A DNA stretch of 64,000 nt from Cellulomonas sp. 73-145 (GTDB lineage Bacteria; Actinomycetota; Actinomycetes; Actinomycetales; Cellulomonadaceae). The translations under genes and the position numbers were made by a program. A model generated the notes under the pieces. That model saw only the letters and a list, made by a program, of their open reading frames with translations. It was not told the origin of the DNA and searched no databases. The stretch is from contig MKTI01000006.1 of NCBI GenBank assembly GCA_001898185.1, positions 558,001 through 622,000 of the forward strand, read 5' to 3'. Below, piece after piece: positions 1 to 64,000 of this stretch; position 1 is the first letter of the stretch; each line of letters opens with the position of its first letter.

Positions 1-1866
<1,866 letters not shown>

Positions 1867-1884
1867 CCCGTACCTCGACGCACT

Positions 1885-1919
1885 CGCAGGCCGGCCCCCG
1901 TCAGGGGAGCCGGCCTGCG
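1885..1919 (+). terminator. Hairpin terminator after nrdEF
   Basis: An 11-bp perfect stem (1885-1895 with 1909-1919), extended inside by a C4/G4 pairing, lies 18 bases after the nrdF stop. There is no T-run, as is common in high-GC actinobacteria. It also faces the end of the convergent SDR gene and may serve both directions. Confidence 0.7.
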
Positions 1920-1978
1920 TGCTGCAGCGGCACGTGAGGTGCCGTCCGGCGGGCGAGGTGCCGGCCCGACGCCTGCGG

Positions 1979-2722
1979 TCAGGCCGCCGCTCGTAGCTGC
2001 GCGACGGCGTCCTCGGCGCCCGCGCCGTCAGGGAGCTCCAGGTGGCGGCCGGCCGCGGGCAATGCGGACGCCGCCACCACGACGGCACCCACCTGCTCGG
2101 CCGTGAGCTGCCCGGGGTCTGCGGAGGTCGCCGGACCGCTCGCCACCGGCCCGAGCTCGAGGAGGAACACCCGCCTGCTGTCCTCCGCCTCGGCGACCAG
2201 CACCCGGTGCAGCATCTGCAGGGCGCTCTGCTCCATGCTCACCAGGCCACTGCCCGCCACGGGCACGTTGGCGGACTGCCCGACGACGATCGAGTAGGCG
2301 CCACGGCGGGACAGCCGCGGCAGGGCAGCCCGCGCCACGGCCATGTGGGCAGTCGCGAGGTCCACGAAGGCCGCCTGCCAGTCGGCCTCGTCGATCTCCC
2401 ACAGCCGCTTGCCCCACCACCAGCCGCCGATCGGGGCGACCACGTCGTCCACGCTGCCGAGCCGGTCGACCATCGTCTCCACCAGGCCGGCGGCTCCCGC
2501 GAAGGTGGTGTAGTCGTGCACGACGAGGTGCAGGCGGCCTGTGGGGACGTCGGCCAGGCGCGCGCCCAGCTCGTCCGCCCGCGCCTGCGTGCGGCTGGGG
2601 ACGACGACGTCGGCGCCGGCGGCCAGGTAGGCGCGGACCGCGCCTTCCCCGACGGTCCCGGTGCCTCCCGGGATCAGGACGTGCCGACCGGAGAGGTCGG
2701 GGTGCGAAGCGGTGTCGGACAT
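1979..2722 (-). CDS. SDR-family NAD(P)-binding protein with altered catalytic motif
   Basis: The 247-residue short-chain dehydrogenase/reductase fold starts with SGRHVLIPGGTGTVGEGA, a glycine-rich Rossmann nucleotide site, and continues with the usual alternating beta/alpha pattern. The start at 2722 is chosen because an AGGAGG Shine-Dalgarno sits just upstream; longer in-frame extensions would read through the operator region. Where a classical SDR has Tyr-x3-Lys, the sequence after the SIVVGQS segment reads SGLVSMEQSA, so the catalytic Tyr and Lys appear absent. The protein may be a sensor, an NmrA-like regulator or an atypical reductase. It is divergent from a MarR regulator, with three operator-like palindromes between them. 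Substrate unknown. Confidence 0.75.
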   Translation of the reverse strand: MSDTASHPDLSGRHVLIPGGTGTVGEGAVRAYLAAGADVVVPSRTQARADELGARLADVPTGRLHLVVHDYTTFAGAAGLVETMVDRLGSVDDVVAPIGGWWWGKRLWEIDEADWQAAFVDLATAHMAVARAALPRLSRRGAYSIVVGQSANVPVAGSGLVSMEQSALQMLHRVLVAEAEDSRRVFLLELGPVASGPATSADPGQLTAEQVGAVVVAASALPAAGRHLELPDGAGAEDAVAQLRAAA

Positions 2723-2750
2723 GGAGCCTCCTGGTTCGCCGAGGATTAGC

Positions 2751-2807
2751 GTTGGCACGACCAACGTTGTGTGAGCCAACGTATCATCATCGGTTGGCCA
2801 GGCCAAC
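2751..2807. promoter_or_regulatory. Three palindromic operators between SDR and MarR genes
   Basis: Three copies of a 5+5+5 palindrome are visible: GTTGG-CACGA-CCAAC (2751-2765), GTTGT-GTGAG-CCAAC (2766-2780, one mismatch) and the perfect 15-mer GTTGGCCAGGCCAAC (2793-2807). The first two abut, and the third ends four bases before the MarR ATG. Their position between divergent genes and their symmetry match dimeric MarR binding sites. Binding by the adjacent MarR protein is inferred. Confidence 0.7.
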
Positions 2808-2811
2808 GGAT

Positions 2812-3330
2812 ATGCTCCGGGCTGTGAACGAGCCCGTGAACGCGCCCCGGTCCCAGCCGGTGGACGAGTCGCCCGACGAGCGCGACGCCGCGCCGCGGCC
2901 GCCGCAGCGGCTTCGATCCCTGGTCAGCTGGCAGGCGGGCAAGGTGTCCACCATCGGCGCCCGTGCGACCGCCCGGCATATGCCGCTCACCGCACGCGCC
3001 GACTTCGCGGTCCTCGCCGCGCTGGAGGAGTTCGGTGCGCTCAGCCAGGCGGAGCTGGGCCGCCGCCTCGGGCTCGACCGGAACGACATCAGCGGGACGG
3101 TCACCCGGCTGGACGCGACCGGGTCGGTGGACCGGCGCGCGGACCCCGGCGACCGTCGACGCAACCTGGTCACGCTCACCGACGCCGGAGCTGCGCGGCT
3201 CCAGGAGATCCAGCACGCCGCCGACCAGGCCCAGGCCGAGCTGCTGACCGGCCTGGACCAGGCGGAACGTCGGGCACTGCAGGCGTTGCTCGCCAAGCTG
3301 CTCGACGCCCATCGCCCCGAACCGGCCTAG
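2812..3330 (+). CDS. MarR-family transcriptional regulator
   Basis: A winged-helix regulator of about 172 residues. The core runs from MPLTARADFAVLAALEEFG through LSQAELGRRLGLDRNDISGTVTRLDATG (recognition helix) to the wing DRRADPGDRRRNLVTLTDAG, a canonical MarR pattern. The first 50 residues are Pro/Arg/Glu-rich and probably disordered. The ATG at 2812 is preferred; a GTG at 2824 is possible, and neither has a strong Shine-Dalgarno. It is divergent from the SDR gene and separated from it by three matching palindromes, so autoregulation together with control of the SDR gene is likely. The inducer is unknown. A strong terminator follows immediately. Confidence 0.88.
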   Translation: MLRAVNEPVNAPRSQPVDESPDERDAAPRPPQRLRSLVSWQAGKVSTIGARATARHMPLTARADFAVLAALEEFGALSQAELGRRLGLDRNDISGTVTRLDATGSVDRRADPGDRRRNLVTLTDAGAARLQEIQHAADQAQAELLTGLDQAERRALQALLAKLLDAHRPEPA

Positions 3331-3365
3331 CTGAGGCCGGCGCCCCCCTGCGGCGCCGGCCTCAG
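3331..3365. terminator. Bidirectional terminator between MarR and chemoreceptor genes
   Basis: A perfect 14-bp stem (3331-3344 with 3352-3365) with a 7-base loop starts directly after the MarR stop codon and ends 18 bases before the end of the convergent chemoreceptor gene. It is suited to stopping transcription from both sides. Confidence 0.85.
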
Positions 3366-3383
3366 TGCCGTCGTCCGAGGCGG

Positions 3384-5063
3384 TCAGACGGTGAAGTGGC
3401 CAACGAGGTCCTTCAGCTCGACGGACATCCGGGCCAGCTCGGCGACGGACACCTGCGACTCGGCGACCCCCTGGGTGGTCACCGCGGCCGCGTCGGCCAC
3501 CCCGGAGATGTTCGCCGCGATCTCGCCCGCGCCGGTGGCGGCCTTGGTGACGCCCCGGTTGATCTCGTTGGTGGTGGCAGTCTGCTCCTCGACGGCCGCC
3601 GCGATGGTGGTCTGGTAGTCGTTGATCGCGCCGATCACCGCCGTGATCTGACTGATGGCGGCGACCGCGCCGTCGGTGTCGCCCTGGATCGCCTCGACGC
3701 GGCGGGCGATGTCCTCCGTGGCCTTGGCCGTCTCCCGCGCAAGGTCCTTGACCTCGCCGGCCACCACCGCGAACCCCTTGCCGGCCTCGCCGGCGCGCGC
3801 GGCCTCGATGGTGGCGTTCAGGGCCAGCAGGTTGGTCTGCTCGGCGATCGACGTGATGAGCTTGACGACGTTGCCGATCTCCCGGCTCGACTCGCCGAGC
3901 CGCGACACCGTGGCCGTCGTCTCCGCCGCGGCCGCCACCGCCTGAGCCGCCACCCGCGCTGCCTCGGTGGCGTTCTGCGCGATCTCGCGGATCGAGGCAC
4001 CCATCTGCTCGGCGCCGGCCGCGACCGCCTGCACGTTCTGCGACACCTCGCCCGCCGAGCTCGACACCACCCCGGCCTGCGCGGCCGTCTCCTCGGCGGC
4101 CGACGCGATCTGCTGGCTCGAGGCGGCCATCTGCTCGGTGGCGCTGGCGAGCGACGCCGAGGAGGCGTCGATGGTGCCGAGCGTCGTCCGCAGCGTCCCC
4201 ACCGCCTGGTCGAGCGCATGGCCCATCTGCCCCACCTCGTCGTGCGAGGTCAGAGCTGCGGTGACCGTCAGGTCGCCGTGCTCGAGCGCGGTCGACACGG
4301 CCCGCACCCGGCCGATGCCCCGCACGATGCCCCGCGCGACGAGCAGACCGAGCGCGACGGCCGCCGTCAGCCCGGCGCCCAGAGCGACGATCATCAGCAG
4401 CCGGCTGTTCCGGTACTGCGTGGTGACCCCCGCCGCGGAGGCCTTCGCCGCCGACTTGGAGCTGTCGACCAGCGTCGACATCGCGGTGCCCATCTGGTCG
4501 ATCAACGGCGCGGCCTGCTCGTCCCGCGCGTTGGTCCAGGTGGTGATGTCCTTGGCGCGGCCCGCCGGCAGGAGGGCGTTGTCGCGCACCCCGACGTACC
4601 CGGTGAAGCTCTGGTCGAAGTCGTGCAGCGCCGACTGCTGCTGGTCGCTGAGCGCCACGGCCTTCAGGGCGGTCTCCGCGTCGAGCACGTCCTTCTGGTC
4701 GGCCATCACGGCCTGCTCGTACGTGGTCGTCTCGGCCGAGTCGAGGGAGAGCGCCTGGTTGGTGATGTCCAGCCGCATCTGGAGAGTGGCGCGGCGGATC
4801 GCGGTCGCCTCCTCCAGCCCCAGCACGTCACGCTGGTACAGGGACGACGCGGCGGCGTTGGTGCTGCTGAGGCCGACGATGCCCAGCACCCCGACGCCGA
4901 GGGCGACGACCGAGGCGACCAGCACCGCGGTGAGGATGCGGGTGCTCACCGACCTGTCGCCCCACCAGCCGAGCAACCCCCGGTGGCGGACGCCGGACGA
5001 CGTGCCGAGAGGCGCCGTGCCGAGCGACGACGTGCGGATGGAAGACGTGCGGATCGACGACAT
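3384..5063 (-). CDS. Methyl-accepting chemotaxis protein
   Basis: A 559-residue membrane chemoreceptor. Order of parts: a short Ser/Thr-rich cytoplasmic N-terminus with an IRTSS repeat, TM1 at about 43-65, an extracytoplasmic helical domain of about 155 residues resembling a four-helix-bundle ligand module, TM2 at about 224-246, a HAMP linker, and a long cytoplasmic coiled coil. The invariant signalling tip reads [19 protein letters not shown] followed by [15 protein letters not shown], which contacts CheA and CheW. No CheR-binding pentapeptide is seen at the C-terminus (ends LVGHFTV). The ATG at 5063 is preferred because the upstream extension is low-complexity. No che or flagellar genes lie nearby, so it works with a distant chemotaxis system. 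Ligand unknown. Confidence 0.93.
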
Positions 5064-5254
5064 GCTGAGCCCTGCCCTAGCTCGCGGCCATCGCCCCCTG
5101 CGATGACACTGCGCGGCCCATCGGCGGCCGACGGCACCGCCTGAGCGGCTCACGTGGGCCAGTCAGGTCGCGATGCACCCGATCGGGTGGCGAGCTCGCC
5201 CGTGGCTCGCGCCGCGCAGGACGATGGTCCCAGCGCCCAGCGCCCAGCGCCCCG

Positions 5255-6085
5255 TCAGTCGCGGGTGACGTTCTCCATGGACCGGACCAGCCCGACGGCC
5301 TCGCCCAGCAGCTCCCGCTCGCCGGCCACCAGCGCCGGGTCGTTGGCGCGCAGGTGTGCGGCCTCGTTCAGCACGGGCCGCACGTCGAGGTGCACCCCGG
5401 CGAGGAAGCACGCGAGCAGCACCCGCGCGGCCTCGGAGTACTCGCCGCCGGCGTCGACCGCCACCTCGGCCAGGATCAGCGCGCTGAGCGCCACGTCGAG
5501 CGCCGCGGTGCCGGTCCGTGCGTTCGCCCAGTCGACCAGCATCGGACCGTGGACCTCGGACAGCACGATGTTGCCCGGGTGCAGGTCGAGGTGCACCACC
5601 ACGTCACCGCCGCCGACGTGCGGCCAGTCGGCGGGCGACGACGGCGCCCAGCCGGTCGGCGCGGGGATCCGGTGCAGCTTGTCGTGCAGGTCGGTCATGA
5701 TCTGCGCGCCCTCGTGCAGCGACGTCACGCCGGCGGCGAGGGCCTGCAGCAGCGTGGGCCCGTGCAGGCGCTCGAGCACCAGGTCGGGACCGCCGACGTG
5801 CACGGCCTTGGGTACCGGGAACCCGTGCGCGAGCGCGTACCGCATCAGCTCGGCCTCAGGCCCGGCGTCACGGCCGGAGCGGTAGCGACGCAGCACCTGG
5901 GTCTCGGAGATGGCGTACACGTCCGCCGAGAAGCCCGCGGTCAGCAGGGGTCCGGGTCCCTCCGCGGCGGCGTGCGGCGTTCCCGGTGCCTCGGCAGGCG
6001 TGGGCACCGCGGCGGACGACGCACCCGCGTCCCGTTCGGCGTCCGGCGCCGTGGGGTCGCTCGGGGCAAGGCCGGCGGGGGTCAT
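5255..6085 (-). CDS. Aminoglycoside phosphotransferase (APH/choline kinase) fold protein
   Basis: A 276-residue kinase-like protein. After about 45 Pro/Ala-rich residues the kinase fold begins (LLTAGFSADVYAIS, then LRRYRSG with a likely ATP-binding basic residue). The catalytic loop VVHLDLHPGNIVLS and the metal-binding LVDWANA are intact, so phosphotransfer to a small molecule is expected. The real substrate is not evident, and resistance should not be assumed. The ATG at 6085 is supported by a TACCTT -10 box placed six bases upstream with a 17-bp spacer to a GGGACA element, which suggests a leaderless transcript. Confidence 0.82.
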   Translation of the reverse strand: MTPAGLAPSDPTAPDAERDAGASSAAVPTPAEAPGTPHAAAEGPGPLLTAGFSADVYAISETQVLRRYRSGRDAGPEAELMRYALAHGFPVPKAVHVGGPDLVLERLHGPTLLQALAAGVTSLHEGAQIMTDLHDKLHRIPAPTGWAPSSPADWPHVGGGDVVVHLDLHPGNIVLSEVHGPMLVDWANARTGTAALDVALSALILAEVAVDAGGEYSEAARVLLACFLAGVHLDVRPVLNEAAHLRANDPALVAGERELLGEAVGLVRSMENVTRD

Positions 6086-6091
6086 ATGAAG

Positions 6092-6120
6092 AAGGTAGGC
6101 GCTGATCCCGAGATTGTCCC
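6092..6120 (-). promoter_or_regulatory. Leaderless-type promoter of the phosphotransferase gene
   Basis: On the minus strand GGGACA (6115-6120) and TACCTT (6092-6097) are separated by 17 bases, and TACCTT ends six bases before the ATG. This spacing is typical of actinobacterial leaderless mRNAs, in which transcription begins at or beside the start codon. Confidence 0.55.
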
Positions 6121-6222
6121 GTGATCGGGAAAACTCGCCCATGACCTGCGGTGTCACCGGACGTGGAGAGCACGTGGGCTGTTCTTGACCTCCGTTGACC
6201 CGAACGGGTCAACGCATCCGTG

Positions 6223-7029
6223 TCACCGGTCCCGGCGGGTCAGCCGTGTCAGCAGCGCCTCCGCGCCGGACCTGGTCGGCGGCAGCGCATGCGTCGTCAC
6301 CCGCAGCGGCAACCGGGTGGCGACGCGCACGTCGACGTCGCAGCAGCGGCGGGCGATCTCGGCCCGCAGGGCGGCGATGCGGTCCGCCGGGTCCTCGTCG
6401 TGCAGGCCGACGACGACGAAGACACCGCCCCCCAGGCTGGCCATCGGCCACCCGGGTCCGAACGCCGCGTCGAGGGAGGCGCCCATCGCCGCGGACCGTG
6501 CCGCCCGCAGGAAGCCGGACACCTCCCCGGCCGCCACGTCGATCACCGTCAGCGAGCCGGGGCTGCCCTCGGCACGGGCGTACGCCTCGGTCAGCCGCAG
6601 GTGCAGGTACTGCTGCGTCGGCAGGCCCGTCTCGGCGTCCACGCTGGTGCACGCCGCGAACGCGCCCGCCTGGTCGTCCGTCCACCCGTCGCACAACGCG
6701 CGGACCACCGCCATCGGCGGCTGGTGCGCGCCCATGCTGCTGTACAGGCAGCTCAGGTCGTCGAGCGCCTCGCCCAGGCCGACGCCGTCGTACGACCGCG
6801 CCCGGCCCAGCTCCTGCGCGGGGGCCGTCGGGTCACCGCCGGTCAGCACCGCCTCAGCCAGGGCGTCCACCGCGGGGTGGTACCAGTCGGAGGGCCGCAG
6901 CCACACCGAGGCGAGGCTGCTGCGCCGCCACTGGTCACGCAGTCCGTCCGGCACAGGGTCGGCGCGGTGCCGCGGGTCGCGCGATCCGTCTCCGGGAAGG
7001 CCGCCGGAGAGGAAGGCCTGTGGGCCCAT
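6223..7029 (-). CDS. Hypothetical protein with degenerate GGDEF-like region
   Basis: A 268-residue soluble protein. The segment VDAETGLPTQQYLHLRLTEAYA resembles the D-x-L-T-G-L-x-N-R entry motif of diguanylate cyclase domains, followed by an alternating beta/alpha pattern (SLTVIDV, then GGGVFVVVGLHDEDPADRIAALRAEIARR). The GG(D/E)EF catalytic loop is not recognisable; GGGVFVVV occupies its approximate place, so cyclase activity is unlikely. The N-terminal 130 residues are helical and unassigned. Start taken as ATG 7029; GTG 7041 is also possible, with no clear Shine-Dalgarno for either. Possibly a non-catalytic signalling protein. Confidence 0.6.
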   Translation of the reverse strand: MGPQAFLSGGLPGDGSRDPRHRADPVPDGLRDQWRRSSLASVWLRPSDWYHPAVDALAEAVLTGGDPTAPAQELGRARSYDGVGLGEALDDLSCLYSSMGAHQPPMAVVRALCDGWTDDQAGAFAACTSVDAETGLPTQQYLHLRLTEAYARAEGSPGSLTVIDVAAGEVSGFLRAARSAAMGASLDAAFGPGWPMASLGGGVFVVVGLHDEDPADRIAALRAEIARRCCDVDVRVATRLPLRVTTHALPPTRSGAEALLTRLTRRDR

Positions 7030-7164
7030 GTCCGTCGTCACGCCGGAAGAGAGGGTTCAGTCGGCTCGTCGTGATGCCGATGGAGCGGGCGAAACGTGAT
7101 TCACCCGCATGGCGGACCCTGTGGCACCCTAGGTGTGGCAGATACCGGACGAATCGGAGCGCCC

Positions 7165-9492
7165 GTGAGCGCCACGGCAGGGGTCGGCTCGGACCTGCGG
7201 TCCGATGCCGATCTGATCGCCGCCTCCCGTACGCGGGACGCGGGAGCCTTCGGCGCGCTCTACGAACGGCACGCGGGGGCCGCGCTGGTGGTCGCACGCC
7301 AGCACACCGACTCCGCCGCGGACGCCGAGGACGTGGTGGCGGACTCGTTCACCGCCGTCTGGGGCGCCCTGCAACGCGGGTCGGGACCGACCGAGGCGTT
7401 CCGCGCCTACCTGTTCACCGTCGTCCGCCGGGTCGCCGCGGTGCGTCGCGACGCGGGCCGTCGCACGCAGGCGACCGACGACGTCGCCGTGCTCGAGGCG
7501 GGGGCGCTGCCCGAGGCGGACGCCGCCGAACCGGCGCTCGCGGGGCTCGAGCGCGGGCTGGTCGCCCGGGCGTTCGCCTCGCTGCCCGAGCGGTGGCAGG
7601 CCGTGCTGTGGCACAGCGAGGTCGAGGGGCTGCAGCCGGCGCAGATCGCGCCCCTGCTGGGCCTGACGGCCAACAGCACCGCCGCGCTGGCGTACCGAGC
7701 GCGGGAGGGTCTGCGCCAGGCGTACCTGCAGCAGCACCTGAACGAGCCGCTCTCCGAGGCCTGCCGCGCGGTGTCCGGCAAGCTCGGTGGGTACGTGCGC
7801 GGCGGGCTCGGTGCGCGGGACACCAAGGCGGTGGAGGCGCACCTCGACGAGTGCGGCCGGTGCCGTGGGCTGGTGCTGGAGCTGGGCGACGTCAGCCACG
7901 GCATGCGCGGCGTCGTGGCTCCGCTGGTGCTGGGTCTGGCCGGGCTCGGGGCGCTGGGGCACGCGCTGCCGATCGGCGGCGGGCTTGCGGCCGGGGTGGC
8001 GAGCCTGACGGCCGGGCCGACGGGCGCGGCGGCCGGCGGTGGCGCCGGTGCCGGTGCTGCGGCGGGCGGTGCCGCGGGTGCCGGTGCGGGCGGTGCCGCG
8101 GGTGGAGCTGCCGCGGGCGAGCTGGCGGGTGCCGGCGCGGCCGGCTCCGGGGCGATGGGCGCGGCCGGTGCGGCGACAGCCGGTGCGCTGACCACGGGTG
8201 CCGTGGGGGTCGGCGGTGCGCTCGCCGGCGTGGGCGGTCTGCTGGCCGGCATCCCGACGGCGCTGGTCGCGGGGATCGCCGCGGTTGTGGTGGTGGCCGC
8301 CGGCGTGGTCGGCGCCGTCCAGCTGCTCTCGTCCGACTCGTCCGGCAAGGGCGCGGCCGTCTCGACGACGGCGTCGCCGTCGACCGGTACGACGGGCAGC
8401 ACCGGGTCGGGTGGGGTGTCGGACGGTTCGGCGGCCGGGAGCACTCCGGCGGCGTCCTCCGACCCGACCTCGACCGCCGCGGCCGGCACCAGCACGGGCA
8501 TCGCCGACCTGGTCGCGGGCTCGTCGGGCAGCTCCAGCACCTCCGGCGGCTCGACCACCTCCGGCGGCTCGTCCAGCTCGAGCACGGGGTCGTCCGTCGG
8601 CTCCGGCACGCCCGGTACGACTGACCCCGGGACGGGTCCGACGCAGACCAGCCCGGCGCCCGCACCGACGCCGGCGCTGCTCAGCGTGCAGGGTCCGGCC
8701 GGCTTCTCGCTGACGGCCGGCACCACCGGGACGCTGGCGGTCGACGTGGTGAACACCGGCGGGTCCCCGGCGACCGGTCTGGTGGCGACCGTGACGCTGC
8801 CGGCCGGTGTGTCGCTCGCTGGTGTGGACACCGGCGCCCTGTCACCCGTCACCGGCCGGTTCGCACCCCTGGCCGCGGTGGGCTGGCTCTGCGGCGCCGC
8901 CGGCGGGACCGTCGACTGCAACCTCCAGCAGCTGCCTGGCCAGACGCAGCTGCGGCTGACGCTCACCGTCCAGGTCGACGAGGGGTATGACGCCGGCGAC
9001 GGCTCGCTCGCGTGGTCGGTCAGCGGCGCCGGCCTGACGACGGCCTCTCAGAGCGTGCCCCTGCACGTCGCGCCGTCACCTGCGCACCTGGTGGCCGCCG
9101 GTGCCGTCCCCGACCTGTGGCTGGTCACGGGCCGCACCACCGAGGTCGCGGTGCCGCTGCGGAACGCCGGCGGGACGGCGACGACGGCGGCCGCGCCTGC
9201 GGTGGTGGACGTCGTGCTGCCGTCGGGCGTCGCCTACAGCTCGGTGGCCGCCCCGTGGACGTGCACCCGGACCCCGGCTGGCGGCGGCACCACCGCCGTG
9301 CACTGCACGGACCCGAGCCTCGGCGCACGAGCCGGCACCACGCTGGTGCTCGCCCTCCAGGGCAACCAGCCGAGCACCGGCGGCAACCAGGCGGGCACCG
9401 GCACCGTCTCGATGCAGCTCGGCCCGACCGGGGGACACCCGGCCGGCGTGCTCAGCTTCAGGTGCTTCGTCGTGACCCCGTCGAACGCCTGA
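7165..9492 (+). CDS. ECF sigma factor fused to zinc-finger anti-sigma, transmembrane and extracellular domains
   Basis: A 775-residue chimera. Residues 14-90 match sigma region 2 (RDAGAFGALYERHAGAALVV, then DAEDVVADSFTAVW), and 130-190 match region 4 (LPERWQAVLWHSEVEGLQPAQIA). A ZAS-type zinc motif H226-x3-C230-x2-C233 follows, as in anti-sigma factors. Next come a long Ala/Gly tract, a membrane helix at about 363-388 (VAGIAAVVVVAAGVVGAVQL), a Ser/Thr/Gly linker and two CARDB/DUF11-like beta domains with paired cysteines that should lie outside the cell. The protein may be a membrane-tethered sigma factor released on a surface signal. The GTG at 7165 has GGAG upstream; an earlier start at 7096 would add a poor extension. 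Single gene, no partner anti-sigma visible. Confidence 0.82.
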   Translation: MSATAGVGSDLRSDADLIAASRTRDAGAFGALYERHAGAALVVARQHTDSAADAEDVVADSFTAVWGALQRGSGPTEAFRAYLFTVVRRVAAVRRDAGRRTQATDDVAVLEAGALPEADAAEPALAGLERGLVARAFASLPERWQAVLWHSEVEGLQPAQIAPLLGLTANSTAALAYRAREGLRQAYLQQHLNEPLSEACRAVSGKLGGYVRGGLGARDTKAVEAHLDECGRCRGLVLELGDVSHGMRGVVAPLVLGLAGLGALGHALPIGGGLAAGVASLTAGPTGAAAGGGAGAGAAAGGAAGAGAGGAAGGAAAGELAGAGAAGSGAMGAAGAATAGALTTGAVGVGGALAGVGGLLAGIPTALVAGIAAVVVVAAGVVGAVQLLSSDSSGKGAAVSTTASPSTGTTGSTGSGGVSDGSAAGSTPAASSDPTSTAAAGTSTGIADLVAGSSGSSSTSGGSTTSGGSSSSSTGSSVGSGTPGTTDPGTGPTQTSPAPAPTPALLSVQGPAGFSLTAGTTGTLAVDVVNTGGSPATGLVATVTLPAGVSLAGVDTGALSPVTGRFAPLAAVGWLCGAAGGTVDCNLQQLPGQTQLRLTLTVQVDEGYDAGDGSLAWSVSGAGLTTASQSVPLHVAPSPAHLVAAGAVPDLWLVTGRTTEVAVPLRNAGGTATTAAAPAVVDVVLPSGVAYSSVAAPWTCTRTPAGGGTTAVHCTDPSLGARAGTTLVLALQGNQPSTGGNQAGTGTVSMQLGPTGGHPAGVLSFRCFVVTPSNA

Positions 9493-9558
9493 CCCACGCC
9501 GACGCTCACGACCACGGGCTCGCTGCGCTGAGGCCGGACCGCCCTGGCGCCGCCGGGC

Positions 9559-9822
9559 CTACCGGGTGCCGAGCGACAGGGTCGTGTAGGTCGCGGCCGC
9601 CGGCAGCAGCTCCTCGGCCATCTCGCGCAGCAGCTCCGCCACCTCGGCCAGCTCCGTCCCGCTGACGCCTGCCGACTCCTCCGAGAGGAGCACGTGCAGC
9701 ACCAGGCCGCGACGTGCCTCGGGGGCCGGCGGCTCGGTGGCGGGGTCCGGCACGGCGCGCAGGGCGCGGAGCACCCGGGAGGTCGGCTGCTCGGGTGCGG
9801 ACGGACGGGGGTGCGCGGACAT
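9559..9822 (-). CDS. Small hypothetical protein
   Basis: An 87-residue soluble protein, not recognised. It has a Pro-rich N-terminus (MSAHPRPSAPEQPTSR), a middle with LRALRAVPDP and a helical C-terminal half (GTELAEVAELLREMAEELLPA) with heptad-like leucines. The start at 9822 follows a GGAG on the minus strand. A 12-bp perfect inverted repeat lies about 70 bases upstream of its start and may regulate it. It is convergent with the sigma-fusion gene. Confidence 0.5.
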   Translation of the reverse strand: MSAHPRPSAPEQPTSRVLRALRAVPDPATEPPAPEARRGLVLHVLLSEESAGVSGTELAEVAELLREMAEELLPAAATYTTLSLGTR

Positions 9823-9892
9823 GAGGGGTCTCCGGGGTGGGGTGAGGGTGGACGGGTGCGCGGTCAGCGCGAACACGTCTGCCAGCACGTCG

Positions 9893-9919
9893 ATCGACGT
9901 ACCGGAGCGGTACGTCGAT
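9893..9919. repeat. 12-bp inverted repeat, possible operator
   Basis: ATCGACGTACCG (9893-9904) and its exact complement CGGTACGTCGAT (9908-9919) are separated by three bases. It lies in the 295-base gap between upp and the small hypothetical gene and upstream of the latter. It could be a dimer-binding site or a tight hairpin. Apart from this I see no gene or RNA in the gap. Confidence 0.5.
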
Positions 9920-10117
9920 AACGGGCCACCGGAGTCATGGCTCGATGCTCACACGGGGCGGCGGCGCCGACCAAGGGATATGCGCGGGCGTCTCAGGCAG
10001 CGGGCGTGACGGTGGTCACGTCAACGTGCACCTCAGCGCGGTGCGGACGCGACGACGGCGACCGTTCGAGGGGTCGCGGCCGGATGACGACGCTGCGGGA
10101 GCGCCGTCGGGTGGGCG

Positions 10118-10753
10118 TCAGACGATGCCGTACAGCCGGTCGCCGGCGTCGCCGAGGCCCGGCACGATGTACGCCTTCTCGTTGAGCCGCTCGTCCACCG
10201 CGGCCACCACCACCTGCACGTCGGCGCGGTCTCCGACGTACTTCTCCACCGTGGCGAGCCCCTCCGGGGCGGCGATCAGGCAGACGGCCGTCACGTCGAG
10301 CGCACCGCGGTCGAACACGTACTGCATCGAGGCGACCAGGGTGCCGCCGGTGGCGAGCATCGGGTCGAGCAGGAACACCTGCCGGCCGGACAGGTCCTCC
10401 GGCAGCCGGTTGGCGTAGGTGATCGCCTCGAGCGTCTGCTCGTCCCGGCGCAGGCCGAGGAACCCGACCTCGGCGGTGGGCAGCAGCCGCGTCATGCCCT
10501 CGAGCATGCCGAGACCGGCGCGCAGGATCGGGATGACGATCGGCCGGGGGTCGGCCAGCTTGGTCGCCGTGGTGCGGGCCACCGGGGTGGTGATCTCCAC
10601 CTGCTCGGTGTGCACGTCCCGCGTCGCCTCGTACGCCAGCAGGGTCACCAGCTCGTCCACCAGCAGGCGGAACGTGGGCGACGGGGTCGCCTGGTCCCGC
10701 AGGATCGACAGCTTGTGGGCGACGAGCGGGTGGTCGGCGACGTGCAGGCGCAT
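10118..10753 (-). CDS. upp: Uracil phosphoribosyltransferase
   Basis: A 211-residue cytoplasmic pyrimidine-salvage enzyme that makes UMP from uracil and PRPP. The family N-terminus [16 protein letters not shown], the segment [15 protein letters not shown], the PRPP-binding loop [13 protein letters not shown] and the C-terminal [10 protein letters not shown] are all present, and the length is standard. The ATG at 10753 is supported by a TAGGCT -10 element six bases upstream, which implies a leaderless mRNA. It is divergent from tadA with only 31 bases between the start codons, so the two share a very short promoter region. Confidence 0.97.
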
Positions 10754-10759
10754 AGCCCA

Positions 10760-10765
10760 AGCCTA
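10760..10765 (-). promoter_or_regulatory. Leaderless -10 element of upp
   Basis: Minus-strand TAGGCT ends six bases before the upp ATG, the spacing seen for leaderless actinobacterial transcripts. No Shine-Dalgarno is present upstream of upp, which agrees. Confidence 0.5.
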
Positions 10766-10784
10766 GGGGCGTCGCTGGGGCAGG

Positions 10785-11285
10785 ATGACGGGCATGACGT
10801 CCCCCGCGGCCGGGCGGCCGGTGCAGCCGGTGGATGAGTGGGCGATGGGGATCGCGCTCGACGAGGCGCGGCGGGCGGTGCTGACCGGGGACGTGCCGGT
10901 GGGGGCCGTGGTGGTCGCACCGGGCGCCCACGTGGTCGGCTGGGGCCACAACCTCCGGGAGGACGAGCAGGACCCGACGGCGCATGCCGAGGTGGTGGCC
11001 CTGCGGGACGCCGCGGCGAACCTGGGGCGGTGGCGGCTGGACGACTGCACCCTCGTCGTCACCCTCGAGCCCTGCCTGATGTGCGCGGGGGCGGCGATCC
11101 TGGCGCGCGTGCGGCGCGTGGTGTTCGGCGCGTGGGACCCCAAGGCGGGGGCGGTCGGGTCGCAGTGGGACGTGCTGCGGGACCGGCGCGCGATGCACCA
11201 CGTCGAGGTGGTGGGCGGCGTGCGGGCCGAGGAGTCGACCGTGCTGCTGCAGCGGTTCTTCGAGGTGCAGCGCTCGCCGGAGTGA
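10785..11285 (+). CDS. tadA: tRNA-specific adenosine deaminase (A34 to inosine)
   Basis: A 166-residue zinc deaminase of the CDA fold. The catalytic TAHAEVVALRDAA (zinc His and proton-shuttling Glu) and PCLMCAGA (two zinc cysteines) are intact, followed by RVRRVVFGAWDPKAGAVGS, typical of TadA. It converts the wobble adenosine of tRNA-Arg(ACG) to inosine. Start could be ATG 10785 or ATG 10794; AGGA at 10783-10786 fits the second better. The stop codon abuts the end of the convergent sirtuin gene with no gap. Guanine or cytosine deaminase is a less likely alternative. Confidence 0.9.
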   Translation: MTGMTSPAAGRPVQPVDEWAMGIALDEARRAVLTGDVPVGAVVVAPGAHVVGWGHNLREDEQDPTAHAEVVALRDAAANLGRWRLDDCTLVVTLEPCLMCAGAAILARVRRVVFGAWDPKAGAVGSQWDVLRDRRAMHHVEVVGGVRAEESTVLLQRFFEVQRSPE

Positions 11286-12140
11286 TCAGGGCATCGGGAG
11301 CCGACGGGCCAGCTCGGCCAACGTCTCCGAGGTGCCCGCGTGCAGGGTGACGGCGGCGTAGCGGTCGCCGCGGGTCTCGCCGCGGTTGACGACGGCGATC
11401 GGCTTGTCCGCCGCGGCGGCGTGCCGCACGAAGCGCAGCCCCGACTGCACGGCGAGGGACGAGCCGGCGACGAGCATCGCGTCCGCCTCGTCGACCAGGG
11501 CGAACGCCCGCTCCACCCGCTCGCGCGGCACCGTCTCGCCGAAGTAGACGATGTCCGGCTTGAGGATGCCGCCGCACGGACCCGGGCCACCCTCCGGGTC
11601 CGGCGCCCAGCAGTCCGCGACGACGAAGTGCTCGGTCTGCTGCACGACGGCGTCGGCGTCGGGCGCGATCTCCACGTCCGCCACCTCGGTGACGCTCTCG
11701 ACGAAGCCGGGGTTCAGCTGGTCCAGCCGGTCCGCCACCTGCTGGCGGGTGTACCGGGTGCCGCAGCGCAGGCAGACGACGCGGTCGTAGCTGCCGTGCA
11801 GGTCGATCACCGTCTGCGACCCGGCCTGCCGGTGCAGCAGGTCGACGTTCTGGGTGATGACGCCGTTGACGATCCCGCGCCGCTCGAGGTCCACCAGTGC
11901 GCGGTGGCCGGCGTTCGGCTCGGTGCGGTGCACGTGCCGCCAGCCGACCTGGTTCCGCGCCCAGTAGTGCCGGCGGAACCGCGGGTCGCCGACGAACTGC
12001 TGGTAGGTCATCGGGTTGCGCGGCGGGGAGTCGGGGCCGCGGTAGTCGGGGATGCCCGAGTCGGTGGACACACCGGCGCCGGTCAGCACCACCAGGCGGT
12101 GGCCGGCCAGCACGTCGATCAGCTCGGTGAGGGTGCCCAT
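11286..12140 (-). CDS. NAD-dependent protein deacylase, sirtuin family
   Basis: A 284-residue sirtuin. The NAD-binding GAGVSTDSGIPDYRG and TQNVDLLHRQAG motifs and the catalytic His in DLHGSYD are present. A first zinc pair is CLRCG, and the second pair is formed by the cysteines of VADCWAPD and GPCGGILKPD. The insertion between the zinc pairs is longer than in CobB-type minimal enzymes. KPDIVYFGE and GSSLAVQSG are the usual later motifs. It removes acyl groups from protein lysines and links metabolism to NAD. ATG 12140 is the first sensible start; the open frame extends further upstream through the tRNA and is not coding there. Confidence 0.93.
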   Translation of the reverse strand: MGTLTELIDVLAGHRLVVLTGAGVSTDSGIPDYRGPDSPPRNPMTYQQFVGDPRFRRHYWARNQVGWRHVHRTEPNAGHRALVDLERRGIVNGVITQNVDLLHRQAGSQTVIDLHGSYDRVVCLRCGTRYTRQQVADRLDQLNPGFVESVTEVADVEIAPDADAVVQQTEHFVVADCWAPDPEGGPGPCGGILKPDIVYFGETVPRERVERAFALVDEADAMLVAGSSLAVQSGLRFVRHAAAADKPIAVVNRGETRGDRYAAVTLHAGTSETLAELARRLPMP

Positions 12141-12240
12141 GGCGTCCACGGTAGGTCGGCTGCCGGGGTGCTGTGCGGGGCGTGCGGGCTGGTCGGCGGC
12201 CGATTCGGTGGCTGGCGGCGGCTCGGGTACCCTCGTCCCC

Positions 12241-12330
12241 GGTAGCGTGTCCGAGCGGCCAAAGGAGCACGCCTCGAAAGCGTGTGTGGGTGAAAGTCCA
12301 CCGTGGGTTCGAATCCCACCGCTACCGCCA
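12241..12330 (+). tRNA. tRNA-Ser (anticodon CGA)
   Basis: A complete cloverleaf can be folded: acceptor GGTAGCG/CGCTACC, anticodon stem CACGC/GCGTG with loop CTCGAAA (anticodon CGA at 12275-12277, reads UCG), a long variable arm as expected for serine, T-loop GGTTCGAATCC, discriminator G and an encoded CCA at 12328-12330. Confidence 0.97.
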
Positions 12331-12370
12331 TCCACCAGGGGTATCCGACACAGTTCGGCCCTTGACGTGA

Positions 12371-12418
12371 CACAACCCCCTGCCGGGGGCCCGAAAGGGC
12401 TTTCGACGGGGGGTTGTG
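12371..12418 (+). terminator. Terminator after tRNA-Ser
   Basis: CACAACCCCC (12371-12380) pairs with GGGGGTTGTG (12409-12418), with a further GC-rich hairpin inside, about 40 bases after the tRNA. The following CCGTTTCG has a short T-run. The 12419-12573 stretch holds nothing else I can support except the upstream region of the LacI gene. Confidence 0.65.
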
Positions 12419-12573
12419 CCGTTTCGAGGGCCGACGACGGGGCTGTTGGCGGGCGCACACGAACGCGATCGATGGGGCCTGTCCCCGCGAGGCGGAACGC
12501 ACGGCTCCACGCCGCAGGGTGACGTATGTGCCCCGGGCCCTGGGGGCCTGGGCGTTGATGGCACGATGCCGAT

Positions 12574-13587
12574 GTGAACACGCCGACGGCCCGGCCGACC
12601 TTGGTGGACCTTGCCCGAGCTGCCGGAGTCTCTCGTGCGACCGCGGCGAGGGTCATGGCCGGCACCTCGACCGTGCGACCCGACCTCGCACAGAGGGTCC
12701 TGAAGACCGCCGAGGAGCTCGGGTACCGCACGAACCCCGCAGCGCGCGCCTTGCGTCGCGGCAAGGCTGGTGCGGTCGCGCTGGTGGCCCCGGGCGGAGA
12801 CATGGAGGGCCTCGCGGACCCGTTCATCGGGACGCCGATCCGGAGCGCCTCCGCCAGGTTGCTCGAGCACGGCATCCAGCCGGTCCTTCTCCTCGAGGAC
12901 GGGAACAACACCGAGGTGCTGGTCCAGCACCTGTCCTCCGGCCACGTCGACGCCGCGATCGTGATCCTGGAGCGCGAGGCGCTGCTGATGTTCCGGCACC
13001 TTTCCGACATGCCGGTGCCCGTCGTCTTCGTCGGGCACAGCTCCGTCGAGCTCGACGCCGGGAGCGTGTACGTCGACTGCGACAACTACGGCGGCGCACG
13101 ACTGGCGACCCGGGCCCTGCTCGAAGCCGGACGCCGACGGATCGGGATGATCGCCGGCCCCTCGTTCTACCTGCCGTCGGCAGATCGGCTTCAGGGGTTC
13201 CTGGACGAGCTCGAGGCGTGGGGGGTCAAGCCTGGTCCCGTGGCGACAGGCGACTTCGGCTTCGCGTCTGGATCCGCGGCGATGGCCCAGCTGCTGCGCC
13301 GCGACCCCAAGCTCGACGGGCTGTTCGCAGCCTCGGACCTGATGGCGGTTGGCGCGCTTCGCGTGCTCGAGGCGGCCGGACGACGCGCACCCGACGACAT
13401 CTCCGTCGTCGGCTTCGACGACACCGTGGTCGCGGCGACGGCCAACCCGCCGCTCACGACCGTGCACCAACCGATCTGGGAGATGGGCCTGCGGGCAGCG
13501 GACCTGGTGCTGGAGATGCTCGGCGGTGGGACGGTCACCGAACCGGTCCAGCTACCCACCACGTTGACGGTGCGCGAGTCCGTGTAG
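12574..13587 (+). CDS. LacI-family transcriptional regulator
   Basis: A 337-residue repressor. Residues 9-30 form the helix-turn-helix (TLVDLARAAGVSRATAARVM), followed by the hinge region with LGYRTNPAARALRRG and a periplasmic-binding-protein-like sugar domain ending in VGFDDTVVAATANPPLTTVHQP. It opens a 23-kb carbohydrate locus and is the only LacI protein in the window. It is therefore the best candidate to bind the five CG-centred palindromes at 22351, 32888, 33033, 34043 and 35812; this assignment is inference. No such palindrome precedes its own gene. The GTG start at 12574 has no clear Shine-Dalgarno. The inducer is probably an oligosaccharide imported by the ABC system. Confidence 0.92.
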   Translation: MNTPTARPTLVDLARAAGVSRATAARVMAGTSTVRPDLAQRVLKTAEELGYRTNPAARALRRGKAGAVALVAPGGDMEGLADPFIGTPIRSASARLLEHGIQPVLLLEDGNNTEVLVQHLSSGHVDAAIVILEREALLMFRHLSDMPVPVVFVGHSSVELDAGSVYVDCDNYGGARLATRALLEAGRRRIGMIAGPSFYLPSADRLQGFLDELEAWGVKPGPVATGDFGFASGSAAMAQLLRRDPKLDGLFAASDLMAVGALRVLEAAGRRAPDDISVVGFDDTVVAATANPPLTTVHQPIWEMGLRAADLVLEMLGGGTVTEPVQLPTTLTVRESV

Positions 13588-13588
13588 G

Positions 13589-13614
13589 CACGTCCACGTC
13601 CACGTCCACGTCCA
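13589..13614 (+). repeat. Hexanucleotide tandem repeat CGTCCA x4
   Basis: CA followed by four exact CGTCCA units starts two bases after the LacI stop codon. It is noncoding and could vary in copy number. Confidence 0.6.
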
Positions 13615-13739
13615 CGGCCCCGGTGTCGATGCCGTCCTGGACGTGGCGCGTGCCGCTCTGGCGCTGTCGACACGGTCGCGGCTATCGTGCCGGAGGCCAC
13701 CGCGCCGACGTGCGCGGCGACGCGGAAGGGTTGGCAGCG

Positions 13740-13826
13740 ATGGAGCGGCAGACGATCCGCCTGCACTCGATCGCGCCGCTTCCCATCGGGCCGGACGTCG
13801 GCCGCCACGGGCGGGGGGCGCCGTGA
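13740..13826 (+). CDS. Possible 28-aa small ORF coupled to the GH95 gene
   Basis: ATG 13740 is preceded by GGAAGG and opens a 28-residue frame (MERQTIRLHSIAPLPIGP onward) whose TGA overlaps the GTG start of the GH95 gene in a GTGA arrangement. That layout is the same as the coupling seen within the downstream operons. No family is recognised. It may be a leader peptide that couples translation, or chance. Confidence 0.3.
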   Translation: MERQTIRLHSIAPLPIGPDVGRHGRGAP

Positions 13827-16230
13827 CGAGCCCGGTCGACGCGCACGCGCGCGGGACGCGCGAGACGAGCACGACGGTGCTCGAGACGGCGACGGACGCG
13901 CCCAGCTGGGAGCACGGCCTGGTGGTCGGCAGCGGCACCGTCGGTGGGGTCGTGTTCGGGCCGGCGGACCGGCAGATCGTCTCCCTGTCGCACGAGCGCT
14001 TCTTCCTTCCGGTCAACGCCCGCCCGACCGCCCCGGACCTGGTGCCCGTGCTCGACGAGCTGCGCCGCGCCGTGCTCGCAGGCGACACCGCGCGGGCGGG
14101 TCGCCTGCTGAGGGAGGCCGCGGACGTGAGCGGCTACCACGACGACCTCATCTGGACGGATCCGCTCGGCATCTGCGCGACGTTGGTGATCGCCAGCTCA
14201 GGGGGTGCCGCGCACGCGCGCCGAGCCGTCGACCTGCTCCTGGGTGAGGTCTCCGTGCGCTGGCAGGACCGGGCCGGCGGGAGCAACGTCCTGCGGATGC
14301 TGGCGCCACGCGGTGGGCAGTCGGTGTGGATCGCCCTCGAGTCGGAGCTCGGGATGCAGACCGTTCTCGAGCTGGGGCTCGGCGGCAGCGCCGACACGGC
14401 GCTGGACACCGGAGGGTCGGACGCGTCCACCGCGGTACGTGCTGACCTGACCGGCGGCTCGCACGGACAGGTCGTCGCCGACACCGGCGACCCCGCCACG
14501 TCATCGGTCGTCGTCGCGACCACCGGGAGCGTCTGGAGCACGGTGCCCGGAGGGCTCCGGTGCCAGGTGGCCGTCCCGGCAGGCGAGCGCACGACGATCC
14601 GTCTCGACGTCGGCGTGGGACCGGCGGGCACCTCGGACGCGGCTCTGGCCGACTGGGACGACCTGCGCGAACAGCAGGCACGGACTCATGGTCGCCTCGT
14701 CGGCGTCTCGACCCTCGACCTTCGCGGCGCCCGTCCCCCGGAGAGCACCGAGCAGCTGTGGGCAGCCGCGAGGCAGGGCGATCCAGCCGCTGCGCGTCGC
14801 GTCGTGGAGGTCGCGTACCTGTCCGGGCGGGCGAACGTCGTCTCGTCGACGGGCGAGCTGCCACCGACGCTCCAGGGTGTCTGGCAGGGCACGTGGCGAC
14901 CGGCCTGGTCGGCCGACTACACGCTGAACGGCAACGTCCAGAACGGTGGTGTCGCCGGGCTCATCCCCACCGGGACGCCCGAGCTCGCGCGGTCGCTGCT
15001 GGCCCTCGTGCTGCCCTTCATGGACGACTACCGCGAGAACGCACGGCGGGTCTTCGGCGCCGACGGGATGCTGCTTCCCTCCCGGATGTCGACGCACGGG
15101 CTCGCGAACCACTTCGCCGAGGACTACCCCCACCTCTTCTGGGTCGGGTGCGGCGGCTGGGTGCTGCGGTTCGCGGCGGACCTCGTCTCCACGACAGGTG
15201 ATCGCACGATCGTCGACGACGAGCTGTGGTCGCTCGTCGAGGGCGTGCTCCGCTTCGCCGAGACCTCGACGGTGTGGATCGAGGGGAGCCGTCACCTCGT
15301 GCCGGGCTACTCGCCCGAGAACGCGCCCGGCCCGGGTGCCAGCCCGATCGTGGCGGACGCCACGATGGATGTCGCCATCCTGCGCGACGCCGCGCGTTCG
15401 GCGTCGGTGCTCGCGCAGGCACGCGGTGACCACGGTCTCGACGACCGGTGGGCCGACCTCGTCGCGAGCCTGCCGCCCTACCGGGTGGCCGACGACGGGA
15501 CCTTGGCCGAGTGGATCTGCGAGCTGTGGCCGGAGAACGTCGCGCACCGCCACACCTCGCAGCTGTACCCGCTGTGGTACGAGCCCGACCCGGCGTTCGT
15601 CGGACCGTCGACGGACGCGACACGGCTGCGCGCCGCGGCGGCCGCCACCATCGCCGCGAAGATCGCCTGGCGGGCGGAGGACCCCACCGCGCCCCCGGGC
15701 CGGATGGAGATGGCGTTCGGCCTGGTCCAGCTGGGGCTCGCCGCCGCCGCGCTCGGCGACGCGCGCTCCGCGCTCGCCTGCGTGCAGTGGCTCGCGATCG
15801 ACCACTGGCGCCCGGCGTTGACCACGACCCACGACGCCGGCCGGATCTTCAACCTCGACGCCAGCGGTGGTCTCCCGGCCCTCGTGGCCGCCATGCTCGT
15901 CGGCTCGACCCTCGACACCCTGACGGTCCTGCCGGCGCTGCCCTCCGAATGGGCGCGCGGCTGCGTCACCGGGCTGCGCGCCCGCGGCGGCCTCGTCGTC
16001 GACCGCCTCGCGTGGGAGCCCTCCGGGTGCACGCTGACCGTGCGTCGGCTGCCCGAGGGCTCTGGCTCGCTCCCGCGGACGGAACCCTCCTGGCGGCAGG
16101 CCGCTCGTTCACGGCATCGGTCGACGACGACGCAGCGGGAGCGACGTCCGACGGTGAGCGACTGCGTCTGCCGTCGGACGGGCGTGCCGTCACCGTGCGC
16201 CTGCGCTGGACCACCGCACGCGCGACCTGA
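13823..16230 (+). CDS. GH95-family alpha-L-fucosidase/galactosidase, apparent frameshift near 3' end
   Basis: A glycoside hydrolase of about 800 residues without signal peptide. GH95 landmarks include WEHGLVVGSGTVGGVVFG near the N-terminus, the Asn-rich segment TLNGNVQNGGVAGL in the (alpha/alpha)6 barrel and HRHTSQLYPLWYEPDP. The family removes alpha-1,2-L-fucose or L-galactose from glycans. From GTG 13823 the frame is coherent until about 16058. After that the expected C-terminal strands (GLWLAPADGTLLAAGRSF) continue in another frame to TGA 16228-16230. One missing G in the run at 16057-16059 would explain this; without correction the frame runs to 16855 as nonsense antisense to GH141. It may be a real mutation or a sequence error. 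Confidence 0.8.
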
Positions 16231-16252
16231 GGGGCGCCCGGCGCCGGATCGC

Positions 16253-18568
16253 TCAGCCGACCGCCAGGCCGGCACCGATCTCGTGCCGCACACCCTCGAC
16301 GACGGCTGCGATCGCCACCGCGACCCGACCCGACGCGGTCGCGCCCGGCACGACCAGCCACTCCGCCGCGACACGGCCACGCGGGCCCACCTCGGAGGGC
16401 AGCCGTCCGGAGGGCCGAGGAGACCATCCCGTCGGCGCCTCGACCGTGAGCACCTCGAGCGCCGTGATCACAGCGTCCCCGAAGTTCTCCACGACAAGGG
16501 CGAGCGGACGCCCGCCCGTCCCGCCCGCCCCGCCCGCCTCACGGTCGTCGATGAGGGCCAGCTCCGCGCCGAACGGCACCGGTACCGTCCCCTGCGCGAA
16601 CGTGCGGAACGTCGGCTCGAGCCCGGCTCGGGCGATGACCCGCTGCGCCGCCAGAGGCCAGTCGCGGCTCTCGACGAGCACGTTCCCGACCAGCACGTTG
16701 TTGTGCGCCTCGGGCTCGGGCATGTGGGTGCGCCCGCCGTCGTACCAGTTGTGCGCGAACACGTTGTCGTTCGTGTTGTTCTCGCCGTAGGTGTTGGTGA
16801 ACACCCACACCGGGGCGCCCTGCACGACATTGCGTTCCACGAGGAGGAACCGTGAGCCCTCGTCGAGGTAGAGCCCGACCGAGGTGTTGTTGTCCCGAAG
16901 GTAGTTCTCGGCGACCCGCGACCCCGGGTTGGCCGAGAGGTTGTAGATCGCGCCACCGTCGGTGAAGGACCGCTTCGTCCCGTGGACGAGGTTGCCCACG
17001 ACGACGGTGCGCCGCAGGGTCGTCGGCACGGCGTACACCGGCTGCGACGCGTACAGACCCCGTGCGCGGTACTCGGCGCTGCCACCCGCGTCGTTCGCGC
17101 CCCACCCGTACCCGACGTCGATCCCGTCGTAGGGGAGGTCACAGACCTCGTTGTGGGTGATGGTCGCCCCGTCCACGTACGTGCACAGGATGCCCGGCAT
17201 GTCCATGTAGTCGACCGCGACCGCCGTCACGAGGTTGTTGTCGATCACGACGTCGCGGACGGTCAGCCGGGGATCGGTCGGATGGTGGGCGTCGGGCCGG
17301 ACCCCGCCGACGACGACGGCACCGCCGGCCAGCTGGGTGAACAGGTTGTGCTGGACGAGGACGTCCGTGACGGCGAGTCCGACTCCCGCGGAATGGGCGC
17401 CGGCGTCGTTGCCGATGCCGAGCCCGACCTGCCCGAGCTGCGTGAAGGTGCAGTCGACGACGTCCACGCGGGTCGCGGCCGACACCTGCACCGCGGCGGG
17501 CATCTGGTCCCAGTCGTTGCGGGTCGCCTCGAAGTCCGGACAGCTCCGCTGACAGGTCAGCAGGTAGTCGGCGGGCTGGCGATACTCCCGGGACAGGAAC
17601 GTGCCCGCCTGCTGACTCGCGTAGCCGGCCGGGGTGCTGGGGCCGAGCCAGCTGGTGTGGGCGAGCTCGATGCCGCGGACCTGGACGTCGTGGACGGGCT
17701 CGTCGAGGGTGCCGGCGATCTGAAGGAGGGAGTCCAGGCGCGGCACGACGAACCGGTGCGCGTCGGGGTGGTCGCGCTCGGCGGCCCGGTAGAACAGCGC
17801 GGCGTCCTGCGGGTCGAAGTACCACTGACCCGGTTCCAGGAGCTCGTAGGCGTTCACCAGCCGCAGCGCGCCGCCCTCGACGGGGTCCGCCAGCGTGTCC
17901 CACCCCCAGGTGTTGTTGCGCCAGGCCGGTTGCTGCATGACGAGACGGTCGTGCTCGATGCGCGCGACGGGCGCGTAGCGATGGGTGAACGAGGCGGTGC
18001 ACACGACCTCGATGCGGTGCTGCGAGGTCAGCTCCGCGAGGCGTCCGAGCGCGGGGTCCCGAAAGGTCAGGCCTTCCTCCGTGACGGTCACTTGATCGCG
18101 ATCGAGCGGCATCGACGGCCGTTCAGCCAGGCGACCGTCGATCGAGACCTGACGTGTGTCGGCGACCCCGTCGACCGCAGCGCGGTAGACCCGTGTCGCC
18201 TCGTCGTGCAGGACCCAGCCGCTCACCGGCACGCCGCCCGAGATCACCGGGTGCGCGCCAGGTGCGGCTGTCCACCGTCGCGGGGCGCCCGGCTCTCCCG
18301 AGTCACGGGCGGTCAGTCGGAGCGGTCGGTCCAGGTACCAGGTCCCGTCGGTGAGCACCACGGTCCCGCCGGGCAGCTCCCGCAGCCTGCGCTGCGCCTC
18401 GTGCAGCGTGGCGACCGGCGCCTCCTGCGTCCCGGGAGCGGCGTCGTCGCCGTCCGGCGCGACGACGACGGCCCTGTCGCCGACCGCCGCAGGCACCGCG
18501 CGCCCCCGCGCTCGCGTGGCGGTCGCGCGCGCGTCGTGCCCGTCGTCGCCCTTCGGGAGGTCACCCAT
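16253..18568 (-). CDS. GH141-like right-handed parallel beta-helix glycosidase
   Basis: A 771-residue protein, cytoplasmic by absence of a signal peptide. The N-terminal VVVAPDGDDAAPGTQEAPVA and TLHEAQRRLR entry, the long run of beta-helix coils (DVVIDNNLV, ITHNEVCDLPYDGIDVGYGWG, GAIYNLSANPGS) and the size match the GH141/pectin-lyase-like group, which includes alpha-L-fucosidases and xylanases. The C-terminal 110 residues (VVENFGDAVITALEVLTVEAP) resemble a NEW3-type beta-sandwich. It is the last gene of a minus-strand operon after GH127, ThuA and Gfo/Idh. Fold assignment is firm, substrate is not. It converges on the GH95 gene with a 22-base gap. Confidence 0.8.
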   Translation of the reverse strand: MGDLPKGDDGHDARATATRARGRAVPAAVGDRAVVVAPDGDDAAPGTQEAPVATLHEAQRRLRELPGGTVVLTDGTWYLDRPLRLTARDSGEPGAPRRWTAAPGAHPVISGGVPVSGWVLHDEATRVYRAAVDGVADTRQVSIDGRLAERPSMPLDRDQVTVTEEGLTFRDPALGRLAELTSQHRIEVVCTASFTHRYAPVARIEHDRLVMQQPAWRNNTWGWDTLADPVEGGALRLVNAYELLEPGQWYFDPQDAALFYRAAERDHPDAHRFVVPRLDSLLQIAGTLDEPVHDVQVRGIELAHTSWLGPSTPAGYASQQAGTFLSREYRQPADYLLTCQRSCPDFEATRNDWDQMPAAVQVSAATRVDVVDCTFTQLGQVGLGIGNDAGAHSAGVGLAVTDVLVQHNLFTQLAGGAVVVGGVRPDAHHPTDPRLTVRDVVIDNNLVTAVAVDYMDMPGILCTYVDGATITHNEVCDLPYDGIDVGYGWGANDAGGSAEYRARGLYASQPVYAVPTTLRRTVVVGNLVHGTKRSFTDGGAIYNLSANPGSRVAENYLRDNNTSVGLYLDEGSRFLLVERNVVQGAPVWVFTNTYGENNTNDNVFAHNWYDGGRTHMPEPEAHNNVLVGNVLVESRDWPLAAQRVIARAGLEPTFRTFAQGTVPVPFGAELALIDDREAGGAGGTGGRPLALVVENFGDAVITALEVLTVEAPTGWSPRPSGRLPSEVGPRGRVAAEWLVVPGATASGRVAVAIAAVVEGVRHEIGAGLAVG

Positions 18569-18628
18569 GCGTGCACCCTTCGGCGGCGAGGGTGCGCTTC
18601 GGAGCGCCAGCGGGTGGGGGATGCGCCG

Positions 18629-19720
18629 TCATGGGCGAGACCCCCGCCACTGCGGCTCGGCGGTCAGGGGGACGAGCGTCGGGCGTTCGACGCTCGTGGT
18701 GAGCGGTCGCCGCACGCCGTCGCCCGCGGACTCGAGCAGCTCCGTCATGATCTCGAGCACGTGCAGCGCCAGGTCCCCACCGGCTCGGCGTCCGCCGCGG
18801 ACGAAGTCCACGAGCCCGATGCCGCGCTCGGCGTCCTGGTAGCCGGCGGTCGGCGGCACCTCGGTCCACTCCTGCTCGCCCAGCAGGTGTAGCCGCACCG
18901 TGCCGTCGAAGGTGTTGGGGTCCGGCACCACCAGGCTGCCCCGCTCGCCGTGGACCTCGATCGGCGGGGCGCCAGTGGCGACCGCGTCGAAGCTGAGCAC
19001 GACTGTCGACAGCGCGCCGCCGGCGTGCTCGAGCACGCCGGTGACATGGGTGTCGACCATGACAGGGATCTGCTCGCCGGCGCGCGGCCCCGAGCCGATC
19101 GTCCGCGTGCCGCGGGAGCGCGACGAGGCTCCGGTGACCCGCGTGACGGGGCCGAGCAGCTGGACCAGGGAGGTCAGGTAGTACGGACCCATGTCGAGCA
19201 GCGGGCCGCCTCCGGCCCGGTAGTAGAAGTCCGGGTGGGGGTGCCAGCGTTCGTGGCCCGGCGCGACCCACGTGGCGGACGCCGCGATCGGCCGGCCGAT
19301 GGCCCCGGAGTCCACGACAGCTCGCGCGGTCTGGATGCCGGTGCCGAGAACCGTGTCGGGCGCGCCGCCCACCCACGCGTCCCCTCGTGCGCGCATCACC
19401 GTCACGGCGTCGAGGAACGTGGCCGCGAGGGGCTTCTCGCCGTAGACGTTCTTGCCGTGGGCCAGTGCCGCCAGGGCGATCTCGGCGTGGGAGTCGGGAG
19501 TCGTGAGGTTCAGCACGGTGTCGACCGCCGGGTCGGCGACCAGGTCGGCGACCGGCAGCGCACGGCACCCGGGGATGCCCGACGCCACCTCGACCGCGCG
19601 CCCGTGGTCGAGGTCGGCGACAGCCCTGACGGCCACGTCGGGGTGCCCCACCAGGGTCCCCAGGTAGCGCGCCGAGATGACGCCCAGCCCGACTACTCCG
19701 ACACCGTGCGGCTCGCCCAC
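18629..19720 (-). CDS. Gfo/Idh/MocA-family oxidoreductase
   Basis: A 363-residue NAD(P)-dependent sugar or inositol dehydrogenase fold. The Rossmann motif GVGVVGLGVISARYL is followed by the family signature GEKPLAATF, whose Lys is catalytic, and then a C-terminal alpha/beta substrate domain. Its start overlaps the end of the upstream ThuA-like gene by 28 bases, so both are in one transcript with GH127 and GH141. It probably oxidises or epimerises a monosaccharide released by the hydrolases, or takes part in an oxidise-eliminate-reduce deglycosylation with the ThuA protein. Exact substrate unknown. Confidence 0.9.
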   Translation of the reverse strand: MGEPHGVGVVGLGVISARYLGTLVGHPDVAVRAVADLDHGRAVEVASGIPGCRALPVADLVADPAVDTVLNLTTPDSHAEIALAALAHGKNVYGEKPLAATFLDAVTVMRARGDAWVGGAPDTVLGTGIQTARAVVDSGAIGRPIAASATWVAPGHERWHPHPDFYYRAGGGPLLDMGPYYLTSLVQLLGPVTRVTGASSRSRGTRTIGSGPRAGEQIPVMVDTHVTGVLEHAGGALSTVVLSFDAVATGAPPIEVHGERGSLVVPDPNTFDGTVRLHLLGEQEWTEVPPTAGYQDAERGIGLVDFVRGGRRAGGDLALHVLEIMTELLESAGDGVRRPLTTSVERPTLVPLTAEPQWRGSRP

Positions 19721-20400
19721 AGCATGCCCCTCTCGATGATCGTCCGGACGTTCGGGTCGCGCAGCACGTCGAGGCTGTGCCCCGGGGTGGCGACCACGAT
19801 GCGGCCGTCACCCCACAGCCGGGTCCACACGACCGGTGAGGTGATCGGGCGGTGCCACGGGTGGTACGGCTGAACGGGGTGCGTCGTGGTCGCGAGCACG
19901 TCGATGAGGTCGTCGTGCAGTACCCAGTACTGCTCCGTGGTGAGCGTGAAGTCGTCGATCCCGGCCGTGATCTCGTGCGTCCGACCGAGGTCGGTGACGT
20001 GCACGGCGTAGGTCAGGAAGTTGTCCGTCTCGTCGCCCACGCACTGCGCCGGGTCCTTCGACGGATGTGTCGCGAACTGCCCGCCGACCAGCTGCAGGTA
20101 GTCGGAGCTCGCGCGGTGGGAGTCGACGATCCCGCCGTGCCACCCCGCCAGGCCGGTGCCCCGACGGACAGCCGCGGCCAGGCCCTTGAAGGCCTCGTGC
20201 GAGATCTCCGACATGGTCACGCTCTGCACGACGAGGTCGGTTCCTCGCATCAGCGGCTCGTCGGCGTAGACCTCGGAGGACTCCTCGATCCGCACCTGGA
20301 AGCCGCGCTCCTGAAGGAACGGCACGAAGAGGTTCGTGGCGTCGACGGGCTGGTGCCCGTCCCAGCCGCCGCGAACGACGAGAGCGGTGCGTGGCGTCAT
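19693..20400 (-). CDS. ThuA-like (class I glutamine amidotransferase fold) protein
   Basis: A 235-residue ThuA domain. TALVVRGGWDGHQPVDATN, the strand LVVQSVT, GLAGWHGGIVDSHRAS and the late HPWHRPITSPVVWTRLWGDGRIVVATPGH are family hallmarks. GGWDGH and the GWHGG turn suggest a small-molecule or metal site. ThuA proteins accompany Gfo/Idh oxidoreductases in sugar loci and are linked to disaccharide processing through keto-sugars. ATG 20400 is chosen because GGAAGGA precedes it. It is the second gene of the minus-strand operon, overlapping the oxidoreductase gene. Confidence 0.85.
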   Translation of the reverse strand: MTPRTALVVRGGWDGHQPVDATNLFVPFLQERGFQVRIEESSEVYADEPLMRGTDLVVQSVTMSEISHEAFKGLAAAVRRGTGLAGWHGGIVDSHRASSDYLQLVGGQFATHPSKDPAQCVGDETDNFLTYAVHVTDLGRTHEITAGIDDFTLTTEQYWVLHDDLIDVLATTTHPVQPYHPWHRPITSPVVWTRLWGDGRIVVATPGHSLDVLRDPNVRTIIERGMLWASRTVSE

Positions 20401-20499
20401 GAGCGACGTCCTTCCCGACGGCACTGCCGTCGTGGTGCGGGTCGTCCCTGGTCGCGACGACCGGGGACGTTCGGGGTTTGGGGCGAGCACCCGACGGCG

Positions 20500-22332
20500 T
20501 CAGGGAGCCGTGGTGGGGATGACCGGGAAGTACACGGAGTACCTCTCGTCGACGACCTCGTTGAGGGGCCGCAGGCGGATGGTGCTCGGCTGCGCGACGG
20601 TGCGGTAGCGGGTGAGCCACTGCGACCACTGCCGCTCGTCGTCCGCGGCCAGCAGCGAGGTCGGCGTCCGCGCATCGCCGCGCAGCGCCACCTCACGGTC
20701 GACGAGACCCGCGAGCACCACGGGGCCCTCGACGAACGCCACCGTGGTGGGCTCGTCCGGGATGGGTACCGCCCGCAGCTCGAACGGGAAGGCGACGTCG
20801 GCGCGGGTCCGGCCACCCGTGTGGTCGAACGTCAGGAACCCGTCGACCACCGGGACCGTGCCGTCCGTCTCCACGACGGGCTCACCGGCGGTCCATCCGG
20901 GGACGCGCAGACGGACCCGCAGCGGGACGTCGTCGTCCGAGTCGATCGTGACGCGCACCCGCGAGGCGTGCGGGCGGTGCGTGTCGCCGGCGTCGCCGGC
21001 GTTCGCGTCGGGGCCCACGTCCCTCGACTCGTCGAGCAGCCGGACGTCCACCCGCACCTCCCCGGCGGCGGTCGGCACCTGGGCCTGCGCGGCGACGTGC
21101 TGGGCGATGGTCAGGCTCTCGTCGTCGGCGTAGAACACGAGCGACGAGTGGCGGGTGTGCGCCTGGACGAGGGTGCCGTGACAGCACCAGAAGTCCTCGG
21201 TGGGGCTGCCCCACACCTTGCGCGCGCCGCCCTCGAGCGGCAGGAAGTAGCTGACCATCCCGGTCACGGGGTTCTGCTGGGCGAGGATCCCGTTGACCAG
21301 GTTGCTCTCGATGTAGTCGAGGTAGGCCACCTGGCCCGTCCAGCGGAACAGGACGTCGGCCAGGCGGATCATGTTGTAGACGGTGCAGTGCTCCTGCGTC
21401 TTCGCCCCGCGCCGGGCGGCGAACGCGAACGGCGGCGTCCAGATCTCACCCGAGGTCTGACCTCCGGTGCAGAACGTGCCACGACGCACGACCGCCCACT
21501 CCCAGTAGGCCTCGACGACCCGACGCCATCTGTCCTCACCGGTCACCTCGTAGGCGCGAGCGGCTCCGAGCACCTCGGGGATCGTCGTGTTGGCGTGCTT
21601 GTTGGTGAGCACGTCACGCCCGTCGAGCAGGCCGTCGAACAGCGAGCGGTGGTAGTAGAGGTCGAGGAGCTCGCGGTACGTCGGGTCTCCGGTCGCGGCC
21701 AGCAGGTCGGCCCAGACCTCGAGCATCCCTCCGGTCTCGACCTCGAGCACCGTCTGGAACTCGTCCGCCCCGACGCCGCGCGCCCAGCGCGCCAGGGGCT
21801 GGGCGGCACGGTGCGCGACCCGCAACGCCCGTTCGTCGCCGAGGTCCAGGTACACGTCGAGGAGTCCCATGAGCGTCTTGTGCAGGTCGTACTGCGGTGC
21901 CCAGACGTCGCGCCCCCGCTCGAGGCGACGCAGGAAGGTCGCCGGGATCGCGAAGGCCCACTCCCCGTCGCTCTCGCGCTGGCAGCGCTCCAGGCCGTCG
22001 ACGACCGCGTCGAGCGTGGCGCGCAGGTGGGCGTCTCCCGTGACCGCGATCTCGCGCGCTGCGGCCGACATCCAGTGCCCGACGAAGTGGCCGCGCAGCA
22101 GCGACCCGGGCGTCTCCCAGCCCCAGTGCCTGTCGAGCCCGCGTTCCGCCACGGTGTCGCCCGAGGGCCGCAGGTGCCAGGCCTGCTCGCCGATGCCGGC
22201 CTCGATGAGGTGGTTCTGGAGAAGGGCTGCCGCCCGCAGCGAGGCGAGGTACTCCCGGTTGAGCCTCCGGCGGTCGTCGAACACACCGGGGGAAAGCCGG
22301 ACCTGAGCGTGCCCCAGATGAGTCCGTGTCAT
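20500..22332 (-). CDS. GH127-family beta-L-arabinofuranosidase
   Basis: A 610-residue cytoplasmic glycosidase. The zinc-bound catalytic centre can be read as E314 and C316 in QEHCTVYNM plus C383 and C384 in FWCCHGTLVQ. This matches the Glu/Cys3 zinc site of characterised GH127 enzymes, in which one of the paired Cys is the nucleophile. An (alpha/alpha)6 barrel (GHFVGHWMSAAA, YDLHKTLMGLLDVY) is followed by a C-terminal beta domain (VRLRVPGWTAGEP). It releases L-arabinofuranose from beta-linked arabino-oligosaccharides. First gene of the minus-strand operon; the regulatory palindrome at 22351 lies 19 bases before its start and is shared with the divergent GH36 operon. Confidence 0.93.
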   Translation of the reverse strand: MTRTHLGHAQVRLSPGVFDDRRRLNREYLASLRAAALLQNHLIEAGIGEQAWHLRPSGDTVAERGLDRHWGWETPGSLLRGHFVGHWMSAAAREIAVTGDAHLRATLDAVVDGLERCQRESDGEWAFAIPATFLRRLERGRDVWAPQYDLHKTLMGLLDVYLDLGDERALRVAHRAAQPLARWARGVGADEFQTVLEVETGGMLEVWADLLAATGDPTYRELLDLYYHRSLFDGLLDGRDVLTNKHANTTIPEVLGAARAYEVTGEDRWRRVVEAYWEWAVVRRGTFCTGGQTSGEIWTPPFAFAARRGAKTQEHCTVYNMIRLADVLFRWTGQVAYLDYIESNLVNGILAQQNPVTGMVSYFLPLEGGARKVWGSPTEDFWCCHGTLVQAHTRHSSLVFYADDESLTIAQHVAAQAQVPTAAGEVRVDVRLLDESRDVGPDANAGDAGDTHRPHASRVRVTIDSDDDVPLRVRLRVPGWTAGEPVVETDGTVPVVDGFLTFDHTGGRTRADVAFPFELRAVPIPDEPTTVAFVEGPVVLAGLVDREVALRGDARTPTSLLAADDERQWSQWLTRYRTVAQPSTIRLRPLNEVVDERYSVYFPVIPTTAP

Positions 22333-22350
22333 GCTCTACCCTCTCTTGCA

Positions 22351-22362
22351 GAGATCGATCTC
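22351..22362. promoter_or_regulatory. LacI-type operator A (GAGATCGATCTC)
   Basis: A perfect 12-bp CG-centred palindrome in the 94-base gap between divergent GH127 and GH36 operons. Close variants recur at 32888, 33033, 34043 and 35812. It most likely represses both operons at once; binding by the LacI protein at 12574-13587 is inferred. Confidence 0.75.
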
Positions 22363-22426
22363 ACTATAGTCTACGAACACTCGCCGCGGAGTGGACGCCC
22401 TGCGGCCCGCTCGACGGGACGGAGCC

Positions 22427-24694
22427 ATGACCACCTCACGCGTGATCCACCTCGCCGCCGACGACGTCTCGGTCCTTCTCGTCTTCGAGGGCGAGCTGCT
22501 GCCGACTCTCGCGCACTGGGGACGTCGCCTCGACGCTCCCGACCCGGACCTGCTCGCGTGGGCCGGCTCGACCCACCGCACCGGTATGGAGGGTGAGTCC
22601 GACGTCCCGTACGACCCGAGCCTGCTGCCGGAGCACACCCACGGGTGGGGCGGTCGGCCGGGGCTGTCGCTGCACCGCAGCGGGGCCGCCTGGTCCCCGC
22701 GGCTCAGCGTGCAGACGGTCGACGTGGACGGCGAACCGGTCGCAGCGGGCGGCGTCGTCCGACGCGGGGCGTCGACCGTGCGCGTCGTGGCCCGCGACTG
22801 CGTCGCGCAGGTCGCGGTGGTGCTGGAGATCGGTCTCACGGCCGCCGGGCTGCTGCGGACCCGAGCGGTGGTCCGTAACGAGAGCGAGGGGTCCGACCAC
22901 CTGGACGTCGGTGCGGTGTGCCTGGCACTGGCGGTGCCGACCGACGCCCGTGAGGTCCTGGACTTCGCAGGCCGGTGGGCGACGGAGAAGGTGCCGCAAC
23001 GCCACCCGGTCGCCGTCGGCATGCACACGCGGGAGTCTCGCCGCGGACGCACGGGGCTCGATGCGACGGGGACGATGGCCATCGGAACCCCCGGGTTCGA
23101 CTCCCGGTCGGGGGAGGTGTGGCTGTGCCACGTCGGGTTCGGGGGGAACCACGAGCACGCCGTCGAACGCTCGGACGGTCATCTCGCCTTCCGTGGCGGA
23201 GAGCTGCTCCTGCCCGGCGAGGTCCGGCTCGCGCGCGGTGAGGAGTACTCCTCGCCGTGGGTCTACGGCAGCTACGCCGAGGGGCTCGACGCCGCTTCGC
23301 ACCGGTTCCACCGCTTCCTCCGCGACGCGTCCCGCGCCACCGGGCGACCACGCCCGGTGACCCTGAACATCTGGGAGGCCGTGCTCTTCGACCAGGACCT
23401 CGACACCCTGGCCGAGCTCGCCACGCAGGCGGCCGACCTGGGCGTCGAGCGCTTCGTGGTCGACGACGGCTGGTTCCGCGGTCGGCGTGACGACCACGCG
23501 GGCCTCGGCGACTGGACGCCCGACCCCGACGTCTGGCCCGACGGCCTCGGTCCGCTCGCCGAGCACGTCCGTTCCCTGGGGATGGAGCTGGGGCTGTGGG
23601 TCGAGCCCGAGATGATCAACGAGGACTCCGACCTGGCCCGCGCGCACCCCGACTGGATCCTGCGCGCGCGCCCGCAGCTGCCGCTGCGGCAGCGTCACCA
23701 GCAGGTCCTGGACCTCACCGCCGCGGACGCCTTCGCCCACGTCCTCGACGCCCTCGACCGGCTCGTCACCGACCTGGACCTCGCGTACCTGAAGTGGGAC
23801 CACAACCGCGACCTGGTCGACGCCGGACATCCCGGCTCGGGCGCCGCCGCGGTGCACGAGCAGACGCTCGCGGCCTATCGGTTGATCGACGAGCTCCGCG
23901 TGCGGCACCCCAGGCTGGAGATCGAGAGCTGTGCGTCCGGTGGTGGACGCGTCGACCTCGGCATCCTCGAGCGGACCGACCGGGTCCATCCGTCCGACAA
24001 CCACGACCCGCTCGACAGGTCACGCATCCTGCGCTGGACCGGCCTGCTCGTCCCGCCGGAGATGCTGGGCTCGCACGTCGCCTCGGCCACGTCGTCGGTC
24101 ACCGGTCGCACCCACGACCTGCACACCCGGTGCGCGATCGCGTTCCTCGGGCACTTCGGCATCGAGTGGGACGTGCGTGGGCTCGGTGACGCCGACCGTG
24201 CCCTGCTCGCGCGCTGGGTGGCCGCCTACAAGGACAACCGCCAGCTCGTCGCGACCGGTCGGGTGGTGACCTCGGGGGACGCCGACGCGGATGCGCCCTC
24301 GCTGCGCGGAGTCGTCGCGGCCGACGGCAGCGAGGCCCTGTACACGATCGTCACCCCCCACCTGTCGGCCGACTCCCGTCGTCGCGTGCGGCTGCCGGGG
24401 CTGGAGCCCGACCGTCGCTACCGCATCGAGGCCGCCCAGCCGGAATCCCTCGGTCCCCCGTGGCTGGTCCCGCAGTGGCTGCGCACCGTGCCGGCCCTCG
24501 GCGAGGGTCCATCCGACTCATCCGACTCACCCGACTCACCCGACTCATCGGGCCCGCTCGTGCTCGCCGGCGACCTGCTCACGCGCACAGGGCTCGACCT
24601 GCCGACCTTCCACCCGGAGCGCGTGGTGCTCCTCCGCGTGGTAGCGGTGACCACGACCCCTCAGAGCGTGAACCCCCCAAGGAGCAGACCGTGA
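22427..24694 (+). CDS. GH36-family alpha-galactosidase
   Basis: A 755-residue cytoplasmic enzyme. The N-terminal beta-sandwich is followed by a TIM barrel. The nucleophile D458 lies in YLKWDHNRDL, the acid/base D524 in HPSDNHDPLDR, and the usual FVVDDGWF, GLWVEPEMIN and ESCASGGGR motifs are present. It hydrolyses terminal alpha-galactosides (raffinose-type or galactose side chains). ATG 22427 has GGAG close upstream. Near the C-terminus four 9-bp repeats encode an SDSSDSPDSPDSS loop. Its TGA overlaps the GTG of GH51 (GTGA), the first of several coupled junctions in a four-gene plus-strand operon. Confidence 0.93.
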   Translation: MTTSRVIHLAADDVSVLLVFEGELLPTLAHWGRRLDAPDPDLLAWAGSTHRTGMEGESDVPYDPSLLPEHTHGWGGRPGLSLHRSGAAWSPRLSVQTVDVDGEPVAAGGVVRRGASTVRVVARDCVAQVAVVLEIGLTAAGLLRTRAVVRNESEGSDHLDVGAVCLALAVPTDAREVLDFAGRWATEKVPQRHPVAVGMHTRESRRGRTGLDATGTMAIGTPGFDSRSGEVWLCHVGFGGNHEHAVERSDGHLAFRGGELLLPGEVRLARGEEYSSPWVYGSYAEGLDAASHRFHRFLRDASRATGRPRPVTLNIWEAVLFDQDLDTLAELATQAADLGVERFVVDDGWFRGRRDDHAGLGDWTPDPDVWPDGLGPLAEHVRSLGMELGLWVEPEMINEDSDLARAHPDWILRARPQLPLRQRHQQVLDLTAADAFAHVLDALDRLVTDLDLAYLKWDHNRDLVDAGHPGSGAAAVHEQTLAAYRLIDELRVRHPRLEIESCASGGGRVDLGILERTDRVHPSDNHDPLDRSRILRWTGLLVPPEMLGSHVASATSSVTGRTHDLHTRCAIAFLGHFGIEWDVRGLGDADRALLARWVAAYKDNRQLVATGRVVTSGDADADAPSLRGVVAADGSEALYTIVTPHLSADSRRRVRLPGLEPDRRYRIEAAQPESLGPPWLVPQWLRTVPALGEGPSDSSDSPDSPDSSGPLVLAGDLLTRTGLDLPTFHPERVVLLRVVAVTTTPQSVNPPRSRP
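24512..24547 (+). repeat. 9-bp tandem repeat (CCGACTCA core) x4 inside GH36 gene
   Basis: Four units, two TCCGACTCA and two CCCGACTCA, in frame, encode the Ser-Asp-Ser/Pro loop. They are in-frame multiples of three, so copy-number change would not break the gene. Confidence 0.7.
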
Positions 24695-26211
24695 CCGCTG
24701 TCGTCACCATCGACGCCGACCGCCCCGGACCCACGATCAGCCGGCACCTCTACGGCCACTTCGCCGAGCACCTGGGTCGCGGGATCTACGACGGCATGTG
24801 GGTGGGGGAGGACTCGCCCGTGCCCGACGTCCGGGGGATCAGGCTCGACGTCGTCGAGGCGCTGCGCGAGCTGAACATCCCGAACCTGCGCTGGCCCGGC
24901 GGGTGCTTCGCCGACCGGTACCACTGGAGGGACGGCATCGGACCCCGGCAGGACCGCCCAGCGCTGATCAACACGCTGTGGGGTGGCACCCTCGAGGACA
25001 ACGCGTTCGGCACGCACGAGTTCATGGACCTGTGCGAGCTGCTGGGTGCCGACGCCTACGTCTGCGGGAACATCGGCTCCGGCACTGTCCAGGAGATGTC
25101 CGACTGGGTCGAGTACCTCACCGGAGCGGGGCGGTCGCCGATGGCGGACCTGCGCCGCTCCCACGGACGCGACGAGCCGTGGACCGTCCGCTTCTGGGGC
25201 CTGGGGAACGAGACCTGGGGGTGCGGCGGCAACATGCGCGCGGAGGCCTACGCCGACCTGGCTCGCCAGTTCGGCACCTTCTGCCGCAGCGGCAACGAGA
25301 CCCCGCTGTACCGGGTCGCCGCCGGCGCGGACGGTGCCGACACCGCGTGGACGGAGACCCTCATGAGGGTCGTCCCCGAGATCGGCGCCCACCCCTTCGC
25401 CGCGGTGCCGTGGGAAGGGGTGTCGGTCCACTACTACACGATCGGCGGCACCTGGACGGACAAGGGCAGCGCGACCGCGTTCGGTCCCGAGGAGTACTGG
25501 CGCACCATCGTCGCGGCGCAGGGCGTCGACGACCTGCTCCGGGCGCATGCCGCCGTGATGGACGTCTACGACCCGGACAAGAAGTACGGCATGGTGCTCG
25601 ACGAGTGGGGCACGTGGTGGGACGTCGAGCCCGGCACCAACCCCGGCTTCCTGTACCAGCAGAACACCCTGCGCGACGCGATGGTCGCGGCCCTGCACTT
25701 CGACGTCTTCCACCGCTTCGCCGACCGGCTGACGATGGCCAACATCGCCCAGACGGTCAACGTCCTCCAGGCGATGCTGCTCACCGATCCGGACGGCGGC
25801 CCGATGGTGCGCACGCCCACGTTCCACGTGTTCGAGATGAACAAGGGTCACCACGACGCGACCTCCTTGCCGACCCACGTGGCGGGCCCGTCACGCGCCG
25901 TGGCCGGGCGGGACGTCCCGACGGTCTCCGCGTCCGCGAGCACCCGGGACGGCTCGATGCTCGTCTCGGTGACGAACGTCGATCTCGACGCACCCGTCGA
26001 GATCGAGCTGCAGGTGCGCGGGGGCGTCGTGTCGGACGCGACCGGTCGCGTGCTGTCCGCGGGCTCCGCGGCCGCGTACAACCGGCCCGGCGCCGCGGAT
26101 GTCGTGAGTCCGGTCGGGCTCGATCACCTGGAGCGGACACCGGCCGGCCTGCGCCTCACGCTGCCACCGCACTCGTTCGCGACCGTCTCGGCGACGATCC
26201 AGCACGCGTGA
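24691..26211 (+). CDS. GH51-family alpha-L-arabinofuranosidase
   Basis: A 506-residue intracellular enzyme. The N-terminus (ISRHLYGHFAEHLGRGIYDGMW) is diagnostic of GH51. The acid/base E174 lies in GLGNETWGCGG and the nucleophile E305 in VLDEWGTWWD. A C-terminal beta-sandwich ends the protein. It removes terminal alpha-L-arabinofuranose from arabinan, arabinoxylan or arabinogalactan oligosaccharides, complementing the beta-specific GH127. GTG 24691 with AAGGAG upstream overlaps the GH36 stop. Second gene of the plus-strand operon. Confidence 0.95.
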   Translation: MTAVVTIDADRPGPTISRHLYGHFAEHLGRGIYDGMWVGEDSPVPDVRGIRLDVVEALRELNIPNLRWPGGCFADRYHWRDGIGPRQDRPALINTLWGGTLEDNAFGTHEFMDLCELLGADAYVCGNIGSGTVQEMSDWVEYLTGAGRSPMADLRRSHGRDEPWTVRFWGLGNETWGCGGNMRAEAYADLARQFGTFCRSGNETPLYRVAAGADGADTAWTETLMRVVPEIGAHPFAAVPWEGVSVHYYTIGGTWTDKGSATAFGPEEYWRTIVAAQGVDDLLRAHAAVMDVYDPDKKYGMVLDEWGTWWDVEPGTNPGFLYQQNTLRDAMVAALHFDVFHRFADRLTMANIAQTVNVLQAMLLTDPDGGPMVRTPTFHVFEMNKGHHDATSLPTHVAGPSRAVAGRDVPTVSASASTRDGSMLVSVTNVDLDAPVEIELQVRGGVVSDATGRVLSAGSAAAYNRPGAADVVSPVGLDHLERTPAGLRLTLPPHSFATVSATIQHA

Positions 26212-26240
26212 CCACGAGGACCGACGAAGGACCGGACGAG

Positions 26241-28304
26241 ATGACCGCAGATGCGATGACCACCGGCACCACGCCCGACGCAGCCACCCCGTTCCGCGTC
26301 GTCGACGGGCGCCTGTCCTGGACGGGTGGCGGTGAGACGGTCGCGATCGAGCCCTGGGGGCCGGACTCCGTGCGCGTCCGGTGCAGCATGGGCCGGATCG
26401 AGGACACCGACTGGGCGCTGCTGCCCGCCACGAGCGACCCTGACGCCCTGCGCATCGCCGTCGACGGCGACGTCGCGACCCTCCGCAACGGCCGTCTCAC
26501 CGTCGTCGCCCGTGCCTCGTCCGACAGGGACTGGCAGGCCGGCGGGCTGCGGCACGACTGCCGCCTGGCGTTCTACGACGCCGACGGGCGACTGCTGCTG
26601 CAGGAGGTGCCGGACGACGGCGCCACGAAGCCGCGACCCCGTCGGTACCGTGCGCTGCCGGGAGGCACCTACCGCACGACGCTGTCGCTGGCGGCGGCCG
26701 ACGAGCACCTCGCCGGCCTGGGCGTGTACCAGCAGCGGACGCCCGATCTGAAGGGGTCGACGTTCGAGCTCGCCCAGCGCAACTGCCAGGCGAGCGTCCC
26801 GTTCGTCAGCTCGACGGCCGGGTACGGCTTCCTCTGGCACGACCCGTCGGTGGGACGCGCCACCTTCGGGGCGAACCGCACCGAGTGGGAGTCCAACGGC
26901 AGCAGGCAGATCGACTACTGGGTCACGGCCGGCGGGACACCGGCCGACGTCGCGCGCCACTACGCCGACGCGACCGGCCACGTCCCGATGATGCCCGAGC
27001 TGGGCCTGGGCTACTGGCAGTGCAAGATGCGCTACTCGAGCCAGGAGGAGCTGCTCGAGGTCGCCCGGGAGCACCGGCGGCGCGGTCTGCCGCTGGACGT
27101 CGTCGTCGCGGACTTCTTCCACTGGCCGCACATGGGTGACTACCGGTTCGAGGACGAGTTCTGGCCCGACCCGCAGGCCATGGTCGACGAGCTCCGCGAG
27201 ATGGGCGTCGAGCTCATGGTGTCGGTGTGGCCGCAGGTCGCGCTCGACTCGGAGAACTTCGCCGAGATGGACCGCCGCAACCTGCTCGTGGCGACCAACC
27301 GCGGCATCGACGTCCAGATGTGGTTCGGCGGCCCCAGCAGGTTCGTCGACGCGACGAACCCGGAGGCTCGCGCCTTCCTGTGGGACCGCTGCCGGGAGAA
27401 CTACGCCCGGTACGGGATCCGGCTGTTCTGGCTCGACGAGGCCGAGCCCGAGTTCGGCAAGCAGGAGTGGGACGCGTGGCGCTTCCATGCGGGGCAGGGC
27501 GACGAGGTCGCGAACCTCTACCCGCAGCACCTCTCGCGCACGTTCTTCGAGGGGCTGCAGGCCGACGGCGTGCAGGACGTCGTCAACCTCGTTCGGTGCG
27601 CATGGGCCGGATCGCAGCGCTACGGCGCCCTGGTGTGGTCCGGCGACATCCCGTCGACCTTCGAGAGCCTGCGCCGGCAGCTGACCGCCGGCGTGCACCT
27701 CGGCGTCGCCGGCATCCCCTGGTTCACCACCGACATCGGCGGGTTCTGGGGCGGTCGCGCCGACGACCCGGCGTTCCACGAGCTGGTCGTGCGGTGGTTC
27801 CAGGCGGGCACCTTCATGCCGGTGATGCGCATGCACGGGACACGGCTGCCCGAGGTCCCCGTGGTGGCCGCCGACGGGACCCCTCGGCAGTCGACGGGCG
27901 CACCCAACGAGGTGTGGTCGTTCGGCGAGGCGACCTACCGGATCCTGTCGCGCTACCTGCACCTTCGTGAGGCGCTGCGCGACTACACGCGCGAGCTCAT
28001 GCGGCAGGCCCACACCGACGGGCAACCGGTCATGCGCGGCCTGTTCCACGAGTTCCCCGGCGACGACCGTTGCTGGGGCGACCTCGACGAGTACCTGTAC
28101 GGTCCGGACCTGCTGGTCGCGCCGGTGGTGGTGGCCGGCGCCACGAGCCGATCGGTGTACCTGCCCGCCGGCGCGCGCTGGACCGAGCTGCACTCCGGCG
28201 CCGTCCACGACGGCGGCCAGGACGTGACGGTCGACGCCCCGCTCGACGTCATCCCGGTGTTCGCCCGGGACGGGCACCTCGCGCACCTCGTCGGACGCCT
28301 GTGA
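26241..28304 (+). CDS. GH31-family glycosidase, probable alpha-xylosidase
   Basis: A 687-residue intracellular GH31 enzyme: N-terminal beta domain, TIM barrel with nucleophile D399 in LFWLDEAEPEF and acid/base D469 in VWSGDIPSTF, then C-terminal beta domains (YLYGPDLLVAPVV, VYLPAGARWTELHSG). The D-x-A-E-P-E variant of the nucleophile motif occurs in alpha-xylosidase and related subgroups rather than the WxDMNE of classical alpha-glucosidases, so removal of alpha-xylose from xyloglucan-type oligosaccharides is favoured. Start at ATG 26241, 29 bases after GH51. Its TGA overlaps the next GTG. Confidence 0.88.
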   Translation: MTADAMTTGTTPDAATPFRVVDGRLSWTGGGETVAIEPWGPDSVRVRCSMGRIEDTDWALLPATSDPDALRIAVDGDVATLRNGRLTVVARASSDRDWQAGGLRHDCRLAFYDADGRLLLQEVPDDGATKPRPRRYRALPGGTYRTTLSLAAADEHLAGLGVYQQRTPDLKGSTFELAQRNCQASVPFVSSTAGYGFLWHDPSVGRATFGANRTEWESNGSRQIDYWVTAGGTPADVARHYADATGHVPMMPELGLGYWQCKMRYSSQEELLEVAREHRRRGLPLDVVVADFFHWPHMGDYRFEDEFWPDPQAMVDELREMGVELMVSVWPQVALDSENFAEMDRRNLLVATNRGIDVQMWFGGPSRFVDATNPEARAFLWDRCRENYARYGIRLFWLDEAEPEFGKQEWDAWRFHAGQGDEVANLYPQHLSRTFFEGLQADGVQDVVNLVRCAWAGSQRYGALVWSGDIPSTFESLRRQLTAGVHLGVAGIPWFTTDIGGFWGGRADDPAFHELVVRWFQAGTFMPVMRMHGTRLPEVPVVAADGTPRQSTGAPNEVWSFGEATYRILSRYLHLREALRDYTRELMRQAHTDGQPVMRGLFHEFPGDDRCWGDLDEYLYGPDLLVAPVVVAGATSRSVYLPAGARWTELHSGAVHDGGQDVTVDAPLDVIPVFARDGHLAHLVGRL

Positions 28305-29590
28305 CGACCGACGGCCGCCCGGCGCTCGACGCCCGCACCCACGCCGCCCGTCGTCCCCCGATGGGCTGGAACAGCTGGGACTGCTTCGGCTCGTCGGTGA
28401 CCGAGGCGGAGGTCATCGCGAACGCCGAGTTCATGGCCCGCCACCTGCGTCCGCACGGCTGGGACACCGTGGTGGTCGACATCCAGTGGTACGAGCCGGA
28501 CCCCGGGCTCGAGGGCTACCAGCGCGTCTCCGACCCGGTGCTCGACGCCTGGGGGCGCCCGCTGCCGGCGCCCGGACGGTTCCCCTCGGCGGCAGCCGAC
28601 GGCACGTTCCGCGCGCTCGCGGCCAGGGTCCACGACCTGGGCCTGCGGTTCGGCGTGCACCTGATGCGTGGCGTGCCCCGCCGTGCGGTCGACCGGGACC
28701 TGCCGGTGCTCGGCTCGACGTCGACCTGCGGCCAGATCGCCGACCGGACCAGCGTCTGCCCCTGGAACCCCGACAGCTACGGCGTCGACATGTCCCGCGC
28801 GGGTGCGCAGGCGTACTACGACTCGGTCGTCGCGGCGCTGGCCGAGTGGGGCGTGGACCTCATCAAGCTCGACGACGTGCTCTACCCGCCCATCGAGGAG
28901 CGGGAGATCGCCGCGATCTCCGCTGCGATCGACGCGACCGGTCGCCCCATCACGCTGAGCCTGTCTCCCGGCAAGGAGCTGTCTCTCGCGCACCTCGAGA
29001 CGCTGCGGAGCCACGCCCAGATGTGGCGGATCTCGGACGACTTCTGGGACACGTGGCCCCACCTTCGCGAGCAGTTCCAACGCGCGGCACGATGGGCGCC
29101 GCACCAGCGCCCCGGGGCGTGGGCGGACGCGGACATGCTGCCGTTGGGTCGGATCGGCGTCCGGGCGCACGTCGGAGCGGACCGGTTGAGCCGTTTCACG
29201 CTCGACGAGCAACGCACGCTGGTGACGTTGTGGTGCCTGATGCGCTCACCGCTCATGGTCGGCGGTCACCTCCCGGACACCCCGCCCGAGACGCTCGCGC
29301 TGCTGACCAACGACACCGTGCTGTCGCTGCTGGACAGCGACGCCAGCCGCGAGATCGTGCGGGACGACGACGTCGTGATGTGGAGCGCGGAGGCCGGTGA
29401 CGTCGCGTGGCGCGCGGTGTTCTGGCTCGGGGACGCCGCGACGACCCGGACCGTGCACCTCGCCGATCTCGGGTGCCTGGGCCGCGACCACGTGACCGAC
29501 GGGTGGACGGGCCGCACCGTGGAGCTCCGCAGTGGAGCGGTGACGCTCGACGTGCCGGCGCACGGCGTGCGGCTGCTGCGCTTCGAGTGA
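28301..29590 (+). CDS. GH27-family alpha-galactosidase-like enzyme
   Basis: A 429-residue clan GH-D TIM barrel. RRPPMGWNSWDCFGSSV is the GH27 opening signature, the nucleophile region reads LIKLDDVLY (D191, replacing the usual K-Y-D) and the acid/base region RISDDFWD (D246/D247). The altered nucleophile context and the CGQIADRTSVCPW insert suggest a specificity different from simple alpha-galactosidases, perhaps beta-L-arabinopyranosidase-like; this is inference. GTG 28301 overlaps the GH31 stop. Last gene of the GH36-GH51-GH31-GH27 operon, followed by a strong terminator. Confidence 0.88.
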   Translation: MTTDGRPALDARTHAARRPPMGWNSWDCFGSSVTEAEVIANAEFMARHLRPHGWDTVVVDIQWYEPDPGLEGYQRVSDPVLDAWGRPLPAPGRFPSAAADGTFRALAARVHDLGLRFGVHLMRGVPRRAVDRDLPVLGSTSTCGQIADRTSVCPWNPDSYGVDMSRAGAQAYYDSVVAALAEWGVDLIKLDDVLYPPIEEREIAAISAAIDATGRPITLSLSPGKELSLAHLETLRSHAQMWRISDDFWDTWPHLREQFQRAARWAPHQRPGAWADADMLPLGRIGVRAHVGADRLSRFTLDEQRTLVTLWCLMRSPLMVGGHLPDTPPETLALLTNDTVLSLLDSDASREIVRDDDVVMWSAEAGDVAWRAVFWLGDAATTRTVHLADLGCLGRDHVTDGWTGRTVELRSGAVTLDVPAHGVRLLRFE

Positions 29591-29631
29591 CCACCGCCCC
29601 CGGGATGGTCGCTCGACCCCGGGGGCGGTGG
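29591..29631. terminator. Bidirectional terminator after GH27
   Basis: A perfect 13-bp stem (29591-29603 with 29619-29631) and 15-base loop begin directly after the GH27 stop and end eight bases before the end of the convergent permease gene. Confidence 0.85.
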
Positions 29632-29638
29632 GCCGTCG

Positions 29639-30523
29639 TCAGCCCTTGAACGCCCCGTCCATGATCCCGGAGACCATTCGGCGCCCCGCGAAGGCGAACG
29701 TGACCAGCAGCGGCAGGGTCGCGAGGAACGACCCGCCCAGCGCCAGCGCGACGTCCACCGTCCGGTTGGCCTGCAGCTGCTTCAGCGCGATCTGCACCGT
29801 GAACAGCTCCGGCGACTTCAGCACGATGAACGGCCACATGAAGTCGTTCCACACCGCGGTGAAGGTGATGAGCCCGAGGACGAAGGCAGCCGGCCGAACC
29901 ACGGGGAAGGCGATGCGCCAGAACAGCTGCCAGCTGCCGCACCCGTCGAGCCGCGCAGCCTGCATCAGCTCGTCGCTGACGGTGCTGGACATGTGCTGCC
30001 GCATCCAGAAGATGCCGAACGCGCTCGCGAGGCCCGGCACGATGATGGCCTGCAGGCTGTCGACCCAGCCCAGCTTGGAGACGATCAGGTACTGCGGGAT
30101 GACGCTCAGCTGCGCGGGGACGGTCATCGTCAGCAGCACCAGGACGAACAACGCGTTGCGCCCCCGGAACTCCAGCTTCGCGAAGGCGAACCCCGCCACG
30201 GCGCACAGGACCACCGAGATCACGGCGACCGACAGGGACACGAAAGCGCTGTTCAGCAGTGCGCGCACGAAGGGCACGGTGTTGAACACCCTCGTCGCGA
30301 CGCCGACGAGGTCCGTTCCCGGGTACAGCCGTGGCGGGACCGAGGTCACGGCCGATGCGCCGGCGGTCGCCACCACGAACATGTAGTAGAGCGGGAAGGC
30401 GCTGATCACCACCGCGATGATCAGCAGGAGGTAGACGTACCACGGGACCGCGCCCGGGCGCCTGCGCCGCCGACGCGCCGGTGACCTCAGGCTCGCCTCC
30501 GTCGGAACGGTCATCTCGGCCAT
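29639..30523 (-). CDS. Carbohydrate ABC transporter permease (MalG-type)
   Basis: A 294-residue inner-membrane permease with about six transmembrane helices (first: VYLLLIIAVVISAFPLYYMF). The EAA loop DELMQAARLDGCGSWQLFWRI, which contacts the ATPase, is followed by FPVVRPAAFVLGL and the terminal GRRMVSGIMDGAFKG typical of the second CUT1 permease. Its ATG overlaps the upstream permease stop in TGATG. Last gene of a SBP-permease-permease operon. No ATPase is encoded in the window, so a shared MsmK-like ATPase elsewhere is expected. Confidence 0.94.
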   Translation of the reverse strand: MAEMTVPTEASLRSPARRRRRRPGAVPWYVYLLLIIAVVISAFPLYYMFVVATAGASAVTSVPPRLYPGTDLVGVATRVFNTVPFVRALLNSAFVSLSVAVISVVLCAVAGFAFAKLEFRGRNALFVLVLLTMTVPAQLSVIPQYLIVSKLGWVDSLQAIIVPGLASAFGIFWMRQHMSSTVSDELMQAARLDGCGSWQLFWRIAFPVVRPAAFVLGLITFTAVWNDFMWPFIVLKSPELFTVQIALKQLQANRTVDVALALGGSFLATLPLLVTFAFAGRRMVSGIMDGAFKG

Positions 30524-31485
30524 CAGCGTGCCCCTCGCGTGCGGGTGGTGAGGAAGAAGTTGACGAGCGCAGCCACCACGACGATGACGAACAGCGCGAC
30601 ACCGATCGCGGAGCCGTACCCGAAGTCGAACTGGCCGAAGCCCTGCTCGTACAGGAAGAGCGCGAGGGTCTGGCACTGGCGCCCCGCCCCGCAGGTCAGG
30701 CCGGACTCCGGTGAGACGAGAAGGGGTTCGGTGAAGATCTGCAGCCCACCGATGGTGGACATGACGACCGTGAAGATGATCACCGGGCGCAGCGACGGGA
30801 TGGTCAGGCGAGTGAACTTCTGCCACCCGTTCGCACCGTCCACCGAGGCCGCCTCGTACATCTCGCGCGGTATCGCCTGCATGCCCGCGAGGTACAGCAG
30901 GGTGTTGTAGCCGAACCATCGCCAGGTCACCATCGCCGCGATCTCGGTCCACGACCCGATCCGCGACGCGAGGAAGTTCACGGGGTGCACGTGCAGCAGC
31001 CCGAGGACCCAGTTGATCAGCCCGAAGTTGCGGTCGAAGATCTGCCCGAAGACGAGGGCGGTGGCCGCCACCGAGGTGATGTACGGCAGAAGCATCGCCA
31101 TGCGGAAGAACGTCGCCGCCCGCAGTCGTGCGTGGTTGAGCAGCTGCGCGAGCCCGAGCGCCAGGAGCAGCTGCGGGACGGTGGAGATCACGAAGATGCC
31201 GAGCGTGTTGCCCAGGGCGTTCCAGAACCGGGAGTCGTGCAGCAGGCGCGTGAAGTTCGCCAGCCCGATGAACGTGTGCTCGCCGATGGGGTTCCAGTGG
31301 TAGAGCGCCACCACGAACGTGAAGGCCAGGGGGAACAGGCCGAAGATCCCGAAGATGATGAAGAACGGCGCGACGTAGGCGTACGGCGCCACGCGCTCTG
31401 CGAGCGAGCTGCGGACCCGGACAGGCCGGTCGTCGGGCTTCTGACGGTCCCTGTACGTCGGGACCTGGGTGGTTGTCGCTGACAC
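30523..31485 (-). CDS. Carbohydrate ABC transporter permease (MalF-type)
   Basis: A 320-residue permease with six predicted membrane helices, starting with YAYVAPFFIIFGIFGLFPLA. The EAA loop reads REMYEAASVDGANGWQKFTRL, followed by TIPSLRPVIIF. It pairs with the MalG-type protein to form the import channel for oligosaccharides. GTG 31485 has AGGTAGG just upstream. It lies 59 bases after the binding-protein gene, with a stable hairpin in that gap. Confidence 0.94.
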   Translation of the reverse strand: MSATTTQVPTYRDRQKPDDRPVRVRSSLAERVAPYAYVAPFFIIFGIFGLFPLAFTFVVALYHWNPIGEHTFIGLANFTRLLHDSRFWNALGNTLGIFVISTVPQLLLALGLAQLLNHARLRAATFFRMAMLLPYITSVAATALVFGQIFDRNFGLINWVLGLLHVHPVNFLASRIGSWTEIAAMVTWRWFGYNTLLYLAGMQAIPREMYEAASVDGANGWQKFTRLTIPSLRPVIIFTVVMSTIGGLQIFTEPLLVSPESGLTCGAGRQCQTLALFLYEQGFGQFDFGYGSAIGVALFVIVVVAALVNFFLTTRTRGAR

Positions 31486-31501
31486 GTCCTACCTCCGTCC
31501 G

Positions 31502-31534
31502 CGGCGGCTCGGCGCCAGGAGCGCCGAGCCGCCG
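31502..31534 (-). terminator. Intercistronic hairpin between binding protein and permease genes
   Basis: A perfect 14-bp stem (31502-31515 with 31521-31534) and 5-base loop. Such hairpins stabilise or attenuate mRNA so that the binding protein is made in excess over the permeases; that role is inferred. Confidence 0.75.
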
Positions 31535-31544
31535 AGTGGTCATC

Positions 31545-32828
31545 TCAGCCGACGGCGTCCTTGACGTTCTTCAAGCCCTTGGTCCACGCGTCCTCCGGCT
31601 TGACGTTGCCGGCCTGCATGTCCGCAAGTGCGTTGAGGAGCCCGGAGCCGATGGCGCTGGTGTCCGGACCGTTGTAGAACGAGTTGAACTTCTGCACCGA
31701 CTCGCTCATGACCTGGCCGATCTGCGAGTCACCGAAGAACTTGTCGGTGTACCCCAGGACGGCGCTGCTCGTGAGCGAGTCCTTGGCGGCCGGGAGGGTC
31801 CCGGTCTTCGTGAAGTGCTCGGTCTGGTTCTGGGCCGACTCCATCGTCTTGATGTACTGCCACGCCGCGTCGCGGTGAGCCGCACGGGCAGGGATGGCGA
31901 TGACGCTGCCGCCCCAGTTGCCGCCGACACCGGGAACCGTCGCGATCCGCCAGTTCCCCGCCGTCGCGGGTGCCGCGCTCTTGAGGCCCGACAGCAGCCA
32001 GGACGGGGCGATGGTCACCGCGAAGGAGCCGTTCGCCTTGCCGGGGTCCCAGCCGGACGACCACGCAGCGATGTTCGCGCTGATGCCGGCCTGGTACGTC
32101 TTGACCGCGATGTCGAAGGCGTTCTTGACCTGCGGGTTCGTGTCGTAGACGCGCTTGCCGTCCGGCGAGTAGTACTTCTCCGTCACCTGGTTCACGGTCG
32201 AGAAGAAGACGCTGGTCTCGACGTTGTCGACGAAGGGCTTGCCTGTCGCCGCGGTGTACTTCTTGCCCATCTCGATGAAGCCGTCCCAGGTGGACCACAT
32301 CTTCTCGACCTCGGCGGGGTCGGTCGGCAGCCCGGCCGCCTGGAACAGGTCGGCTCGGTAGGCCAGCCCCAGCCCGCCGACGTCGGTCGGCACGCCGATG
32401 ACCGAGCCGTTGGTGGCCGTCGCTGCACCGACAGCCCACGGAAGGTAGGCGCTCGCCAGGTCCTTGCCGCCGAGCGTGCGCAGGTCGACGAAGTTGCTCG
32501 GGTTCGCGACGAACTTGGGCAGGTCGTCGCCCTGGATCATCACCAGGTCGGGCACGACGCCGCCGGCCAGCGCGGCCGTCAGAGCGGTCGCGGTCTCCGT
32601 CGTGCTGCCCACCTCGGACAGCTTGACGTGGGCGCTCGGGTTCTTGGCGAGGTACTCGCTGACCGAGTTCTTCGCCCCGATGCCGGTGAACGACCAGAAG
32701 GTGAACTCGGCGTTGGGATCGCCGGCGGTGGCGGAGCTGCTCCCACTGGCCGAGCTGCACGCCGAGAGCACTCCTAGGGCCAGTGCGACCACGGCTGCGA
32801 CTGACGGGACGATCATGCGATGCTTCAC
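31545..32828 (-). CDS. Extracellular sugar-binding lipoprotein of ABC transporter
   Basis: A 427-residue solute-binding protein. The N-terminus is a lipoprotein signal (VPSVAAVVALALGVLSACSS) with lipobox LSAC and mature Cys about residue 24. The body follows the CUT1 binding-protein pattern (FTFWSFTGIGAKNSVSEYL, PDLVMIQGDDLPKF, GVPTDVGGLGLAYRADLF). It captures oligosaccharides outside the cell and delivers them to the two permeases. GTG 32828 has AGAGGAAC upstream. An operator-like palindrome lies 60 bases upstream of its start, in the promoter. Confidence 0.95.
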   Translation of the reverse strand: MKHRMIVPSVAAVVALALGVLSACSSASGSSSATAGDPNAEFTFWSFTGIGAKNSVSEYLAKNPSAHVKLSEVGSTTETATALTAALAGGVVPDLVMIQGDDLPKFVANPSNFVDLRTLGGKDLASAYLPWAVGAATATNGSVIGVPTDVGGLGLAYRADLFQAAGLPTDPAEVEKMWSTWDGFIEMGKKYTAATGKPFVDNVETSVFFSTVNQVTEKYYSPDGKRVYDTNPQVKNAFDIAVKTYQAGISANIAAWSSGWDPGKANGSFAVTIAPSWLLSGLKSAAPATAGNWRIATVPGVGGNWGGSVIAIPARAAHRDAAWQYIKTMESAQNQTEHFTKTGTLPAAKDSLTSSAVLGYTDKFFGDSQIGQVMSESVQKFNSFYNGPDTSAIGSGLLNALADMQAGNVKPEDAWTKGLKNVKDAVG

Positions 32829-32887
32829 GGCAGTTCCTCTTCTCTGGGGGGCCGCGTGAGAGTCCGACGCGGCATTGCCTCGGTCTC

Positions 32888-32901
32888 AGAGATCGTTCTC
32901 T
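32888..32901. promoter_or_regulatory. LacI-type operator B (AGAGATCGTTCTCT)
   Basis: A near-perfect CG-centred palindrome upstream of the transporter operon, on the exact complement of the sequence at 35812-35825. It shares the 289-base divergent region with operator C, about 144 bp away centre to centre, which would allow looping. Confidence 0.75.
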
Positions 32902-33032
32902 TTCGAGGCCCGACGTTAGCCGGACCTTGTCCAGTGGGCAAGCGTCTGGCAGCGAGCAGTTACTCTGCAGACGGCGAAGCGCGCGCTGCGTGGATCCAGC
33001 GCCGGCGACCGAGTACGAGCTCGCGTCGATCG

Positions 33033-33044
33033 GAGATCGATCTA
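33033..33044. promoter_or_regulatory. LacI-type operator C (GAGATCGATCTA)
   Basis: Eleven of twelve positions match operator A. It lies about 75 bases before the nucleoside-hydrolase-like gene, consistent with a promoter position. Confidence 0.65.
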
Positions 33045-33117
33045 TGGCGGGACCCAGCCTGACCTCGGCGTACGCCGCGACGTCGTCAACCCCACCCACC
33101 TGGAGGAGGCCGGCGTC

Positions 33118-33984
33118 GTGCTCCCACCCCGTCGCCTGATCGTGTGCACCGATGCCAAGAACGAGGCGGACGACCAGTTCGCCGTCGTCCACGCACTTCT
33201 CACCGAGACTCTCGATGTGCGCGGCATCGTCCCGTCGCACTTCGGGCGCCCGGGCAGCATGGCGGCGTCGCGTGCGGAGGTGCGGCTCCTGCTCGAGCTG
33301 CTGCACCGGGACGTCGTCGTCGCCGACGGTGCGCCGCACGCGCTGCCGGACATCAGCACGCCTGCGCCGTCCCCTGGCTCTCGGCTCATCGTCGCCGAGG
33401 CTCGCGCGGACCTCGGTCGGCTCTACATCGCCGTTCTCGGGCCGCTCACCGACGTCGCCTCGGCCCTGCTGGAGGAGCCCTCGTTGCGCGAGCGTGACGT
33501 CGTCGTGGTGTGGGTCGGCGGTCCACCGTACGAGGGGGTCGCGGCCTACGCCCCGGAGTTCAACCTCAGCAACGACGTCGCGGCTGCCAACGTGGTGCTG
33601 CAGTCGGGCCTCGAGGTGTGGCAGATCCCGATGCCGGTGTACACGATGGTCGGCGTCGGGCATGCCGAGCTCGAGGCGCGGCTGCGCGGGACCGGGCCCG
33701 TCGGCGACTACCTCGTCGACCAGCTCGTCGCGTTCAACGCGACGGTGGAGTACGGCCCGATGGACTTCCGCTCGCTCGGCGACAGCCCCGCCATCGGCGC
33801 CGTGATGAACCCTGCAGGCGGGCGCTGGACCGACCGACCGGCCCCCACGTTCACCGCCGAGGGCACGCTCGCGCCGGGTGCGCGCGGGCGGACGGTCCGC
33901 GTGTGCGAGGCGTTCGACACGCGCTGGCTCATCGAGGACATGTTCGCCAAGGTGCGGTCAGCCGGACGTCACCACGCGGGCTGA
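33118..33984 (+). CDS. Nucleoside-hydrolase-like protein within the sugar regulon
   Basis: A 288-residue protein with the IUNH fold: an N-terminal metal-site motif (LIVCTDAKNEADDQFAVVHAL), a GPLTDVASALLEEP stretch, WVGGPPYEG, and a later EFNLSNDVAAANVVLQSG as in inosine-uridine hydrolases. The first Asp of the usual DTDxGxDD motif is Cys here and the Gly position is changed, so classical purine or pyrimidine nucleoside cleavage is uncertain. GTG 33118 has GGAGGAGG upstream. The upstream operator ties it to oligosaccharide use; it may act on a ribosyl- or arabinosyl-containing compound. This is inference. Confidence 0.8.
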   Translation: MLPPRRLIVCTDAKNEADDQFAVVHALLTETLDVRGIVPSHFGRPGSMAASRAEVRLLLELLHRDVVVADGAPHALPDISTPAPSPGSRLIVAEARADLGRLYIAVLGPLTDVASALLEEPSLRERDVVVVWVGGPPYEGVAAYAPEFNLSNDVAAANVVLQSGLEVWQIPMPVYTMVGVGHAELEARLRGTGPVGDYLVDQLVAFNATVEYGPMDFRSLGDSPAIGAVMNPAGGRWTDRPAPTFTAEGTLAPGARGRTVRVCEAFDTRWLIEDMFAKVRSAGRHHAG

Positions 33985-34042
33985 CCGCAGCCGAGGCGCC
34001 CCGCCCCGGAGCCCGCTGACACGGCCGCCGGCGGTCACGCGA

Positions 34043-34054
34043 GAGATCGTTCTC
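34043..34054. promoter_or_regulatory. LacI-type operator D between convergent genes (GAGATCGTTCTC)
   Basis: Identical to the core of operator B, but placed between the ends of two convergent genes rather than in a promoter. The flanking GCGA/TCGC extends the symmetry. It could be an auxiliary site for DNA looping toward C or E. Confidence 0.55.
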
Positions 34055-34096
34055 GCGCCCGATTGGCCGGTCCGGCGGCCGTCGAGGGCTCGGTCG

Positions 34097-35731
34097 CTAC
34101 GCCTGCACGATCGACATCACGGCCCACGGCTCGAGCTCGACGTCGATCTCCAGCACGCCGTCGCGGGAGGCCGTCAGCACGGATCGCCGCAGGCCGTCGG
34201 CAACCGCCCGCAGGTGCGCCGTCTGGGTCGGCGTGAGGTTCGTCGGTGAGCCCATCCGGTACCACTCCTCGGCGACGTTGCCGTGGCCGAGGTCGAGGGT
34301 CTCGACGACGAAGACCGCCCCGGGTGCCACGCCGTCCACGAGGTGGCGAACGCGGCGCGCCGGTCCCTTGGCGCTCAGCTCGCGCGTGTCCGGGTAGCTG
34401 TCACGCGACCCCAGGGAGAGCCCGTGCATGTCGTCCGGGTAGTTGAAGAAGACGGCGGAGACGCCGGCGGTCTCGCTGTCCCGGGTGAGCACGCCGTGGT
34501 CGGTGGCGAGCAGGAGGCGGTCGCCCAGCCTCGACAGCGCCGAGAAGGCGTGGAAGGTCGGCTTGTGGATGCCCTGCTCGTTGACCATGCCGAAGCCTCC
34601 GTGGAACGGACCGATCCCGGCACCGCCCTCCTCGAACACGTCGGTGAACGTCCAGTACGAGATCGAGCTGGCCAGCGCGGCACACTGCAGGTACGCGCGG
34701 GTGACGTAGGTCGCGGCGTAGACGGTGTCGTGGACGCTGTCGCGACTCGACGGTGTCGTCGACCACTCGGTGATGTGGATCTGCGCCGCGGGGTAGGGGC
34801 TCGCGTCGATCAGGGCGCGCAACCGCGTGAGGTCGTCGAAGGTCGCGTCGGCGTAGCGGCTGATCGAGCGCGTCCCGCCGTCGGCCCCGTACGCGAAGTC
34901 CGTCGGGTAGAGATGGGTCGTGATGAAGTCGATCGGCAGGTCACGCGACGCGCACCAGTCGATGAAGTCGGCGATCCAGACCGGCCGCCAGTCGAGTGCG
35001 TCGACGTCCTCGGCCTCGGAGGTGGCGACCTGCACCGCGCGGTCCTCCGTCTCGCCGGCGTACCGCTCGTCCGGCACGAAGACGCTGGTCGACGGGCCGC
35101 CCACCATGAGGCTCGGGTCGATCGCCTTGATCGCCCGTGCCGTGTGCGCGTACAGCTCGAAGTACTGGGTCTTCGTCCCGGTCCAGAAGTGCGGCACGAG
35201 GTTCGGCTCGTTCCAGACCTCGAACCGCCACGTGCGCACCTCGTCGATGCCGTACCGCTCGAGCCAGTGCCGGATCGTCTCGGTGACGAGCTCGACCCAG
35301 CGCGTCATGTCCGTCGGGGGGCTCGCGTGGGCGCCCCACCAGAACACGGTCTCGGTGTCCGTCGCGAGCGCACGAGGCATGAAGCCGAGCTCCACGAACG
35401 GTCGCGCCCCGGTGGCCAGGATCGCGTCGAACACCTTGTCGACGTAGCTGAACGTGTAGACCGGCTGCGCCAGGTCGCCGGCCGGCCCGAAGCCGCTCCC
35501 ACCCGTGGCCCGGTACACGAACATGTCGTCGTGGAAGAGCCCGTGGAAGCGCACGGCCCGCACGCCGAGCTCGTCGACGGCCTCCCGGAAGTGCTCCTGC
35601 CAGTCGGCGCGCAGCGCCTCGTTCGCGCGTCCCGCCCCCACGCACTCGTTCCAGATGTGCGACAGGGCGACCTCGGTGGGCACCTCGCCGTCGATCCTGA
35701 GCGGCGCGTGCGCGCCTTCGCCGGTGCTCAC
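34097..35731 (-). CDS. GH39-family beta-xylosidase-like glycosidase
   Basis: A 544-residue cytoplasmic clan GH-A enzyme. The acid/base E175 lies in RFEVWNEPNLVPHFW and the nucleophile E322 in IHITEWSTTPSSR, both as in GH39. IWNECVGAGRANEAL near the start and a C-terminal beta-sandwich complete the fold. It probably trims terminal beta-xylose, or an alpha-L-arabinose analogue, from the imported oligosaccharides after side chains are removed. GTG 35731 is supported by AGGAGG; the longer open frame upstream includes the operator and is not coding. Operator E lies about 80 bases upstream. Confidence 0.9.
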   Translation of the reverse strand: MSTGEGAHAPLRIDGEVPTEVALSHIWNECVGAGRANEALRADWQEHFREAVDELGVRAVRFHGLFHDDMFVYRATGGSGFGPAGDLAQPVYTFSYVDKVFDAILATGARPFVELGFMPRALATDTETVFWWGAHASPPTDMTRWVELVTETIRHWLERYGIDEVRTWRFEVWNEPNLVPHFWTGTKTQYFELYAHTARAIKAIDPSLMVGGPSTSVFVPDERYAGETEDRAVQVATSEAEDVDALDWRPVWIADFIDWCASRDLPIDFITTHLYPTDFAYGADGGTRSISRYADATFDDLTRLRALIDASPYPAAQIHITEWSTTPSSRDSVHDTVYAATYVTRAYLQCAALASSISYWTFTDVFEEGGAGIGPFHGGFGMVNEQGIHKPTFHAFSALSRLGDRLLLATDHGVLTRDSETAGVSAVFFNYPDDMHGLSLGSRDSYPDTRELSAKGPARRVRHLVDGVAPGAVFVVETLDLGHGNVAEEWYRMGSPTNLTPTQTAHLRAVADGLRRSVLTASRDGVLEIDVELEPWAVMSIVQA

Positions 35732-35811
35732 CGGGTCGCCTCCTGGCTGGTGTGAACCTCTGGCGCAGCCCAGTCGTCCGGGCGTCGGCGCCCGCGTGAA
35801 CAGAGGAAGCC

Positions 35812-35825
35812 AGAGAACGATCTCT
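35812..35825. promoter_or_regulatory. LacI-type operator E (AGAGAACGATCTCT)
   Basis: The exact reverse complement of operator B, upstream of the GH39 gene. The identical 14-mer at two promoters 3 kb apart supports one regulator for transporter and xylosidase genes. Confidence 0.75.
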
Positions 35826-35949
35826 CGACCGGCAGAACGTATCACGCGATGCCGGACCCGGGCCCAGCCGCCGCCTCGCCCGACCACCCCGGCGCGGCGT
35901 CCGTCACGCCGCGGACCGGGTCCGTCCGGCCAGTTCCCGGAGGAGTGGG

Positions 35950-35975
35950 TTGTGCACAATTCGGTTGTGTGCAAC
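35950..35975 (+). promoter_or_regulatory. Candidate OhrR operator
   Basis: A perfect palindrome TTGTGCACAA (35950-35959) is followed by a related TTGTGTGCAA (35965-35974), just before the ohrR start. The position and tandem arrangement fit an autoregulatory MarR/OhrR site; no experimental motif was compared. Confidence 0.5.
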
Positions 35976-35984
35976 TGTTTGCGC

Positions 35985-36434
35985 ATGACCGCACTGGACC
36001 AGATGGTGTGCTTCTCGCTGTACTCGGCGAGCCGCGCCACGACGCAGGCCTACCGGCGCCTGCTGGAGCGGTGGGGGCTCACCTACCCGCAGTACCTGGT
36101 GCTGGTCGAGCTGTGGACGCAGGGGCCGCGGTCCGTGCGGCAGCTCGGCGACGACCTCGCCCTGGACTCCGGCACCCTGTCGCCGCTGCTGCGGCGCATG
36201 GAGACGGCCGGCATCGTCACGCGGTCACGCGATCAGGCCGACGGCCGGGTCGTCACCGTCGACCTCACCGCCCACGGGCGCGAGCTGCGCACGGAGATGG
36301 CCGACGTGCCGGCGCAGGTGGCGCAGTGCATGAGCCTGACCGTCGAGTCCGCGCGTGAGCTGCTCGACGCCCTGCACCGGCTGACCGGCAGCGTGCAGGC
36401 CTCCAACTCGGATGCGGCCGCGGTCGCGTCCTGA
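35985..36434 (+). CDS. ohrR: Organic hydroperoxide-sensing repressor, MarR family
   Basis: A 149-residue winged-helix regulator. The N-terminal MVCFSLYSASRATTQAYR places the single peroxide-sensing Cys at the position used by OhrR proteins, and the core TYPQYLVLVELWTQGPRSVRQLGDDLALDSGTLS with the wing RSRDQADGRVVTVDLTAHG is standard. Oxidation of this Cys by organic hydroperoxides releases DNA. The ohr gene lies 41 bases downstream on the same strand, confirming the assignment. ATG 35985 lies directly after two operator-like palindromes; no clear Shine-Dalgarno is visible. Confidence 0.92.
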   Translation: MTALDQMVCFSLYSASRATTQAYRRLLERWGLTYPQYLVLVELWTQGPRSVRQLGDDLALDSGTLSPLLRRMETAGIVTRSRDQADGRVVTVDLTAHGRELRTEMADVPAQVAQCMSLTVESARELLDALHRLTGSVQASNSDAAAVAS

Positions 36435-36475
36435 CGCCGATAGACCCCCGAAGACCCCTACGGAAGGTGAACGTC

Positions 36476-36898
36476 ATGGAGATCCTCTACACGGCCGAGG
36501 CGCTGGCCACGGGCGACGGTCGCAACGGCCACGTCGCGACGATGGACGGGCTGCTCGACGCCGACGTGCGCGTGCCCAAGGACATGGGCGGCGAGGGTGG
36601 TGCGCTCAACCCCGAGCTGCTGTTCGCGTCCGGCTACGCCGCCTGCTTCCACAGCGCGCTCCTGTCGGTGGCGCGCACGCAGAAGGTCGCGCTGCACGAC
36701 ACCAGCGTCGGCGCCCGCGTCGGAATCGGCCGCAACGGTCAGGGCGGCTTCGGCCTGGCCGTCGAGCTCGAGGTGGTCATCCCCGACCTCGACCGCGAGC
36801 AGGCGCAGGTACTCGTCGAGGCCGCGCACCAGGTGTGCCCCTACTCCAACGCCACCCGCGGCAACGTCGAGGTCACCCTCAAGGTCGTCGAGGACTGA
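36476..36898 (+). CDS. ohr: Organic hydroperoxide resistance protein
   Basis: A 140-residue OsmC/Ohr-fold peroxidase. MEILYTAEALATGDGRNGHV, the peroxidatic Cys in GYAACFHSALL and the resolving Cys in QVCPYSNATRGNVEV are intact. It detoxifies organic hydroperoxides, usually with lipoylated-protein reductant. ATG 36476 is chosen because GGAAGG lies eight bases upstream. Co-transcribed with ohrR and followed by a terminator-like hairpin. Confidence 0.95.
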   Translation: MEILYTAEALATGDGRNGHVATMDGLLDADVRVPKDMGGEGGALNPELLFASGYAACFHSALLSVARTQKVALHDTSVGARVGIGRNGQGGFGLAVELEVVIPDLDREQAQVLVEAAHQVCPYSNATRGNVEVTLKVVED

Positions 36899-36942
36899 CC
36901 CCGCCGGTGCGCGTCCCGCATCCCGGGACGACACCGGCAGTT

Positions 36943-36981
36943 CGGGTGGCAGCCACCGACCCGTCGTGCGGCTGCCACCCG
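36943..36981 (+). terminator. Hairpin after ohr
   Basis: A perfect 12-bp stem (36943-36954 with 36970-36981) with a 15-base loop lies 44 bases after ohr and 20 bases before the next gene. Confidence 0.65.
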
Positions 36982-37000
36982 GGCGCGTGAGACTGCCAGC

Positions 37001-38194
37001 GTGCCCGATTCGACGAAGGCTGCATCCGGTCACCGTGTCGTCGTCTTCCTGCAGGAGAACAAGACGACGGACTTCTACTTCGCCTCGATGGCAGCGTGGG
37101 GCGCCGCCGTCGCGACCGGCCCGCTGCTCGCGGCGCCGCCCGACCACGACCAGCCGCACGACCGCAACGCGTGGGTGCACTACGCGATGGGCGACTACCC
37201 GGCGGTGGCGGCGCAGGTGGACACCGACGCGGTGATCCCGTACTACGCGTGGCTGGCCAAGACGTTCGTCTTCTCCGACCACCACTTCGGGTCCGGGTCG
37301 AACTCCACGCCGGGGCACATGCTGGCGATCGGCGGGCAGATGCCGACGCTGAAGAACCCGCCGTTCGTCGGGCCGTCGCCGGTGTGGGACCTCCCGTCCA
37401 TCTTCACCGTGGCCGACAAGGCCGGGGTGTCCTGGGGCGCGTTCCCGGACGAGCACGGGTACCCGGCGAAGTTCTACACGTCGCTGACCAGCGCACCCGG
37501 GCAGACGCACGTGCACCACCCCAACGAGTTCGTGCCGATGGCGACGGGTGGTGAGCTGCCGCAGGTCTGCTACGTCTGGAGCCCGGCGGGGTACGACGAG
37601 CACCCGCCGGCGACCCCGCAGCCGGACTACGTCACCCGCGGGCAGAACCTGGTGTGGTCGCGCGTGCAGGCCGTGATCGACGGCGGCGGGTGGGACGACA
37701 CCACGTTCATCCTGACCTGGGACGACTGGGGCGGGTACGCCGACCACGTGAAGACGCCCGCGATCGAGACCGTGCCGGACGCGCTCCATCCCGACGGGTT
37801 CGCCGCGATCGGCGGTTCCCGCATCCCGCTGGTGATGTTCGGCGGCCGGGTGACGCAGGCGATCGACACCGCCTGGCACTCCCACGCCAGCATCCCGAAG
37901 ACGATCATCGACCTGCTCGGGCTGCCGGCCATGGGCGTGCCGAGGGTCGACTCGGCGCCGAGCATGGCGGGGCTGGTGGACCTGGGTGCCGCGCCACGGC
38001 CGGTGCCGCCCGCGCCGGGGACGACGATCCAGCAGCCGACGCCGCCCGCCCATCCGTCGGTGCCGCCGACCGCGCCCTGGCCCGGGTCGCTGGGCGTGGC
38101 GATGCCGGCCCTGGTGACGCTCGACGGGTCGTCGGTCCCGGCACCGACGGACGGCACCGTCCGGCCGAAACCCCCGAGGGCGCCCGCCGCCTGA
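37001..38194 (+). CDS. Phosphoesterase / phospholipase C-like protein
   Basis: A 397-residue member of the phosphoesterase family of phospholipase C and acid phosphatases. The N-terminal VVVFLQENKTTDFYF corresponds to the family's metal-binding Glu-Asn entry motif. FVFSDHHFGSGSNSTPGHM, FILTWDDWGGYADHV and GGSRIPLVMFGG supply further expected metal and phosphate ligands. No signal peptide is evident at GTG 37001, unusual for a family that is often secreted. The C-terminal 75 residues are Pro-rich and probably disordered. The Shine-Dalgarno is weak. Substrate unknown. Confidence 0.82.
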   Translation: MPDSTKAASGHRVVVFLQENKTTDFYFASMAAWGAAVATGPLLAAPPDHDQPHDRNAWVHYAMGDYPAVAAQVDTDAVIPYYAWLAKTFVFSDHHFGSGSNSTPGHMLAIGGQMPTLKNPPFVGPSPVWDLPSIFTVADKAGVSWGAFPDEHGYPAKFYTSLTSAPGQTHVHHPNEFVPMATGGELPQVCYVWSPAGYDEHPPATPQPDYVTRGQNLVWSRVQAVIDGGGWDDTTFILTWDDWGGYADHVKTPAIETVPDALHPDGFAAIGGSRIPLVMFGGRVTQAIDTAWHSHASIPKTIIDLLGLPAMGVPRVDSAPSMAGLVDLGAAPRPVPPAPGTTIQQPTPPAHPSVPPTAPWPGSLGVAMPALVTLDGSSVPAPTDGTVRPKPPRAPAA

Positions 38195-38200
38195 ACCGCC

Positions 38201-39448
38201 CTACCGGACGGTCGAGACCTGCTCCAGCGCCGCGAAGGCCGGCGCCATCTCCTCGATCTGCGCGGGTGCCAGCCACGTCGCCGCCGTCGACCGCCAGGTG
38301 CCCACCGCAGCGGCGACCTCCTGCACCACCACCGCAGCGGCGGTGGGGGACAGGCGGAACAGCGGCGCGACGGACATGGCCAGGGCGAGGCTCGCGGACG
38401 TGTCCGAGGCGTCGATCGCCGTGGACAGGTACTTGGCTCCGCGGTCCGGATCGGGGTTCAGGTCGAACGCCGGTGCCAGGTCCCACGCGGTGCCGCCGGC
38501 GTGCAGGAAGCCGTGGTTGCGCAGGTGGTCGTCGGTGTTCGAGATGAGGACGTTGAACACGATCCGTCTCCACAGCTGCCTGAGGTCGGCGCCGGCCCTC
38601 GAGGACGTCTGCTCGATCGCCTCGGCGATCTCCAGATAGCTGCGCTGGTCCCCGTCGCGCGCCTCGAGCGCCGTCATGGCCGAGATGTAGCCCAGCCGCG
38701 TTCCGGACGGTGTGCGGTCGAAGCGGTCCACGACCAGGACGTGCCGCCCGGCGAGGGTGAGCAGCTGGGAGTCCGGCACTGCGATTCCTGCCGCCCGTGC
38801 CAGGTCGAGCGCGACCTTCTCCCAGGCCATCACGTTCCACGAGTCGTTCGCCGCGGAGGGGAACTTCGCGATCGCGACCCTGCCGTCTGCAGCACGCACG
38901 TGCGCCTTGGGCCTCGCGCCGCCCAGAGAGCTGCCGACGCGCAGCAGCCGCTTGAGGTCCGGCAACGAGGCGTCGTCGCGCTCGGCGGCGTCGGCGAGCT
39001 GCAGCAGCTCGGGCAGGTCCGTCAGGGTGGGGACACCGGCCTCCTCGCTCGCGAGGAAGGGTCCGTCGCCGATGCGGAACCGCAGTGCTCCTTGGCGCAG
39101 GTCGTCACGCACCCCGAGGAGGTAGTCGATCTCGCCCAGCGATCGAGCGGCTTCCCCGGTCTCCTGCGCAGCGCGTGCCTGGGCCCGCTTGATCAGCGTG
39201 CGCCCCCACCGGTCCGGGGCGCAGTCGGCGAACGCCCCGAAGATCGCGCGGCCGACGGGCGTCTGGGACGGGGCAGAGCTCAGCGGGAGTGCGGGGTCGA
39301 GCTGGTACGCGCCGCGCCGGCTCACGTACTCCTGGGCATAGGCGAACGTCGCGGACTCAAGCCTCCCGCGCCGATGGCTGTAGAGCGTGCCGGCCTCCAC
39401 CTCGCCATCCGGGGTGCTGACGTACACCTGGACGACGGCGTCGCTCAC
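38201..39448 (-). CDS. hipA: HipA-family serine/threonine kinase toxin
   Basis: A 415-residue HipA kinase. The N-terminal subdomain (VYVSTPDGEVEAGTLYSHRRG, LPLSSAP) precedes the P-loop-like SSLGGARPKAHV, the lysine in VAIAKFPSAAND, the catalytic loop FNVLISNTDDHLRNHGF and the metal-binding WDLAPAFDLNP. Such toxins phosphorylate aminoacyl-tRNA synthetases or similar targets and promote growth arrest. The length is typical. GTG 39448 overlaps the antitoxin stop (GTGA), so the pair is coupled. Confidence 0.92.
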   Translation of the reverse strand: MSDAVVQVYVSTPDGEVEAGTLYSHRRGRLESATFAYAQEYVSRRGAYQLDPALPLSSAPSQTPVGRAIFGAFADCAPDRWGRTLIKRAQARAAQETGEAARSLGEIDYLLGVRDDLRQGALRFRIGDGPFLASEEAGVPTLTDLPELLQLADAAERDDASLPDLKRLLRVGSSLGGARPKAHVRAADGRVAIAKFPSAANDSWNVMAWEKVALDLARAAGIAVPDSQLLTLAGRHVLVVDRFDRTPSGTRLGYISAMTALEARDGDQRSYLEIAEAIEQTSSRAGADLRQLWRRIVFNVLISNTDDHLRNHGFLHAGGTAWDLAPAFDLNPDPDRGAKYLSTAIDASDTSASLALAMSVAPLFRLSPTAAAVVVQEVAAAVGTWRSTAATWLAPAQIEEMAPAFAALEQVSTVR

Positions 39449-39750
39449 CGCCGCTCCTTGCGGCGTACGCGCGTCGGCAAGGCCTGCCCTGCCCGGAGTC
39501 GACCGACGTCGGTCGACATGGGGTCCACGGACGCGGTGACCTGATCGAGGATGCCCAGAGCACGGGCGACGCGCAGCAGGGTCTCCACGGTTCCCCCCTG
39601 ACCGTGCTCGAGACGCTGCAGCGTGCTGACACTGACGCCCGCGCGGTCGGCAGCCTCCGCGACGGTGAGCTCCCTCAGGCGCCTCCAGGTGGCGATCGAC
39701 TCACCGATGTCGTTCATCGCGCGCATGACGGCGATGGGTGACGTCGCCAT
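39445..39750 (-). CDS. hipB: HipB-like XRE-family antitoxin
   Basis: A helix-turn-helix protein of about 101 residues; the core IATWRRLRELTVAEAADRAGVSVSTLQRLEHGQGG is a Cro/CI-type fold. It sits immediately before hipA and overlaps it, the standard antitoxin-toxin order, and should bind both HipA and the palindrome just upstream. Starts at 39750 (ATG) or 39762 (GTG) are possible; AGGTGG lies upstream of both. Confidence 0.88.
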   Translation of the reverse strand: MATSPIAVMRAMNDIGESIATWRRLRELTVAEAADRAGVSVSTLQRLEHGQGGTVETLLRVARALGILDQVTASVDPMSTDVGRLRAGQALPTRVRRKERR

Positions 39751-39770
39751 CCGCGCCACCACCTAACAGT

Positions 39771-39811
39771 TCAGAAGTGACCGGTTAGACCGGATAACCG
39801 GTCCATTCTGA
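39771..39811. promoter_or_regulatory. 41-bp nested palindrome upstream of hipBA
   Basis: The arrangement is symmetric: TCAGAA (39771-39776), two bases, GACCGGTTA (39779-39787), seven bases, TAACCGGTC (39795-39803), two bases, TTCTGA (39806-39811). Two nested perfect inverted repeats around one centre at 39791 strongly suggest a cooperative HipB binding site. Confidence 0.75.
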
Positions 39812-39870
39812 CCGATTACCTCGCGCATGTACAGAGCTTGACCTGCATGGTGCGGCTGCGGCGCGCGCCG

Positions 39871-40884
39871 TCAGGGCTGGAGGAGGACCTTGATCGCGCG
39901 GCGCTCGTCCATCGCCTTGTAGGCCTCGGCCACGTCGGCGAGCGGGAGCGTCAGGTCGAACACCTTGCCGGGGTCGATGCTGCGGCTCAGCACCAGGTCG
40001 AGCAGGTGCGGCAGGTAGGCGCGGACCGGGGCGGGGCCGCCGCGGAAGCCCTTGTTCTGCCAGAACAGCTGGTCGGTGGGGACGTCGCCGTGGGGGAGTC
40101 CGACCACCCCGATCATCGCGCCGGGGCGCGCGACCGCCACGGCCTGCAGCCGGGCGTCCGCGGTGCCGACGCACTCCAGCACCGCGTCGGCGCCGATGCC
40201 GTCGGTCAGCTCGCGGACGCGGGCGGCGCCCTCGTCACCGCGCTCGGCGACGACGTGGGTGGCGCCGAACTCCTTCGCGAGCTGCTGGCGGTCGGCGTGG
40301 CGGCTCATCGCGATGATCGTCGTCGCGCCGAGCTGGGCCGCCGCGAGCACGCCGCACAGGCCGACGGCTCCGTCGCCGACCACCGCGACGGAGGACCCCG
40401 GCTTCACGTCGGCGCAGACGGCGGCGTGCCAGCCGGTGCCCATCACGTCGGAGAGGGCGAGCAGGCTGGGGATCAGGTCGGCGTCCGGCTGGCCCGGGGT
40501 GGCCAGCAGGGTGCCGTCGGCGTTGCGGATGCGGATGCGCTCGGCCTGGCAGCCGTCGTACCCGCCGCCGTGCAGGCAGTTCGAGTGCATGCCCTTGCGG
40601 CAGACGGCGCACGTGTTGTCGCTGTGCAGGAAGCCGCCGACGACGAAGTCGCCGGGCTTGACCGTGGTGACCGCCGAACCGACCTCCTCGACCACGCCGA
40701 CGTACTCGTGGCCGATGGGCTTCGGCTGCGGCACCGGCGCCAGACCGCGGAACCGCCACAGGTCCGACCCGCACACGCAGGCCGCGACGGTGCGGACCAC
40801 CGCATCGGTCGGCTCCACGATGGTGGGATCGGGGCGCTCCTCGAAGCGCACGTCGCCGGCTCCATGGATGATCGCTCCGCGCAT
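39871..40884 (-). CDS. Zinc-dependent alcohol dehydrogenase family protein
   Basis: A 337-residue medium-chain dehydrogenase. The catalytic zinc ligands lie in VAACVCGSDLWRFRG and IGHEYVGVVEEVG. A structural zinc site has only part of the usual four cysteines (NTCAVCRKGMHSNCLHG). The Rossmann motif is VAVVGDGAVGLCGVLAA. NAD(P)-dependent oxidation of an alcohol is expected, substrate unknown. MRGAIIHG at 40884 is the natural family start; a short upstream in-frame extension is unlikely. Confidence 0.9.
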   Translation of the reverse strand: MRGAIIHGAGDVRFEERPDPTIVEPTDAVVRTVAACVCGSDLWRFRGLAPVPQPKPIGHEYVGVVEEVGSAVTTVKPGDFVVGGFLHSDNTCAVCRKGMHSNCLHGGGYDGCQAERIRIRNADGTLLATPGQPDADLIPSLLALSDVMGTGWHAAVCADVKPGSSVAVVGDGAVGLCGVLAAAQLGATTIIAMSRHADRQQLAKEFGATHVVAERGDEGAARVRELTDGIGADAVLECVGTADARLQAVAVARPGAMIGVVGLPHGDVPTDQLFWQNKGFRGGPAPVRAYLPHLLDLVLSRSIDPGKVFDLTLPLADVAEAYKAMDERRAIKVLLQP

Positions 40885-41073
40885 GGGTCCATCCGACACC
40901 ATGCGGGCGGTCCGCGTCGTCTGGCCGGCACGTGCGCCGTCGCGCCCACGCCGCCGACGGGGAGGGGCGGGCTTTGGGCATGGCACGTGCGCAGCGCTTC
41001 AGTTCGGCACCCGGGCTGTCGATCGTCCGATAGGCGCGGGGCACGCCGCGCAGGGGACTGACCAGGGGGATCG

Positions 41074-41925
41074 GTGCTCACAGCAGACGACGTGGTGACC
41101 GCCCGCTTCAGTGCGAGCCGGTTCCGTCCCGGCTACCGCCAGGACGAGGTCGACCGCTTCCTGGACCGGGTGGCCGGAACGCTGCGCGCACGCGCGGCCG
41201 GCGGCTGGTCGGCGGACGTCGTCACGGCGGAGGAGGCCGCGCGGGTGGCGTTCGGGCGGACCAGCGTCATGCCCGGGTACGACCTCGCCGAGGTGGACGC
41301 CTTCCTCGCCGAGGTGGTGGCGACGCTGTCGGCGGCGCCCGTGCCCCCTGAGGCCCCCGCGCACGTCGCCGCGGCTGCACCCGTTGCGCCTGGCAGGGCG
41401 CTTGTCGCGAGGGTCCTGGTGGAGATGGTGGTGGGTGAACGACCCGATCCCCGGCCGACGAAGGTACCGAGGGTGCGCCGGGTGGCCGCCCGGTACGTCC
41501 GCGTGGACGCTGCCGGGGTCCACTGGCGGACCTGGCGCGATGCGTCGGGGACCGTGCCCGCGGGGAGAATCGCGGCCGTCGAGCTGGTCGAGGTGGTCCT
41601 GACCGGGCGGGTCGATTCGGTGAGCAGGTATGCGCTCCTGCTGGACCGATCGGGGGCGGCCCTCCTGCGTGTCGGAGTGGGCCTGTGGGGACGGCAGTGG
41701 CGGACGTCGGCGGAGTTCCAGAGGTGGCTCGCCCAGGCGTGGGCGCCGCTGGGCGTTCCGCTGGTCCGGTGGAACAGCGCCATGGGACGCGCCAAGGACG
41801 CCCGACGTCGCTGGCCGGAGGCGTTCTCGTTCGCGCACGCCTATCCGTACTGGACGCTGATCCTTCTCTTCGGCGGCTGGTGCGCCATCGTGGGGGTCCT
41901 CGCTCCGCTGCTCGGCGGGCGTTGA
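41074..41925 (+). CDS. Membrane protein with two DivIVA N-terminal motifs
   Basis: A 283-residue protein. Two DivIVA-type repeats occur in tandem: ARFSASRFRPGYRQDEVDRFLD (residues 10-31) and VAFGRTSVMPGYDLAEVDAFL (about 58-78). These resemble the membrane-curvature-sensing head of DivIVA/Wag31 but lack the following long coiled coil. A beta-rich region follows (YVRVDAAGVHWRTWRD, GRIAAVELVEVVL), then a C-terminal membrane helix WTLILLFGGWCAIVGVLAPLL. It may mark poles or septa or bind peripheral membrane partners. GTG 41074 has AGGGGG upstream. Function not established. Confidence 0.75.
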   Translation: MLTADDVVTARFSASRFRPGYRQDEVDRFLDRVAGTLRARAAGGWSADVVTAEEAARVAFGRTSVMPGYDLAEVDAFLAEVVATLSAAPVPPEAPAHVAAAAPVAPGRALVARVLVEMVVGERPDPRPTKVPRVRRVAARYVRVDAAGVHWRTWRDASGTVPAGRIAAVELVEVVLTGRVDSVSRYALLLDRSGAALLRVGVGLWGRQWRTSAEFQRWLAQAWAPLGVPLVRWNSAMGRAKDARRRWPEAFSFAHAYPYWTLILLFGGWCAIVGVLAPLLGGR

Positions 41926-41968
41926 GGCGACGTCAACGAGGCGGGTCCGTCGCCCGAAGCGCCAAGCC

Positions 41969-43399
41969 CTACCCGACCGCGTCGGGGAGTGCGGCGGGCG
42001 ACAGGTCGGCGTGGATGGCGGCGGGCGCCAGCGTGCTGGCGCGGTGGGCGGTGACCAGGGCGGTCGCGACGACGAAGCAGAGGACCTCGGTGACCGGCAT
42101 CGCCCAGATGACGCCCGTCAGGCCGAGCACGGCGCGGGCGGCGAGCAGCACCGGGACGAACAGCACGCCCTGAGCCACCGACATCACAGTTGCGGGAACC
42201 GCCTGGCCGGTGGACTGGAACAGCGTGGTGGCCAGGCCGGTGAAGCCGTCGAACAGGGCGGCGACCAGCATGGCCGTCAGCACCGAGAGGCCGGTGGTCA
42301 GCACGGCCGGGTCGGCACTGAACAGGGTGAGCACCCGCTCGCGCAGCACGAACACCGGCAGGGTGAACACCAGCACGCAGCCCGTCACCCAGGCGGCCGA
42401 GTGCAGCAGGGCCGACCGCAGCCGAGCGGTGTCCCGGGTGCCGAAGGCGGTGGCCAGCAGCGGCATGGCGCCGAGGGCGACGCCCATCGCCAACATCTCC
42501 GGCAGCTGGACGATCCGCTGTGCGACGCCGAACGCGGCCAGGACGCCGTCGCCGTACCGTGCCGCGACGTTGTTGAACACCACGGCGCTGACGGTGAGGA
42601 AGCCGCTCATCAGCAGCTCGGAGACGCCGACGCCGAACACCTCACGTGCCGTCGGACCGTCCGGCCGGAACCAGCGCAGGCCGATGCGCAGCTCGGGGGA
42701 GCGGCGGTGCAGGTGCACGGCGAACCAGGCGACGGTGACGACGTTGGAGCCGACGATCGCCAGCGCGGCGCCCGTCACGCCCCACCGCAGCACCAGGATC
42801 AGCAGCACGTCGAGACCCAGGTTGACCAGGGTGGAGACGACGATGCCGACCATCGACACGCGCGTCGCTCCCTCGGCCCGCACCAGCTGCTCGATGGCGA
42901 ACGCGACAGCGAGCACCGGGGTGCCGGCCAGCAGGACGGCCACGTAGTCGGCGGTCGGGGCGAACGCCTCGCCGGTGGCGCCGAGCAGGTGGGTCAGCGG
43001 GTGCAGGGCCAGCAGGCCGGCGATCGCCACGACGAGGCCGGCCAGGGCTGCGCCCCAGACGGTGAACGCGGACAGCCGACGGATGCGCTCGCGGAGCGCC
43101 GCCGCGGTGGGGCCGGTGCCGTCGTCCAGCGCCTGCAGCTCACCCAGCAGCCGGGCGACCGCCGTGCTGCCGCCGGTGCCGAACACCCCGCCGACAGCCA
43201 TCACCACGGCGGTCAGCGGGAGGCCGAACGTGATCGCGGCGAGCAGAGCCGTGGAGTGCAGCGAGCCGATGAAGCCCGCATTGACGGCGCCGTAGACGAC
43301 GCCGACGGTGGTGGCGGCCATCATCGGCAGCGCGAGGTGGGCGAGCGCTCGACCCATGGGGGCGCGGCGCAGGTAGTAGGTGTCGTCGTGCGAGGTCAT
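41969..43399 (-). CDS. MATE-family efflux transporter
   Basis: A 476-residue integral membrane protein with about twelve helices in two repeats, starting MGRALAHLALPMMAATTVGVVYGAVNAGFIG and including VAFAIEQLVRAEGATRVSMVGIVVSTLVNLGLDVLLIL, a MATE landmark (GATR plus a long amphipathic helix). It exports organic cations, drugs or metabolites with sodium or proton coupling. ATG 43399 has AGGAGG upstream. A MarR gene lies upstream on the same strand and probably controls it. Confidence 0.92.
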   Translation of the reverse strand: MTSHDDTYYLRRAPMGRALAHLALPMMAATTVGVVYGAVNAGFIGSLHSTALLAAITFGLPLTAVVMAVGGVFGTGGSTAVARLLGELQALDDGTGPTAAALRERIRRLSAFTVWGAALAGLVVAIAGLLALHPLTHLLGATGEAFAPTADYVAVLLAGTPVLAVAFAIEQLVRAEGATRVSMVGIVVSTLVNLGLDVLLILVLRWGVTGAALAIVGSNVVTVAWFAVHLHRRSPELRIGLRWFRPDGPTAREVFGVGVSELLMSGFLTVSAVVFNNVAARYGDGVLAAFGVAQRIVQLPEMLAMGVALGAMPLLATAFGTRDTARLRSALLHSAAWVTGCVLVFTLPVFVLRERVLTLFSADPAVLTTGLSVLTAMLVAALFDGFTGLATTLFQSTGQAVPATVMSVAQGVLFVPVLLAARAVLGLTGVIWAMPVTEVLCFVVATALVTAHRASTLAPAAIHADLSPAALPDAVG

Positions 43400-43586
43400 G
43401 GTTCCTCCTGGGTGCGTGAGGGCGCGACGGGGCGCGCGAGGGCGCGCGGCAGCGCCGCGGGGCGGTGGTGGGGTGGTGCCCGGGGCCGTGAGCCGGTCCA
43501 GGGCGTGCGGGGTCGGCCGGCCGGCGGTGCCGGTCGGTGCGGGTGGTGGAGGGGTCAGCCGGCCTGGTGGTCAGCCGGTCCGGTGG

Positions 43587-44033
43587 TCAGCTCGACAGGT
43601 GCTGGTCGAGCTTGGTGAGCAGGGCGACGAGGGTGCGTCTCTCGTCCGCGTCGAGGACGTCGAGCTGGCGCTCGCCGCTGGCCCAGACACCGGCCTCGAA
43701 GCGTTTGACCATGTCGCGGGCCTTCGGGGTGACGTGCAGGGTCTTGCGGCGGGCGTCCGACGGGTCGGTGCGGCGCTCGATCCAGCCGTCCCGCTCGAGT
43801 GTGCCGAGCAGGGCGGACACCGTCGCCGGGCGGGTGCCCGTGACGTCGGCGATGTCCTTCTGGATCAGGCCACGGCCTTCGCTCGCCTCGATGAAGCCGA
43901 CGGTGCGGGCCTGCAGCGGGGTCAGCCCGCCCAGGTCCGCCGAGTCGAAGGCGTCGCCCATCGCCTGACGCAGCCGGCTGGAGATCCGGCCGATCAGCTC
44001 GGCGACGGTCGGCTCGGGACGGCTGCTCCTCAT
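43587..44033 (-). CDS. MarR-family transcriptional regulator
   Basis: A 148-residue winged-helix regulator: GLTPLQARTVGFIEASEGRGLIQKDIADVTGTRPATVSALLGTLERDGWIERRTDPSDARRKTLHVTP spans helix-turn-helix and wing. It precedes the MATE gene by 187 bases on the same strand, suggesting it senses an efflux substrate. An inverted repeat AACAGT/ACTGTT lies upstream of its start. The gap to the MATE gene holds only G-rich sequence with a 16-bp imperfect tandem repeat. Confidence 0.9.
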   Translation of the reverse strand: MRSSRPEPTVAELIGRISSRLRQAMGDAFDSADLGGLTPLQARTVGFIEASEGRGLIQKDIADVTGTRPATVSALLGTLERDGWIERRTDPSDARRKTLHVTPKARDMVKRFEAGVWASGERQLDVLDADERRTLVALLTKLDQHLSS

Positions 44034-44061
44034 GACCGGAACACTAGATGGTGAGAAACCA

Positions 44062-44083
44062 AACAGTCAATAACCGAACTGTT
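44062..44083. promoter_or_regulatory. Candidate MarR operator
   Basis: AACAGT (44062-44067) and ACTGTT (44078-44083) form a 6-bp inverted repeat with a 10-base AT-richer spacer, 28 bases upstream of the MarR start. Half-sites one helical turn apart suit a MarR dimer. Confidence 0.45.
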
Positions 44084-44139
44084 CTGGGATCGCCACCGCC
44101 GGCCAACGACCTCGAGGTCCACGACACCTGCCGGAGCGG

Positions 44140-44640
44140 TCAGCGCTGCGATGCGCGCAGCTCCATCCAGTCGGCGGGGTCGTCGACGGAGGTCCACCCG
44201 AGGGCCGCGTAGAGCGCTCGCCCCTCCGGCGACGCCTTGAGCAGGACGCGCTTGAGGCCAAGGGGCGCGAGGTCGGCGAGGATGCCGCTCACCAGCAGTC
44301 GTCCCAGACCGCGACCGCGGTGCTCAGGCTCCACGACGACGTCCGCCAGCCAGCCGAACGTGACGCCATCAGTCACCACCCGGGCGTACGCGACCTGGCG
44401 CTCCGAGCTCGCCAGGTAGACCCCGTAGTTGCGCGACGCGTCGATCGCGGCGTCTTGGAGTGCCCTGCTCCGCCCCGCAGCCCAGTAGGCGTGGCTCACC
44501 AGCAGGTCGTGGACCCGCCCGCGATCGAGCCGTGCGGGATCGGCGGAGAACTCGTACGGGGCGTCGAGGCTGCTGGCGTGGTGCTCGGTCACCGCACAAG
44601 TCAAACAGGCGGCGCCGGGCGCGACGAGCTCCTTCCCCAT
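44140..44640 (-). CDS. GNAT-family N-acetyltransferase
   Basis: An acetyltransferase of about 166 residues. The acetyl-CoA loop is WLADVVVEPEHRGRGLGRLLVSGIL (R/Q-x-x-G-x-G/A type), followed by KRVLLKASPEGRALYAALGWTSVDD, the C-terminal strand pattern of GNAT enzymes. AYWAAGRSRALQDAAIDAS is the substrate-side helix seen in small YP_-type GNATs. ATG 44640 is the likely start; GTG 44592 is possible. Substrate unknown. Confidence 0.85.
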   Translation of the reverse strand: MGKELVAPGAACLTCAVTEHHASSLDAPYEFSADPARLDRGRVHDLLVSHAYWAAGRSRALQDAAIDASRNYGVYLASSERQVAYARVVTDGVTFGWLADVVVEPEHRGRGLGRLLVSGILADLAPLGLKRVLLKASPEGRALYAALGWTSVDDPADWMELRASQR

Positions 44641-44702
44641 TGGTCCGTCCCAGATCCTGGATAGCCGCTGGCATTTACTGGAATGCGACCGTACGCTCGC
44701 CA

Positions 44703-44800
44703 CACCTATCAGGAGCGGTACGAGAGACCTGGCTCTGTGACACCGCAGCAACCCCCCGGCCGATCCGGGTGCGGGTGCTAATGCCAGGACCGATGGAGGT
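44703..44800 (+). promoter_or_regulatory. SAM riboswitch (S-box, SAM-I/IV type)
   Basis: Conserved core elements occur in order: TATCAGGAGCGG (44707 onward), GACCTGGCTCTGTGACACCG, CGCAGCAACC, a GC-rich P3 hairpin, then GGTGCTAATGCCAG (44774 onward). These match the SAM-I/IV consensus for the kink-turn side, the J-regions and the binding core. The P1 closing strand at 44792-44800 contains ATGGAGGT, so ligand binding would hide the Shine-Dalgarno of the small ORF that follows. SAM control of translation is inferred from this layout. Confidence 0.85.
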
Positions 44801-44804
44801 CGTC

Positions 44805-44888
44805 GTGCGAGACGTGCTGAACCCGTGCTGCCGCTGCCTGCGGCAGGACCTGCACGTCTGTACCGCCGCGGCCCTCGTGCTCGTCTGA
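44805..44888 (+). CDS. Cys-rich leader peptide downstream of SAM riboswitch
   Basis: GTG 44805 lies five bases after GGAGG (44795-44799) and opens a 27-residue peptide containing LNPCCRCLRQDLHVCTAAAL. An in-frame ATG at 44793 would add four residues but lacks a usable Shine-Dalgarno. Four cysteines, three clustered, recall the actinobacterial cysteine leader peptides that sense Cys-tRNA supply during translation. The OsmC gene follows after 170 bases containing long-range inverted repeats. Function as an attenuating leader is inferred. Confidence 0.6.
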   Translation: MRDVLNPCCRCLRQDLHVCTAAALVLV

Positions 44889-44919
44889 GCCGAGGCCGCC
44901 GGGCGTCATGCCCCGTGCT

Positions 44920-45036
44920 CGCGACCCCTCGGTCGCGGCGTCATTCCCAGCCTGCCTGAGAAATGCACCCTCGCGTGCCCACTGACCGGGCGCGCGCTAT
45001 TCACGCGACGGGTCCTCAGGCCATTTTCGCGCGCCC
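44920..45036 (+). promoter_or_regulatory. Putative attenuator region between leader peptide and OsmC gene
   Basis: Three pairings are visible. CGCGACC/GGTCGCG (44920-44926, 44931-44937) has a 4-base loop. GGGCGCGCG/CGCGCGCCC (44988-44996, 45028-45036) ends eight bases before the OsmC Shine-Dalgarno. GCCTGAG/CTCAGGC (44954-44960, 45015-45021) reaches into the loop of the second. The last two would interfere with each other, as in an attenuation switch. Confidence 0.5.
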
Positions 45037-45058
45037 TGAATCCTTGAGGAGACCGACC

Positions 45059-45598
45059 ATGACTGCCACAGACCTCACCGAGCAGATCGACACCGAGCAG
45101 ATCGAGACCGAGCTGACCGAGACGACGCAGACCGGGACCGCCCAGACCGAGACGGCACCTCGGCACCTCACGCCGCAGGTGCGCGCCCAGCTGGTGACCG
45201 GCACGCAGGTGCACGTCACCGCCGGCAGCCACGAGTTCACCATCGACGAGCCGGCCGGCCTGGGCGGGACGGACCTCGGCGCCAACCCGGTGGAGCACCT
45301 GCTCGCGGCGCTGGGCGCGTGCCAGGTGATCACGTTCCAGGTGTGGGCCGGCACGCTGGGCATCCGGCTGGAGAGCGTCGACGTGCAGCTGAGCGGGCAC
45401 CTAGACCTTCGCGGCTTCTTCGGCACGGCGGCGGACGTCCGCCCCGGCTTCGACGGCATCCAGGTGGACGTACGGATCACCGGCCCCGAGACGCGGGAGC
45501 GGTACGACGCGCTGGTCGCCGCGGTCGAGGAGCACTGCCCGGTGCTGGACAACCTGCGGTCGCGTGTGCCGGTGGAGACCGTCGTGACGGTCGGCTGA
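45059..45598 (+). CDS. OsmC-family protein
   Basis: A 179-residue OsmC/Ohr-fold protein. After about 35 residues of Thr/Glu/Gln-rich tandem sequence (TEQIDTEQIETELTETTQTG) the fold starts, with the peroxidatic-type Cys in LLAALGACQVITFQVWAG and a second Cys in EEHCPVLDNLRSRVPVET. Such proteins reduce hydroperoxides or bind sulfur intermediates. ATG 45059 follows GAGGAG. Being preceded by a SAM riboswitch and a Cys-rich leader it belongs to a sulfur-limitation response; the exact reaction is unknown. Confidence 0.88.
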   Translation: MTATDLTEQIDTEQIETELTETTQTGTAQTETAPRHLTPQVRAQLVTGTQVHVTAGSHEFTIDEPAGLGGTDLGANPVEHLLAALGACQVITFQVWAGTLGIRLESVDVQLSGHLDLRGFFGTAADVRPGFDGIQVDVRITGPETRERYDALVAAVEEHCPVLDNLRSRVPVETVVTVG

Positions 45599-45630
45599 AC
45601 GATCGGCTGACGGTCGGCTGACGGCCCGGC

Positions 45631-46935
45631 TCAGTCGGCCGTCGCCCGGTACGTCTCGATGCGGCGCAGCAGCGCCTGCTCCGCAAGGCGCACCGGCTCG
45701 ACGTCCGCGGGCTGGTGGGTGGCGCGCTCGGCGTCGTCGACGATGAGCCTCGCCTGCTCGGCGATGTCGTGCAGGCGAGGCCAGTCGGTGCAGGCGATGG
45801 TGGCGCAGGTGTCGAGGAGCCGCAGCAGGGCCAGCGAGACGGTCTGCTCACCGGCGCCGTACCGGCGCACCAGCCCGCACATGGTGGCCAGGTACTCCCC
45901 GAAGCGGCGGCTGGGGACCACCACCACGCAGTCGCCGGCGCGGGCCACCCGCGGGCCGAGGGGACGGGCGGCCATCGCGGCGAAGATCACCGCCATGTGG
46001 TCGACCGCCTGGATGGCGGTGTAGGGGTCGTTCACCGCGGGGGACAGCGCCTTGCAGGCGACGTCGACCAGCTGGCGGATGCCGATGGCCGCGTCCTGCT
46101 GGCGGGTCCGCTCGAACCCGATGCCGACGGCGTCGTCGAGCGCGTGCTCGAACGGGTGCCGGTCCGGGACGGCGTCGTCGGGCGTCGGGCCCCAGATCAG
46201 CGCGAGCGGGGTGCCCGGCACCACGTGCTCGCCCACGCGCCTGACCAGGGCGATGCTCACGCCGTGCTCGCGGGCGAGGGGGAGCAGCTGCTCCGGGTGC
46301 GCGGTCACCACGTAGCCGCTGCTGCGGGCGGCCACCGGCACGGCCCACGGCGGCGCGGCAGGGGGCACCAGCTCGATGTCGGTCGGCAGCCGGGAGACGA
46401 GGTGCAGGGCGTCCCGCTCGACGCGGCGCATGATCGCGTCCACCTGGATCGAGTGCGACAGGTGGTCGGCGAAGTAGGCCACCGAGGCGATGCTGGCGAA
46501 CAGCAGCGCGAGCGCGCCGGTGACCGCGAGGCGGGGGAACGTCTCCGGGTCCGTCCCGACGCCGACCGTCAGCAGGCCGGCGGCGCTGTAGGCGAAGGTC
46601 GCCATGAAGACCGACAGGACGATCTGGTTGGGGCGGTCCCGCAGGAAGTTGCGCAGCAGGCGCGGGCTGAACTGGGTGGACGAGAGCTGCAGCGCGACGA
46701 TCGACAGGCCCAGCACCAGGGCGATCACCGTGACGACCGTGCCGGTGATGGTGATCAGCAGCGTCCGGGCGTCGGCCGACGAGCCGCGGAACGCCACGGT
46801 GGCGAGGAACGAGCCCGGCGCCGGGACGACGCGGGACAGGGCGAAGCCGACCAGCAGGGCGAGGTTGCCGGCCACGAACGGCAGCACCCACAGGGCGGCG
46901 TTGACGTACTCCCACGCGGCCTCGCGTCGCCTCAC
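45631..46935 (-). CDS. DUF2254 family membrane protein
   Basis: A 434-residue membrane protein. Four hydrophobic helices occupy the N-terminal 170 residues (LWVLPFVAGNLALLVGFALS, LLITITGTVVTVIALVLGL, VFMATFAYSAAGLLTVGVG, LALLFASIASVAYFADHL), followed by a cytoplasmic region with HSIQVDAIMRRVERDALH, DAAIGIRQLVDVACKALSPAVNDPYTAIQAVDHM and GEYLATMCGLVRRYGAGEQ, all typical of DUF2254. Function of the family is unknown. GTG 46935 is chosen; AGGAG lies 11 bases upstream. It lies on the same strand downstream of the LAL regulator. Confidence 0.85.
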   Translation of the reverse strand: MRRREAAWEYVNAALWVLPFVAGNLALLVGFALSRVVPAPGSFLATVAFRGSSADARTLLITITGTVVTVIALVLGLSIVALQLSSTQFSPRLLRNFLRDRPNQIVLSVFMATFAYSAAGLLTVGVGTDPETFPRLAVTGALALLFASIASVAYFADHLSHSIQVDAIMRRVERDALHLVSRLPTDIELVPPAAPPWAVPVAARSSGYVVTAHPEQLLPLAREHGVSIALVRRVGEHVVPGTPLALIWGPTPDDAVPDRHPFEHALDDAVGIGFERTRQQDAAIGIRQLVDVACKALSPAVNDPYTAIQAVDHMAVIFAAMAARPLGPRVARAGDCVVVVPSRRFGEYLATMCGLVRRYGAGEQTVSLALLRLLDTCATIACTDWPRLHDIAEQARLIVDDAERATHQPADVEPVRLAEQALLRRIETYRATAD

Positions 46936-47003
46936 GGCGCCAGCCTGCTCCTGCACGGGCGGCCGCGCACCGGTCGGCGCGGGTGGTTCGGTGCGGACCT
47001 CGG

Positions 47004-49703
47004 TCAGTCCCGCAGGTCGCGCAGCTGCGCGCGGCTGGTCACGCCCAGCTTGGCGAACACCCGGGACAGGTGGCTGTCGACCGTGCGCACCGAGAGGGTC
47101 AGGCGGTCGGCGATCGCGCGGCTGCTCAGGCCGGCGGCGGCGAGCCCGGCGATCTCGCGCTCGCGGGCGGTCAGCCGGGCCGACGGGCGCACCGACGGCA
47201 GCCACAGGCCCCGCGCGTTGAGGTCGCGCGAGGCGACGGCCACCAGCTCGCCGTCCCCGGCGACGACCGCGACGGCGTGGGCCACGAGCGCTGCGGCGCG
47301 GGAGCCTGAGACGAGGTCGCCGACCTGCTGCAGCCGGACCAGCACCGCCGCGTCCGTGGGGTCCGGGGTGCCCTGGAGGTGACCGGCGAGGAGCACCCGG
47401 TGCAGGGCCTCCAGCTCCGTGCGGCGCAACCCGCGCTCGGCGCACCAGCGGGCGAGTGCCAGAGCCTCCGCCCGGACGGTCGGCTGCTGCAGCCACAGGC
47501 CGGCGTCGACGAGCATCAGCCGCAGGTCCGACTCGACCATGGCCGATGCCCGGTGGGGCGCACGACGGGCGAGCTCCATCAGCTGCAGGGCGGTGGACCG
47601 GTCGCCGAGGGCGGCTGCGGACACGGCGCCGGCGGCCGCGGCGAACTCCGTCAGGCCGTACGGGTCGAGCACGCCGAGCGTGGCGGCGGCCGCCCGGTGC
47701 TCGGCCATCGCGTCGCTCCACAGGCCGCGCGCCGCGGCGATCAGGCCGCGGCCCGTGCCGTCCGTCGAGTACTTGGTGGCGTACCCCCAGTCACCGCCGG
47801 GCGGGACGGCGGCGATCCGCTCGGCGGCGGCCACGTCACCCGCCCACAGGTGCACCAGGAACTGCGCGGCGAGGATGTTCGAGCCGAGCCAGGGGTGCTC
47901 CCGCTCGTGCACCTCCGCCGCGCGCAGGCTGCGCGAGCCGAGCGCGATCGCCTCGCTGATCCGGCCGGTCTGCGCGAGACCGAAGACGGCCGGCGCCGCC
48001 AGGGCCAGCACGCTCGGCGACCGGTAGCCGGCCGCCTTGAGGGCGGCCAGCGACGGCTCGATGCTCTCCGTGAAGCGTCCACCGGTGCCGAGCCGCACCA
48101 GCCGGCGCACGGCGAGCGCGGAGCGCAGCGCGGCGTCGTCGTCCTCGCCGAGCTCGTCGAGGAACTGGTCGATCAGGTCCAGCGACTCGTCGGAGTCGTC
48201 GTCGTGGAACTGGTGCAGGTCAGCCGTCTGCTCCGCGAGGCGGATCTGCCGCAGGCGGTGGTCGGTGCCGGTGTCGTCCTTCGCCAGCCGCTCGGAGGCC
48301 TCGAGCAGATCCGCGGCGGACCGCTCCGGCGCCCCGACCAGCCGCCACGCCTCCGCCCGCAGCAGCAGCACGTCGACCCGCGGTCCCGGGCCGCCCACCG
48401 TCTGGCGCAGCGCGGCGCTGCCCACCTGGACGGCCGCCTCGGGACGGCTGAGCAGGATCGCCGCCCGCATCGCCCGCAGCAGCCGCTCACCGCTCTGGTG
48501 CACGTCGCACTCGAGGGCCCAGAGCACGGACCGGAGCAGGGCCGCGGGCGACTCGTGGTCGGACCGGAAGCCGGACCGCGCGGTGCGGACCAGCGCGAAC
48601 AGCTGCCGACGGCGGTCGTGCGGCACCAGCACCCGGACCGCGTCGGCGAAGGCCGGCGGGGTCAGCCGCACCGTCGGCGACAGGGGTTGGTCGAGGGCAC
48701 CGGGGCCCGGGTGCGCCGGGTCGGTGCCGCGCACGACGAGACCGCGGTGCGCCAGGTCGTCGAGCACCGTGCCGTCCACCAGGCCGTCGAGGGTGGTCAC
48801 CGGCACCGGCTCGGCCAGGGCCACCAGCTCCAGCGCGTCCCGCGTCGGGCCGTCCAGGCGCTCCAGGTCCCGGGCGACCGTGTCGAGCACCCGCTGCCCC
48901 GGCTCGGCGCCGATCAGCCCCACCCACACGCCGTGCCGCTCCACCAGGGCACCGCAGGCCACCTCGTGCCGCACCAGCTCGCGCACGTAGAACGGGTTGC
49001 CCAGGGTGTGCAGCCAGATGCGTCGGCCGGTCTCCCCGGTGACCGGCCCCCCGAGCGCCGTCTCCACCAGCGCCTGCGTCTGCGCGGGGTCGAGCGTGCC
49101 CAGGTCGACCCGCTCGGCGATGCCGTCCTTCCACAGCTCCGACCAGGGGGAGGACGGCGTGCCGCGCAGCGTGGCGAGCACGCGCACCTCACCGTCGCGC
49201 ACCAGCGACACGAGCGCCTCGGCCGCCGCCGCGTCGAGCAGGTGGGCGTCCTCGACGCGCAGCAGCACCGGTTCCGTCAGGTCGTGGTGGACGCGCACCA
49301 CGTGACCGGCCTGCTGCACGGGACGCTCCACCAGGCGGCCGGACGACCCGTGCCACAGCGTCGTCAGGGCGCCGAAGTCGTCGTGACCGCCGACGGTGAC
49401 GACGGCCGGCTCGGGGTGCGCCGCCTGCGCCGGGACCAGCGCCACGGCGGCCGCCTGGTCCGTCACGGCACGCCGCGCCGCGCTCCACTCGCCGAGGGCC
49501 ACGTCGAGGAGGTGCGTCTTGCCGACGCCTGCGCTGCCGACCACCAGCACGCTGCGGGACTCGGCGAGCGCGGCCAGCACGGCGCGCCGAGGTCCGAGGC
49601 GGTCGACGGAGGGCCAGGGGCGCACAGCCGCGGGGACGGACGCCGGGGAGGACGCCGGCGCGAGGCGGATGCTCGAGGCCGCTCTCTCCGCGAGCTCGCT
49701 CAT
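47004..49703 (-). CDS. Large ATP-binding LuxR (LAL) transcriptional regulator
   Basis: An 899-residue STAND-type regulator. The Walker A motif SVLVVGSAGVGKTHLLD lies near residue 60, the Walker B-like LLRVEDAHLLDAAAAEAL near 150, a long TPR-like helical middle follows, and the C-terminus is a LuxR helix-turn-helix (SARLTAREREIAGLAAAGLSSRAIADRLTLSVRTVDSHLSRVFAKLG). ATG 49703 has GAGGAA upstream. It is divergent from the contractile injection operon with a 286-base promoter region between, so it is the prime candidate activator of that operon. The signal is unknown. Signalling NTPase and HTH assignments are firm; target is inference. Confidence 0.9.
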   Translation of the reverse strand: MSELAERAASSIRLAPASSPASVPAAVRPWPSVDRLGPRRAVLAALAESRSVLVVGSAGVGKTHLLDVALGEWSAARRAVTDQAAAVALVPAQAAHPEPAVVTVGGHDDFGALTTLWHGSSGRLVERPVQQAGHVVRVHHDLTEPVLLRVEDAHLLDAAAAEALVSLVRDGEVRVLATLRGTPSSPWSELWKDGIAERVDLGTLDPAQTQALVETALGGPVTGETGRRIWLHTLGNPFYVRELVRHEVACGALVERHGVWVGLIGAEPGQRVLDTVARDLERLDGPTRDALELVALAEPVPVTTLDGLVDGTVLDDLAHRGLVVRGTDPAHPGPGALDQPLSPTVRLTPPAFADAVRVLVPHDRRRQLFALVRTARSGFRSDHESPAALLRSVLWALECDVHQSGERLLRAMRAAILLSRPEAAVQVGSAALRQTVGGPGPRVDVLLLRAEAWRLVGAPERSAADLLEASERLAKDDTGTDHRLRQIRLAEQTADLHQFHDDDSDESLDLIDQFLDELGEDDDAALRSALAVRRLVRLGTGGRFTESIEPSLAALKAAGYRSPSVLALAAPAVFGLAQTGRISEAIALGSRSLRAAEVHEREHPWLGSNILAAQFLVHLWAGDVAAAERIAAVPPGGDWGYATKYSTDGTGRGLIAAARGLWSDAMAEHRAAAATLGVLDPYGLTEFAAAAGAVSAAALGDRSTALQLMELARRAPHRASAMVESDLRLMLVDAGLWLQQPTVRAEALALARWCAERGLRRTELEALHRVLLAGHLQGTPDPTDAAVLVRLQQVGDLVSGSRAAALVAHAVAVVAGDGELVAVASRDLNARGLWLPSVRPSARLTAREREIAGLAAAGLSSRAIADRLTLSVRTVDSHLSRVFAKLGVTSRAQLRDLRD

Positions 49704-49989
49704 CGGCGTTCCTCGTCTCCGCACGGGGCGGCCATGGTCGCGGGGTCCACTTCCCGGACCGTTGGTCCGACCAGGTCTTCGGCCGGATTCGCGGAGGACT
49801 TTAGTCCTGACATAGTGCCGATATAGGGCGGTCGAGGAGGTGAAAAGCGGGGGCTCTCCGGGGTGTTGGGCTCAAGATCGGTAGCGATTACGGATGTTGC
49901 CCAGTAGGGCCTCTCCCTACGTTCACGGTTGTCAGCGCCACCGGCACCGCCCTCCCGCCCGAGGATGCGGCGCAGAACAGGGAGACACA
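49704..49989 (+). promoter_or_regulatory. Promoter region of the contractile injection operon
   Basis: This 286-base divergent region holds an 11-bp palindrome TGGTCCGACCA (49763-49773), a GCCGATAT element (49817-49824) resembling sigma-28/WhiG -10 boxes, CTCAAG (49871-49876) resembling a sigma-28 -35 box, and a GTAGGG/CCCTAC inverted repeat (49904-49909, 49915-49920). No small gene is apparent. Which element is used cannot be decided from sequence alone. Confidence 0.4.
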
Positions 49990-51558
49990 GTGCCCACGTA
50001 CACCGCGCCCGGCGTCTACGTCGAGGAAGTCCCGTCGTCGCAGAAGGTCCTGGCGTCCGCGCCGACGGCCGTCGCGGCCTTCGTCGGGTTCACCGAGCGG
50101 GCCCCGCTCGACGACCCGAACGACCCGGAGGGCCTGGCCCCCCGTCTGGTCACCAGCTGGAACCAGTTCGAGCAGCTGTTCGGCGGGTTCGTCGCGGGTG
50201 CCGTGCTGCCGCTGTCGGTGTTCGGGTACTTCCAGAACGGCGGCTCGCTGGCCTACATCGTCCGCATCCCGCACTCCACCCCCGCCGGTGAGCCCGCGCA
50301 GCTGGCGCTGCCCGCCGCCGACCGCTCGCTGGGCCGCCCGCTGGAGATCACCAGCGTGGAGCCGGACGCGAACGTCTCCGTGGTGGTCGAGACGCAGGAC
50401 ACCGACCCCGACGCCGAGGGCCCCGCGCCCTTCACGCTGACCGTGGTGATCGGCGGCGAGGCCGTGGAGCAGTACCCCGACCTGACGTTCGGCGGCCCGC
50501 GCGACGCCGCGACGGTGATCAACAAGACGTCCACGCAGATCAAGGTGGAGCTCAAGCTCGACACCGACGCCGACGTGGCCAGCCAGCTGGAGCTGCTGAA
50601 GCCGGGCGTCTACCAGCTGGAGAAGGCCGCGCCCGTGCCGGCCCCGGTCAACGGCCGCAAGTTCGCCGGCTCGGAGGCCGCGCGCAGCGGCATCAACGGC
50701 CTGGCGATCGCCGAGGACGTCACCATGGTGATCGTCCCCGACCTGGTCACCGCCGCCACCAAGGCCGACGGCACCCTCGACCTCAACCTGTGGAAGGCCG
50801 TGCAGACGGCGCTGATCGCGCACTGCGAGCTGCACCCCAACCGCATGGCGATCCTCGACGCTCCTCCCGGGATGGGCCCGCAGCAGATCAAGGAGTGGCG
50901 CAGCGACGTCGCCATGTACGACTCGGCGTTCGCCTCGCTGTACTACCCCTGGATCAAGGTGGACAACCCGATCGGCAGCAACGGCGACGCCGAGGTGCTG
51001 ATCCCGCCGTCGGGCCACGTCGCCGGCGTCTGGGCCCGCACCGACGACACCCGCGGGGTGTGGAAGGCACCGGCCAACGACACGATCCGCGGCGTGCTGG
51101 ACGTCGAGCGGTCGATCACCCAGAACGAGCAGTCGCTGCTGAACCCGATCGGCATCAACTGCATCCGGCCGTTCGGCACGCGCGGCATCCGCATCTGGGG
51201 CGCCCGCACGCTGACGTCGGACACCGACTGGCAGTACATCAACGTCCGCCGGCTGTTCAACATGGTCGAGTCGACCATCATGTCCGGCACCCAGTGGGCC
51301 GTCTTCGAGCCGAACGACGTCACCCTGTGGGAGGGCGTCACCCGCACGCTCACCGGCTACCTGCACGGGCTGTGGCAGTCGGGCGCGCTGTTCGGCGCCT
51401 CGGCGGACCAGGCGTACTTCGTCAAGTGCGACGCGACCACGAACCCGCCCGAGTCGATCGACGCCGGCAAGCTCGTCGTCGAGGTCGGCCTCGCCCCGGT
51501 GAAGCCCGCGGAGTTCGTCATCTTCCGCATCAGCCAGAACAAGCAGTCCGCGAACTGA
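49990..51558 (+). CDS. Contractile tail sheath protein
   Basis: A 522-residue sheath subunit that wraps the inner tube and contracts. The N-terminal MPTYTAPGVYVEEVPSSQKV extension, which links neighbouring subunits, and the C-terminal CDATTNPPESIDAGKLVVEVGLAPVKPAEFVIFRISQ are hallmarks shared by phage, pyocin and eCIS sheaths. IKEWRSDVAMYDSAFASLYYPWIKV is also typical. GTG 49990 has GGAG upstream. First gene of a 12-gene plus-strand operon. A single sheath gene is present, as in Streptomyces-type systems rather than the three of Afp/PVC. Confidence 0.96.
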   Translation: MPTYTAPGVYVEEVPSSQKVLASAPTAVAAFVGFTERAPLDDPNDPEGLAPRLVTSWNQFEQLFGGFVAGAVLPLSVFGYFQNGGSLAYIVRIPHSTPAGEPAQLALPAADRSLGRPLEITSVEPDANVSVVVETQDTDPDAEGPAPFTLTVVIGGEAVEQYPDLTFGGPRDAATVINKTSTQIKVELKLDTDADVASQLELLKPGVYQLEKAAPVPAPVNGRKFAGSEAARSGINGLAIAEDVTMVIVPDLVTAATKADGTLDLNLWKAVQTALIAHCELHPNRMAILDAPPGMGPQQIKEWRSDVAMYDSAFASLYYPWIKVDNPIGSNGDAEVLIPPSGHVAGVWARTDDTRGVWKAPANDTIRGVLDVERSITQNEQSLLNPIGINCIRPFGTRGIRIWGARTLTSDTDWQYINVRRLFNMVESTIMSGTQWAVFEPNDVTLWEGVTRTLTGYLHGLWQSGALFGASADQAYFVKCDATTNPPESIDAGKLVVEVGLAPVKPAEFVIFRISQNKQSAN

Positions 51559-51638
51559 CCTGACCCGGTCCGGGTGGGTGGCCTGCGCCCCCGCCCGGAC
51601 CCCGCACCCTGAGCCGCATCCAGAGCCGAGGAGCCACC

Positions 51639-52118
51639 ATGCCTGACGGGCTGTTCAAGACCGACCCGATCATCTCCCAGAACTTCTTCCTCGAGATCGA
51701 CGGCGAGGTGGTCACGGCGCTGATGACCGTCGGCGGCCTCGACGTCGAGGTCTCCGTCGCCACCATCCAGCAGGCCGGCAAGGACGGGAAGCAGCAGCTG
51801 ATCAAGACGCTCGGTGCGACCACCGCAGCGCCCGACCTCACGCTGACCCGGGTCTCGCCCGCCAAGATGGAGGGCGACAAGCTCTGGGAGTGGTTCAACA
51901 ACATCCGTGAGAAGGGCATTCTCAACAGCGACCGGAGCAACAACCGCAAGAACGGCTCCGTGGTGATGTACGACCACACCCACGCCGAGCTCGCGCGGTT
52001 CAACTTCTTCAACGGCTGGCCCAGCAAGATCTCCACCGACCAGCTCAGCGTCGACAGCTCGGACGCCGTGAAGGAGACGATCACCCTCACGATCGAGCGG
52101 CTCGCACGGGTCAAGTGA
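51639..52118 (+). CDS. Contractile injection system tube protein (gp19-like)
   Basis: A 159-residue inner-tube subunit. The Hcp/gp19-type beta-barrel pattern (SQNFFLEIDGEVVTALMTVGGLDVEVSVA) with the late VVMYDHTHAELARFNFFNGWPSKISTDQLSVDSSDAVKETITLTIERL is characteristic. It stacks into the rigid tube inside the sheath. ATG 51639 follows GAGGAG. Its TGA overlaps the next gene in GTGA. Confidence 0.94.
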   Translation: MPDGLFKTDPIISQNFFLEIDGEVVTALMTVGGLDVEVSVATIQQAGKDGKQQLIKTLGATTAAPDLTLTRVSPAKMEGDKLWEWFNNIREKGILNSDRSNNRKNGSVVMYDHTHAELARFNFFNGWPSKISTDQLSVDSSDAVKETITLTIERLARVK

Positions 52119-52666
52119 CCATGCAGACCCGCTACGACTTCACGCTGCCGCGCGGCTACGTCGACGACAAGGGCGAGGTGCACCGCACCGGCACCATGCG
52201 GCTGGCGACGGCGCGCGACGAGCTGGAGCCGCTGCGGGACCCGACGATCGACGGTCCCGACGACCCGCGCCTGACGATCGTGGTGCTGGCGCGGGTGGTC
52301 GAGCGGCTCGGCACGCTCGAGCTGGTCACCCGGCACGAGATCGAGGGGCTGTTCGCCGCCGACCTCGCGTTCCTCCAGGACTTCTACGGGGTGATCAACT
52401 TCGGCAGCCAGGAGGAGTACGAGGAGCTGCTGGCGGCGCAGCGCGACGCCGGGGCGCCGGTGTCGACCCCGGTGGTGGTGCCGGAGCAGGCGGCGGCGCC
52501 GGTGGTGGCCGTCGCGGCTGGGGCCGACGCCGGGGCTGACGTCGGGGCTGCTGCGGGGGGCGACGGCGGCGCGGCCGCCGGTGTGCCGGTCGGGGTGGGG
52601 ACGTCGGCGACGGTCACCTACGGGCGGCGGTCGGCGATCGAGGAGATCCCGTCCGACGGCCGGTGA
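52115..52666 (+). CDS. Tail-assembly-chaperone-like protein of the injection system
   Basis: A 183-residue protein. Residues 3-120 (MQTRYDFTLPRGYVDDKGEVHRTGTMRLATARDELEPL) show the beta-strand-then-helix layout of phage tail assembly chaperones that sit between tube and tape-measure genes. The C-terminal 70 residues are Ala/Gly/Val low-complexity. GTG 52115 overlaps the tube stop; ATG 52121 is an alternative start. Its stop TGA is followed by one CCC codon and then the ATG of the next gene in the same frame. Assignment rests on position and general pattern, so it is moderate. Confidence 0.6.
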   Translation: MTMQTRYDFTLPRGYVDDKGEVHRTGTMRLATARDELEPLRDPTIDGPDDPRLTIVVLARVVERLGTLELVTRHEIEGLFAADLAFLQDFYGVINFGSQEEYEELLAAQRDAGAPVSTPVVVPEQAAAPVVAVAAGADAGADVGAAAGGDGGAAAGVPVGVGTSATVTYGRRSAIEEIPSDGR

Positions 52667-52669
52667 CCC

Positions 52670-52849
52670 ATGCTGCGCTACCCGGCTGAGGCGCTCTGGC
52701 AGGAGATCGCCTACCTCGCCTACCACTTGCACTGGTCGATGGCGGACCTGCTCGACCTCGAGCACCTGGACCGCGTCCGGATGGTCCGGGCGGTCTCTGC
52801 CCTGAACGAACGAGCGTGGGAGGCGGTGCGCGACGGTGGCGGGATCTGA
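52670..52849 (+). CDS. Small DUF6760/gpE-like tail protein
   Basis: A 59-residue protein starting MLRYPAEALWQEIAYLAYHL and continuing HWSMADLLDLEHLDRVRM. The W-x-E-I-A ... H-W ... L-L-x-L pattern resembles P2 gpE-type chaperone extensions and the small conserved protein found beside tube genes in actinobacterial eCIS clusters. It is in the same frame as the preceding gene, separated only by TGA-CCC, and has no good Shine-Dalgarno of its own. It overlaps the next gene by 14 bases. Confidence 0.7.
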   Translation: MLRYPAEALWQEIAYLAYHLHWSMADLLDLEHLDRVRMVRAVSALNERAWEAVRDGGGI

Positions 52850-53309
52850 CCGGACACCGCTCGGCGGCGACCCGTCGACCACCGGGTACTTCATCTTCGA
52901 GGTGGACGGCGTCGAGATCGGCACGTTCCGCGAGGTGCGCGGGCTGGAGCTGACGGTCGACGTGGAGACCTACGTCGAGGGCGGCCAGAACCAGTACGTG
53001 CACAAGCTTCCCGGCACGCTGCACTGGCCCAACCTGGTCTTCAGCCGCGGGATGGTGGAGAGCGACGCCCTGTTCACGTGGGTCGCCAACTCGTCGGGCG
53101 AGAACTTCGCCGCCAACGGCAACAAGGTGAAGCGCAGCACGGGCGCCGTGACGGCGATCAGCTACACCGGCGAGCGGTTGCGCGCCTGGGAGTTCGCCGA
53201 CGTGTTCGCCGTGCGGTGGACCGGGCCGGAGTTCAACGTGGACAGCACCGGGCAGCTGGTGGAGCAGCTCGAGGTGGCGCACAACGGGTTCCGGGCGAAG
53301 ACGTCGTGA
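52836..53309 (+). CDS. Second tube / tube-initiator protein
   Basis: A 157-residue gp19-like protein: GYFIFEVDGVEIGTFREVRGLELTVDVETYVEGGQNQYVHKLPGTLHWPNLVFSRG is typical of the tube-initiator member that sits on the baseplate in eCIS (Afp5-like). It differs from the first tube protein (no obvious close identity). GTG 52836 is preceded by a GGAGGCGG Shine-Dalgarno inside the previous gene. Its TGA overlaps the next GTG. Confidence 0.9.
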   Translation: MAGSDRTPLGGDPSTTGYFIFEVDGVEIGTFREVRGLELTVDVETYVEGGQNQYVHKLPGTLHWPNLVFSRGMVESDALFTWVANSSGENFAANGNKVKRSTGAVTAISYTGERLRAWEFADVFAVRWTGPEFNVDSTGQLVEQLEVAHNGFRAKTS

Positions 53310-56300
53310 GCGGTTCCGACGTCCTGGCGGCCGCTGCCGGTGCGGGTGCGGCCGGTGCGGCGCGGGTCGGCTCGGCTGCGGCCGGTGCGACCGCTGCGGC
53401 CGACGAGCTGAGCGCGCCGCCGTCGCCGTGGGCGCGGTACGGGCCGCCGGGGTCGCCGGGTCGGCAGCTGCGGCACGGCGCGATCGGCCAGGTCGCCGCG
53501 CGCTCGCTGCGGTTCGGGTCGGCGACGGGGCGGCCGCTGGCCGTGCGGCGGGCGATCGGCGTGCCGGCCAGCGTGCAGGCGAACGGCGCGGGGCTGGCGA
53601 CGGTGCGGGCACCCCGGTGGTGGCGGCGGTCCGCGCGCGCGGTCGAGGCGACTGAGAGCGCCGTCCAGACGACGGCGGGGGTCGGCGACGCAGCGGTCGC
53701 GCAGCTGCCGGCACGCGGGCTGCGCCGGGTGGTGCGCAGCGTGCCGACCGAGGAGTCGCACAGCCCCGGCAGCCTGTCCGTCACCGCGGCGCCGCGCACG
53801 CTGCCGATGCGGCTGCCCGCCGAGGTGACCGCCGCCGGCGCGATGATCACCTCGCTCGACCGGCGGCGTCGGACGGCGCCGCCTCCACCCAGGGACGCCG
53901 GCGGGGCGCAGGGCGGTTCGCCGGGGAAGACCTCGGGGGCCGGCAGCGCGCCCGACCTGCCGCGTCGCGGCACGTCGGCCGGTTCCCCGCAGGCGGCCGT
54001 GCGGCGGGATGCCGAGCAGCGCGGGCCGGCGCGGCCGAGGCCGACGGACAGCACGGCTGCGGTGACCCGGGGCGGTGCCGGTCCGGCGCGTCAGGCGGCG
54101 GCGTCGACGCCCGGGACGCCGGGACGGGCGACGCCGGTGAGCCGCTTCGTCCGACGACGGCTGGCCGCCAGCGAGGCGGCACGGGCGGCGGGCGACGCGC
54201 GCGCGGCCGGTGATGTGCGAGCCACTGCGGGGACGGTTCCTGCACCGGGCGCGCGGGCGACGCGGCGCGACGGGGCCGAGCCTGTCGGCACGTCGGGGGC
54301 GGCGTCGAACGATCCTGCGGTGAGCGGCGAGGTCTCGGGGACGAGCCGTGCGTCGAACCGGACGGTGCGGCGGGTACCGCTGTCGCTCGCACCGCTCGGC
54401 GTCTCGCCGGACGGGTCCACGCCAGCGGCGGACGGTGCGCTCGGCGGACCGTTGCGGCGTGCGTTGGGCGCGCCGGTGCGGCTGCGACCCGCGGGTGCCG
54501 GGGCGGTCGGAGCGCCGGTCGGCGGCGGACGAGTGCGGTCCGGCGCCGGTGCCCGCTCCGCCGGTCCGCGTCCGGAGGCGCGTCCGACCAGGGGCGATAC
54601 TTCCGGCGCGATGCGGGCAGCGGCCTCCGTCGCCCCCGCGGCGGCAGCGCCTCTGGCCTCGTCGGCAGCGACCCGCAGCGCTGGCGCTCCGGCACCGTTG
54701 GCTCAGCCCGCCGCCGTCCGGCCCACGGGTGCGCAGCCGACCCCAGCGCGACCCGTACCTGCGGCGCCGACCGCTGTTCAGCGCACCGAAGGCGTGCCGA
54801 GCCCTGCTCAGCCGACCTCAGCCCAGCCGACCTCAGCCCAGCCGACCTCAGCCCAACCGGCCGCAGCTGTCGCCGCGCCGGCGCAGCCGAGCAGTGCTCC
54901 AACGGCTGCTGCGCAGTCGATCACCGCTCAGCCCACCGCTCCGGTCGATGCCGATGCCCGGCCGTCCACCGCCCCGCCGGCGACCGTCCGGCAGACGGCT
55001 GCCCCGACCGCCACCGCCCAGTCGGCGGCCGACTCGAAGGCCAACACGGCGGTCGACGCAGCCGGCACCGCGGCACCGGCCGGTGCCGGCGCGGACTCGG
55101 CGGGCCGCAGCGCGACGTCCCTCCCGGCACAGCGAGTCGCCGCTCCGGATGCCGTCGTGCACGGGACGTCGCGGCGCCCACGCCGGGCCGCGAGCGGGCG
55201 TCGGTACAGCGGGCTGCCGGTGGCGATCGACCGGCTGGCCGTCGGTCACGGAGCCGACGACGGGCTGCTCGGTGCCGCAGCCAGTGCCGGGCGCGCGGTG
55301 CGCAGCTGGGGAGCATCGGCCGTCGCCTCCGCCCGCCACGCAGGAGCCCTGACCGCCGCGGCCGAGCGGGGCGTCGCGTCCGATGCGGGCCGCGGTGCAG
55401 CAGCCCTGAGCGGTGGGACGTCCATCGCTGGTGGGACGTCGCTGCAGCGGGTCGCGCCACACGGCGTGCTGCCGGTGCCGACCGGGGCCGCGGCGCGGGC
55501 CGGCATGCGGACGGACGGACGCCGCGTGGCACCGGTGCGGCGGGTCCAGTCCGCACCTGGAGGCCGCTCGTGGTCGCTCGGCATCGTCGGTCCGAACGGA
55601 GCCGGCTCGCCTGCCTCGCCGAACCGACCGGGCCGACCGGACGGACCCCCTGCGCCGATGCGCCGGCGAGTGGACGCCGCGGCAACCACGGTCCGTCCCC
55701 TCGTGGCCGCCGGGGGACGAGCGACGCCCGTCTTCGCACCTGCACCCGGTGACGTCCGACGCAGCGCGCGCGCAGTGCTCGGCGCAGCCGTGGCGGGCGC
55801 CGTCGGGCCCGTCGAGCTCGCCGGGTCGACAGCCGTCTCCCACGGCTCCACGACGCTCACACCGCGCCGCAGCCCGGCCGCGGCGACCACGGCGCGCCGC
55901 AGCCCAGCCGCGGCGCTGACCCTGCACCGCAGCGCCGCCGCGCCGGTGGAACTGCCCGGGGTCGCCTCCGGCTTCGTCGTGCTCCCGCCGCGCACCACGG
56001 GCCTCGGTGGTCCACCGGGAGGGCCGCCGGAGCCGTCGTCGGCCCGCGCCGGCCGGCGGCCGTCGGACCGCCCGGCGCCCTCCGGCCCTGCAGACGCTCT
56101 GCGTCGCTCGGTCTCCGCCCCCGCACCGTCCACCGCAGGGACGCCGGCCGGGTCCGTCCCGGCGAGGCTTGCAGCCCTGGTCGCCGCCGAGGCGGCGGGC
56201 GCGTTCGAGAGCACCTCCGCCGGCCGCACCGGCTGGGCGGGCACGACGTTCGCCACCGGCTCGGGCGGCTCCGTCGGCGGACCCACCGGCCTTGCCGGCG

Positions 56301-56527
56301 TCCCCGGCGCCGCCACCGTCCTGCGCACCACCGAGGGAGCCGTCATGAGCCCGAGCGCCGCGGACCGGGTCAGCCGGTCCTGGTCCCCGCCCGAGGACCC
56401 GTCGCAGGCCGTGCTCCCGCCCGAGGTGATGGACGAGCTGGTCGACCGGGTGGTGGAGCGGCTGGAGGACCGCGTGGTCGAGGAGCTCGAGCGGCGCGGA
56501 CGCCGCCGGATGCCGGGGGTGTTCTGA
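53306..56527 (+). CDS. Giant disordered Ala/Pro/Arg-rich protein with conserved C-terminal helix
   Basis: A 1,073-residue protein between tube initiator and LysM hub. Nearly the whole length is low-complexity, rich in Ala, Pro, Arg, Ser and Thr, with recurring short motifs such as RRVQSAPGG, RRSPAAA, LPMRLP and three PTSAQ repeats. No membrane helix or enzyme motif is seen. The last 40 residues (PPEVMDELVDRVVERL then EDRVVEELERRGRRR) form an amphipathic helix, the only clearly structured part and probably a docking segment. GTG 53306 overlaps the previous stop; its TGA overlaps the next ATG (TGATG). It could be a scaffold, length-control or cargo-recruiting protein; unknown. Confidence 0.75.
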   Translation: MSGSDVLAAAAGAGAAGAARVGSAAAGATAAADELSAPPSPWARYGPPGSPGRQLRHGAIGQVAARSLRFGSATGRPLAVRRAIGVPASVQANGAGLATVRAPRWWRRSARAVEATESAVQTTAGVGDAAVAQLPARGLRRVVRSVPTEESHSPGSLSVTAAPRTLPMRLPAEVTAAGAMITSLDRRRRTAPPPPRDAGGAQGGSPGKTSGAGSAPDLPRRGTSAGSPQAAVRRDAEQRGPARPRPTDSTAAVTRGGAGPARQAAASTPGTPGRATPVSRFVRRRLAASEAARAAGDARAAGDVRATAGTVPAPGARATRRDGAEPVGTSGAASNDPAVSGEVSGTSRASNRTVRRVPLSLAPLGVSPDGSTPAADGALGGPLRRALGAPVRLRPAGAGAVGAPVGGGRVRSGAGARSAGPRPEARPTRGDTSGAMRAAASVAPAAAAPLASSAATRSAGAPAPLAQPAAVRPTGAQPTPARPVPAAPTAVQRTEGVPSPAQPTSAQPTSAQPTSAQPAAAVAAPAQPSSAPTAAAQSITAQPTAPVDADARPSTAPPATVRQTAAPTATAQSAADSKANTAVDAAGTAAPAGAGADSAGRSATSLPAQRVAAPDAVVHGTSRRPRRAASGRRYSGLPVAIDRLAVGHGADDGLLGAAASAGRAVRSWGASAVASARHAGALTAAAERGVASDAGRGAAALSGGTSIAGGTSLQRVAPHGVLPVPTGAAARAGMRTDGRRVAPVRRVQSAPGGRSWSLGIVGPNGAGSPASPNRPGRPDGPPAPMRRRVDAAATTVRPLVAAGGRATPVFAPAPGDVRRSARAVLGAAVAGAVGPVELAGSTAVSHGSTTLTPRRSPAAATTARRSPAAALTLHRSAAAPVELPGVASGFVVLPPRTTGLGGPPGGPPEPSSARAGRRPSDRPAPSGPADALRRSVSAPAPSTAGTPAGSVPARLAALVAAEAAGAFESTSAGRTGWAGTTFATGSGGSVGGPTGLAGVPGAATVLRTTEGAVMSPSAADRVSRSWSPPEDPSQAVLPPEVMDELVDRVVERLEDRVVEELERRGRRRMPGVF
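54811..54855 (+). repeat. Three perfect 15-bp tandem repeats
   Basis: The unit gccgacctcagccca occurs three times exactly, in frame, encoding Pro-Thr-Ser-Ala-Gln within the disordered protein. Related degenerate units flank it, suggesting growth of the protein by slippage. Confidence 0.8.
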
Positions 56528-57183
56528 TGGCCGCGACCGAGAAGGCGTTCCTGGAGATCGAGAGCGGCGAACGGCTGCCGTGCCTGTTCAACCCGGCGCA
56601 GCTGGCGATCACGCGCAGCAACAGCTGGGCGGGGGAGTCGATGCCGGGCCGCGGCGTGCCGCGGCTGCGCTACGCCGGCGCCCGGCCGGCGACGATGGCC
56701 GTCGAGCTGTTCTTCGACACCACCAACGACGGCACCGCCGTCACCCGGTACACCGGCAAGATCCTCGGGCTGATGGAGGTCGACCCGTCGTTGCCGGGCG
56801 CGAACGACGCGACCCACAACGCCCGGCCGCCGTACGTGACGTTCCACTGGGGCGACCTGCACTCGTTCAAGGCCGTCATCGCGCACCTCGACCTGACGTT
56901 CACCTATTTCTCCTCCACCGGCGTCCCGCTGCGCGCCACGCTCGCCCTGGTGCTGCGCCAGTACGAGGAGTCGCACGCGTTCGGCCCCCAGAACCCGACC
57001 TCCGGCACGCCGCGCCCGCACCGGGTCCACCAGGTGCAGCCCGGCGAGACGCTCGACCGCATCGCCGCCCGGTACTACGGCGACGCGACCCGCTGGCGGA
57101 CGCTCGCCGTCGCCAACGGCATCGAGGACCCGCTGTCGCTGCGTCCCGGCTCCCGGCTGTCCATCCCGCGGCTGGAGGTGTGA
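56527..57183 (+). CDS. LysM-domain baseplate hub protein (Afp7/gp53-like)
   Basis: A 218-residue protein. The N-terminal 150 residues (KAFLEIESGERLPCLFNPAQLAITRSNSWAG) belong to the contractile-system tube-to-spike adaptor family, and the C-terminal 50 (HRVHQVQPGETLDRIAARYYGDATRWRTLAVANGI) are a LysM domain. It joins tube initiator to the VgrG spike and stabilises the baseplate hub; LysM here is structural in eCIS particles. ATG 56527 overlaps the previous stop. Confidence 0.93.
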   Translation: MAATEKAFLEIESGERLPCLFNPAQLAITRSNSWAGESMPGRGVPRLRYAGARPATMAVELFFDTTNDGTAVTRYTGKILGLMEVDPSLPGANDATHNARPPYVTFHWGDLHSFKAVIAHLDLTFTYFSSTGVPLRATLALVLRQYEESHAFGPQNPTSGTPRPHRVHQVQPGETLDRIAARYYGDATRWRTLAVANGIEDPLSLRPGSRLSIPRLEV

Positions 57184-57185
57184 GC

Positions 57186-58970
57186 GTGTCCGTCGCTCCC
57201 CTCGCCTCCGACGGCATGGCGCTCGCCCCGGTGATCGCCGCCGGCGGCACCGAGCTGCCAGCCGTCTGGAGCAACGCCCTGGTCGAGCTGCGCGTGCGGC
57301 GGGCCGTCCGCACCATCGGGCGCTGCACCATGCGGTTCGTCGACCCCGGCTACACCCTGGCGCAGGCGAGCAAGCTCAAGGTCGGCACGCCGGTGCGGGT
57401 CAGCGCGAAGGGCGTCGAGCAGGGTGCCACGGCGACGGTGGTCTTCCAGGGCAAGGTGACGTCCACGGGGGTGGAGCACCGCGACGGGGGTCAGCCGGAG
57501 CTGCACGTCGTCGCGGAGGACCTGGCCTTCGAGCTCAGCCGGTCGGCGCGGGCGGCGACGTTCCTCAAGGTCACCGCCTCGCAGATCGTCGAGAAGGTGG
57601 TGCGCGCCGCCGGTGCGCGGCCGTCGGTCACCGCCACCTCCGCGGTGCTCGAGTACACGCTGCAGACCGACACCGACCTGGCCTTCGTCGACGAGCTGTG
57701 CCGGCGCAACGGGCTGGACTGGGAGATGGACGGCTCGACGTTCCGGGCGTGGGCCCTGCCGGACGGGACCGGGTCGCCCGCCGTGCGGCTCGCGGTGGGC
57801 GACAGCCTGCGGGACTTCTCCGCACGGGTGTACGCCGATGCGCCGAGCTCGGTGCGGGTGCGCGGCTGGGACCACCTGAAGAAGACCGCGGTGGTGGGCG
57901 ACGCGCAGACCAGCCGGTCGGCGGTGCCGGACGGGCTGGGGTCCCTGGCGCCGGCCTCCGGGCTGGCGACGGCGACCGTGCTGGACGCGCAGGCCGGGCC
58001 GGTGGACCAGTCGGACGCCGAGGCGCTGGCCAAGGCCGTCGGCCGGCTGAACGGCGCGGTGCTGGCCCGGGGACGCTGCGAGATCACGCCCACGCTGCGA
58101 CCCGGGGTGCTGGTGCAGATCCGTGACGGCGGTCCGTCGTCCGGCACCTACTACGTGCGCGAGGTGGAGCACACCTACCGGCCGGCCGGGTTCCACACCA
58201 CCTTCGTCGCGGGGGACCGGGAGCCGGGCACGCTCGTCGCACCCGCCGTCGCGACGGGGACCGCGTCGAGCTTCACGCACGACGGGCTGGTGGTGGGACT
58301 GGTCTCCGCCATCGACCAGGACCCGCAGGCCGCAGGCCGGGTCAAGGTCTCCCTGCCCGGGCTCGACAGCACCATCGAGTCGCAGTGGGCCCGGCTGGCG
58401 GTGCTCGGTGGCGGCGCGTCACGCGGGATGGTGTTCATGCCCGAGGTCGGCGACGAGGTGCTGGTCGGCTTCGAGGGCGGCGACGTGCGCCGGCCCGTGG
58501 TGCTGGGCGGGCTGTTCGGCACCAAGGACACGATCCCGGCCGACCTGGTGGCGGACGGCGCGGTCGCGCACCGCACGCTGACCTCCCGGCTGGGTCACGT
58601 CGTCGAGCTGGCCGACGGGACGGGCCCCGCGACCCAGCACATCCGGCTGGCGCTCGCGGGCGGCGAGGTGCGGCTCCGGCTCGGCAAGGACAAGGCGGAC
58701 CTGACGCTGCCTGACGGCGTGCCGCTGACCATCGCCTCCGGCTCGTCGTCCATCAAGCTCGACGGCAACGGCGCCATCACGCTGTCCGGGACGACCATCT
58801 CGATCAAGGCGACCCAGGACCTCACGCTCGAGGGCGTCCAGGTGACCGCCAAGGGCACCGCGAAGGTGGCCGCCTCCGCCCCTGAGGTGGACCTGAAGGC
58901 CGACGGGACCGCCACGCTGCAGTCCTCCGGCATCACCGCCGTCAAGGGATCGATGGTGCAGATCAACTGA
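57186..58970 (+). CDS. VgrG-related spike protein
   Basis: A 594-residue spike. The gp27-like hub part (VWSNALVELRVRRAVRTIGRC, YTLQTDTDLAFVDELCRRNGLDWE) is followed by a gp5 OB fold (GLVVGLVSAIDQDPQAAGRVKVSLPGL, FMPEVGDEVLVGFEGGDVRRPVVLGGLFG) and a C-terminal beta-helix (SSIKLDGNGAITLSGTTISIKATQDLTLEG). No extra toxin domain is attached and no PAAR gene follows, so the tip may be formed by the helix end or by a distant PAAR. GTG 57186 has GGAGG at 57174-57178. Its TGA overlaps the gp25 ATG. Confidence 0.94.
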   Translation: MSVAPLASDGMALAPVIAAGGTELPAVWSNALVELRVRRAVRTIGRCTMRFVDPGYTLAQASKLKVGTPVRVSAKGVEQGATATVVFQGKVTSTGVEHRDGGQPELHVVAEDLAFELSRSARAATFLKVTASQIVEKVVRAAGARPSVTATSAVLEYTLQTDTDLAFVDELCRRNGLDWEMDGSTFRAWALPDGTGSPAVRLAVGDSLRDFSARVYADAPSSVRVRGWDHLKKTAVVGDAQTSRSAVPDGLGSLAPASGLATATVLDAQAGPVDQSDAEALAKAVGRLNGAVLARGRCEITPTLRPGVLVQIRDGGPSSGTYYVREVEHTYRPAGFHTTFVAGDREPGTLVAPAVATGTASSFTHDGLVVGLVSAIDQDPQAAGRVKVSLPGLDSTIESQWARLAVLGGGASRGMVFMPEVGDEVLVGFEGGDVRRPVVLGGLFGTKDTIPADLVADGAVAHRTLTSRLGHVVELADGTGPATQHIRLALAGGEVRLRLGKDKADLTLPDGVPLTIASGSSSIKLDGNGAITLSGTTISIKATQDLTLEGVQVTAKGTAKVAASAPEVDLKADGTATLQSSGITAVKGSMVQIN

Positions 58971-59407
58971 TGAGCCTCTCGATCCCCGACCCCACGCAGG
59001 CCGTCCCCGACGCGTCGTTCATCGGGCGCGGCTTCAGCTGGCCCCTGGAGGTGGACCACCGCGGCGCGATCCGGCTGACCCAGGGCCCGGAGGACCTCGA
59101 CCGGTCCATCCGCGTGGTGCTGCTGACCGCCCCCGGCGAGCGCGTGATGCGACCCCAGTTCGGCTGCCGCATCTGGGACCTGCTGTTCGAGCCGGTCAAT
59201 GCGAACCTGCTCGGCCTGATCGCCGAGGCGGTGCGGGACGCCCTCGCGCAGTGGGAGCCACGCGTCGAGGTGGAGGACGTCGAGCCGGTGCAGGACGAGG
59301 ACGACGGCGGCCTGGTCCGCATCGCCATCCGCTACCGGGTCCGCGCGACGAACGACCGCCGCAACCTCGTCTACCCCTTCTACGTGATCCCGCGTGAGGA
59401 CTCCTGA
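58970..59407 (+). CDS. Baseplate wedge protein, GPW/gp25 family
   Basis: A 145-residue gp25-like protein: GRGFSWPLEVDHRGAIRLTQGPEDLDRSIRVVLLTAPGERVMRPQFGCRIWDLLFEP is the classical signature with the conserved GER-x2-x2-FG turn. It anchors the first sheath disc to the baseplate in contractile systems. TGATG overlaps link it to the neighbours on both sides. Confidence 0.96.
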   Translation: MSLSIPDPTQAVPDASFIGRGFSWPLEVDHRGAIRLTQGPEDLDRSIRVVLLTAPGERVMRPQFGCRIWDLLFEPVNANLLGLIAEAVRDALAQWEPRVEVEDVEPVQDEDDGGLVRIAIRYRVRATNDRRNLVYPFYVIPREDS

Positions 59408-61356
59408 TGCCGCCGATCCCCCCTCCGAACCTCGACGACCGGTCCTTCCAGGACATCGTCGACGAGACCAAGCGGCTGATCCCGCGGTTCACCCCCGAGT
59501 GGACCAACCACAACGTGTCCGACCCCGGCGTCGCGCTGATCGAGCTGTTCGCGTGGATGAGCGAGATGGTGCTGTTCCGGGTGAACCAGGTGCCCGAGCG
59601 GCTGTACGTGCACTTCCTCAACCTCGCCGGCATCGAGCCGTTCCCGCCGTCGGTGGCCCGCACGGACGTGACGTTCTGGCTCTCCGCACCGTCCGAGCGG
59701 CCGCTGACCATCCCGGCCGGCACCGAGGTGACCACGTCCACCAGTGCGGTGGACGCCGTCGTGTTCTCCACCGAGCACGAGGCGGTGGTGAGCCCGCCGC
59801 GGATGATCGCGGCCCACTCGGCACGGGCCCGCGGCGAGCAGACGGTGGACGCCTGGGAGGACCTGACCTACCCCGGCAGCGCCGTGACCTGCTTCGTCTC
59901 GGACCCGCTCGAGCCCGGTGACGCGACCCTGTTCGGCTTCGCCGAGTCGCTGGCGGGGGCCGCCCTGCGGCTGACCGTCCAGGCGTCCGCCCAGGGCATC
60001 GGCGTCGACCCGACCAACCCGCCGCTGGCGTGGGACGTGTGGACGGGTGAGGCGTGGACGCCGGTGCGCGTGCAGCAGGACACCACGGGCGGGCTGAACC
60101 GCGACGGTCAGATCGTGCTGCTGGTGCCGCAGGCGCACGCGTCGCTGATGCTGGCGGGCACGACGGCGTACTGGCTGCGGGTGCGGCTGGTGCGCCCGGC
60201 GCCGGGGCAGCCGACGTACCAGGCGTCGCCGCGGCTGGAGTCGGTGCGCGCCGAGGTGGTGGGCCTGACGGTGCCGGCCGAGCACGCGATGACCGTCGGG
60301 CCGGAGAACCTGGGCCGGTCGGTCGGCGTGCCGGCGCAGCAGTTCCGCGTCGCGTCCGTGCCGGTGGCGACGCGGCGCGACGGCGAGCGCGTGCGGGTGG
60401 TGACGACGGTGGGCGCCGAGGACTGGACCGAGGTGGCCGACTTCTCCGAGTCCGGGCCGGCGGACCGGCACGTGGTGTGGGAGTCGTCCACCGGCGTGGT
60501 GCGGTTCGGGCCGCGCGTGCGGTACCCCGACGGGTCGGTGCGCCAGCACGGCGCGATCCCGCCGGACGGTGCGCTGGTGCAGGTCACGGGCTACCGGCAC
60601 GGCGGGGGCGCGGCCGGCAACGTCGGCGCGCGCACGCTGACCGAGCTGCGGTCCACGCTGCCGTTCGTCGCCAGCGTGGTGAACCTGGTGCCCGCGGCCG
60701 GTGGTGTCGACGCGGAGACGGTGGACGAGGCGAAGGTGCGCGGGCCGCTGTCGCTGCGCACCGGGCAGCGGGCCGTCACCGCCGGGGACTACGAGCGGCT
60801 GACGCGCGAGACGTCCGTCGAGGTGGCCCGGGCGCGGTGCCTGCCGGGCACGGCGACGGAGAACGGTGCCGTGCGGGTGCTCGTCGTGCCGCAGGTGCGC
60901 ACCGACCCGCGCACCCACAAGATCGACGACTTCGCGCTGTCCGAGCCGTTGCTGCACGCGATCGCCGACGTGCTCGAGGAGCGCCGCTGCGTCGGCGTCG
61001 CCGTCGAGATCGGCACGCCCTTCTACCAGGGGGTCAGTGTGGCGGCCCTGGTCAGGGCGCTGCCCGGCCGGCCGGTGGCGCTGGTGCGCCAGCGCGTGCT
61101 CGCCGTCGTGGACCGGTACGTCAACCCGCTCACCGGCGGCCCGTCGGGTAACGGGTGGCCGTTCGACCAGGACATCACCGCCGCGGAGATCGCCCAGCTG
61201 CTCGAGGCGGTCGAGGGGGTGGAGCGCGTCGAGGAGGTGCAGCTGTTCGAGTACGACCTGCGCACCGGCCACCGCCTGGGCAGCGGGCGCGACGTGCTGC
61301 ACCCCGAGCCGCACGCCCTGTTCCTGTCCGCCGAGCACCGGGTGGTGGTCCGATGA
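59407..61356 (+). CDS. Baseplate assembly protein J-like (gp6/Afp11 type)
   Basis: A 649-residue wedge protein. LDDRSFQDIVDETKRLIPRFTPEWTNHNVSDPGVALIELFAWMSEMVLFRVNQVPERL is the diagnostic N-terminus of the putative baseplate assembly family, and the middle contains VTGYRHGGGAAGNVGARTLTELRS and LRTGQRAVTAGDYERLTRE, shared with gpJ-like proteins. It builds the baseplate ring around the hub. ATGA overlap with the next gene. Confidence 0.95.
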   Translation: MPPIPPPNLDDRSFQDIVDETKRLIPRFTPEWTNHNVSDPGVALIELFAWMSEMVLFRVNQVPERLYVHFLNLAGIEPFPPSVARTDVTFWLSAPSERPLTIPAGTEVTTSTSAVDAVVFSTEHEAVVSPPRMIAAHSARARGEQTVDAWEDLTYPGSAVTCFVSDPLEPGDATLFGFAESLAGAALRLTVQASAQGIGVDPTNPPLAWDVWTGEAWTPVRVQQDTTGGLNRDGQIVLLVPQAHASLMLAGTTAYWLRVRLVRPAPGQPTYQASPRLESVRAEVVGLTVPAEHAMTVGPENLGRSVGVPAQQFRVASVPVATRRDGERVRVVTTVGAEDWTEVADFSESGPADRHVVWESSTGVVRFGPRVRYPDGSVRQHGAIPPDGALVQVTGYRHGGGAAGNVGARTLTELRSTLPFVASVVNLVPAAGGVDAETVDEAKVRGPLSLRTGQRAVTAGDYERLTRETSVEVARARCLPGTATENGAVRVLVVPQVRTDPRTHKIDDFALSEPLLHAIADVLEERRCVGVAVEIGTPFYQGVSVAALVRALPGRPVALVRQRVLAVVDRYVNPLTGGPSGNGWPFDQDITAAEIAQLLEAVEGVERVEEVQLFEYDLRTGHRLGSGRDVLHPEPHALFLSAEHRVVVR

Positions 61357-61895
61357 GCCGCGACACGTGGCTGCTGGACCAGCTGCCGGTCGGCATGGTC
61401 AGCGACGAGTTCTTCGCGCGGTTCGTCTCCATCTTCCAGGCCGAGGCCGGCACGCTGCTGGCGCACGGCGACAACCTGCCGCACCTGGCCGACCCCTCGG
61501 TGGCGCCACCGGCGATGGTGCGCTGGATGGCCGACTGGATCGGCCTGGACGGCATCGACCCGGACCTCCCCGAGCTCACCCAGCGGCGCCTGGTCACCAC
61601 GGCGGCGCGCACCATGCGTCGGCGCGGGACGCCCGGCGCCCTGCAGAGCTTCCTCGAGCTGTTCAGCGGCGGCCCCGCGCTGGTGGAGGACGGCGGCGGC
61701 GTGTGGCGGGAGGGCGACGCGCCGGCCGACCACGCCTGGGTGGTGATGCACGTGCAGTCCACGGGCGGGTTGGACGACGCCGACTTCGTCGCGCTGATCG
61801 CCGACCACGTGCCCGCGCACGTGCGCGCGCAGCTGTGGGTGGGCGACCGGGACATCTGGTCGCAGGCGCGTGCCGAGGAGGGTCGACGTGGCTGA
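61353..61895 (+). CDS. Phage tail protein I-like baseplate protein
   Basis: A 180-residue P2 gpI-type protein. WLLDQLPVGMVSDEFFARFVSIFQAEA and ARTMRRRGTPGALQSFLELFSG (the R-G-T-x-x-x-L motif), with DFVALIADHVPAHVRAQLWVG at the end, are typical. In phages it links baseplate wedges to fibres. Here no fibre gene follows, so it may be the outermost baseplate piece or bind the membrane-anchored protein encoded next. ATG 61353 overlaps the previous stop. Confidence 0.88.
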   Translation: MSRDTWLLDQLPVGMVSDEFFARFVSIFQAEAGTLLAHGDNLPHLADPSVAPPAMVRWMADWIGLDGIDPDLPELTQRRLVTTAARTMRRRGTPGALQSFLELFSGGPALVEDGGGVWREGDAPADHAWVVMHVQSTGGLDDADFVALIADHVPAHVRAQLWVGDRDIWSQARAEEGRRG

Positions 61896-62466
61896 GCCCG
61901 TGCGAGTGCCGGCGTTCGCCGCTCCGACGGCGCCGCTGCGGCCGGAGACGGCGCCGACCGCCGTCGTCCGCACCTCCGCGCTTGGTGGGGCCGCCCCGGC
62001 ACCGGCGGTTGCTCCCGCGCCGGCCGAGGTGACCATCGTCTGCCCCGAGTGCGGCACACCCTCCGCCGTCGCGCTCGCCCGGCGCGACGCCGACGACTTC
62101 TGCCCGACGTGCGACTACCCGCTGTTCTGGGCCCGTCCGCAGGACCGCACGGTGCCGCCGCAGGACGGTCCCGACGACGCCCGACGGCGCTCGCCCGGCG
62201 CGTCCGGCGCGCTGCTGCTGGCCACCGTGCCGTGCCCGGTGTGCGAGGAGCTGAACCTGCCGTCCGCGGTGGTGTGCGTGCGGTGCGGCGCCGACATGGT
62301 GCCCCCGCCGCCGCCCGTTCCGGTGCCGCTGCCGGTGCCCGAGCCCGTGGTGGTGGTGCCCGTGGTGGTGCCGCGGGAGCAGCCGAAGGTGCGGTTCCCG
62401 TGGTGGTGGTACCTGGCGATGGCCGCGATCGGCGGCATCGCGTGGTGGGTCAGCGCGCACTACTGA
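61888..62466 (+). CDS. Zinc-ribbon protein with C-terminal membrane helix, possible injection-system anchor
   Basis: A 192-residue protein. A Pro/Ala-rich N-terminus is followed by two zinc-ribbon-like Cys pairs (IVCPECGTP with DDFCPTCDYP) and a further ribbon (VPCPVCEELN with VVCVRCGADM), a Pro/Val linker and a single C-terminal hydrophobic segment WWWYLAMAAIGGIAWWVSAHY. Tail-anchored topology with the ribbons in the cytoplasm is predicted. It is the last gene of the operon. Streptomyces contractile systems use an operon-encoded membrane protein to position cytoplasmic particles at the membrane; an equivalent role is inferred here. GTG 61888 has GAGGAGGG upstream. Confidence 0.8.
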   Translation: MAEPVRVPAFAAPTAPLRPETAPTAVVRTSALGGAAPAPAVAPAPAEVTIVCPECGTPSAVALARRDADDFCPTCDYPLFWARPQDRTVPPQDGPDDARRRSPGASGALLLATVPCPVCEELNLPSAVVCVRCGADMVPPPPPVPVPLPVPEPVVVVPVVVPREQPKVRFPWWWYLAMAAIGGIAWWVSAHY

Positions 62467-62490
62467 CCGATCGGTTCCCAGCGCACCGAG

Positions 62491-62530
62491 CGAGGGCCGG
62501 GCGGCGGCTAGACCGACCGCCCGGCCCTCG
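62491..62530. terminator. Bidirectional terminator at the end of the injection operon
   Basis: A perfect 14-bp stem (62491-62504 with 62517-62530) and 12-base loop lie 24 bases after the operon and four bases before the end of the convergent surface-protein gene. Confidence 0.9.
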
Positions 62531-62533
62531 TCG

Positions 62534-64000
62534 TCACGGCGTGATCGTCAGCGTCACTCCCGCGCTGGTCGAGGCCATCAGCGTCGCCGTCTGCGCGTAG
62601 GCCGCCGTCAGCGTCGAGGTTCCGGCGGTCCAGGTCGAGGTCGTCGTGCCCGGCACCGTCAGCGTCGCGGTCCCGTTGCTCACCGTCGCCGTGCCCAGGC
62701 TGGTGCCGTCCCGGCTGAACGTCACGGTCCCGGCCGTCACCGTCCCCGTGCCGCCGGTCACCGTGGCGGTCAGCACGATCGACTGGGCGGTGCCGGCCTT
62801 GAACGTGCTGGTGTCGGAGGCGAGCGTCGTCGTGCTCGCGTACCGCACGGTCACGGCAACGCCCGTGGAGGTCGACGACGCGAAGGTCGCCGTCCCGTTG
62901 AACTGCGCGGTGAACGTGGTGCTGCCGCCCGCCCACCCGGTGGTGGCGGGCGTCAGGACGGCCGTCCGGGTGCCGCCGCTGCTCGACACGGTGACGTCAC
63001 CGAGCGAGACGCCGTCCCGGAAGAACGTCACCGTCCCGCCGGTGAGCCCCGAGGCACTGCCCGAGGCCGGGCTGACCGTCGCCGTCAGCGTCAGGGTGTC
63101 GCCCGGCGAGATGGTGGTGGGGGACACGGCGAGCGTGGTGGTGCTCGCCGACTTGGAGAGCGTGAACGCCGTGGTCACCTCGGACACGCTGGGGTCGGTG
63201 GTGCTCACCGCCGCGGACGTCGGGGACACCTGCCAGCCGGTCACGTTGGGGGTCACGGTGTAGTTCGACGTCCGGTCGACGTAGATCACCTCGGCACCAG
63301 TGTCGATGCCGGCCGTGCCGGAGTACACGGTGGTCCCGGAGGCGGTGCCGTTGCTGCGCGTGATGACGAACGGCATGGACTGCGCGCCCGACGTGGCGGA
63401 GGTCGCCGTCACCCGGATGCGCAGCTCGTCGACCGTCACCGTGACGGCCGTGTCCGTGGCCGCGACCGCGGCCGTGTACGTGCCGACGTGGCCGGCGGGG
63501 CCGGACACCGTCGCGGTCCAGGCGCCGGGCGGCACCTGGTTGAACGTCGTCGCGAACGTGTTGGTCCCGGTGCGTACCGCCGGCTGCGCCGCCAGCGCGA
63601 GGCCGCCGGACGGCGGGTTCGGCACCAACGACACCAGTGCGCCGGTCAGGTCGAAGCCCTCCGGCGACGTCACGGTCACGGTCACCTGCCGGGACACCGT
63701 GTACAGCACGATGTCGGCCGAGTAGAGCTGCCCGCCGCTCAGCGTGACCGACCTGGTGGTGGACCCGTACCCCGCTGCCGCGAACGCCAGCGAGTACGAG
63801 CCGTCCGCGATGCCGGTCAGGGTGAACGCACCGGCCGCCGTGGTGGTCTGCTTCAGCACCGTCCCGCCGGAGTCCTTCAGCTGCACCGTCGCGCCGTCCA
63901 GCGCCACCGGCGCCGCGGCGCCGGCCTGGCCGGACACCGTGCCCGTGATCGTGTTGCTGCGCACCGCGATCGGGAGGCTGAGGATGGTCGGCTCACCGGC
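62534..64000 (-). CDS. Surface protein with carboxypeptidase-regulatory-like and Ig-like repeats, partial
   Basis: The frame is open to the right edge, so the N-terminus lies outside the window. About 489 visible residues carry a carboxypeptidase-regulatory-like fold (NTITGTVSGQAGAAAPVALDGATVQLKD, then TTTAAGAFTLTGIADGSYSL), a second beta region, and two group-3 bacterial Ig-like repeats, each beginning STTTLA and containing GTVTF-x-RDG-x-SLG and ending VTLTI or VAVTV. All-beta, Thr/Ser/Gly-rich composition fits an extracellular adhesin, stalk or fibre. It is convergent to the injection operon, so it may be an unrelated surface protein; a fibre role is speculative. Confidence 0.75.
   Translation of the reverse strand, partial: AGEPTILSLPIAVRSNTITGTVSGQAGAAAPVALDGATVQLKDSGGTVLKQTTTAAGAFTLTGIADGSYSLAFAAAGYGSTTRSVTLSGGQLYSADIVLYTVSRQVTVTVTSPEGFDLTGALVSLVPNPPSGGLALAAQPAVRTGTNTFATTFNQVPPGAWTATVSGPAGHVGTYTAAVAATDTAVTVTVDELRIRVTATSATSGAQSMPFVITRSNGTASGTTVYSGTAGIDTGAEVIYVDRTSNYTVTPNVTGWQVSPTSAAVSTTDPSVSEVTTAFTLSKSASTTTLAVSPTTISPGDTLTLTATVSPASGSASGLTGGTVTFFRDGVSLGDVTVSSSGGTRTAVLTPATTGWAGGSTTFTAQFNGTATFASSTSTGVAVTVRYASTTTLASDTSTFKAGTAQSIVLTATVTGGTGTVTAGTVTFSRDGTSLGTATVSNGTATLTVPGTTTSTWTAGTSTLTAAYAQTATLMASTSAGVTLTITP

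Follow-up and report, generated by a model that had tools for sequence, protein, structure and literature searches.

A CG-centred palindrome and a LacI-family protein mark a predicted arabinoside regulon in Cellulomonas sp. 73-145

What controls the group of glycoside hydrolase and transporter genes found in a 64,000-nucleotide stretch of the genome of Cellulomonas sp. 73-145 (hereafter the window; positions 558,001 to 622,000 of contig MKTI01000006.1)? An earlier note on this DNA had described five variants of one palindrome and had proposed, by inference, that the LacI-family protein encoded at 12574-13587 acts through them. Our analysis supports that proposal. We put at roughly 0.88 the probability that this protein, probably as a dimer, controls three operons and two single genes through the palindrome. 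The genes under discussion are as follows, with the operons predicted.

12241-12330, tRNA-Ser, 243 bases before lacI
12574..13587, plus strand, LacI-family regulator, 337 aa, recognition helix VSRATAAR (PF00356/PF13377 above cut-offs)
13643-16855, plus strand, GH95 ORF, 1070 aa, Pfam matches ending near residue 793
16253..18568, minus strand, possible right-handed beta-helix protein, end of GH127 operon (PF13229 below cut-off)
18629..19720, minus strand, Gfo/Idh/MocA oxidoreductase, conserved regulon core (PF01408/PF22725)
19693..20490 (start may be 20400), minus strand, ThuA family, conserved regulon core (PF06283)
20500..22332, minus strand, GH127 beta-L-arabinofuranosidase-like, first gene of its operon (PF07944, E 5e-81)
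22427..24694, plus strand, GH36 (melibiase-type), first of a four-gene operon (PF02065 on ORF 22391-24694)
24691..26211, plus strand, GH51-like alpha-L-arabinofuranosidase (PF06964)
26241..28304, plus strand, GH31 (PF01055 on longer ORF 24798-28304; NCBIfam matches below cut-off)
28361..29590, plus strand, GH27, closest solved relative Abp beta-L-arabinopyranosidase
29639..30523, minus strand, ABC permease (PF00528)
30523..31485, minus strand, ABC permease (PF00528)
31545..32828, minus strand, ABC sugar-binding protein, first gene of transporter operon (PF13416/PF01547)
33118..33984, plus strand, nucleoside-hydrolase-like protein (PF01156)
34097..35731, minus strand, GH39 (PF01229 on longer ORF), nearest solved relatives beta-xylosidases
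35952-36434, plus strand, MarR-family gene, divergent to GH39, sharing the intergenic region with site 35813
36476-36898, plus strand, OsmC-like gene

The window thuA-gfo genes lie 3' of GH127, behind the site at 22351. The last 603 bases of the GH95 ORF overlap the beta-helix ORF on the opposite strand.

All five palindromes were recovered at the positions that the note gives, and they are indeed variants of one CG-centred word. Exact copies of GAGAWCGWTCTC begin at 22351, 32889, 34043 and 35813, and the site at 33033 departs from it by a single mismatch, a final A in place of C. A sixth site, at 22826, lies inside the GH36 gene; the earlier note does not mention it, nor the convergence of the genes around 34043 or the divergent MarR-family gene facing 35813. 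The sites and the one promoter proposed from sequence are listed here; sites carry no strand.

22351..22362, operator GAGATCGATCTC, between divergent GH127 (18 bases to start) and GH36 (64 bases)
22826..22837, GAGATCGGTCTC, probable operator within GH36 (codons 134-137), 475 bp from the main site
32889..32900, operator GAGATCGTTCTC, upstream of the transporter gene (60 bases), following a -10-like element by 12 bases
32913..32941, minus strand, proposed transporter promoter, TTGCCC - 17 bp - TAACGT
33033..33044, operator variant GAGATCGATCTA, upstream of the nucleoside-hydrolase-like gene (73 bases)
34043..34054, exact site GAGATCGTTCTC, between convergent 3' ends, 58 and 42 bases away
35813..35824, operator GAGAACGATCTC, 81 bases before GH39, also upstream of the divergent MarR-family gene

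Could such words arise by chance in a GC-rich genome? In-frame E-I-D-L codons do yield 12-mers of this kind, and 69 genomes of the genus that lack the LacI ortholog carry 36 exact sites, about 0.5 per genome; we examined 23 of these and found 16 in frame within coding sequence and 7 between genes. Against this background, GAGAWCGWTCTC has four exact copies in the 14 contigs (3,873,425 bases) of the genome, always between genes and always inside one 13.5-kb stretch, so that the genome scan suggested by the earlier note confines exact matches to this locus. One-mismatch sites number 31 in the genome, two in the locus (22826 and 33033) and 29 elsewhere; 11 of those 29 were examined, and 10 are in-frame coding (E-I/N-D/E/V-L codons) and one is intergenic. 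A reversed-pattern control gave no exact match in the whole genome and three matches with up to one mismatch, compared with 35 for the true pattern. With up to two mismatches the window has 14 matches versus 6.0 (sd 2.3) in shuffled sequence, and none of 100 shuffles reached 14. Chance palindromes are already contradicted because the sites are conserved, being kept at matching promoters across families (see below), and we regard this explanation as having a negligible probability. The form of the site, an even palindrome with a central CG, is that of the LacI family: in PMC4052901, even palindromes are given for 1251 of 1303 transcription factors, 1173 of those with a central CG. Some genus genomes without this LacI (loci L089, L091 and L097) have at position 1501 an intergenic symmetric variant, GAGAACGTTCTC, which is possibly the operator of another regulator.

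The protein encoded at 12574-13587 combines a LacI HTH (PF00356) with a periplasmic-binding-like effector domain (PF13377). If it recognizes the palindrome, then operator and regulator should be found together in relatives, and they are. Within the genus, a LacI of 59% identity or more is encoded by 12 of 81 genomes, counting that of the window; the other 11 are at about 60%. In all 11, an exact GAGATCGATCTC lies 38-81 bp from lacI, and in 10 a second site, exact or with one mismatch, lies on the other side of the gene. These 11 genomes contain 20 exact sites altogether, 17 at lacI and three elsewhere, inside called genes. All 11 have a thuA-gfo pair (57.8-69.8% identical to that of the window) on one side of lacI, and nine have a GH127-related gene (29-31% identical to window GH127) on the other. 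A search of the order (396 genomes drawn, matches at E 1e-85) returned eight genomes, two of them of the genus, and thus six orthologs outside it; in five of these cases lacI has an exact site at a distance of 62-1151 bp. The sixth, in G378, sits on a 7-kb fragment with no site; in that genome the GH127 and transporter promoters have one-mismatch sites at the same distances as in the window (19 and 61). In G374 and G118, from two other families, lacI is divergent from transporter genes (70-80% identical) with operators between them, and G374 also has GH127, GH36, GH51 and GH27. ThuA (57-73% identical) and Gfo/Idh/MocA homologs are present in the relatives' loci. An additional search in named genomes gave 54 LacI loci at only 24-39% identity, and these were set aside.

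Across the fetched surroundings of lacI, an exact site is present in 16 of 18 clade members, drawn from four families. The 18 proteins form one group in the tree (100/99) and 20 paralogs (41-44% identity) form another; at the 20 paralog loci, which encode the helix SRSTAS, there is no site even with one mismatch. The helix SRATA(S/A)R occurs only in the LacI clade among the proteins compared. Arginine at helix position 20, paired with G at operator position -6 (64/66 half-sites), agrees with the LacI rule relating these two positions in PMC2978694. The genome of the window itself encodes 34 LacI HTH proteins, and among the 30 of 34 loci examined only the window's has the SRATA helix. In that genome, two LacI paralogs with the helix SRSTAS (G000:C5:447118-448110 and 451982-452980; ~42% identical) are separated by about 4 kb, and such sites are absent from both loci.

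The position of the window lacI does raise a different possibility, that the sites are real and are bound by another of the 34 LacI proteins or by some other regulator, the gene at 12574 having become uncoupled when it moved beside GH95. No operator is found upstream of or near the window lacI, so there is no sign of autoregulation; the gene is ~8.8 kb from the nearest site and adjoins GH95, which itself has none. According to PMC4052901, over three quarters of local LacI regulators control their own genes, and 13 of the 18 clade members have a site (exact or with one mismatch) upstream of lacI. It is absent from that position in the window, G378, G013, G274 and G088, although the last three have a site elsewhere in the locus. 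The window, G378 and G013 proteins group in the tree with moderate support (95/74). Set against uncoupling are the sole SRATA helix among the own-genome loci examined, a helix type that comes with the operator in 16 of the 18 proteins of the clade, and the sister G378, which keeps its promoter sites at unchanged distances together with an 85% identical LacI. We therefore judge control by a different protein to be quite improbable, and the LacI-family protein at 12574-13587 remains our candidate regulator.

A weight matrix was built from 33 sites at 18 loci of relatives, including the G374 intragenic site. Because these sites were gathered with the window's own pattern (up to two mismatches), which makes the matrix partly circular, and because two intragenic or weak cases are included, the matrix is not fully independent of the window. 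Its half-site consensus is A7 G6 A5 G4 A3 T2 C1 (66 half-sites), with C1 and A3 in all, G6 and A5 in 64, and G4 and T2 in 62. Applied to the window, the relatives' matrix ranks the six sites first, with scores from 26.6 to 15.9 and the next at 8.1; five score at least 18.1, and 22826 scores 15.9. In 60 third-order Markov sequences (64 kb each, modelled on the window), scores of at least 16 occurred at 0.05 per sequence, with a maximum of 19.4. A candidate partner at 33011, at 22 bp spacing, has two mismatches and falls outside the matrix top 20.

The sites are placed as operators of linked carbohydrate genes would be. Four of the six (22351, 32889, 33033 and 35813) are at glycoside hydrolase, transporter and nucleoside-hydrolase-like promoters, just as the earlier note had said of four of its five. 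Its fifth, 34043, is between the 3' ends of convergent genes. The proposed transporter promoter reads by eye as TTGCCG-17-TAGCCT in G378 and TTGCCC-17-TACTGT in G118, giving the pattern TTGCCN-17-TANNNT, and 35813 lies 11 bases after an extended -10-like element, TGATACGTT, on the GH39 side. A generic promoter scan of 22300-22450 and 32820-33130 reported no sigma-70-type promoter; in the latter region it gave one terminator-like hairpin, which overlaps site 32889.

Comparison of orthologous promoters was informative for GH127 and the transporter, where sites are kept in relatives. The counterpart of 22351 at the GH127/GH36 position has one mismatch in G378 and is exact in G374. At the transporter, the counterpart of 32889 has one mismatch in G378, is exact in G118, and in G374 is exact but only nearby; the second site of the pair, corresponding to 33033, has one mismatch in each of G378, G118 and G374. 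Differences between site and homology start are 19, 19 and 18 for GH127 in the window, G378 and G374, and for the transporter pair 61/205 in the window, 61/207 in G378, 57/194 in G118 and 155/233 in G374, where they are measured from residue 37. GH127 homologs of G118, G253 and G459 have no promoter site of their own (G253 and G459 checked within one mismatch), and that of G118 appears to lie inside the transporter operon. We also considered 13 transporter homologs (47-51%) as further regulon members and rejected them, as none has a match within one mismatch in its fetched stretch; the L207 stretch has no upstream sequence.

GH39 differs. None of 14 GH39 homologs has a match within one mismatch in the 1,000 bp upstream; elsewhere, three of them match with one mismatch inside the coding 3' end, and one does so at 1,242 bp upstream. 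Because all 14 lack a promoter operator, GH39 looks recruited into the regulon, a link without comparative support. Sites 34043 and inverted 35813 share 15 bases, CGAGAGATCGTTCTC, and flank GH39, one at its 3' end.

How might the repressor act? E. coli LacI loops DNA as a tetramer, and its tetramerisation helix lies beyond residue 327. Residues 9-335 of the window protein align to residues 5-327 of E. coli LacI (360 aa), and the protein ends two residues later, without the C-terminal extension of a tetrameric, loop-forming LacI. Because the 337-aa protein aligns only to residue 327 of 360, a dimer is expected; DNA looping was set aside on the same ground, and a roadblock to elongation would be a better model than loops for 22826 and 34043. 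The DNA itself shows the sites, where they lie, that they are confined to the locus and that they are conserved next to lacI orthologs; that the genes are repressed and a sugar induces them, how the operons are built, where transcription starts and which sugar acts are inferred. In the proposed mechanism, the repressor would bind (A)GAGAWCGWTCTC(T), a CG-centred palindrome, and, when its sugar effector is absent, would hold down genes for import and breakdown of arabinose- or galactose-bearing plant oligosaccharides, namely GH127-thuA-gfo-beta-helix, GH36-GH51-GH31-GH27, the ABC transporter, the nucleoside-hydrolase-like gene and GH39. The single site at 22351 would serve the two divergent GH127 and GH36 promoters. 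At the transporter and GH39, the operator is just 3' of the expected transcription start, and binding there would therefore block initiation or early elongation.

The two sites away from promoters may also belong to this scheme. At the aligned GH36 codons, G374 has GAG ATC GAT CTC, an exact GAGATCGATCTC that extends to an exact match over AGAGATCGATCTCT, 453 bp from its main site, and G378 has GAG CTC GCT CTC, with two mismatches; the main site of G378 is 475 bp away, the same spacing as in the window. Among the 29 other GH36 homologs (the best 30 loci minus the window), none has fewer than two mismatches and five have two. The third residue is Glu in 27 of these 29; the three regulon members have Gly, Asp or Ala instead, each with a T-ending codon: GGT accounts for 183 of 1643 Gly codons (11%), GAT for 51 of 198 Asp (26%) and GCT for 11 of 146 Ala (8%) in the gene sets counted, and the three cases are not independent events. 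The same codons in two relatives and the departure from the protein consensus suggest that 22826 is a real downstream operator; the codon pattern favours, without proving, selection for the operator. According to PMC4052901, fewer than 1% of LacI-family sites are in coding regions.

It may also be that only the promoter sites function, with 34043 a hairpin-type terminator and 22826 a coding coincidence. The position of 34043 between convergent 3' ends would suit a terminator, as would its flanks, which extend the palindrome to an 8-bp stem (folding z -1.9 and -1.5), and the two mismatches in G378, like those in the five homologs, would suit a coincidence. That no T run follows 34043, that it is an exact 12-mer with no exact copy in the genome beyond this locus, that Glu has given way to Gly, Asp or Ala with T-ending codons at 22826, and that G374 is exact over AGAGATCGATCTCT all count against it. 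Comparison is limited at 34043 itself: G378, G374 and G118 are absent from the 15 genomes that gave a GH39 match, leaving no ortholog of this site, and the nucleoside-hydrolase match is lacking in G378 and G374 and is found in G118 at 54%, elsewhere in its genome. We rate function confined to promoters somewhat short of an even chance. Tentatively, and at well under even odds, we suggest a two-layered arrangement, in which a dimeric LacI-family repressor would use promoter operators as well as operators in GH36 codons 134-137 and at 34043 that stop elongating RNA polymerase, the intragenic one being conserved between families to a degree that overrides the residue normally present there.

GH127, GH51, GH27 (nearest a beta-L-arabinopyranosidase) and GH36 point to L-arabinose and galactose linkages, GH36 also giving a weak match to a beta-L-arabinopyranosidase model (106 bits, cut-off 1100), and the nearest solved relatives of GH39 indicate xylose linkages. 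Our best guess is that the effector is an L-arabinose-containing oligosaccharide. A gum-arabic-type specificity for GH39 was considered and is unsupported because its nearest solved relatives are beta-xylosidases.

This GH127 was not found at E 1e-150 in the other genus members drawn, and LacI, GH127 and the transporter are 83-90% identical to those of G378, which belongs to another family; lateral transfer is thus likely. G378 also has the lacI-GH95 pair, at 82-85% identity. An integrative island at the tRNA-Ser was considered and set aside as not shown: the window lacks a duplicate of the tRNA 3' end, base composition is not clearly different, and the sequence upstream of lacI differs in G378, whose 7-kb contig carries no tRNA.

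Overall, the predicted regulon resembles several known systems. BauR1 and BauR2 of Bifidobacterium are described in PMC5928203 as LacI-family regulators of beta-arabino-oligosaccharide genes. Like them, the window protein is a local LacI-family regulator whose predicted targets include a GH127-family enzyme and a sugar transporter. Compared by gene set alone, BauR1 is associated with GH121 and GH127, whereas here GH127 occurs with GH36, GH51, GH31, GH27, GH39, ThuA and Gfo/Idh. The best solved relative of the window LacI is 5ysz, which we take to be CelR. CelR and CebR, the cellulose regulators of actinobacteria, use the operator TGGGAGCGCTCCCA and have other target genes. The likeness extends to the LacI fold, the CG-centred palindrome and G at -4 and -6; the helix of 5ysz is GRGTVSR, and operator and targets differ. 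thuA is a target of ThuR. This LacI regulator of rhizobia (trehalose) has the motif natcnAAAnCGnTTTngatt in PMC4052901, unlike GAGAWCGWTCTC; what the two systems share is a LacI regulator and the ThuA family name. For a LacI-family operator inside a coding region, which is only predicted here, the same paper names E. coli PurR at purB and LacI inside lacZ, and the reference list of PMC4132739 carries a purB roadblock title. With no C-terminal extension, the window protein would be nearer to a PurR-like roadblock than to the looping E. coli LacI tetramer.

In the literature searched, whose coverage was partial, the matches listed include no description of this regulon, motif or LacI ortholog group. 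If, as is very probable, the protein controls these genes, the regulon adds one more case, and an unremarkable one, to a familiar type of gene regulation. A group of orthologous LacI proteins would gain a regulator role, an operator and a gene set, and ThuA and Gfo/Idh/MocA proteins, whose role is unsettled, would be linked to arabinoside breakdown in several families. The site at 22826 is well suited to asking how repression by a dimeric LacI protein could work from within a gene.
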